The position numbers were made by a program, and so were the translations under genes. Below the pieces are notes generated by a model that did no database searches, was not told the origin of the DNA, and worked only from the letters and a program-made list of their open reading frames with translations. 29,898 bases of DNA from Desulfobacteraceae bacterium (GTDB lineage: Bacteria; Desulfobacterota; Desulfobacteria; Desulfobacterales; Desulfobacteraceae), in NCBI GenBank assembly GCA_003354055.1, contig PIVQ01000020.1, positions 1 to 29,898 on the forward strand, read 5' to 3'. Below, piece by piece: positions 1-29,898 of the stretch; the stretch's first letter is position 1, and the number at the start of each line of letters is the position of its first letter.

Positions 1-272
1 GCAGTTGGATCGGGCTGGTTACTTTGTCGTGTTCCTGATATTTTAACGGCCTTATTGGAGACCTCGATGATCATATCTTCCCGCCGAACCCCGGCCATTT
101 CAGCCTGGATAATGATCTCCTCCCGGGTTTCGAATATATCCATCTGGGGTTTCCAGACCCGTTTTGAAAAACAGAACATGGGGTTAACCGATTGAAACAT
201 ATCCTCAAAAGACTTTTCTTCTTTGGCAGGTGTCTCAATATGATCCCCAAACCGAATTTCTATATGTTCCAT
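1..272 (-). CDS. Hsp20/alpha-crystallin small heat shock protein (5' part)
   Basis: This is the N-terminal 90 residues of a small heat shock protein that runs off the left edge of the window. It is an ATP-independent holdase chaperone of the cytosol. After a roughly 40-residue variable N-terminal arm, the start of the alpha-crystallin domain is recognisable: WKPQMDIFET, then EIIIQAEMAGVRREDMIIEV and KISGTR. This is the usual order of beta strands in bacterial Hsp20 (P.-.D..E....+...+.G+..+D+.+.V....+.+.G.R). The ATG at 270-272 is preceded on the minus strand by AGGAG with a 6-nt spacer, which supports this start. The upstream region carries phased 11-bp repeats and a possible short ORF. No CIRCE element was seen. 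The C-terminal part, including the IxI motif, lies outside the window. Confidence 0.85.
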   Translation of the reverse strand, partial: MEHIEIRFGDHIETPAKEEKSFEDMFQSVNPMFCFSKRVWKPQMDIFETREEIIIQAEMAGVRREDMIIEVSNKAVKISGTRQSNQPDPT

Positions 273-349
273 ATAATACTCCTGATGGCGCTCTCGCTGC
301 TGCTGCCTGCACGGCTACTTCGCCTGATGATGCTTTCGTTTAATCGATC

Positions 350-404
350 ATCAGACACCTATCAGACGCCTACTAAATGCTCATCCGACGCCCATCCGAT
401 GATC
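350..404. repeat. Phased 11-bp degenerate direct repeats upstream of hsp20
   Basis: Consecutive 11-mers start at 350, 361, 383 and 394: ATCAGACACCT, ATCAGACGCCT, ATCCGACGCCC, ATCCGATGATC. A diverged unit sits at 372. The first two are identical at 10 of 11 positions. Spacing of one helical turn, within the leader/promoter zone of the Hsp20 gene, would suit a regulator-binding array. It could equally be a decayed tandem repeat. Confidence 0.45.
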
Positions 405-418
405 CGGTAAAAATACCA

Positions 419-517
419 TCAGACCGGCAGCTTGTAAAGCGCAATAAAAGATTGCCCGTAAATTGAAACATTTACCACCACTTTGTGGTTATGCACAAAA
501 GCCCTTTGTAACACCAT
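419..517 (-). CDS. Possible 32-aa small ORF between kinase and hsp20
   Basis: A 32-codon ORF begins at an ATG at 515-517. A strong Shine-Dalgarno, AAAGGAGG, lies 8 nt upstream on the minus strand. It ends at TGA (419-421), which overlaps a further ATG. The product (MVLQRAFVHN...) resembles no family I know. It lies 52 nt downstream of the stop of the minus-strand kinase gene and is read in the same direction. Two short palindromes fill that gap (TGTCATT/AATGACA at 534-549 and GGCC/GGCC at 551-562). The support is the ribosome site only; it may be a leader peptide or chance. Confidence 0.25.
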   Translation of the reverse strand: MVLQRAFVHNHKVVVNVSIYGQSFIALYKLPV

Positions 518-568
518 TGGTAACGCCTCCTTTTGTCATTGAAATGACAGGGCCAAATGGCCAGCGTG

Positions 569-2143
569 TCAACCCGAAGGCCGGTCAAGAATCTCCCGAA
601 TGGCCCTAGAAAACTTATTCATTGAAAAGGGTTTCTGGATAAACCCGTGGCAACCCTGCTTGAGAAGGGCTTCCACCTCTTCGTCTACGGTGAATCCGGT
701 CGCGACAAGCATCTTGATGTCACCACCGATATTTCGAATTTGAGAAAAAGCCTGCTTCCCGTCCATGACGGGCATGATAAGATCCAATACCACCAGGGAG
801 ATTTCATCCTTGTACAATTTAAAAATTTCCACAGCTTCCAGACCGTTCCTGGCCAGAATCGGTTTGTACCCCAGTTTCTCCAGGAAATTTTTACCCACGT
901 TCAGGATCTCTTCTTCATCATCCACCAGAAGTATGGTTTCCGATCCCTTCGGCATCTGATCCAGGGAGGAAGACGCCAAATTTTCACTTGTCGGCAGGGA
1001 CTTAAGAGAGGCAGGCAACGATACTTTGAAGGTTGCCCCTTCCCCCTTTTGGCTCTCCACGGTGATAAACCCGCCGTGGTTCTTTACAATGCCAAATACG
1101 GTTGACAGCCCGAGCCCACGGCCTTTTTTATCTCCGGCTTCTTTGGTTGAAAAAAACGGATCAAAAATTTTCTTTTGCACCAGTTCATCCATACCGATTC
1201 CTGTATCCTGAATGGCGATTTCAACATAGGAACCAGGGTTAATTTCAAAATGGAAATCATGATCCTCGGCAATCTCAATGGCCCGGGTTTTAACGGTCAT
1301 GATACCGGCATCAATCATGGCCTGGGATGCATTGACCAGAAGGTTAAGAAAGACCTGCTCCAACTGAGAATGGTCCCCGTCCACAGACAGGGGAGAGGGG
1401 GCAAAGTTTTCCTCAACAATAATATCTTTTCGGGTGGGCTTGAAAATATGCAGGGCCATGGAAAGCACCTGGTTGATATCCAGGACCGAAATCTGATACT
1501 TTCCCCCTCTGGCAAACCCCAGCAGGCGGCTGGTCAGATCCGCAGCGGTTTCCACCAGCACTCCGATCTGCTGGATGTGGGTGTTCAGCCGTTCGGGATT
1601 TTCGGCATTGATACGCATCAAAGACAGATGTCCCTGAACCCCCATGAGCAAATTATTAAAATCGTGTGAAATGCCGCCGGCAAGGACACCGATAGCTTCC
1701 ATTTTCTGGGCCTGCTGGGCCTGGGTCTGAAGTGATTTGATATCTGTGATATCCGATACCATAACCAGCAGTCCCCGCTCCGAATCATCCTGATCCATAT
1801 GGGTTGCACGGATCCGGCAGTCAAAGGCCGTACCATCCTTTCTTGCAAACCTTGTATCGATTACAGCCCGGCCCCGGGTCTCGACACCTGCGGCCAGATA
1901 GTCGCCCACCCGCCGATATTCTTTCTGGGTGGGATAAAGAATGCGGGCATTTTTTCCGGTAAGGCTGTCCCTGTCATGGCCGGTCATGGTATAAAAGGTC
2001 GGATTGGCCCAGAGGAGGGTCCGATTCTTTGTGATACAAATGCCCACAGGGGACTGGGAGAGGATGGAGATCATATCCCTGGAAGACAGGGAAGAGGAAA
2101 TATCAACTTCACAAACCGTATTTTTATGATAGCCCTCTGTCAT
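569..2143 (-). CDS. PAS-domain hybrid sensor histidine kinase with C-terminal receiver
   Basis: Soluble 524-residue hybrid sensor kinase; no signal peptide or membrane segment is visible, so it senses a cytosolic cue. Domains in order: PAS/PAC (about 25-137), HisKA with the phospho-acceptor in GGISHDFNNLL (His160), HATPase_c (about 255-378) with N box NLLVNASQAM (Asn267/Asn271), G1 DTGIGMD (313-319) and G2 GRGLGLSTVFGIV (341-353), and a CheY-like receiver (about 403-520) with acidic pair Asp408/Asp409, phospho-acceptor Asp454 in VVLDLIMP and Lys504 in QKPF. The HisKA sequence places it in the HDFNN (HPK4-like) group. There is no DNA-binding output, so phosphoryl transfer to another protein is expected. 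The ATG at 2141-2143 follows a GGAGGAG ribosome site. It is divergent from lnt. The signal and target are unknown. Confidence 0.93.
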   Translation of the reverse strand: MTEGYHKNTVCEVDISSSLSSRDMISILSQSPVGICITKNRTLLWANPTFYTMTGHDRDSLTGKNARILYPTQKEYRRVGDYLAAGVETRGRAVIDTRFARKDGTAFDCRIRATHMDQDDSERGLLVMVSDITDIKSLQTQAQQAQKMEAIGVLAGGISHDFNNLLMGVQGHLSLMRINAENPERLNTHIQQIGVLVETAADLTSRLLGFARGGKYQISVLDINQVLSMALHIFKPTRKDIIVEENFAPSPLSVDGDHSQLEQVFLNLLVNASQAMIDAGIMTVKTRAIEIAEDHDFHFEINPGSYVEIAIQDTGIGMDELVQKKIFDPFFSTKEAGDKKGRGLGLSTVFGIVKNHGGFITVESQKGEGATFKVSLPASLKSLPTSENLASSSLDQMPKGSETILLVDDEEEILNVGKNFLEKLGYKPILARNGLEAVEIFKLYKDEISLVVLDLIMPVMDGKQAFSQIRNIGGDIKMLVATGFTVDEEVEALLKQGCHGFIQKPFSMNKFSRAIREILDRPSG

Positions 2144-2191
2144 AAAAAGTGACTGACTCCTCCTCCAAGAAAATTGACGAATGATTCAATT

Positions 2192-2218
2192 GTCTGCTAA
2201 GTATAGCAGACTTTTTTT
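2192..2218 (+). terminator. Intrinsic-terminator-like hairpin in the lnt leader
   Basis: A perfect 8-bp stem, GTCTGCTA/TAGCAGAC (2192-2199 with 2204-2211), has a 4-nt AGTA loop and is followed by seven T (2212-2218). On the plus strand this is a textbook rho-independent terminator, yet it lies only 18 nt before the lnt start codon and no plus-strand gene precedes it. It may attenuate lnt transcription, shield lnt from antisense read-through, or be left over from an earlier gene order. Confidence 0.65.
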
Positions 2219-2236
2219 ACTAAGGCCCGGAAAAAA

Positions 2237-3808
2237 ATGAACCTTCGACACCGTGTATCCATTCTCTTACCCTATTTTCCTGCATTAATCAGTGGGGTAA
2301 TGCTCACTGCTGCATTCCCGGATACCCACCTCTTTTTGCTTGCTTTTTTCGCGATTGTACCCCTTTGGGTATCCCTCGGATCCATGACACCGCGCCAGGC
2401 GTTTTATGCAGGCATGGCCACGGGAATGACTCATTACCTGACCCTGATCTACTGGCTTATTCCTACCCTGACAATTTACGGAAAAATCCATCTCCTGCCG
2501 GCCCTGGCCTGCCTGGTGCTGCTTTCTGCCTACCTGGCCCTGTATATTGGGGTCTTTGCCTTTTTAATAAAAAGACTGCCTGTACCACCCTGGCTTACCC
2601 CCATTTGGGGCGGCATCATCTGGGTTGGCCTGGAATTTATCCGGACCCATGCCCTCACAGGATTTCCCTGGGGCGTTCTCGGATATACTCAAGTTTCAAA
2701 TACTCTTCTGCTTCAGACAGCTGATCTGTTCGGGGTATTGGGGATCTCTTTCATCTTGCTGGTCTCCAACGGGGTATTGACCCGGGTGTGGGTGTTTTTC
2801 AGGTTGACGGCCAGTACCGAGACAGAGAAAAACAACTGGAAACACCATCCCGGTATTCCCCTTGCCTACGGCATTCTCCTGCTCTCAGTAGCACTTGGCT
2901 ACGGACATTTCCGACTAAAAACCGTTGACCAATGGATCACTGCCGCACCAAAGCCAAAAATATCCGTGATCCAGGGCAATATTGAGCAGGACAAAAAATG
3001 GGATAAGGCCTTTAAGGACTTCACAGTTGAGCAATACCGCCTCCTCTCTCTTACGGCCAAATCTTCCGATCTTATCATCTGGCCGGAGACAGCCCTTCCT
3101 TTTTATTACGGCAGGGATGCGGTATACTCCAGCCGTGTGGATGCACTGGTACGGGAGATAAAATCCCATTTTCTTATCGGCAGTCCTGCGGCAGATATCG
3201 GAGATGAAATAATCCGGTACTACAATCGGGCATATATGCTCAATCCCATGGCAATGGTGACGTCAACCTATGACAAAACCCATCTGGTACCGTTCGGTGA
3301 ATATGTCCCACTTCAGGATCTGCTCTGGTTTATAGAAAAACTGACGGCTGAGGCAGGTAATTTTTCAAAGGGAAAAACCCGTGGAGTTCCCCTGGAATTT
3401 GACACGCATAAAACCGGAGTGCTCATCTGCTTTGAAATTCTTTTTCCTGGTATTGCCCGAACCTTTGTTGCCAATGGTGCCGACATCCTGACCACCATCA
3501 CCAACGACGCCTGGTTCGGCAGAACCTCTGCCCCGGCCCAGCACTTTGCCATTGCCGTGCTCAGGGCTGTAGAAAACAGAAGATCTGTTGTCAGGGCTGC
3601 CAATACAGGCATATCAGGATTTATCGATCCTACCGGCAGGGTATTGTCCCAAACCTCCCTGTTTGAGACCGCAGCCCTGTCCCAAACCGTGCCGGCCCTG
3701 ACCCAAACCACATTTTATACCCGGCAGGGCGATCTGATCGGGATGGTGGCCCTGGTTGCAATAGCGTTAAGTTTTATGGTAAAAGGTATAAGGATTAAAA
3801 AATATTAG
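2237..3808 (+). CDS. lnt: Apolipoprotein N-acyltransferase
   Basis: Inner-membrane enzyme that transfers an acyl chain from phospholipid to the N-terminal cysteine of diacylglyceryl apolipoproteins, the last step of lipoprotein maturation. At 523 residues it has the usual length. The N-terminal half holds several hydrophobic segments (about residues 8-30, 32-46, 62-80, 86-112, 122-135, 160-190, 208-224). The C-terminal half is a periplasmic nitrilase-like domain with the catalytic triad Glu284 (WPETALP), Lys347 (YDKTHLVPFGEYVP) and Cys398 (LICFE), followed by NDAWFG (423-428) and a final hydrophobic helix (about 498-515). The stop is 12 nt before prfB, implying an operon. Its activity fits the many lipoproteins encoded at 10.8-14.4 kb. 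A terminator-like hairpin in the leader is odd. Confidence 0.96.
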   Translation: MNLRHRVSILLPYFPALISGVMLTAAFPDTHLFLLAFFAIVPLWVSLGSMTPRQAFYAGMATGMTHYLTLIYWLIPTLTIYGKIHLLPALACLVLLSAYLALYIGVFAFLIKRLPVPPWLTPIWGGIIWVGLEFIRTHALTGFPWGVLGYTQVSNTLLLQTADLFGVLGISFILLVSNGVLTRVWVFFRLTASTETEKNNWKHHPGIPLAYGILLLSVALGYGHFRLKTVDQWITAAPKPKISVIQGNIEQDKKWDKAFKDFTVEQYRLLSLTAKSSDLIIWPETALPFYYGRDAVYSSRVDALVREIKSHFLIGSPAADIGDEIIRYYNRAYMLNPMAMVTSTYDKTHLVPFGEYVPLQDLLWFIEKLTAEAGNFSKGKTRGVPLEFDTHKTGVLICFEILFPGIARTFVANGADILTTITNDAWFGRTSAPAQHFAIAVLRAVENRRSVVRAANTGISGFIDPTGRVLSQTSLFETAALSQTVPALTQTTFYTRQGDLIGMVALVAIALSFMVKGIRIKKY

Positions 3809-3820
3809 GAGAAACTGACA

Positions 3821-4919
3821 ATGAGTGTAGAATTAAAACAGATTATTTCATCCGTCACTGCCAAAGCCAACCAGCTCAAGGAGTATCTTTGACCTTCCTG
3901 TCAAAGAAAGACGTCTTCGCGAACTAGAACTGCTCATTGCCAGAGAAGATTTCTGGAACGATTCCGACAACGCCACCCGCCTTCTAAAAGAACGCACCAC
4001 CATCGCAGACCTCATCGAGACCTGCGACTCCATATTCAGTGAAATAGAAGATGCGGAAGTGCTTCTTGAACTTGCCAGAGAAGAGTCTGACAAGGAGAGT
4101 GAACTCGAAGCCGCCGGTATGCTGGCCAGCCTTGAGAAAAAAGTAAAAAAATTCTCCATTGAAGTCACCCTTGACGGGGAAGATGATGCCAGAGATGCCA
4201 TTGTTTCCATCAATGCAGGGGCCGGTGGCACAGATTCCCAGGACTGGGCGGAAATACTCTTCAGGATGTATACCCGGTGGATTGCTAAAAAAGGATATAA
4301 ATGCCAGATCATCGATTACCAGGATGGAGATGAGGCAGGCATGAAAGGGGCCACCCTTCATGTAAGCGGGACCAATTGCTTTGGATTCATGAAAGTAGAG
4401 TCCGGGGTCCACCGCCTGGTAAGAATATCCCCGTTTAATGCCAATGGAAAACGCCATACCTCTTTTGCCTCGGTTTTTGTTTATCCCGAGATCAAAGATG
4501 AAATAAATATTGAAATTGATGAAGGGGATCTGCGTATAGACGTATACCGGGCCAGCGGTGCCGGCGGCCAGCATGTCAACAAAACCAGCTCTGCCGTCCG
4601 CATCACCCATCAGCCCTCAGGGGTGGTGGTCCAATGCCAGCAGGAGCCTTCCCAGCACCGGAATAAAGAGATTGCCATGAAGGTATTAAAATCCCGTCTT
4701 TACCAGCTTGAAAAGGAAAAGCAGGATAAAAAGATGCAGAACCTCCACGACGGCAAAGACGACATTGCCTGGGGCAGCCAGATTCGCTCCTATGTCCTCC
4801 ATCCCTACCGTATGGTCAAGGACCACAGAACCGATCATGAAATCGGTGATGTAGACCGGGTACTCAACGGTGACCTGGATCCCTTTATCGAAGGGGTGTT
4901 GCTGTCCGGGTCAAAATAA
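3821..4919 (+). CDS. prfB: Peptide chain release factor 2 (programmed +1 frameshift)
   Basis: RF2 recognises UGA and UAA stop codons and triggers peptidyl-tRNA hydrolysis in the ribosome. The gene is read in two frames: ATG at 3821 after AGGAGA, 23 codons, then an in-frame TGA at 3890-3892, then the +1 frame from 3891 to 4919. The junction carries the classical recoding signal: an internal Shine-Dalgarno AAGGAG, the slippery codon CTT, and TGA followed by C. The joined product is 365 residues, the same length as E. coli RF2. The stop-codon-recognition tripeptide SPF (in RISPFNANGKRHTSF) and the catalytic GGQ loop (SGAGGQHVNKT) are both present. It lies between lnt and an HD-domain gene, probably co-transcribed. 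Frameshifting gives autoregulation: low RF2 slows reading of the TGA and favours full-length product. Confidence 0.97.
3878..3893 (+). promoter_or_regulatory. prfB programmed +1 frameshift element
   Basis: Sequence AAGGAGTATCTTTGAC. The SD-like AAGGAG lies three nucleotides upstream of the slippery CTT codon (3887-3889), which is followed directly by the in-frame TGA (3890-3892) and a C. The layout matches the E. coli prfB recoding site. The reading frame resumes at GAC (3891). Confidence 0.95.
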
Positions 4920-4930
4920 GCAGGTAAATA

Positions 4931-5482
4931 ATGAATCCTCTATCTGTCATTGAAAAATATTATGACAAGGGGTCTTCCCTTTACGCTCTTTTAGTGGATC
5001 ACAGCCAAGATGTGGCCGATAAAAGCCTTGAGATTGCCGCAACTCTCCCGCATCTGAACCCGGACCTGGATTTTATTGAAAAGGCTGCCATGCTCCACGA
5101 CATCGGGATTTTTAAAACCCGGGCACCATCCATCGGATGTAAGGGAGAGTCCCCCTATATCTGCCACGGCTTTCTCGGCCGGGAAATACTGGAAAATGAA
5201 GGGCTGGCCGAAGCATACGGGCTTGTGGCGGAACGCCATACCGGCGCCGGCATTACCCTGGAAAACATCATAGAGGCAGACCTTCCCCTGCCCCAGCGGG
5301 ACATGGTTCCCGTCACCCTGGAAGAAAAGATCATCTGCTGTGCAGACAAGTTCTTTTCAAAAGCTACGAAAAACAGGGATAAGATCATGACCCGGGACCG
5401 AATCATCAAAGAGCTGCACAATATCAACCCCGGCCATGCCCTGCGTTTCAGCGCCTGGGCCGAGGAGTTCAAACTGAAATAA
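4931..5482 (+). CDS. HD-domain metal-dependent phosphohydrolase
   Basis: Small 183-residue cytosolic protein of the HD superfamily, whose members hydrolyse phosphate esters or nucleotides using one or two metal ions. The metal ligands can be traced in order: His24 (LLVDHSQDVA), the His56-Asp57 doublet in AAMLHDIGIFKT, His79 (YICHGFLGRE), His103 (AERHTG) and Asp139 (CADKFFS). This resembles the uncharacterised HDIG-type proteins of about 180 residues. The substrate is unknown. The ATG is 11 nt after the prfB stop, so it is probably the last gene of the lnt-prfB transcript. It ends just before a long hairpin. Confidence 0.85.
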   Translation: MNPLSVIEKYYDKGSSLYALLVDHSQDVADKSLEIAATLPHLNPDLDFIEKAAMLHDIGIFKTRAPSIGCKGESPYICHGFLGREILENEGLAEAYGLVAERHTGAGITLENIIEADLPLPQRDMVPVTLEEKIICCADKFFSKATKNRDKIMTRDRIIKELHNINPGHALRFSAWAEEFKLK

Positions 5483-5518
5483 AAAAATCGGCAGGTCATA
5501 TGTCATGACCTGCCGATT
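5481..5518 (-). terminator. Long hairpin terminator between convergent genes
   Basis: A perfect 14-bp stem (5486-5499 with 5505-5518, arm AATCGGCAGGTCAT) has a 5-nt loop. The A-run at 5481-5487 becomes a U-run after the stem on the minus strand, so it is a strong rho-independent terminator for the porin gene. It may also end the lnt-prfB-HD transcript, though the plus-strand side lacks a clear T-run. Confidence 0.85.
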
Positions 5519-5558
5519 CTGATATTACGCGATTCTGAGTCCTGCAGTTAAGCGGCTC

Positions 5559-6605
5559 TTAAAAGTTAATTTGCCACTTGATTCCGGCATATACCGTATC
5601 TGCTTCTGCAGTACCTGTATTTGTATTGTCTTCATCCTTATCTACCCTACCGATTTCAGGCACAATGAAGACACCTGGGGCCAAGGTGACTGTGGACTGC
5701 AGATAATAGGCAACCGTATCATCCTCGACAAAACTTGCATCATCCACCTCAGCTGCCACATATCCGTATCCTGCCTCAAAGGAAAAGGTGGGGTTCATCT
5801 TGTATCCGGCAGCAATCATAAAACCGTATGCATCATTGTCCTTTAGGGAACTGCCGACAATCGCAGGATCTCCGTTTGGATCGATGTTATAATTATAGGG
5901 TTTCACATTCTGTCCCACCCAGAAGTCACCGCCGATATAGAAGGCGCCGGACTGGAGCTGACCGCCCAGTGCCAGGATGTAGGTGGTGACATCATGTTCC
6001 TGTGAAGCTGACGTATCTGTGAGATCATAGGTTTGCACACCACCGGCCATGCTGACATAACCACTGTCAAAGCTTAGCTTGTAACTGGCTTCGACTTTGG
6101 GCAGCCTCACCTCAGTGGTATCTGCGGCAACGCCCAGATTACTTACATCCGGTTCAATAACTGCAATCTTGAAATTCCCGAAGGTCAACTGAAGCATGGC
6201 CTGCCGCAACGCATCCACACCGCCGTAAGGATCCATACCGCTGTCAGAACCGTAGACCTGGTTACTAAAAGAAAGATTCAATGGGGAATCGGTGTGGCCC
6301 ACCAATAATTTCCCGGCACCGAACGTCCACTCCCCGTATAGATGACGGACATTGGCATTGCCGCCGCTGGCACCGTATTCAAACCTACCGATCAACTCGT
6401 CACTAACCTTAACGTTGGCACCGATGCGAGAGTTCCCCTGAAGACTCTGGGAGAAATTTTTAGTGGTTGTTCCGCCGGTTTCCACATCTTCATAAAAGGT
6501 CGAAACCCTGGCATTCCCGTAAAAACTCCAGTCTGCAGCAAAACCCGTTGCACTGAAACAGATTGTTATCAGGGCAATTCCACCCATTATTAACCATTTT
6601 TTCAT
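5559..6605 (-). CDS. Outer-membrane beta-barrel porin
   Basis: 348-residue exported protein with a clear signal peptide (MKKW, hydrophobic stretch 5-19, cleavage near Ala23/Ala24 in TGFAADWS). The mature part starts with WSFYGNARVSTFYED and continues in alternating strand/turn pattern: RIGANVKVSDELIGRFEYG, LYGEWTFGAGKLLVGHTDSP, FSFEAGYGYVAAEV, FIVPEIGRVDKDEDN. It ends in IKWQINF, with the C-terminal phenylalanine typical of BAM substrates. This suits a general trimeric porin of the Gram-negative type found in sulfate reducers; the specificity cannot be told. AAGGAGG precedes the ATG. It is a single gene, transcribed toward the HD gene and closed by the shared hairpin. Confidence 0.85.
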   Translation of the reverse strand: MKKWLIMGGIALITICFSATGFAADWSFYGNARVSTFYEDVETGGTTTKNFSQSLQGNSRIGANVKVSDELIGRFEYGASGGNANVRHLYGEWTFGAGKLLVGHTDSPLNLSFSNQVYGSDSGMDPYGGVDALRQAMLQLTFGNFKIAVIEPDVSNLGVAADTTEVRLPKVEASYKLSFDSGYVSMAGGVQTYDLTDTSASQEHDVTTYILALGGQLQSGAFYIGGDFWVGQNVKPYNYNIDPNGDPAIVGSSLKDNDAYGFMIAAGYKMNPTFSFEAGYGYVAAEVDDASFVEDDTVAYYLQSTVTLAPGVFIVPEIGRVDKDEDNTNTGTAEADTVYAGIKWQINF

Positions 6606-6803
6606 CTTTCCTCCTTATATATCTGAATCTTATCTGCGTTTATTTTTGCGAATTCCCCGGATCGTATCCTTTTATTCACGTGCCGGGGAGGCGGGAAATT
6701 AAATCTTTACACTTAATAAGCCATACCACAAAAACACCAAAAGGTCAGCACAAAATCTCACCGCGTTCCATTGCCTTTGCCCTATTTCCTTTTTTCTCTG
6801 TCC

Positions 6804-6832
6804 TTGAATAATCATAGCGGTATTGTTATTGT
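6804..6832 (+). promoter_or_regulatory. Candidate sigma-70 promoter of the alcohol dehydrogenase gene
   Basis: TTGAAT (6804-6809), 17-nt spacer, TATTGT (6827-6832). It lies 30 nt before the ATG of the alcohol dehydrogenase gene in the 257-bp gap after the divergent porin. Judged from consensus only. Confidence 0.4.
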
Positions 6833-6862
6833 ATTTGTAAACGTCACCCAAGGGGGTAACTC

Positions 6863-8026
6863 ATGGCGCTATCCATAGAGAACCTGAGGAAATTCGTCGC
6901 TCCGGAGATCATTTTCGGTAATGGTTCACGATTTTTAACCGGAGAGTATTGTAAAAAATTCTATATTCAGAATCCAATGATCGTCACGGATCAGGGGGTG
7001 ATTGATGCGGGCTGGGCAGATCAGGTGGAACAAAGCCTTTTGGAGCAGGGGATCACCCCTGTGATCTTTTCAAAGGTCACGCCCAACCCCAGGGACCACG
7101 AAGTCATGGCCGGGGCGGAGCAATACTTGACAGCAGGCTGTGATGCTATCGTTGCCGTGGGCGGCGGTTCTCCCATGGATTGTGCCAAGGGCATCGGAAT
7201 TGTGGCCTCAAACAGCGGGAATATCCTGGAATATGAAGGGGTGGACCAGATTGGCGCCCCCCTGCCGCCTATGATATTCATTCCCACAACCGCAGGTACG
7301 TCGGCAGATGTCTCCCAGTTCTGCATTATCAATAACACCGAAGAACGGGTAAAAATCGCCATTATCAGTAAAATCGTCATTCCGGATATCGCCCTCATTG
7401 ATCCGGAAACAACGGTGACCATGGATCCCTATCTCACGGCCTGTACAGGAATGGATGCCATGGCCCATGCCATTGAAGCATTTGTGTCCACCGCCAGCTC
7501 CAAGATCACGGATGTCCATGCATTGGAGGCCATGCGCCTGCTCACCGCCTATCTTCCCCAAATTACCACGTCTCCCAACGATATGGAGCTTCGAGAGAAC
7601 ATCATGCTGGCCAGCATGGAGGCGGGCCTGGCCTTTTCCAATGCCGTGCTCGGCGCGGTCCATGCCATGGCCCACAGCCTGGGCGGCCTTCTGGATCTGC
7701 CCCATGGGGAATGCAACTCCCTGCTTCTGGAGCATGTGGTGAATTTCAACTATGATACGGTTCCGGAAAGATTCAAACCCATTGCCAAGGCACTTGGACT
7801 GGACGACCGGGGCATGACCCAAAGGCAGATTAAAACGGCCCTGTTTGAAAAGATCCGGAACCTGAGGTACCATTTGGGGATTTCCAAAAGCCTCGGCCAG
7901 GTCAATGTAAAACCACAGGATATTCCCCATCTCTCTGAAAAGGCATTGAACGATGCCTGCCTTATGACCAACCCCAGATCGGCAAATAAAAGAGACCTCC
8001 AGGTAATCTATGAAGACGCCCTCTGA
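6863..8026 (+). CDS. Iron-containing (class III) alcohol dehydrogenase
   Basis: 387-residue NAD(P)-dependent dehydrogenase of the group III Fe-ADH family, interconverting alcohols and aldehydes in the cytosol. The N-terminal dinucleotide-binding domain has GGGSPMD (100-106) and PTTAGTSAD (141-149). The C-terminal metal site has the four expected ligands: Asp198 and His202 (TGMDAMAHAIEAF), His267 (GAVHAMAHSLGG) and His281 (LPHGECNSLL). The length is normal for the family. The ATG at 6863 follows AAGGGGG. Its last 17 nt overlap the start of the downstream hybrid kinase gene, so the two are co-transcribed and perhaps translationally coupled. The substrate is not deducible; ethanol or another short alcohol is plausible in a sulfate reducer. 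Confidence 0.95.
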   Translation: MALSIENLRKFVAPEIIFGNGSRFLTGEYCKKFYIQNPMIVTDQGVIDAGWADQVEQSLLEQGITPVIFSKVTPNPRDHEVMAGAEQYLTAGCDAIVAVGGGSPMDCAKGIGIVASNSGNILEYEGVDQIGAPLPPMIFIPTTAGTSADVSQFCIINNTEERVKIAIISKIVIPDIALIDPETTVTMDPYLTACTGMDAMAHAIEAFVSTASSKITDVHALEAMRLLTAYLPQITTSPNDMELRENIMLASMEAGLAFSNAVLGAVHAMAHSLGGLLDLPHGECNSLLLEHVVNFNYDTVPERFKPIAKALGLDDRGMTQRQIKTALFEKIRNLRYHLGISKSLGQVNVKPQDIPHLSEKALNDACLMTNPRSANKRDLQVIYEDAL

Positions 8027-9767
8027 TAAAAAGCCGGACCTCTCCCAAGCGGAGAAAAAACCGTCGACTAAAAAACCAATGGATCAATCCATTGCACGTC
8101 TCATGGGGTTAGGCGAACGATCGGTCCAAAAGAGCTATTATCCCCAGCTTCAACAGAAAATCAAAGAGCTTGAGAAAAGCGAAAGCCGCTATCGCCTCCT
8201 GGCTGAAAACATCTCAGATGTAATCTGGATGCTGAACCTTAATTTTTCCATTGCCTATATCAGCCCGTCCATAGAGCGGATGAGCGGATATTCTGCCAAC
8301 GAACTCCTGGGAAAATCTTTTTCTGATCTTCTGGAACCGGATCATGCCCGCAGGTTTGAAAAAGAAATTTCCAGAGAACTCAAAAACCAAGTCTGCTACG
8401 GAGACGACAATAGCTACAAGACCAAAGAACTGGAGTTGAAGCAGATAAACAGGGACGGCAGTGATACATGGATTGAAATCCGGATATCCTGCTTTGAAGG
8501 AGAGGGCCAGAATCACAAACACCTCCTGGGTATTTCCAGGGATATCACGGACCGGAAACGGGCAGAAGCTGAAAAAGAAGAAATACAGGTCCAATTGCTC
8601 CAGGCCCAGAAGATGGAATCCATCGGCACCCTGGCCGGAGGCATTGCCCATGATTTCAATAACCTGCTCACGGTGATCAACGGATATGCAGACCTGATCC
8701 TGAAAAAACTGGAGAATGATCATCCGTTACAAAACAAGATATACGCCATTGCCCATGCAGGACGAAGGGCAGAGAACCTTACCCGGCAACTGCTGGCATT
8801 CAGCCGAAAACAGATATTCTCCCCGCAGGTCATAGGAATCAGCACCGTTGTCAACGCCATGGACCAGATGCTCCGACGGCTCATCGGTGAAGACATACAT
8901 GTGGAAACAACCATTGATAAGGAAATCAGCCCTATCTCGGCCGACCAGACTCAGATTGAACAGATATTTACCAACCTGGTCGTCAATGCCAGAGATGCCC
9001 TGACCGGAATCGACAGATCAGGATTTAAAAAACGAATCACCATTGAAACCGGCCAGACCCGGTTCAATACCCAGACCGCCGAAAAACTTGGGCTACCCGA
9101 GCCGGGAGAGTATGTATCTTTTTCCGTCTCAGACAATGGCCGTGGAATGACCGCCGACATACAGAAGCGGATTTTTGAACCCTTTTTTACCACCAAATCC
9201 AAATACAAGGGTACGGGTCTCGGCCTGGCAACAATATACGGGATTGTCAAGCAAAACCAGGGAAGTATCCGGGTATACTCTGAACCCGGCCAGGGGGCCT
9301 TGTTCAAAATTTACTGGCCGATTGCCGACCGGCAACCTTCTGATTCGGATCCGCCCTCTTCCGAGGTGAGCCAGGATCTGTCCGGAGATGAACATATTTT
9401 ATTGGTGGAGGATGATATCGAGGTGTTGAACTTTGCCGCCAATGCCCTGATGTCGCTGGGGTATGAGATTCACAAGGCTGAAAACGGTGCCACGGCTCTT
9501 GCGTGGTTTCAGTCCCGCAAGCTTTCGAACAAATCCCTACCCCATCTGGTGGTAACGGATCTGATCATGCCTGAACTGGGGGGAAAGGAGTTTATCAGAA
9601 AGGCCAGGGCAATGGACCCCAATTTAAGGGTTCTCTATGTATCCGGCCATACGGATAACCATATCGTCCATAACGGAATGCTGGATGCGGGGATAAATTT
9701 TCTTCAAAAACCCTATTCACAGCAGCGACTGGCAAAAAAAATACGCGCTGTTCTGGCAAGTGTGTGA
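8010..9767 (+). CDS. PAS-domain hybrid sensor histidine kinase with C-terminal receiver
   Basis: 585-residue soluble hybrid kinase. A charged N-terminal tail and short coiled coil (about 1-60) lead to PAS/PAC (about 60-185, ending [13 protein letters not shown]), HisKA with [11 protein letters not shown] (His214), HATPase_c with NLVVNARDA (Asn322/Asn326), DNGRGM (376-381) and [13 protein letters not shown] (401-413), and a receiver (about 462-583) with Asp468/Asp469, phospho-acceptor Asp517 in VVTDLIMP and Lys567 in LQKPY. No transmembrane helix is seen. The plan matches the kinase at 569-2143, with a longer N-terminus. The ATG at 8010 lies inside the end of the alcohol dehydrogenase gene, in a different frame, with AGG about 9 nt upstream. 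The overlap suggests shared expression with alcohol metabolism. No output DNA-binding domain is encoded nearby. Confidence 0.92.
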
Positions 9768-9777
9768 CACGGATTTA

Positions 9778-10329
9778 TTATTTAGCCTTATCCTGGATCC
9801 GTTTTTCAAAATCCAGAAGATCGGCATACTTGACCTCAAGACGCTGTTTTTCTTCCATCATCCTGTCTTTGGTTCTGTCCAGCCGGGTCAGGATTACATT
9901 ATAAAATCCCTTTTTAATGATTTCCGCAATATGATCATCTTTCAAATTTTCAATCACAGACATATCAATACAGAGACAAACGCCTTTTGTAACGGAAACA
10001 ACAGAGGCAGTTCTCGGAATTCCCTCCAGAACACTCATCTCACCAAATATTTCGCCCGGCTTTGAAAAATTGATCACCAACTCTCCATTCTGAATTACAT
10101 TGTAGGAGCCTTTGATCACCCAGAAGGACCAGCAGTCAAAATCCCCCTCATTGATAACCGTCTCTCCGGCATTGTATTGGCAGAGTTTTGCGATCCGGCT
10201 TTCATATTCAACTTCCATGCTTAAAATTTTTTTAATCTCATCAATGGAAAGATCGGCAAAAATCATAAATTTCCGGATCACGTTAATGATCGGTTCATTG
10301 AGCAGATTTGTTTTTAAATCTTTTGCCAT
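9778..10329 (-). CDS. Cyclic-nucleotide-binding-domain protein without DNA-binding domain
   Basis: 183-residue protein with one cNMP-binding (CAP-ED) domain at about 20-140. The phosphate-binding cassette reads KPGEIFGEMSVLEGIPRTAS (90-109), keeping the Glu and the Arg-Thr that contact the cyclic phosphate in the family. Instead of a Crp-type helix-turn-helix, the last 40 residues form a charged helix (DRTKDRMMEEKQRLEVKYAD) likely to be a coiled coil. It therefore looks like a stand-alone sensor acting through protein contacts. The ATG at 10327-10329 has GGGAG upstream. It is convergent with the hybrid kinase at 8010-9767 (10-nt gap) and follows a small unknown gene on the same strand. The ligand and partner are not evident. 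Confidence 0.85.
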   Translation of the reverse strand: MAKDLKTNLLNEPIINVIRKFMIFADLSIDEIKKILSMEVEYESRIAKLCQYNAGETVINEGDFDCWSFWVIKGSYNVIQNGELVINFSKPGEIFGEMSVLEGIPRTASVVSVTKGVCLCIDMSVIENLKDDHIAEIIKKGFYNVILTRLDRTKDRMMEEKQRLEVKYADLLDFEKRIQDKAK

Positions 10330-10361
10330 GGGAAACTCCCGGACTCACTGTAAAGGGATTA

Positions 10362-10421
10362 TTTCTTATACCCGATGGTTGTTTTTTGTACCCGCTGGTT
10401 ATTCTTTATAACCGATATTGT
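10362..10421. repeat. Three tandem 20-nt degenerate repeats at the 3' end of a small gene
   Basis: Three back-to-back 20-mers: TTTCTTATACCCGATGGTTG (10362-10381), TTTTTTGTACCCGCTGGTTA (10382-10401) and TTCTTTATAACCGATATTGT (10402-10421). The first two agree at 16 of 20 positions. In the minus reading, the rightmost copy encodes most of the C-terminus (NIGYKE) of the 89-aa protein and the stop lies at the repeat junction, so the extra copies fall after the stop codon. Confidence 0.6.
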
Positions 10422-10668
10422 CCAGGAAATGCCGGTGCCGCATCCTGAACAGGGACTTATCTTCATTTACCAGGTAATAGGTTTTGTTGTTGTAATCGTC
10501 AAAGCATTGATACAGACCGGTATATCCCGGGATATCTCCCGCATCACAGACCCGCTCTACATCATCGTTGAACCTGCGGCAGACTGTGGGCCAGTCCTCT
10601 GTCTCTGCGTTTTCTCCGATTTTAATTTCAAAAGGATCCTGTGTGTACTCCGCCTGGACTGCCTGCAT
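10399..10668 (-). CDS. Small conserved-looking protein of unknown function
   Basis: 89-residue acidic soluble protein that I do not recognise. The start chosen is the ATG at 10666-10668, because GGAGG precedes it by 7 nt; an in-frame ATG nine codons upstream has no ribosome site. The sequence is rich in Asp, Glu, Tyr and Asn (ENAETEDWPTVCRRFNDDVE, YQCFDDYNNKTYYLVNEDKS), with two cysteines before residue 60 and a basic patch FRMRHRHF near the end. No signal peptide or membrane helix is seen. It precedes the cNMP-binding gene by 70 nt on the same strand, so co-transcription is likely. Its last codons form one unit of a 20-nt tandem repeat. Confidence 0.6.
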   Translation of the reverse strand: MQAVQAEYTQDPFEIKIGENAETEDWPTVCRRFNDDVERVCDAGDIPGYTGLYQCFDDYNNKTYYLVNEDKSLFRMRHRHFLDNIGYKE

Positions 10669-10744
10669 AGATGACCTCCAAATGGATAAATTCACGTACT
10701 GATATCATATAAAAAAACTTGGTGTTTTGTCCATACCAAAGCTC

Positions 10745-10816
10745 ATTAAAGCTTTGCATTAACGTATAGCGTTAAAGCTGTGCATTAACGTAAAGCATTA
10801 AAGCTGTGCATTAATG
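10745..10816. repeat. 2.8-copy tandem repeat of a 26-nt unit
   Basis: Units begin at 10745, 10771 and 10797 (the last is truncated). The shared core is TTAAAGCTGTGCATTAACGT followed by AAAGC; the first unit has TTTGC and TATAGC variants. Inside the tract, TTAACG (10759-10764) and CGTTAA (10770-10775) make a short inverted repeat. It lies directly after the last lipoprotein gene and may act as an mRNA 3' element, or simply be slippage-derived. Confidence 0.8.
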
Positions 10817-10819
10817 TCA

Positions 10820-11395
10820 TCAAAACAATTTATCAATCTCCCGGTCCAGCTCTTTTTTACCCTCTTTTGCCTTAAACTCCTGCCATTCGGCCTCTTCGTC
10901 CTGAAAAGAGGAAATCACCTGGTTGCGCACGGATTGTTTAACCGCATCCGTATCCATCACCACCAGCACATAAAGATCTGAACTGGGTGAAATCCATACG
11001 TCTTCCTGCCTGGATCCGTTCAGGGTCTCCCGGGTGACCTGTTTGACGACCTGCTTGCCCAGGCGGTCCACCATCTGGGCATCGCCTATCCCAGTCTGTT
11101 GGGTAAAATTATTTACCAGGGAATTGACCCGGACAGACAATTGGCTGGCCAGCTCATTCCGGGCATTGGCCAGGGCGGCGTTTTTGGCAAACTGCATCCC
11201 GGATTTCCCTATTTTTGCAGATCCCACCGCAGAGAACACATCTCCATCATGACCGGTCAACACCCATTCCGGTGCATTTTCAAACTCCTCTTCCATGGCC
11301 TCATTGTCAATGCGTTTATTACCGCAGCCTGCCAGTCCTAAAATAAGCAGGCAAATTCCAATCATTCCGAAAATACGTATTATTTTGTTTTCCAC
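10820..11395 (-). CDS. LPP20-like lipoprotein
   Basis: 191-residue predicted lipoprotein. The start is taken as GTG (11393-11395), since AGGAG lies 9 nt upstream and the following residues form a proper signal: NKIIRIFGMIGICLLILGLAGC with lipobox LAGC and Cys24. The mature part resembles LPP20/DUF4136-like envelope lipoproteins: APEWVLTGHDGDVFSAVGSA, then AALANARNELASQL, the alanine-rich helix typical of LPP20 proteins. It continues with QVTRETLNGSRQEDVWISP and LYVLVVMD, and ends with a charged tail. It lies 16 nt after the upstream LPP20-like gene and is the last gene of a four-gene lipoprotein cluster. The exact role is unknown; these proteins are often found with LpoB-type factors. Confidence 0.8.
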   Translation of the reverse strand: MENKIIRIFGMIGICLLILGLAGCGNKRIDNEAMEEEFENAPEWVLTGHDGDVFSAVGSAKIGKSGMQFAKNAALANARNELASQLSVRVNSLVNNFTQQTGIGDAQMVDRLGKQVVKQVTRETLNGSRQEDVWISPSSDLYVLVVMDTDAVKQSVRNQVISSFQDEEAEWQEFKAKEGKKELDREIDKLF

Positions 11396-11411
11396 CTGTG
11401 ATTCTCCTCTT

Positions 11412-12467
11412 TTAGTTACCACTGTATCCAAGGGCAACAAGCAGGCTCTTGGCCAAAGACCTTGCAACGGACTCCACAGCCCTGAGCCTGGCCTCATTCT
11501 GATCCCTGTGACCTTTGCGGACTTTTTCATTAATCTGGGCAAACAGGGTCTGCGCCTGGGTTTCAAACACCTGAACACTGCCCCTGGCCCTGACAAATTC
11601 GGCATCGGGATTCCCCAGATCCACCAGTGCAACCTCAACCCGGCCCGTCACGCTGGCATTGGCGCTCCCGGGGTCATTCACCAGGGTGATGCCCTTTTCG
11701 GTCAGCCCCTGGGCAATGATCTCTCCGACCCGATATCCCTCTTCCCCCCCAACCATGATATAGACCATAAGTTCCGACTTAAGCCGGGTCTGTTCCGATA
11801 TCACCGACCCGATTTCAGGCTCGGTAAGATCCGCCACAGGATAATCAATCACCCTGCATCGCCCTTCCAGCACCCGGCGATCCATACTCTTACCAATTAT
11901 CCGGTTAAGGCCTGCCATCCGCGACAATGGCCCTTGAGTTACGTTCAAGGCCCTTACTTCGGCCCGGATTTCACTGTCTATGGCATCAACCTGGGAGGCC
12001 CAGGTCTGCCCGGCGTCACTCCGGTCCAGAACGGCCAGGGCATTGTAAAGTCCTGTCTCCTCATCTTTCCAACTTGTGCCGATTCGGGCCCCCTGAAGGA
12101 CCATATCCGAATCAATACGAATTCTGGACGCCATCTTTTTTTCAAAGGCCTCAGCCTGGTCCTGGGTCATACTGGAGGTGGACAAACTGGTAAACTGAGA
12201 CGAAATTCTGGATTCAAATATCCCGGACAACTCTGCCATGGCCTGCTTTCCGGCTTCATTTTCCGTTTTCCCGGTTCCCCTGACCGTTAAATAGCGGTTT
12301 TCCGGAAACTCAATCCCAGCCTCCGTGACAGGAGCGGGTGTTTTTCCACATCCTGATGCCAGCAGAACCATAAGAATTATCGCAAACAGGTGCCTGATCA
12401 GCTTTTTTGCACCCGTTACGCCCGTTGCGCCCGGCTCTGAACGATATTTTAGAGTTGTCCGGTTCAT
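11412..12467 (-). CDS. LPP20-family-like lipoprotein, two-part
   Basis: 351-residue predicted lipoprotein. A 20-residue basic N-terminal extension precedes a hydrophobic stretch (about 25-36) and lipobox LLASGC with Cys40. The first half has RYLTVRGTGKTENEAGKQAMAELSG, the LPP20-type pattern (G.G....A...A..+.L...). The central part (LEGRCRVIDYPVADL) and the second half (ELMVYIMVGGEEGYRVGEIIAQGLTEKGITLV) look like a second alpha/beta domain that resembles TolB-N-type or LpoB-type folds; this last point is inference. The ATG overlaps the stop of the COG3014-like gene (ATGA, 4 nt), giving translational coupling. It is followed 16 nt later by a second, shorter LPP20-like gene. Confidence 0.75.
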   Translation of the reverse strand: MNRTTLKYRSEPGATGVTGAKKLIRHLFAIILMVLLASGCGKTPAPVTEAGIEFPENRYLTVRGTGKTENEAGKQAMAELSGIFESRISSQFTSLSTSSMTQDQAEAFEKKMASRIRIDSDMVLQGARIGTSWKDEETGLYNALAVLDRSDAGQTWASQVDAIDSEIRAEVRALNVTQGPLSRMAGLNRIIGKSMDRRVLEGRCRVIDYPVADLTEPEIGSVISEQTRLKSELMVYIMVGGEEGYRVGEIIAQGLTEKGITLVNDPGSANASVTGRVEVALVDLGNPDAEFVRARGSVQVFETQAQTLFAQINEKVRKGHRDQNEARLRAVESVARSLAKSLLVALGYSGN

Positions 12468-13786
12468 TGAAAGGCCCTCCCCAAAGAATCATTTACCACA
12501 ATATAATGTATTTGCCCTGCCTTCACCAGTACCTTTTTCCGTACCTCCCTGTCATGGGTGCGAAGTGCTGCATTCCATACACCCGGCGGTAAAAAAGACC
12601 GCGCCATATAAACCTGGCCGGGTAACGACTGCCAGGACCTTAGGTCTGCATGTTCCAACAAAAGGTTGAACAGATTCAGGATATTTTCAACCATACGCTG
12701 CATCTCCTTGTCATCGTTTTTCGCCACTTCCCGGATAACCGCCTGTTTGGCAGCAGCCCTGGCAATGGCCTTGGCCGTAATCCTGACCCTCCGGTCTTCA
12801 AGGTTTTTCACGGCAATGGCCCCGACATCCGAGACCAGATCAGCGTTTACCCGGATGGTTTCTTCCGATTCGGATTTCAAGATAAGCACCGGCTCGGTCT
12901 CCGGTAAATCAGGACGGGCAAATCGTGGAAAAGCGATTGTTAATGGCCCGTGGGGCGTATGAATCGAAATCCTGTCTTCCTGTTTTTCAGGCACCCGGCC
13001 TTTGAGATGAATCCAGACCACCTGGCCCAGGGATGTCCAATCTTCCTGCTCGGAAGGAAACGGGTAATCAGGCAGCATCTCTTCAGCATCCGATTCCCGC
13101 CCGGCCAGAGCCGCCGTCCGGAATAAATCCGCCTTCAGGCTTTCCGGTGCATTTAACCCGTAGTACTCCCCGTATTCCCCATAGGTTTGAAGGGCTTTTT
13201 TATAATCAATAAACGCCCCGTCCGGATCACCATCACCTTCCCTGAGGATACCGCTAAGATACCGGCCAAAGGCATCTTCCTTATAAATATTTTTTTCTTC
13301 GTACTTGTCATTGTACAGGGTGAGCAGGGAATCCATACGCCGGCACTCCACCAACGCCTCTTCAGGATCGCCTTCATCCAGATAGGCCAAAGCCGACATG
13401 AGATGAATCATGGCCCGCTCAAAATCCTCGCCTGCGTATTCCAGCACATAGTCGTTGGTCAGATAGGAGGCAAACTCCCTGGACAGACTCAGGGTCCACA
13501 GGTTCTCCGCCAGATCCTCCGCTGCTCTGAACTTTTCCTGGGCCGCCTCAAATTCCCTGCACCGCATATGCACCATGGCTGAATCCAACAAAAACAACAA
13601 GGTGCCATTATCCCCGTATTCCTCGGCACTGGCAGCCATCAGCATGGAGGCAGCCTCACACTCCCCCCTGACCAGATGAGAGCTCAAGGTATCATAGGGC
13701 ACATGCCCGGCGCACCCGGCTATCAGCAATCCAAAACAGAAAACAGCAACAACCAGAACCCGGGAAGAATGAAGCGGTTTCACCAT
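12464..13786 (-). CDS. COG3014-like lipoprotein with TPR-like helices
   Basis: 440-residue predicted lipoprotein of a family I associate with COG3014 (uncharacterised). The signal runs to LLIAGC with Cys25. Residues about 30-250 are helical and TPR-like (AAQEKFRAAEDLAENLW, ALAYLDEGDPEEALVECRRM, GAFIDYKKALQTYGEYGEYY), followed by a beta-rich region (WIHLKGRVPEKQEDRISIHT) and a conserved-looking tail (RRVRITAKAIARAAAKQAVI, ADLRSWQSLPGQVYMARSFLPPG). It is sandwiched 8 nt after the LpoB-like gene and overlaps the next LPP20-like gene by 4 nt. The same trio occurs together in other Gram-negatives, to my knowledge, and suggests an outer-membrane lipoprotein complex. The molecular function is unknown. 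Confidence 0.8.
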   Translation of the reverse strand: MVKPLHSSRVLVVAVFCFGLLIAGCAGHVPYDTLSSHLVRGECEAASMLMAASAEEYGDNGTLLFLLDSAMVHMRCREFEAAQEKFRAAEDLAENLWTLSLSREFASYLTNDYVLEYAGEDFERAMIHLMSALAYLDEGDPEEALVECRRMDSLLTLYNDKYEEKNIYKEDAFGRYLSGILREGDGDPDGAFIDYKKALQTYGEYGEYYGLNAPESLKADLFRTAALAGRESDAEEMLPDYPFPSEQEDWTSLGQVVWIHLKGRVPEKQEDRISIHTPHGPLTIAFPRFARPDLPETEPVLILKSESEETIRVNADLVSDVGAIAVKNLEDRRVRITAKAIARAAAKQAVIREVAKNDDKEMQRMVENILNLFNLLLEHADLRSWQSLPGQVYMARSFLPPGVWNAALRTHDREVRKKVLVKAGQIHYIVVNDSLGRAFQ

Positions 13787-13794
13787 ACCCGAAA

Positions 13795-14421
13795 TCAGAG
13801 CCAGAACTTTTTCTTTTCAACCATTTTCTTGATCTTCTTCTCACCCAGCCATACTTTTTTATGGCTCTGGATATGAATCAGCTCCAGGTTGACCTGAAAG
13901 TACTTAACTTCCTTGCCCTCGATCCTGTCGGAAATGGTATTGATGCTGCCCTGGAGCATAAAATCAGCCCCGATTTCCTGCCCCTCTTCCTTGGCAGTCT
14001 CTTCAGAGGAATGTCCGGCCTGGTCTTTACGCTCCGCCCGAATCTCCATCCGCTCCTGACTGCTGGCCACAAGATCCACACGGCCAGAGTTGACCAGCGC
14101 CCGCTCCAGATCCTTAACAAAGGTTTGGGTATTGATATGCTCATCACTTCTGTTTCGAACCGTTCCCACAATCACGGAAGGTGCCGCGCCCTGATTCGCC
14201 ACCCTGTGATCACTCAGCCAGGGTCTTTCCAGCACATCCCTGACCATCTCCTCGGATACCAGCCTGGAATCACTGTCATTCCACCGCCCACTCAGATCAA
14301 TGGTCTTATCCACCTCCACCCGGTCCACCTTGGTAGTGGCACAGCCTGTCATCAGCAATGCCGCAACCGCAACAAAAACAGACATTCCAAAACCCTGCCA
14401 AACCTTCTGCAGTCCCTTCAT
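13795..14421 (-). CDS. lpoB: LpoB-like lipoprotein (penicillin-binding protein activator family)
   Basis: 208-residue lipoprotein resembling LpoB (YcfM), the outer-membrane activator of penicillin-binding protein PBP1b. The signal ends in lipobox LMTGC with Cys27 (numbering from the ATG at 14419-14421, chosen because GGAAGA precedes it by 4-6 nt; an ATG seven codons upstream lacks a site). The mature protein shows family hallmarks: TIDLSGRWNDSDSRLVSEEM, then VIVGTVRNRSDEHINTQTFV, LERALVNSGRVDLVAS, and GADFMLQGSINTISDRIEGK with YFQVNLELIHIQSHKKVWLG. First gene of a lipoprotein operon. Whether it really activates a PBP here is inference; many LpoB-fold proteins outside enterobacteria have other roles. 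Confidence 0.82.
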   Translation of the reverse strand: MKGLQKVWQGFGMSVFVAVAALLMTGCATTKVDRVEVDKTIDLSGRWNDSDSRLVSEEMVRDVLERPWLSDHRVANQGAAPSVIVGTVRNRSDEHINTQTFVKDLERALVNSGRVDLVASSQERMEIRAERKDQAGHSSEETAKEEGQEIGADFMLQGSINTISDRIEGKEVKYFQVNLELIHIQSHKKVWLGEKKIKKMVEKKKFWL

Positions 14422-14422
14422 A

Positions 14423-14545
14423 TCATCTTCCTTTTTTATCATTTTTCAGCCCTCTGGCCGTTCTTTGAATGGCCCGTTGTGAAGTCTTGTGAGTATCCCT
14501 CTGATAATTAAATTCGACCAGGCCATGAATATTTCCACTGATCAT
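14423..14545 (-). CDS. Possible 40-aa ORF preceding and coupled to lpoB
   Basis: A 40-codon ORF (MISGNIHGLVEFNYQRDTHK..., strongly basic and polar) starts at 14543-14545 and ends with TGA one nucleotide before the lpoB ATG (TGATATG). The predicted transcription start falls at or next to its ATG, so it would be translated leaderless. The lpoB ribosome site lies within its last codons, as in coupled gene pairs. I do not recognise it. There is no Shine-Dalgarno and no homology evidence, so it may not be translated. Confidence 0.3.
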   Translation of the reverse strand: MISGNIHGLVEFNYQRDTHKTSQRAIQRTARGLKNDKKGR

Positions 14546-14552
14546 CTTAAAT

Positions 14553-14581
14553 ACCCTACAAAAGCCGGGATTTTTTGTCAA
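14553..14581 (-). promoter_or_regulatory. Sigma-70 promoter of the lpoB lipoprotein operon
   Basis: On the minus strand, a perfect TTGACA (14576-14581), 17-nt spacer, then TAGGGT (14553-14558). The predicted start point is near 14546. It lies about 130 nt upstream of lpoB and right before the 40-codon ORF. Confidence 0.55.
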
Positions 14582-15059
14582 TGAAACGGCCTGAACACTT
14601 GGGTTAAAATATGTAATTTTTTGTGAGAAATTTAACCATCGTACCCTTAACCCGGCAGCCGAAACCGCGGGACCCTCCACTAAAACCCCGCCGCTCGTCC
14701 TAAGCGGCAAGGTAGCGGAAATTTCCAGTTCTGTCAGTCCGTGACGCCCCGAAAATTTACGCCGTTCCGGGCCTCCACGGCTCCGACTGCCTGGCCCCCA
14801 AGGTTTGCAATCTTAAGAAATTTACCCCGTACAACATAGCCGTTTTGGCATATCTAAAGTTTAAACTTGCATTTTCAAGCCGGTAATGTTCTTACTCAGC
14901 GTACGTCGACGTGAAAATCTGCTTTTCAGAATTGAAAAAATGGGGGTAAGCCCTTGAATTATCTCAGGCGGATATCATTCAGAAAGACATGATATGCGAC
15001 CAAGTATTAATACTCGAAAGATATACATATCCCAACTATCCGGGTCCGGTCAACAACTT
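14582..15059. other. Non-coding junction between lipoprotein operon and AT-rich module
   Basis: About 480 bases with no convincing gene on either strand. Composition changes within it, from GC-rich up to about 14.8 kb to AT-rich after about 14.9 kb, which probably marks the edge of an acquired segment. A small hairpin, GCCGCT/AGCGGC, lies at 14690-14708. I found no tRNA, integrase or clear direct repeat matching the right side of the module. Confidence 0.5.
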
Positions 15060-15098
15060 GTTAATTTTTGTTAATTTAAAATTGACATATGTTAATTT
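15060..15098. promoter_or_regulatory. Phased operator half-sites GTTAATTT
   Basis: Three direct copies of GTTAATTT start at 15060, 15070 and 15091, that is one and two helical turns apart. The middle copy also forms a near-palindrome with AAATTGAC (15070-15086, one mismatch), which overlaps the promoter -35 box; the third copy fills the promoter spacer. This is how a self-repressing CI-like regulator would bind. Confidence 0.6.
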
Positions 15099-15110
15099 AC
15101 ATATTACATT
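15082..15110 (+). promoter_or_regulatory. Sigma-70 promoter of the repressor-methyltransferase-nuclease module
   Basis: TTGACA (15082-15087), 17-nt spacer, TACATT (15105-15110). The predicted start point is near 15117, about 20-30 nt before the candidate ATGs of the repressor gene. The -35 box and spacer are covered by the GTTAATTT half-sites. Confidence 0.6.
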
Positions 15111-15139
15111 AAATGAGTAATTATTAACTTTTTTATTTG

Positions 15140-15802
15140 ATGCTTAATATGAATGCAATAAATTTCTATTCTTTTTATCAAAGATTAATCAACGAAGATA
15201 TTATTACGTCTCAGAGGGAATTGGCTTCGTTGTTGGGTATCAAGGGTTCTGCGATATCACAGGCAAAGAGACGGAAAGTAATCCCCCGTTCATGGATACC
15301 CACAATTTCTGAAAAGATGAATTTGACCCCTGAATGGATTAAAACAGGCAACGGGGAAAAATATTTTGATAAGTTCTGCGATAATAATCATAGCTTTGAG
15401 GTAGTCCCTAAAGTGAAGGCGCGCTTATCTGCGGGAGACGGTTCTTTCGATGTAGATCAAAAAATTTCCGAATACTATTCATTTCAAAAAATTTGGTTAA
15501 GGAAAAAAGGTAATCCTAAAGACATGGTTTTAATGGATATTGCTGGCAATAGTATGGAACCTGAGTTGAAAGATGGAGATACCGTTCTTATTGATGGATC
15601 TAAAAATGAAATATTAGCAGGAGCAATCTATGCAGTCGGCGTTGAGGATACTGTTTTGATAAAAAGGGTTGAAAAACTTCCGAACAAGCTTGTTTTGATA
15701 AGTGACAATGAAAAGTATTCCCCAACCTACATAACAGGTGATGATATCAATCGTGTAAGGGTTTTAGGAAAGATCATATGGATTTGCCGAGAGATGAAAT
15801 AA
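15140..15802 (+). CDS. CI/LexA-like repressor: HTH plus S24 peptidase domain
   Basis: About 220-residue transcriptional repressor of the phage CI / S24 family. The N-terminal helix-turn-helix region (about 10-70) has SQRELASLLGIKGSAISQAK, then RSWIPTISEKMNLTPEWIKTG. The linker ARLSAGDGSF matches the usual region before the peptidase fold. The C-terminal S24 domain has the nucleophile Ser in AGNSMEPELKDGDTVLID and the general-base Lys in DTVLIKRVEKLP. Such proteins can self-cleave on RecA activation; the Ser/Lys dyad is intact, so induction by DNA damage is possible (inference). The start is uncertain: ATG at 15140 or 15149, both without a good ribosome site. It sits directly before the methyltransferase gene, behind a promoter carrying phased operator-like repeats, so it probably represses itself and the module. 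Confidence 0.88.
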   Translation: MLNMNAINFYSFYQRLINEDIITSQRELASLLGIKGSAISQAKRRKVIPRSWIPTISEKMNLTPEWIKTGNGEKYFDKFCDNNHSFEVVPKVKARLSAGDGSFDVDQKISEYYSFQKIWLRKKGNPKDMVLMDIAGNSMEPELKDGDTVLIDGSKNEILAGAIYAVGVEDTVLIKRVEKLPNKLVLISDNEKYSPTYITGDDINRVRVLGKIIWICREMK

Positions 15803-15832
15803 AATATTTGTTCAGTTGGGTATCTATATCTC

Positions 15833-18800
15833 ATGCATAATGTCATTGATATAAAACAATTTTTAACTTGCCTTAACTATTCTGATTCACCTTTCTTTTT
15901 TGAAGGATCTCGACTTGACGAGGTCAATGCATATTCTAATGCCTTCCGTATAGCCAAAGAAAAATGTGGGCTTAAAGGAGTTTACGCTTTAGATGGTAAT
16001 CAAGAAGGACAATCTATTGTCCCTCTTGTCTACGTTTGTGAAGCTGAATCAGAAAAACAGGCGATCGAAAGGCATCGATTGGTATGGAATCAAAATTGCG
16101 TCCCCTTTCTTCTGGTTGTAACTCCAAAATCAATTCGGTTATATCCTGGTTTCAAGTTTGATACATCAAAACAATTAGATGGTAAGGATCAAAGCCTTCT
16201 CAAAATAGCAAAAACGACAAACGAAATTCTTGAAAAATTATCGGATTTTAGGGCTGACTCCATTAATAAAGGTATCATTTGGGAAAAATGGCAACATCAA
16301 GTAACCCCTGATACCAAAGTCGATCAAAATCTACTTAAGAATCTGGAAGAACTTGGTAGTTGGCTAAGAGAGAACGAATTACACGAGAAAACATCCCATG
16401 CTTTAATTGGTAAATATGTCTACCTTCGCTATCTCAGGGATAGAGACATTCTTTCTGACCGTAAATTAGACCAATGGAACATTGATTTGAGTTTAGTGTT
16501 TGGTAGAAATGCTACAGTTTCCGGTTTTGAAACACTTGTTAAGAAAATTGATCAGTGGCTTAACGGAAGTATCTTTCCCGTCCCAACCAAAGGGGATCTC
16601 TCCCCTCGGAATGAACATATCAAAAAAGTGGCGTCTGTATTTCTTGGAGATGATCCTATTTCCGGCCAAATGCATCTAGATTTTAAAGCCTACAATTTTG
16701 AACATATTCCGATTGAAACTTTGTCTGTGGTATATCAGCAGTTTCTCCATGCGGAAAAAAGAGGACCAAGCCAAGGTGCGTATTATACGCCTGTCCACCT
16801 TGTAAATTTCATGCTAGATGAACTTGATTCCAAAAAAGTACTAAAAAAAGGTATGAAGGTGTTCGATCCCGCATGTGGGTCAGGCGCTTTCATTGTTCAA
16901 TGTTTTAGAAGACTAATAGAAAGAGAGTTGTCAACAGCAAGTAGTTCAAAACTCAAACCATCAGAATTAAAAAGTCTGCTGGTGGAGCACATTTTTGGCA
17001 TTGATATTGATGAGGATGCTTGTGGCGTAACAGAGCTAAGCCTTGTGCTTACCCTATTGGATTATATTGACCCCCCCGATTTAGAAGATACAAGATACCA
17101 ACATTTTAAGTTGCCAGCATTAAGAGATAAAAATATTTTCTTTTGTAAAAACGGATTCTTTGATGGTAATTCGATTCAGGAAAAAGAACTATCCAGATTG
17201 AAGTTCGACTGGATTGTAGGGAATCCGCCTTGGAAATTGCTAAAAGAGAAACCAGAAGAATTAGCAGATCAATTCGCCGTAGCTTGGATCAAAAAAAATA
17301 AAAAAGAGTATCCTGTCAATAAAAATCAGATTGCAGAAGCCTTTGTGTGGAAGTCATCCTTGTGCCTTTCTGAAGACGGTGTTACAGGGCTCTTGCTACC
17401 AGGGAAAACCCTGTTTAAAATTCAGGAAAATGCTATTGAATTCAGGGCACATTTTTTTGCTAAAATGGATGCCTGGTGTATTGTAAACTTTGCAAACCTC
17501 AGACGTATTTTGTTCAAGGGAGCAACCAATCCCGCGACGGCATTTTTCTACAAGGCTGCGAAAAAAAATTCAGAAAAACCAAGAAGTATTCTTACTTATG
17601 CTCCCTTTGCAATGAACCAGATATCTCAATATGATCTTTCAAAACGTAGTAAGAAAAAATTATGGACTGTTCTTGTCAATACTGATGAGATGCGCGAGAT
17701 TCCTTATAGGGAAGTTTTATCCGGATCATCTTTTCCATGGAAGATGGCAATGTGGGGAACGAGACGGGATCAATATCTTCTTGTCTCATTACAAAAAGCC
17801 TTTGTTAGCATGTCAGCATTTGCAAAGGCCCATGGTTTAGATATCGCAGAAGGGCCACAATTGAGAGATGCAACACAAAAGGAAACAACAGAACCTATCT
17901 CAGAGGTGGCTGGCAAAGAACAACTTATTATGAAAGAGTTAGACGGTTGCGGAAAAATATTTTCTTTTCCTAAAAAAGCACTAAAAGCAATTCCAAAACC
18001 AATGGCCCATGTGCGTAAAGGTCGCGGTAAAATACCGTTGAAAATATGTCGCCCCCCCCATATTGTCGTTGATGCAAATAGACGCTTCTCTGTTTTTTCA
18101 GACCAGTTTATTGCTGTCCCACCCCGCCAGATAGGAATAGCAGCAGATGCAACAAAGACAAATCTTTTAAAAGCATTGGCATTGTATTTAAGCTCGGATT
18201 TTGTTCAATATCAGCAATATCTATCTTCACCATCCTGGGGCATTGGAATGGAACGATTGACTAAGAAAGATCTTGAATCTCTTCCGGTTCCACTTGATAA
18301 GCTATCTGATGACGAAGTTGGGGAATGGGCAAAGCTTTACAATGAAATAGTTCAACAATCTGCAAAACACATCGCGGAAGAACAATTTTTCAAAAAAATT
18401 GACAAACGGTCAGAGTTAAAGCCGCTAATGGATAAAATTAATAAAACAGTTAATGCTTTATTAGGCCTTACAACAGATGAAAAATGCCTTGTTCATGATT
18501 TTGTTACAACAAGAATGAAATTTAATGATGGTGCTATCCCTACGATTGTAAATGATCTTGCCTCTAAAGATGAAATAATGGCGTATTCCAGAACTCTGAA
18601 AAAAGTCTTAGATGATTTTCTTGATGCTGATATTAGCAATCAGCACCAGATTACCGCCAATTATTCAAAATCCATGGTTCTTCTGACCATTGAACACTCT
18701 GAAGACAAACTTGCTGAGTCTGTGATTGTTACAAAGATAACTGATGCGGAGTTAAAAGAAGAATTAAAAAATCTTGAAACAAATTTGAAATTTGAGCAGG

Positions 18801-18958
18801 GGCAGTGGATCTATTTTCAAAAAAATCTGAGATTATTTCATGGCAGGACCACATATTTTGTTAAATCACGGCAAAGACTTGGCTGGCTCCAAAGCCAGGC
18901 TTTTACAGATGCGGATGAATTCATTGCTGAAAAATTGATAACGACCGGAAATGATTAG
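15833..18958 (+). CDS. Large N6-adenine DNA methyltransferase (restriction-modification type)
   Basis: 1041-residue DNA methyltransferase transferring a methyl group from S-adenosylmethionine to adenine N6. About 180 N-terminal residues form an alpha/beta region of unknown role (PLVYVCEAESEK, PFLLVVTPKSIRLYPGF) with no visible PD-(D/E)xK residues. A helical part (about 165-310) follows, then motif X QGAYYTP (314-320), SAM-binding motif I DPACGSGAF (345-353), HIFGIDID (387-393) and catalytic motif IV NPPW (464-467). The C-terminal 500 residues probably hold the target-recognition and helical parts. It resembles type IIG/type I modification subunits. It starts 30 nt after the repressor stop with no clear Shine-Dalgarno, and its TAG stop abuts the ATG of the next gene (TAGATG). 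AT-rich compared with flanking genes. Confidence 0.88.
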   Translation: MHNVIDIKQFLTCLNYSDSPFFFEGSRLDEVNAYSNAFRIAKEKCGLKGVYALDGNQEGQSIVPLVYVCEAESEKQAIERHRLVWNQNCVPFLLVVTPKSIRLYPGFKFDTSKQLDGKDQSLLKIAKTTNEILEKLSDFRADSINKGIIWEKWQHQVTPDTKVDQNLLKNLEELGSWLRENELHEKTSHALIGKYVYLRYLRDRDILSDRKLDQWNIDLSLVFGRNATVSGFETLVKKIDQWLNGSIFPVPTKGDLSPRNEHIKKVASVFLGDDPISGQMHLDFKAYNFEHIPIETLSVVYQQFLHAEKRGPSQGAYYTPVHLVNFMLDELDSKKVLKKGMKVFDPACGSGAFIVQCFRRLIERELSTASSSKLKPSELKSLLVEHIFGIDIDEDACGVTELSLVLTLLDYIDPPDLEDTRYQHFKLPALRDKNIFFCKNGFFDGNSIQEKELSRLKFDWIVGNPPWKLLKEKPEELADQFAVAWIKKNKKEYPVNKNQIAEAFVWKSSLCLSEDGVTGLLLPGKTLFKIQENAIEFRAHFFAKMDAWCIVNFANLRRILFKGATNPATAFFYKAAKKNSEKPRSILTYAPFAMNQISQYDLSKRSKKKLWTVLVNTDEMREIPYREVLSGSSFPWKMAMWGTRRDQYLLVSLQKAFVSMSAFAKAHGLDIAEGPQLRDATQKETTEPISEVAGKEQLIMKELDGCGKIFSFPKKALKAIPKPMAHVRKGRGKIPLKICRPPHIVVDANRRFSVFSDQFIAVPPRQIGIAADATKTNLLKALALYLSSDFVQYQQYLSSPSWGIGMERLTKKDLESLPVPLDKLSDDEVGEWAKLYNEIVQQSAKHIAEEQFFKKIDKRSELKPLMDKINKTVNALLGLTTDEKCLVHDFVTTRMKFNDGAIPTIVNDLASKDEIMAYSRTLKKVLDDFLDADISNQHQITANYSKSMVLLTIEHSEDKLAESVIVTKITDAELKEELKNLETNLKFEQGQWIYFQKNLRLFHGRTTYFVKSRQRLGWLQSQAFTDADEFIAEKLITTGND

Positions 18959-19615
18959 ATGCAATCAGACAAGCAACTCAAAGCGAACGACGGCAAAGAG
19001 TACCAAAAAGCATTTCGAAGAAAAATTTTCAAATTGTTGAATATGGGTTACAATCGCCTTGATGCTGCCTCTTTAAAGGACTCTGAGGAAGAGGATATAA
19101 CCGGGGAGATCGTAAGAGAAATTAATGAAATACTTGAAGATAGAGAATCTCCGCCTTGGGTGGGGTCTTTTGCCGTCCATGAAGAACTACGAATCAATGA
19201 ACCAGATCGGAAAGGTAAACGACGAAAGAGAGTTGATATTGAATTTGAATGGGTCTGTCATGGACCTCGCCAACATTATCCCTTTGAAGCCAAGCGTCTT
19301 CGAGTGAACTCTCATCCCATAGGTGAATATGTAGGCCCAGCAGGGCTTGGAGAATTCCTTTCAGGAAATTATGCTCATGACAGAATAGAAGCCGGGATGA
19401 TAGGCTATATTCAATCGGATACTCCTGAATCCTGGTCCGCAAAAATTCAAAAAAAATTTAAAAAAGAACCTGAAATAATTCAAGCTTGCTCGGATGGGGA
19501 ATGGACAAATATTACAATTATTGAGGAAATTAGGCATTGCTTTCGCTCAAAACATCATCGAACTACGTTGGATAGACCTATTACCCTTTATCACATATTT
19601 CTTATTTTTTGCTAA
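18959..19615 (+). CDS. Putative restriction nuclease, PD-(D/E)xK-like
   Basis: 218-residue basic protein I do not recognise by name. The central segment KRRKRVDIEFEW followed by HYPFEAKRLRV fits a PD-(D/E)xK nuclease core: Asp93 in a beta strand, then Glu110-Ala-Lys112 in the next, preceded by an acidic helix (EEEDITGEIVREINEILEDR) that could supply the first Glu. It further has YVGPAGLGEFLSGNYAHDRI and AGMIGYIQSD, and a C-terminal RSKHHRTTLDRPITLYHIFL that looks like a natural end. Its ATG immediately follows the stop of the methyltransferase, so the two are co-expressed and form an apparent modification/restriction pair. The nuclease call rests on motif reading, without homology evidence; a specificity or sensing subunit is the alternative. 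Confidence 0.65.
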   Translation: MQSDKQLKANDGKEYQKAFRRKIFKLLNMGYNRLDAASLKDSEEEDITGEIVREINEILEDRESPPWVGSFAVHEELRINEPDRKGKRRKRVDIEFEWVCHGPRQHYPFEAKRLRVNSHPIGEYVGPAGLGEFLSGNYAHDRIEAGMIGYIQSDTPESWSAKIQKKFKKEPEIIQACSDGEWTNITIIEEIRHCFRSKHHRTTLDRPITLYHIFLIFC

Positions 19616-19665
19616 TAGTTTGTTGATCATTACTCAATTCAAACAAGAAACATGATGCGGACAAG

Positions 19666-20095
19666 CCACAGATGTTCGAAGTTAAAAATCAAATTATATC
19701 TCCGGTTCGGCGATCAGCTATGGCCAACAAAATATATAAGGTTGAATTCGGCACTTAGGGTTGGGCAGGCCGGCCCGGTGGCAACCACCAGTAACCTGTA
19801 TTACCGGCATACGTTTGCCCTGGAAAAGTAGTCGGACTATTTTGATATGATGTTTTATGACCTTCCTGATGACACGATTTCAATTGCCCATACAGATTTT
19901 TCACAGATAGCGTATATTTTCTGGAAGAATAAATATGTCGGCTATGCGATATTTATTAATGATAAAAAACAAAGACACCAGATCAAGGCACGGCTCACCA
20001 TACTCAACCCGGAACAGATTGCAGATATTCATGAAATGGCCATGACCATACCCGGCAGCCGGCACAAAACCATCATCATGGCCGGGACAATTTTA
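19666..20095 (+). pseudogene. Decayed coding sequence ending in an MttB N-terminal fragment
   Basis: Two frames carry protein-like sequence joined by lesions: FEVKNQIISPVRRSAMANKI running to a TAG near 19760, then in another frame GQAGPVATTSNLYYRHTFAL, a TAG at 19829-19831, and SDYFDMMFYDLPDDTISIAH with FSQIAYIFWKNKYVGYAIFI. The parent family is not recognised. From 19978 the same frame enters QIKARLTILNPEQIADIHEM, a near-exact copy of the N-terminus of the MttB-family protein encoded at 26380, cut off after about 24 codons and followed by unrelated sequence up to the DUF2059 gene. It lies just right of the AT-rich module and looks like debris of past rearrangement. Confidence 0.6.
19978..20041 (+). 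repeat. 64-nt duplicate of the mttB-family gene start (copy A)
   Basis: Identical at 63 of 64 positions to 26385-26448 (codons 2-23 of the methyltransferase gene); the single difference is GCA versus GCT. The next 8 nt match at 6 positions, then similarity stops. The low divergence, including at third codon positions, means a recent duplication or conversion. Confidence 0.9.
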
Positions 20096-20671
20096 AATAG
20101 TGCCTGTATACTCCACAAGATCCATTAATTTGTTCTGGTACTCATCTTCTAACTGCTGTTCAAGAGCCTTAATAATAGGCAGTATCTCCTTTTGCACCTG
20201 CTGCTGAATTTGCGGCAGAAGCTGAAAAGAAAGGCGCAGGGCCTTTTCTCCAACCGGGTCGGAATAAAATTTATACAGAACCTCAAGCTCCTCTTTGGAA
20301 AAATGCTCGCTGAAAACCTGGGTATTGTACTTGCTGACCATGGCAACCAGATCCAAACGCTCATTCACCAACGACTTTGTCCGCTTGACCATTTCCCCTG
20401 TATACTGGCTAAAACGTTCCCTTATCTTTTCCCGCTGTGCATCTGTCTGTGCCTGGCCAAGGAGGTAGGAGATATTGTTGTCATCCGCCTCGGAAAAACG
20501 TTTGGCCAATGCCATCACAATACGATCCTGCTCAGGGGCTATCGCCGCAGGATCGACCATCTTCTGCACCAAGGCCTCCACCAGATCCGTTTTTGCGGAT
20601 ACATACTGCTGCCAGAACACACCAAGGCCGACAAAGACCAGCACTCCTAAAACCACACTAATTTTCTTCAT
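20093..20671 (-). CDS. DUF2059 family exported protein
   Basis: 192-residue protein with an N-terminal signal or anchor (MKKISVVLGVLVFVGLGVFW; possible cleavage after VSA). The C-terminal half has the DUF2059 signature: FSEHFSKEELEVLYKFYSDPVGEKAL followed by QLLPQIQQQVQKEI, that is the F..eEl..L..FY.sP.G.k pattern and then the LP helix. The ATG at 20669-20671 is chosen (GGAGG 6 nt upstream) over a GTG one codon earlier. Periplasmic location is likely; function of the family is unknown. It stands alone on the minus strand, its 3' end abutting the pseudogene remnant, and is divergent from the ankyrin gene. Confidence 0.82.
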   Translation of the reverse strand: MKKISVVLGVLVFVGLGVFWQQYVSAKTDLVEALVQKMVDPAAIAPEQDRIVMALAKRFSEADDNNISYLLGQAQTDAQREKIRERFSQYTGEMVKRTKSLVNERLDLVAMVSKYNTQVFSEHFSKEELEVLYKFYSDPVGEKALRLSFQLLPQIQQQVQKEILPIIKALEQQLEDEYQNKLMDLVEYTGTI

Positions 20672-21017
20672 CACATTCCTCCTGAATTGTTAATCGTCAA
20701 ACAGCGGTATCTCTGAAACCACCAGGGGTAATTATCACGCACGATCATCCATGGCCTACTCGGGCGGCATGACCGCAAACGCAATACTGGAAAAAGCAGG
20801 CTAAACAGCAAAGCTAATACGGTGATTTTCCATGATAAATAAATACTTTTTCGCCTTGTTGTCAAGAAACAAGTAGAATAATTCCTTCCCGCGGATGCAA
20901 CAAAACTACGCCTCTAAAGAGTATATTCGTAAGGATCGCTGTAATGGTATGATGTCCACAGTATACAAATCCATTTCCTTTTGCTTTAACAGGTCTTTTA
21001 ATATAGGGTAATTCTTT
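20672..21017. other. Intergenic region, no gene recognised
   Basis: About 350 bases between the divergent DUF2059 and ankyrin genes. A short plus-strand reading (...SSMAYSGGMTANAILEKAG, stop at 20800-20802) looks protein-like but has no start and no recognisable family. Nothing else is supported here. Confidence 0.4.
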
Positions 21018-21047
21018 TTAACATCCTTTTCTGACGATATCTATAAT
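21018..21047 (+). promoter_or_regulatory. Sigma-70 promoter of the ankyrin-repeat gene
   Basis: TTAACA (21018-21023), 18-nt spacer, perfect TATAAT (21042-21047). It lies about 55 nt upstream of the ankyrin-gene ATG at 21101. Confidence 0.55.
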
Positions 21048-21100
21048 TTATGATATGGCCTGAAGGAGTCCAAATGCCAACATCATTCTAAGGAGGATTT

Positions 21101-23794
21101 ATGAGGAGATGTTCCTCTGAACCCGGGGTGATTCTGAAAAAACTGTCATTTGCCGTATTTATCTTCTTGTTCCTGGTGTCATTATCCTTTTGGAACTCAG
21201 CCGTTGCAGATGAGAGTGCTGCCCGGGATCAAGCCGAGGCCACCCTGAAAAATCTTAAAGCAGATATCAAGCTGGAGCGCTATCTTAAAAAATATGGGCC
21301 TGCGTTAGGTATAGACGCCATCAGTCTGGATGTAACCATAAATGGATTTTCCAGAAATTTTGAATTTTCCGGTTCCAACCTGCTGGATATGAAAAGGGTC
21401 CTTGTCATGATAGGGGAAGGTAATTTTACCGGGGCAAGGGATCAGACCATTGACTCCATGCTTGGGTATTTTGTTCCGGTCTATGGCCAGTATATGGGGG
21501 TTCAAAGTGCCTTTAAAACCACCGTTGAGTCCCTTGTTGAAAACTGGTCTCAGGATCTTTACACCACAGAGGCCTATAGCCTTGCAAGGGATATTTTGAA
21601 TGACCGGGCAATAGGGTATACACTCTATTATCCCAGTGTCCTTCTTGAGGAAGGGGATTTTAAGTCCTTCATGGCGGCACAGGAAGATTATTTTTTCTCA
21701 ACATGGCTTGAAGGAAGGCCCGGTAGAATTGTGCCGGAAGATGAACTTGCCAAGTATGCAGCTCTTATCCGGGAAAATACCGGGAAGGCCGGCCTTAGTC
21801 TCAGGCAGGTGTTTGATCATTTCATAGAGAAAATAGCCAAGGATCAAAAGGATCATTTTCTGACAAGCTTCAGGCTAACGTCTAAGCGGCTTGCCAAAAA
21901 ACAGGCAGAGCAAGCCCGGAATGCGATGATACTCGCTGAAAAAAAAGCCTTTGAAAAATTGATGAAAACCATTGCCGGCCCTGAGGCATTAAGGTTTGAT
22001 GCCGAGTTGTGCGATCCGTCAAAAGGAGTGCAAAGTTCCATATGTCTGAACTTTGCTTTCAAAGGGATCCCGGATGTTTCCTATTCAGTCAGTATTGACC
22101 TTGTCAAATTGGAAGACAACATCGAAAGCAGTCCCCTTCAAAGCAGGAACCTAACCTACGATGGGATGAAAACCATCCAGGACAGTCATGTATTTGCCCC
22201 TGTAGATTCTCCCGGTGATTACCAGGCCAGGATCTATGTCTATTCGCCCTTTGGCCATAAGGATTATCGGACAATATACCTCGCAGTGCCGGACAAGTCT
22301 GAGGCACTTGTTGAAGACGATAAATCCGAAGCTGCAATGGATGCTTATTACGACACTCTGCTGCAAGAGATCGAGGAAGAGATGAAAAGTACTGTCCTGC
22401 CGCAGATCAATCTATCCATGCGTAATCAAGAAGGGAATCAAATTTCCTCCCCGGTATCCTTGAATACGAATTGGTTGGATCTGACGGCTGATTTCAGGCA
22501 AAAGGAAGTGGTTGAGGAACCTGTATTTTTCGAGATTTCAGTCAGCAAACCTGATGGTTCTGTGTATATCTCAGACACCAGGACTTTTTCCCAAGGTACC
22601 TATTCGGGTAAATACCTCCTTTATAATAATTTTTATCAAGGCAGGATGCCCGGCGGAATGTACAAGATACGAATCACCATGTCCTATGAAAATGCACCCT
22701 CACAAAAAAAGGAGACAAATCTTTCGTTTGTTCTGCATCCCGGAGAATTGAGGGATGGTGAGACGGTATTTGAGGCGATCCAGCGCGGGGATGCAAAAAA
22801 AGCTGAAAAATTGCTCCGGGCAGGTGCTGATCCCGGATCAAAAAAAGGTGGGTATAGTGTTCATATGGCTGTGCAGAAGGGGCAACTTAATGTTGTATCA
22901 GCACTCATGCAAGCCGGCGCAGACCCGGATTTGAAAGATAAAAACAGTATCACGCCGCTTATGGCTGCAAGTCAAGCCGGCCTCAGTGAGATTGCACAGG
23001 TTTTGATTCAAAATGGTGCCGATATCAACGGCCAGGGATATAAAGATCTGACGCCGCTCCATTTCGCACTATTGAACAATCAGCCTGAAATGGCGCACTT
23101 CCTGATCGGCAAAGGTGCAAATGTCCATATCAGAAATCAGAAGGGAGAGACCCCCGGGTATTATGCATACTGGCTTATGAAAGACCCAGAACTTGCAGTC
23201 AAGGCCGGTTATTCCCAGGCAAAAGCGTTGGAGGATGCCAAGAGAAGAAAAGATGACTCTGCCGAGTTCCTGAAAGCCATGGCCCAGGGGATGCAGATGG
23301 CTGTTGTTGAATACAATAAGGCCGCTACCCTGCCTGCCCGGCAATCCCAAAATCTGAAATCAACCCAACGGAACAACCAGAGCAGTACGAACATGATCCC
23401 GAAGACAACCATTGCCAAATCTTTTCCCAATAAAGATCCATTGGCAAAGATGTACTATATCGAAATTTTCTGTCCCCATCCGAGTTATGTTGCAAGGGGC
23501 CCCGGGGTCAGCTTAGGATCATTCAAAGCCGCTGACAGGCGCACAAACAAATACGCTCTGGCACTGCCTTTTAGTGGAGAACTTCACAAAGATTCTACAA
23601 GCTCAACTGGCGGAGGCAAGATGCTTTCCATTCAGGACACATCGGCAAACAGAAAAAAAATCACGGGGATATTCCGTAAAAGAGATGACTACAAACAGAA
23701 AAATGCTGTTTTTTTGAGTAAAAGACCCCAGATCAAACCGTTCAGCTTTGATTTTTTTATTAAGGTAACAAAAGCGGACAAATCTCTTTATTAA
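21101..23794 (+). CDS. Large exported protein with C-terminal ankyrin repeats
   Basis: 897-residue protein with a signal sequence (hydrophobic 15-31, AVADES cleavage site near 36). Residues about 37-290 are helical and unlike any family I can name (DQTIDSMLGYFVPVYGQYMG, SLARDILNDRAIGYTLYYPS). About 295-545 is beta-rich, with two Ig-like stretches (YSVSIDLVKLED, DYQARIYVYSPFG, EEPVFFEISVSKPDGSVYIS, MYKIRITMSYENAPS). Then about four ankyrin repeats (552-690) with classic GADPDLKDKNSITPLMAASQ and GADINGQGYKDLTPLHFALL. The last 200 residues are low-complexity and basic. The start is fixed by AAGGAGG before the ATG. Periplasmic or surface location is likely; the function is unknown. The next gene also encodes an exported repeat protein. 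Confidence 0.82.
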   Translation: MRRCSSEPGVILKKLSFAVFIFLFLVSLSFWNSAVADESAARDQAEATLKNLKADIKLERYLKKYGPALGIDAISLDVTINGFSRNFEFSGSNLLDMKRVLVMIGEGNFTGARDQTIDSMLGYFVPVYGQYMGVQSAFKTTVESLVENWSQDLYTTEAYSLARDILNDRAIGYTLYYPSVLLEEGDFKSFMAAQEDYFFSTWLEGRPGRIVPEDELAKYAALIRENTGKAGLSLRQVFDHFIEKIAKDQKDHFLTSFRLTSKRLAKKQAEQARNAMILAEKKAFEKLMKTIAGPEALRFDAELCDPSKGVQSSICLNFAFKGIPDVSYSVSIDLVKLEDNIESSPLQSRNLTYDGMKTIQDSHVFAPVDSPGDYQARIYVYSPFGHKDYRTIYLAVPDKSEALVEDDKSEAAMDAYYDTLLQEIEEEMKSTVLPQINLSMRNQEGNQISSPVSLNTNWLDLTADFRQKEVVEEPVFFEISVSKPDGSVYISDTRTFSQGTYSGKYLLYNNFYQGRMPGGMYKIRITMSYENAPSQKKETNLSFVLHPGELRDGETVFEAIQRGDAKKAEKLLRAGADPGSKKGGYSVHMAVQKGQLNVVSALMQAGADPDLKDKNSITPLMAASQAGLSEIAQVLIQNGADINGQGYKDLTPLHFALLNNQPEMAHFLIGKGANVHIRNQKGETPGYYAYWLMKDPELAVKAGYSQAKALEDAKRRKDDSAEFLKAMAQGMQMAVVEYNKAATLPARQSQNLKSTQRNNQSSTNMIPKTTIAKSFPNKDPLAKMYYIEIFCPHPSYVARGPGVSLGSFKAADRRTNKYALALPFSGELHKDSTSSTGGGKMLSIQDTSANRKKITGIFRKRDDYKQKNAVFLSKRPQIKPFSFDFFIKVTKADKSLY

Positions 23795-23893
23795 CCATTG
23801 TCGGGAAAGAATGAGGACTTGGTATAAAATATAGCCTGAAAAATTGTCGTGGGGTCGATTTTACCGTTACAACTGATTTTATTATACATTGGC

Positions 23894-23923
23894 TTGACCG
23901 GATTAAACAAAATTGATTATCGT
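23894..23923 (+). promoter_or_regulatory. Candidate promoter of the TPR gene
   Basis: TTGACC (23894-23899), 18-nt spacer, TATCGT (23918-23923), about 50 nt before the ATG at 23974. Weak consensus match; judged by eye. Confidence 0.3.
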
Positions 23924-23973
23924 AAGACTTTAAAAAATCATCCGTTTGTTAGCCTATCAGAGGATAAGGGATC

Positions 23974-26052
23974 ATGATAAAAATTATTTCATTTCTGTTG
24001 TTAGCTTGTCTGTCAGCTTGCCCTGTATTTATCTCACCTGTTTTTGCAGGGACACCAGCCGCCGGGGCTCCAACCACGGAAACCCAATACCTGGATCAGG
24101 CCCTGGCCCAAAAAAAAGCAAAGGATTATGCCGGCGCCGTTGAGAACTTTACCAAGGCCATTGAACTGAACCCTGATAATCCGGAATCCCATTTCCAGCG
24201 GGGAAGTATTAAATATTGGCTAAAAGACTACAGGGGGGCCATTGAGGATATCACCCGGGCCATTGAATTAAAGCCGGATTATGCCCATGCCTACAACAAC
24301 CGGGCCCTGACAAGAATCAAACTCAACGAATACCCCGATGCCATCCGGGATTATACCAAAATCCTTGAGCTGATGCCGGACCATGCCAAGACCTATATGA
24401 ACCGGGGGATACTTAAAAGAAAACTCAAAAACTACACAGGCGCCATTGAAGATTCCACAAAGGCCATTGAACTGGACCCGGGTCTTGCCAAAGCCTATTT
24501 AAGCCGGGGCCAGGCAAGGGAAGCCCTGAAAGACCATTCGGGGGTGATTGAGGATTATAGCAAGTATCTTGAATTCAACCCGGACAGCGTAAGCGTTGTC
24601 CAGGCCATTGGCCTGGCAAAATTCAGCTTAAAGGATTATCCCGGCGCCATAGAGGCATACACAAGGGCCATTGAGCTGAATCCCAATAGTGAAAACAGCC
24701 ATACCTATAGAGGGCTTGCCAGGTATAAACAGAGAGATTACACTGGGGCCGTTGATGACTTTACCCAATTAATCAAACTGAATCCCGACAACCTGACCGG
24801 GTATGCCAACCGCGCCGAAGCAAAGGAAAAACTAAAGGACTATGGGGGTGCGATCCCGGATTTTACCAGATTGATTGAGGCATACCCGGATAATGTCAAA
24901 GTCTGGCGAAGAAGGGGATTGGCAAGACTGAAGAGCAGGGATTATACGGGTTCGGTTCAGGACTATACCAGGGCCATTGAACTGGACCTCAAAAATGACG
25001 AGGCCTATTTATACCGGGGAATGGCAAAGGCCAATTTAAAAGATAATTCAGGGGCCATTGAAGACTATACCAAAGCCATTGAACTGAATCCAAAAAAATC
25101 CATAGGTTTTTACAATAGAGGGTTGGCAAAGAGCAGCTTAAAACGATACGCCGAGGCCATAGAGGATTATACCCAGGCCATCATACTTAATCCTAAAGCA
25201 AACAATGCCTATCATGGCCGGGGCCTTGCAAAAGCCAAACTTAAAGACTACACCGGAGCTGTTCAGGACTATACCCGGGCCATTGAGATCAATCCCAACA
25301 ATGCCCAGGTCTATTTTAACCGAAGCGATGCCAGATATGCCTTAAAGGATAACACCGGTACAATAGATGATTTATATACGGGTTATTTTAAACGGGCAGC
25401 CAATAAGTACAAACGCAAGGATTATGCAGGGGCCATTGCAGACTATACCAAAATGACCGAAATCAGTACCAAGAATTTTGAGGTTTATCTGAACCGGGGT
25501 ATGGCAAAGGACGGCATGAAGGATTATAAAGGGGCCATACCGGACTATGACAAGGCCATCCAGTTGGAGCCGGACAGCGGCCAGACTTACCGGCTCCGGG
25601 GTAGCTCAAAGGACAGTCTCAAGGATTTTACAGGGGCTGTACAGGACTACACCAAAGCCATTGAACTGGATCCAAAAGATGCCAAGGCCTTTTTACACCG
25701 GGCAAGGGTCAGGTCGTTGACCCAAAACCTTACAGGGGCTGTACAGGACTACACCAGGTCCATTGAACTGGATCCCGAAAATCCCAATGCATACCTGCAA
25801 AGGGCCATGTCCAATAACGCATTGAAGAAACATGACAAAGTACTTAAAGACCTGGCTAAATGTCTGGAATTGAACCCTGATGAACCAATGGCCTATTATA
25901 TACAGGGGTTAACCCGGTTCCTGCTCAAAGAGATCCCGCAGGCTATTCAGGACATGGAAAAGGCAAAAGAATTGTACACGGCCGGCAATGATCAGAAGAT
26001 GATCGACTCATGCAATAATTACTTAAAAAAAATGACTGCCAAAGAAAAATAA
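23974..26052 (+). CDS. Exported TPR-repeat protein, about 19 repeats
   Basis: 692-residue protein made almost wholly of 34-residue tetratricopeptide repeats from about residue 38 to 680, with the consensus Y.GAIEDYTKAIELNPDNA.AY..RG.AK..LKD. Such superhelices bind other proteins. An N-terminal signal is present; LSAC (Cys16) could serve as a lipobox, while SPVFAG (after residue 25) could be a signal-peptidase I site, so anchoring is uncertain. One repeat near the middle (NTGTIDDLYTGYFKRAANKY) is irregular. Several repeats are nearly identical at DNA level, such as 25630 and 25732, exactly 102 nt apart. GAGGATAAGG precedes the ATG. It follows the ankyrin-repeat gene by 179 nt; a partner relationship is possible but unproven. 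Confidence 0.9.
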   Translation: MIKIISFLLLACLSACPVFISPVFAGTPAAGAPTTETQYLDQALAQKKAKDYAGAVENFTKAIELNPDNPESHFQRGSIKYWLKDYRGAIEDITRAIELKPDYAHAYNNRALTRIKLNEYPDAIRDYTKILELMPDHAKTYMNRGILKRKLKNYTGAIEDSTKAIELDPGLAKAYLSRGQAREALKDHSGVIEDYSKYLEFNPDSVSVVQAIGLAKFSLKDYPGAIEAYTRAIELNPNSENSHTYRGLARYKQRDYTGAVDDFTQLIKLNPDNLTGYANRAEAKEKLKDYGGAIPDFTRLIEAYPDNVKVWRRRGLARLKSRDYTGSVQDYTRAIELDLKNDEAYLYRGMAKANLKDNSGAIEDYTKAIELNPKKSIGFYNRGLAKSSLKRYAEAIEDYTQAIILNPKANNAYHGRGLAKAKLKDYTGAVQDYTRAIEINPNNAQVYFNRSDARYALKDNTGTIDDLYTGYFKRAANKYKRKDYAGAIADYTKMTEISTKNFEVYLNRGMAKDGMKDYKGAIPDYDKAIQLEPDSGQTYRLRGSSKDSLKDFTGAVQDYTKAIELDPKDAKAFLHRARVRSLTQNLTGAVQDYTRSIELDPENPNAYLQRAMSNNALKKHDKVLKDLAKCLELNPDEPMAYYIQGLTRFLLKEIPQAIQDMEKAKELYTAGNDQKMIDSCNNYLKKMTAKEK

Positions 26053-26143
26053 ATCTCTGATGAAATGACGGTGGGTATAGGACCACACTATTGATCAGAC
26101 AGATTAATACTTTTACTTTCCTTTGATTATTTCTTCCAGATAC

Positions 26144-26171
26144 TGGCATTTTGCCTTTATGCAAAATGCCA
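26144..26171. other. Perfect 11-bp hairpin downstream of the TPR gene
   Basis: TGGCATTTTGC (26144-26154) pairs with GCAAAATGCCA (26161-26171) around a 6-nt loop. It may be the transcription end of the TPR gene, although no T-run follows. Alternatively it is a regulator site upstream of the sigma-54 promoter. Confidence 0.5.
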
Positions 26172-26295
26172 TACATTTCCGCAAAAAATATTGCATTTCC
26201 TGCCATGTCCCCATGGCCTTCTCATTGTTTCTATCAAGAATATGCAGAAATATTTCTATTTAAAATCAGAGAGTTAAGATCTTTCCAACTTCCTC

Positions 26296-26311
26296 CGGCA
26301 CAGCCCTTGCT
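26296..26311 (+). promoter_or_regulatory. Sigma-54 promoter of the methyltransferase-transporter operon
   Basis: CGGCACAGCCCTTGCT has GG (26297-26298) and GC (26309-26310) exactly 10 nt apart. It matches the -24/-12 consensus TGGCACG-N4-TTGCW at most positions. The predicted start point is near 26322, about 58 nt before the ATG at 26380. A sigma-54 promoter implies control by an enhancer-binding activator, none of which is encoded in the window. Confidence 0.7.
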
Positions 26312-26379
26312 AATTTGTCATTGAATTACAGCACAAATTAAAAATGATGTGTAATCCAAAGACCGAGGAGGAAAACCAT

Positions 26380-27798
26380 ATGTCCCAGATCAAGGCACGG
26401 CTCACCATACTCAACCCGGAACAGATTGCTGATATTCATGAAATGGCCGTGGCCATCCTCGAACAGACCGGTATCCGGGTGGATGACAAGGCTGCCAGAG
26501 CTGTATTTGAAAAAGCCCTGGGACAGCCCTGCAAAGACAATCGGGTGATGATCCCCCGGGAGATGCTTGACTGGGCAATTAAAAGTTCTCCTTCAAGTAT
26601 TGAAGTTTCCCGGCGGGACGGAATACCCGCTTTTAACCTGGACAGCCGGAACATTGATCAGTCTGTGTTCGGCATCGGCGTCACAAATCTGTATTACCAG
26701 GATCCTCTTTCTGATAAGGTCACGGCCTTTACCCGGCAGCATATGGCGGAAGCCACCCGGCTGGGAGAGGGGCTGGCTGAGTTCGATACCATAGCCACCC
26801 CCGGTGTAATCCAGGATTGTGATGCCAAGGATGCCGAAGTCAAAGGTTTTCTTACGATGTTGGCCAATACCCAAAAGCCTATTACCCTGCTGATATCTGA
26901 ACCGGAAAGCTTTGAAACCTGCCTGAATCTCTGTGACCGGCTGGCCGGGGAAACTGCGACCCGAACCTCGCTTATCCCCTATTTCAACCCTATTACCCCC
27001 CTGATTCTCAACGAAGAAACCACCCGAAAGATGGAAATGACCATTGACCGGGGTATGCCCTTTATATTTTCCAACTACGGCATGTCCGGTGCCACCTGTC
27101 CCATCACACCCGGCGGCACTCTGGCCCTGCTTACGGCAGAACTGTTGAGCGGCCTGGTGTACAGCCAGCTGCTCAAAGAGGGCGCACCCATTATCCTGGG
27201 CAGCCTGCCTGCCGCCTTTGATATGAAAAGCATGCGCAGTTATTACACGCCTCAGAGTATGCTCATCAACCTGAGCTGTGCGGAGATGATGGCCCATTAC
27301 GGAATCCCACATTGCGGTACCTCAGGAGGATGGATGGGTCGGGGACCTGATCTCATGGCATCGTCCATGCTCTGGCAGAACCATCTGACCAGTATATTAG
27401 GTTATCCCGGACTTGTGCCCTTTGTGGGAAATAACTTTGACTCCCTGGCATTTTCCCCGTCCACCGTGGTCTATGCAGCGGAGATCATCCGCATGGCCCG
27501 AGATTTTACCCTTGGATTTTCTCTGGATCCCGAGGAAGTGGGCCTGGATGAAATCATCAAACTGGGTCCGGGAGGCAGCTACCTGACCGCCGGGCTGACC
27601 ATGAAAAAATTTCGAGCCCCCCTGACCAAGAGTGAAATCTGGCCCTTCATGGCCCTGGAACAATGGCAGGAGAGCGGGGCACCCAGATCGGGCAAAGACT
27701 TGCGGGAGTATACCCGGGATTTGATTGACGGACTGCCGGTCCCGGACTACCACGACGACATGCTATCTGCAGGAGCAGCCTATTTGAAATCAGCATAG
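26380..27798 (+). CDS. MttB-superfamily corrinoid methyltransferase, non-pyrrolysine type
   Basis: 472-residue cytosolic methyltransferase of the trimethylamine/glycine-betaine methyltransferase superfamily (COG5598). Family members move a methyl group from a methylated amine to a corrinoid protein. The ATG at 26380 is chosen because GAGGAGG precedes it by 8 nt. Recognisable segments include LTILNPEQIADIHEMAVAIL near the N-terminus, and GMSGATCPITPGGTLALLTA with LLSGLVYSQLLKEGAPIILG and GIPHCGTSGGWMG in the barrel. There is no internal TAG, so it belongs to the large pyrrolysine-free group (MtgB, MtpB, MtcB and relatives); its own stop is TAG. The substrate is unknown. It lies behind a sigma-54 promoter and before a family-5 ABC transporter. 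Codons 2-23 are duplicated at 19978. Confidence 0.92.
   Translation: MSQIKARLTILNPEQIADIHEMAVAILEQTGIRVDDKAARAVFEKALGQPCKDNRVMIPREMLDWAIKSSPSSIEVSRRDGIPAFNLDSRNIDQSVFGIGVTNLYYQDPLSDKVTAFTRQHMAEATRLGEGLAEFDTIATPGVIQDCDAKDAEVKGFLTMLANTQKPITLLISEPESFETCLNLCDRLAGETATRTSLIPYFNPITPLILNEETTRKMEMTIDRGMPFIFSNYGMSGATCPITPGGTLALLTAELLSGLVYSQLLKEGAPIILGSLPAAFDMKSMRSYYTPQSMLINLSCAEMMAHYGIPHCGTSGGWMGRGPDLMASSMLWQNHLTSILGYPGLVPFVGNNFDSLAFSPSTVVYAAEIIRMARDFTLGFSLDPEEVGLDEIIKLGPGGSYLTAGLTMKKFRAPLTKSEIWPFMALEQWQESGAPRSGKDLREYTRDLIDGLPVPDYHDDMLSAGAAYLKSA
26385..26448 (+). repeat. 64-nt duplicate of the mttB-family gene start (copy B)
   Basis: The intact source copy of the repeat at 19978-20041; same orientation, 6.4 kb apart, one mismatch. 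Confidence 0.9.
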
Positions 27799-27814
27799 CA
27801 ACGCCTAAGCATCG

Positions 27815-27848
27815 GCAGTGCCGGACGCGGAAAGCTAACCGGCACCGC
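27815..27848 (+). other. Intercistronic hairpin between methyltransferase and solute-binding protein genes
   Basis: GCAGTGCCGG (27815-27824) pairs with CCGGCACCGC (27839-27848) with one mismatch. There is no T-run. The same left arm recurs in the hairpin after the next gene (29455), suggesting a shared RNA-processing or stabilising element. Confidence 0.5.
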
Positions 27849-27880
27849 TGAAAACCATATAACCTAACGAGGGGGAGAGG

Positions 27881-29395
27881 ATGAAGCATTTTGTAACATC
27901 AATTTTGTGCAGTGTACTGGCAATCTGCCTGTTTGCAACCGCATCGCCGGCCAAATCAAGGGAGGAGCTAAAAATTGCCCGGTGGGACGATATCAACACC
28001 TTTGATCCGGGATGGATGACTTCAGGTGACCGGGAACTGACCATTATGAAGTGCCTGTACAACGGTCTGGTCAAATACAAAGAGGGTAGCTGGGACATCG
28101 TGCCTGATCTGGCAGAATCCTGGGAAGAGGCTGAAGATGGGAAATCCGTAACCTTCCACCTTCGCCGTGGCGTGCAATTCCATAAGGGATACGGCGAAAT
28201 GACGGCTGAGGATGTCAAATTTTCCTTTGAGCGGATCATCCATCCGGACAGCAGTTCCTCTGAAAAAGGGAACTGGGGCCAGCTGGATCATGTTGAAGTC
28301 CTGGATACCTATACGGTAAAACTTGTCTTCAAAGACCGGATGGTACAGTTATTCACCTCCACCCTGCCGTCCAACTCCGGCATGATTGTATCCAAGAAAG
28401 CCGCCACTAAAATGGGCCGGGAAAAATTTGGCTTCAACCCCGTGGGAACAGGCCCCTACCAACTGGCCGAATGGGAACCCAAAAAACATGTAAAACTTGC
28501 AGCCTTTGACGGTTATTGGGGCGACAAACCCGCCATCGCCAAGGTAACTTTTATTCCTATTGTTGAAGATTCCACCTGTGAAATGGCATTGAAAACCAAA
28601 GAAATTGATATCGGACGGGTCGCCCTGATCAATGCCGGTATCTACAAAAAAAGCCATGACCTGAACTTAGTCGTCAAACCGTCTCTGAAGCACTGGTGGA
28701 TCGGATTTACCGTAAACAAACCGCCCTTTGACAATGCCAACCTCCGCGAGGCCTGCCGGTACGCCATTGATGTGGACAAAATCCTAAAAGCAGCCTTCTT
28801 CGACATTGCCCCCCGGGCCAACACCATCCTCCCGCCGGGTCTTCTGGGCCACTGGGAAGATGCCCCGGCCTACAAAGTTGATCTGAAAAAAGCCAAAGAA
28901 CTCTTAAAGGCCGGCGGTAAACCGGACGGTTTCAAGGTCAACCTCTATATCTGGCCCGACGAACAGGTTAAAGTAACCGCCGAAGTCATCAAGGCAGACC
29001 TTGCCCGCATCGGTGTGGATGTCGACATCCAGATCAAGGAAACCGGCGCCTTTAACAAGGCCACCACAACCGGCGAACCCCATATGTACCTCTCCTATTA
29101 CAACACCACCATTGATCCCTCCTACGCCTTTTCCTGGTTCTTTTCCGGTGAAGAGTGGAATCTGTCCAAGTGGAGCAATCCCACCTATGACAAGCTCTGT
29201 ACCCAGGGTATGACGGAAGCGGATCCGGTCCAGCGTGCAGCCCTGTACGTAGATGCCCAGAAAGAAATGGACAAGGATGCCTGGGCCATCTGGCTCACCC
29301 ACGGTGTCCGCGTAACTGCGGCCCAGAATTATGTGGATTTAGGTTCTCTCTATCCGGACGGACGGCTTGCCCCCTGGATGATGTCCTTTAAGTAG
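27881..29395 (+). CDS. ABC transporter solute-binding protein, family 5 (peptide/nickel/opine type)
   Basis: 504-residue periplasmic solute-binding protein of the SBP_bac_5 family (DppA/OppA/NikA-like). It delivers a ligand to an inner-membrane ABC importer. The signal peptide is about residues 1-24 (MKHFVTSILCSVLAICLFAT, SPAK); LAIC is not a good lipobox, so it is probably soluble. Family features: DINTFDPGWMTSGD and MKCLYNGLVKYKEGSWDIVP near the start, then DLAESWEEAEDGKSVTFHLR, the signature GVQFHKGYGEMTAEDVKFSF, GFNPVGTGPYQLAEWEP, and PPFDNANLREACRYAIDVDK. GGGGGAGAGG precedes the ATG. It follows the MttB-family gene by 82 nt and precedes a DppB-type permease, so the ligand is plausibly the methylated compound used by that enzyme (inference). 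Confidence 0.93.
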   Translation: MKHFVTSILCSVLAICLFATASPAKSREELKIARWDDINTFDPGWMTSGDRELTIMKCLYNGLVKYKEGSWDIVPDLAESWEEAEDGKSVTFHLRRGVQFHKGYGEMTAEDVKFSFERIIHPDSSSSEKGNWGQLDHVEVLDTYTVKLVFKDRMVQLFTSTLPSNSGMIVSKKAATKMGREKFGFNPVGTGPYQLAEWEPKKHVKLAAFDGYWGDKPAIAKVTFIPIVEDSTCEMALKTKEIDIGRVALINAGIYKKSHDLNLVVKPSLKHWWIGFTVNKPPFDNANLREACRYAIDVDKILKAAFFDIAPRANTILPPGLLGHWEDAPAYKVDLKKAKELLKAGGKPDGFKVNLYIWPDEQVKVTAEVIKADLARIGVDVDIQIKETGAFNKATTTGEPHMYLSYYNTTIDPSYAFSWFFSGEEWNLSKWSNPTYDKLCTQGMTEADPVQRAALYVDAQKEMDKDAWAIWLTHGVRVTAAQNYVDLGSLYPDGRLAPWMMSFK

Positions 29396-29454
29396 CAAGC
29401 GATCAACGAGCAATTGAATCACAGGATACCTGTTATCCCGTGACAAGCGCAACT

Positions 29455-29486
29455 GCAGTGCCGGGGCATAAAAGCTCCGGCACTGC
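29455..29486 (+). other. Intercistronic hairpin after the solute-binding protein gene
   Basis: A 13-bp stem (29455-29467 with 29474-29486; arm GCAGTGCCGGGGC, one G-U pair) has a 6-nt ATAAAA loop and no following T-run. Hairpins at this position commonly protect the binding-protein mRNA and lower permease expression. Confidence 0.75.
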
Positions 29487-29518
29487 AACGCCACCCCCAT
29501 AGACAAAGGAGGCGCGCC

Positions 29519-29898
29519 ATTTTAAAGTATATCATCAAACGAACCCTGTGGACCATTCCCACACTGATCGGGGTATTGATCGTCCTGTTCAGCCTCACCT
29601 ATTTTCTTCCCGGCGATCCGGCCTCGGTCATGCTGGGCCCCCGTGCCACACCCCAGCTTGTAGCGGAACTCAACGAACGGCTCCAGCTTGACAAACCAGC
29701 GGTTGTCCGCCTGGGTTATTACATCTTTGGCGTGGCCAAGGGGGATCTGGGCAGTTCTGTCTGGTCCGGCCATACCGTACTCTCCCTTATCGGCAAAAAT
29801 ATTTCCCATACCGTTCTCCTGGCCTTTACCAGCCTGGGCTTTGCCGCCCTGGTTGGAATCCTTCTGGGCACCTATGCCGCCATCCACCGCAGGAAACG
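29519..29898 (+). CDS. ABC transporter permease, DppB/OppB family (5' part)
   Basis: First 126 codons of an inner-membrane permease of the binding-protein-dependent peptide/nickel type, running off the right edge. Visible: LKYIIKRTLWTIPTLIGVLI with the first membrane helix (to SLTYFLPGD), PASVMLGPRATPQLVAELNE, LGYYIFGVAKGDLGSSVWSG (the family's YW.G...GDLG.S pattern), then the second helix HTVLLAFTSLGFAALVGILL. The only start that fits both homologous length and the AAGGAGG site (29506-29512) is ATT at 29519-29521, a rare initiation codon; no in-frame ATG, GTG or TTG is suitably placed. It pairs with the solute-binding protein just upstream; the second permease and ATPases are expected beyond the window. 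Confidence 0.88.
   Translation, partial: MLKYIIKRTLWTIPTLIGVLIVLFSLTYFLPGDPASVMLGPRATPQLVAELNERLQLDKPAVVRLGYYIFGVAKGDLGSSVWSGHTVLSLIGKNISHTVLLAFTSLGFAALVGILLGTYAAIHRRK

Follow-up and report, generated by a model that had tools for sequence, protein, structure and literature searches.

The window, a stretch of 29,898 nucleotides from a Desulfobacteraceae bacterium, carries three genes on the forward strand at positions 15149-19615, which encode an S24 repressor, a methyltransferase and a nuclease and lie inside an AT-rich block (Table 1). The GC fraction across this block is 0.34-0.40, against 0.46-0.54 over most of the left flank (0.42-0.43 at 9501-11000) and about 0.42-0.46 just right of it, in agreement with the preliminary description of a block unlike its neighbours. 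The open reading frame of the first gene starts with TTG at 15137 (15137..15802, 221 aa), whereas homologues start at the ATG at 15149. The stop codon of the methyltransferase gene (TAG, 18956-18958) directly adjoins the ATG of the nuclease gene at 18959, so that the two genes abut (TAGATG) as first described. Among the 18 distinct window proteins scanned, Pfam detected neither PglZ nor BrxC, which are components of BREX.

Table 1. Features of the locus, with positions in the window.
Feature	Position	Strand	Basis or remark
Candidate operator TGTTAATTTAAAATTGACA (TGTTAA-N7-TTGACA)	15069..15087	+	right half is the -35 hexamer
Sigma-70-like promoter TTGACA-17-TACATT	15082..15110	+	top promoter-like site of 14950-19850, 10 of 12
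CI-type S24 repressor, 217 aa	15149..15802	+	Pfam, PHROG, phage matches, aligned catalytic residues
Repressor, putative cleavage site A95-G96	15431-15436	+	
Repressor, Ser135	15551-15553	+	
Repressor, Lys172	15662-15664	+	
Type IIG-like gamma-class N6-adenine methyltransferase with target-recognition region (TRD), 1041 aa	15833..18958	+	
N-terminal domain lacking ExK, where Type IIG enzymes have their nuclease domain, about aa 1-160	15833..16312	+	boundary by eye
Target-recognition region, about aa 620-825	17690..18307	+	diverged in close pairs; boundary by eye
PD-(D/E)xK nuclease, 218 aa	18959..19615	+	motif and predicted fold
Nuclease, E44	19088-19090	+	
Nuclease, D93	19235-19237	+	
Nuclease, E110	19286-19288	+	
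Nuclease, K112	19292-19294	+	

The first gene product matches Peptidase_S24 (9.9e-22) and Phage_CI_repr (1.5e-5) in Pfam and a transcriptional repressor in PHROG (1e-43), and its top phage match is a Desulfovibrio phage repressor (32%). The hallmarks of self-cleaving S24 repressors, namely an HTH domain, an Ala-Gly cleavage site and a Ser-Lys dyad, are present, and all 24 aligned S24 proteins, whose HTH domains are of three kinds, retain the cleavage dipeptide, Ser and Lys. The earlier reading of the gene as a full-size, potentially self-cleaving S24 repressor is thus upheld. C proteins are small HTH proteins without a peptidase domain, and the S24 domain sets this repressor apart from them. 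By analogy with its family, whose members serve bacteria and phages as sensors of DNA damage, the operon may be released through RecA and the SOS response.

The candidate operator conforms to a strict pattern, TGTTAA-N6..7-TTRACA, which occurs in 5 of 12 CI-type regulator promoters (0.0075 expected from mononucleotide shuffles) and was picked after inspection of these same promoters. It has a single match in the whole window. In six genomes searched with zero mismatches only, each of two operator-like palindromes has a single copy per genome, located at the regulator promoter; since the exact palindrome is found nowhere else in them, the regulon looks local rather than being an SOS regulon. 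Operator-like palindromes at the regulator's own promoter are found in part of the S24-bearing loci, and the operator argument is weakened by reversed-pattern controls. The promoter TTGACA is conserved in loci L001 and L013; promoter-like sites in 14950-19850 total 13, which is not above shuffles (mean 15.0). The operon is likely controlled by the upstream S24 regulator.

The second gene product matches N6_Mtase (8.9e-17), Eco57I (1e-16) and MmeI_Mtase (3.1e-13) in Pfam, and the motifs on which its initial identification as an N6-adenine methyltransferase was based (GAYYTP, DPACGSGAF and NPPW) are present. As in Type IIG enzymes, a gamma-class N6 methyltransferase is fused to a TRD, and the PADLOC "Type IIG" models match this protein, not the nuclease. 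Type IIG enzymes carry a PD-(D/E)xK site in the N-terminal part of the methyltransferase chain. This site is lacking in 28 of the 30 core relatives and in all 21 wide ones: [DEQN]xK is found in strand 62-74 in only 2/30 and 0/21, respectively, with the stretch missing from the frame used for the count in L102. The DrdV alignment of the methyltransferase fold starts at model residue 31. In two close pairs, L050/L052 and L025/L060, identity falls to 0.30-0.8 in target-recognition blocks (lowest 0.33 and 0.30, respectively), except that the first L050/L052 block (aa 622-661) remains at 0.93, while most blocks outside this region are at 0.8-1.0 and the nuclease is at 0.90.

In the 218-aa protein, residues D93, E110, A111, K112, R113 and L114 of VDIEFEW...FEAKRL are invariant in 59 aligned sequences, which makes the motif far more than chance; in 20 wide relatives D93 is invariant, and E110 and K112 are kept in 90% or more. 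A conserved D and an ExK lie on core strands, as is characteristic of PD-(D/E)xK enzymes, and the fold search ranks Type IIP enzymes such as BamHI highest. At the thresholds used, the protein matched no model of Pfam, NCBIfam, PADLOC or PHROGs, and no non-nuclease family emerged from these libraries. The proposed likeness to PD-(D/E)xK nucleases is borne out by the invariant D93...E110-x-K112 and the predicted fold, and we mark the protein as such a nuclease with predicted cutting activity. One of 94 homologues (P0050) bears an unrelated precomputed Pfam number, PF00834.

The nuclease gene adjoins the methyltransferase gene in 103 of 109 relatives from several phyla. The two are a stable pair, which supports the pairing initially perceived. 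Because the N-terminal domain of the methyltransferase lacks ExK residues, the pair resembles a Type IIG enzyme with the nuclease split off as a putative separate subunit. The TRD has diverged while the nuclease is 90% identical in the two close pairs, which suggests that the methyltransferase guides the nuclease. Across 51 core systems, partial correlations between the nuclease and methyltransferase regions, controlled for the catalytic part, were weak to moderate at most (helical 0.44, N-terminal 0.35, TRD 0.27, C-terminal 0.11). The locus is likely a restriction-modification system with the cleavage protein in its own gene, and it would serve to restrict foreign DNA.

Of 98 relatives, 18 have an S24/LexA-type regulator immediately upstream, against none of 39 other Eco57I-family methyltransferases (Fisher one-sided p 0.0015). 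These controls are 40 of 84 listed matches, less one with under 900 bp upstream; 30 of the 40 had been viewed earlier in short loci without upstream flank. The three genes do co-occur, and in Desulfobacterota loci with the nuclease the regulator is upstream in 13 of 18. In 9 of the 18 regulator-bearing loci, regulator and methyltransferase genes overlap or are separated by -13 to 24 bp. As a caveat on sensitivity, Pfam S24 found 9 of 55 upstream ORFs, the 55 including 10 used to build our own profile, and a PF00717 search of the genome of L071 did not list the L071 regulator. The regulators are of three kinds (phage CI type, LexA type and Bacteroidota XRE type), with at least seven changes on the tree, and such repressors were apparently acquired by related systems on several separate occasions. 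The S24 repressor as controller, as originally put forward, is supported by its recurrence and by the palindromes, but not as a part of the core: no S24 lies upstream in 70 of 88 relatives that carry the nuclease and offer 900 bp or more of upstream sequence, so that the S24 regulator stands outside the core system as an accessory that recurs in at least three kinds.

Several other associations were considered. A host LexA lying nearby by coincidence was weighed: genomes G003 and G006 have a second LexA-type gene, whereas the only PF01726 match of G004 and of G008 is the LexA-type protein of the system, which in these two may also serve as the LexA of the host. The other LexA of G003 (L186) adjoins genes resembling, by eye, Y-family polymerase and DnaE. 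An M78 peptidase (CapP-like) as a further controller class is not claimed: PADLOC capP matched 2 of 90 flanking proteins, but within 2.5 kb upstream only L021 has an HExxH protein on the methyltransferase strand, 560 bp away. Nor is defence-island enrichment claimed, since matches to defence families among the 90 of 242 flanking ORFs scanned were mostly confined to one member each, in a scan without a control set. Carriage of the system by phages or plasmids is ruled against: the nuclease had no match in 50,697 phage records, the methyltransferase matches in 13 viral contigs were only partial (24-31%), all 57 plasmid records were below 60% identity with none covering 80%, and no fold in BFVD matched at E <= 0.001.

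The nuclease motif and fold, the gene pairing, the recurrent S24 regulators with intact residues and, in part of the loci, the palindromes are best explained by a split restriction-modification system of Type IIG-like layout, governed by a self-cleaving S24 repressor that regulates its own expression, with RecA-triggered release. We regard this as marginally probable, slightly less so in view of the reversed-pattern controls. The large protein would recognise DNA through its TRD and methylate adenine, and the small protein would be the cleavage subunit, taking the place of the large protein's N-terminal domain, which is catalytically empty, and cutting at places set by the large protein. The CI-type repressor, sitting on the palindrome over its own promoter, would keep the operon low until RecA filaments on single-stranded DNA (from damage, invading phage or conjugating DNA) induce it to cut itself at Ala95-Gly96, upon which operon expression would rise. 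Subunit partnership, restriction of foreign DNA, autorepression and RecA-triggered release are what we infer here.

The S24 protein might instead simply repress its own gene and, like C proteins, set the dose of the system and hold restriction back when the genes enter a new host; its peptidase half would then be a relic and DNA damage irrelevant. Palindromes at the regulator's own promoter agree with this, as does the commonness of dedicated controllers in restriction-modification systems (PMC3874152, accessible text). However, a relic would not need the cleavage dipeptide, Ser and Lys that persist in every aligned S24 protein, and we consider this account unlikely. Slightly less credible still is an ordinary Type II arrangement, in which methyltransferase and nuclease each recognise the same site independently, as usual Type IIP pairs do. 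Type IIP systems do commonly combine a gamma-class methyltransferase with a PD-(D/E)xK endonuclease of about 200 aa in a chain of its own, and the BamHI-like fold matches point the same way, but the TRD has diverged without nuclease divergence in two pairs, and a methyltransferase of Type IIG size retains an N-terminal domain without ExK.

It is improbable that the locus is a damage-triggered suicide or abortive module, whose derepression after severe damage or phage attack would let the nuclease destroy DNA, with methylation as the antidote. Other DNA-damage-controlled immune operons have been proposed to be kept low against toxicity (PMC13373217, accessible text), but the methyltransferase gene here lies upstream of the nuclease gene on the same strand with no gap, and protection should rise with the nuclease. 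That the S24 genes near these loci are chance neighbours or phage debris is hardly credible: the CI-type protein does resemble phage repressors, and an orphan CI-type copy (L183) adjoins what by eye is an integrase-like fragment, yet the absence of such regulators from control methyltransferases, their repeated changes on the tree and their tight spacing in half of the loci that have them argue against it.

The proposed split Type IIG-like system shares with Type IIG enzymes (BpuSI, DrdV, MmeI and Eco57I) the gamma-class core, the connector, the TRD by fold and the PADLOC match, but differs from them in its N-terminal domain without ExK and its nuclease in a separate gene; none of the organisations in Table 4 of PMC3874165 has R as a separate subunit. 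A stand-alone PD-(D/E)xK piece related to Type IIG is also known as HVO_A0006 of Haloferax volcanii, which, according to the available part of PMC4389544, is a rare transposition-flanked fragment homologous to a IIG N terminus and not a conserved operon partner. With LexA, phage CI and the non-canonical LexA of Bacteroidetes, the regulators share an HTH, an S24 domain, Ala-Gly, Ser and Lys, and those from Bacteroidota resemble the type with phage-repressor HTH and S24 in the accessible text of PMC8565304. Unlike these repressors, they lie upstream of a restriction-modification operon, with the exact palindrome unique in the six genomes at zero mismatches. A dedicated regulator upstream of the operon recalls Type II systems with C proteins, which are HTH activators or repressors (PMC3874152, accessible text), whereas here it is a full-size repressor with a peptidase domain. 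CapH+CapP, CapW/BrxR and CapK+CapS likewise adjoin defence operons and respond to DNA damage, a response that the repressor family suggests here, but they belong to other families (separate protease, WYL, kinase), and S24 and LexA do not occur in the main text of PMC13373217. No description of S24/LexA-controlled restriction-modification of this kind, nor a name for the system, was found in the literature searched, whose scope lay outside preprints and most subscription papers.

Classical restriction has been viewed as always on or set by C proteins. We tentatively propose, somewhat short of thinking it probable, that restriction by these split Type IIG systems is part of the DNA-damage response, that S24 repressors were captured about seven times (most parsimoniously) as exchangeable switches, each with a one-target operator, and that RecA filaments from invading or damaged DNA raise restriction. 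In E. coli, as the accessible literature has it, the appearance of unmodified sites leads to less Type I restriction rather than more (restriction alleviation); if true, the repeated takeover of an operon by RecA-triggered repressors would be wiring opposite to this. With a putative cleavage subunit encoded by a gene of its own, the family also extends the range of restriction layouts. Since the nuclease matches none of the family models at the thresholds used, loci of this sort may pass for single-chain Type IIG in annotation. If the proposal is true, restriction-modification would stand beside the CBASS- and BREX-type systems for which DNA-damage regulators are described in the available part of PMC13373217.

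The MTase and the nuclease form a stable pair. A single scan of GTDB genomes yielded 78 loci. All sets together came to 118 systems, of which 109 offer 700 bp or more of downstream sequence, and in 103 of these 109 the nuclease gene adjoins the MTase. It is not adjacent in the other six (L011, L162, L163, L168, L169 and L180); L011 has a split MTase frame, and its contig stops within the nuclease. No nuclease neighbor was found in the fetched stretches, a few of which end soon past the MTase, for 40 control Eco57I-family MTases of Desulfobacterota. By record title, the 78 loci belong to Desulfobacterota, Planctomycetota, Acidobacteriota, Verrucomicrobiota, Kiritimatiellota, Bacteroidota, Bacillota and others. 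Searches by phylum (threshold E <= 1e-50, with the previously known centre genome counted in every figure) found an MTase relative in 15/345 genomes of Bacteroidota, 10/297 of Desulfobacterota, 7/349 of Pseudomonadota and 5/299 of Bacillota. Type IIG enzymes are described as having an N-terminal cleavage domain within the same chain (PMC3874165), whereas here the nuclease has its own gene; in the available portion of that Type I/IIG review, Table 4 holds no separate-R layout.

Closely related systems bear on how the nuclease finds its target. In the pair L050/L052 the nucleases are 0.90 identical and the MTases mostly 0.8-1.0, but only 0.33-0.60 over about aa 662-800. L025/L060 likewise have nucleases at 0.90, with MTase aa 619-735 at 0.30-0.42 and identity lowered from about 551 to 880, and L002/L004 (nuclease 0.79) follow the same pattern more mildly. 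In these pairs it is chiefly the target-recognition part of the MTase that differs, which looks like a swap of specificity. From these few pairs we infer that the MTase would guide the nuclease, because a self-recognizing nuclease should change with the target-recognition domain, yet the closest pairs behave differently. The partial correlation between nuclease and this domain is still 0.27 over 51 core systems.

Of the 98 systems with 900 bp or more of upstream sequence, 18 (including L003 and L010, whose regulators are identical) have an S24-type gene directly upstream of the MTase in the same orientation, against none of 39 control MTases (Fisher one-sided p 0.0015) and 2 of 889 other genes of these loci. 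Among Desulfobacterota systems with the nuclease, assigned by title or search group, the fraction is 13/18. In 13 genomes picked for carrying an S24-regulated system, PF00717 found 36 domains, 15 of which are system regulators (coordinates read by hand); in G001 and G384 the system regulator is the sole S24 domain found with this profile. On a FastTree tree of 94 MTases, regulator presence requires at least seven changes, or eight by kind. Other regulator families may also be recruited, since the pseudomonadotal loci L173 and L174 have, just upstream of the MTase, proteins of 165-185 aa with a common MerR-like start, judged by eye.

We sorted the regulators by HTH part and pairwise identity into three kinds, with names of our own: CI type (the window, L001, L002, L003, L005, L013, L102, L103, L181, L182), LexA type (L006, L024, L047, L099, L104, L105, L167) and XRE-S24 (L071, L078, L156), the last resembling the non-canonical LexA of Bacteroidetes (PMC8565304). 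Similar regulators serve different MTase clades, so that regulators appear to have been exchanged between systems. L006 has a LexA-type regulator although its MTase is in the CI-type clade (support of the L006-L005 join, 82); its regulator shares 52-62% identity with the regulators of L099, L104 and L105, systems with MTases from another clade. Similarly, the CI-type regulators of a second MTase clade (L102, L103, L181, L182) are 51-58% identical to those of the window group, and the MTases of L102 and L103 are 21-23% identical to the window's. The genome of Eth-SRB2 (G003) holds five or more members of the family. Four have S24 regulators, of two kinds in all: L005, L099, L181 and L182 (the contig end cuts L182 at the MTase). 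L100 has none. Two of these systems start about 23 kb apart on the same contig.

In the window, the three-gene block has a GC content of 0.34-0.40, and the ATG of the 218-aa protein abuts the MTase stop codon. Its nearest relatives among the fetched loci are L013 (81% MTase identity) and L001 (79%), from MAGs titled Deltaproteobacteria and Desulfobacterales. The repressor-MTase spacing is only 30 bp, about 125 bp shorter than in these two, and the two genes therefore probably form one transcript. Among the surrounding genes, the TPR protein probably owes its MamA score to summation over many repeats and is probably not a magnetosome protein.

Features of the window and of related loci, with coordinates
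Feature	Position	Strand	Remarks
Window: S24 repressor (217 aa), N6-adenine MTase (1041 aa), 218-aa protein	15149-19615	same strand	
Window: candidate operator TGTTAA-N6/7-TTRACA	15069-15087		spans the -35 box
Window: envelope-type gene cluster	10820-14442	-	left of AT-rich block; two LPP20 lipoprotein-like proteins, weak TPR protein, LpoB-like protein
Window: 897-aa protein	21101-23794		ankyrin repeats at about residues 553-690; long N-terminal part without assignment
Window: 692-aa TPR protein	23974-26052		NCBIfam MamA (magnetosome), score 251.5, cut-off 200
L102: nuclease frame	93-443	-	stops early (116 aa) after MTase; CI-type regulator and MTase frames open
L183: orphan CI-type regulator	352-1002	+	43 bp past apparent integrase end (by eye); no adjoining MTase
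L185: 1048-aa protein	206-3352	-	S24-like match (6.7e-8); S24 domain in a large protein is odd

Most simply read, the module is a split Type IIG restriction system under an autorepressor; its removal by RecA filaments would follow the known behavior of LexA and CI. The self-cleavage residues (Ala-Gly, Ser and Lys) are kept in all 24 aligned S24 proteins, i.e., those of the 18 loci (duplicate included), the window, L181, L182, L184, the orphan of L183 and one host-type LexA. The chief alternative is a repressor that does no more than set the dose. As for what the repressors would bind, TGTTAA-N6/7-TTRACA occurs in 5 of 12 CI-type promoters (0.0075 expected). LexA-type promoters of L024 (NaphS2) and L047 (Kiritimatiellae) have TACTGC-N8-GCAGTA in common, and a second LexA subgroup has ACTAYAC-N4-GTWTAGY at the regulator start codon. 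By exact matching, the former occurs once in each of its two whole genomes, at that promoter (reversed control: two places in G006, none in the other five genomes), and the latter once in each of G003, G004, G245 and G266 (reversed control: one match, in G266); both palindromes were derived from these same loci, and so must occur in them, and one chance match per genome would be unsurprising. What is informative is that the first is common to two distant loci and the second to four, without further exact genomic copies, which points to local, one-target regulons. The respective motifs are absent from L167, seven of the 12 CI-type promoters and the three Bacteroidota loci.

Dedicated control of restriction-modification systems is ascribed to C proteins in a review whose available text mentions LexA twice, both times on toxin-antitoxin genes (PMC3874152). 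DNA-damage regulators of immune operons include CapW/BrxR, CapH+CapP and CapK+CapS (PMC13373217), and S24 and LexA do not appear in the main text of that source, as far as available. Under the autorepressor reading, the repressor would keep the nuclease-bearing operon low, and RecA filaments would take it away, so that the operon would be raised on single-stranded DNA, a signal of damage or invasion. Such a scheme would fit the need to hold a nuclease operon low until that signal arrives.
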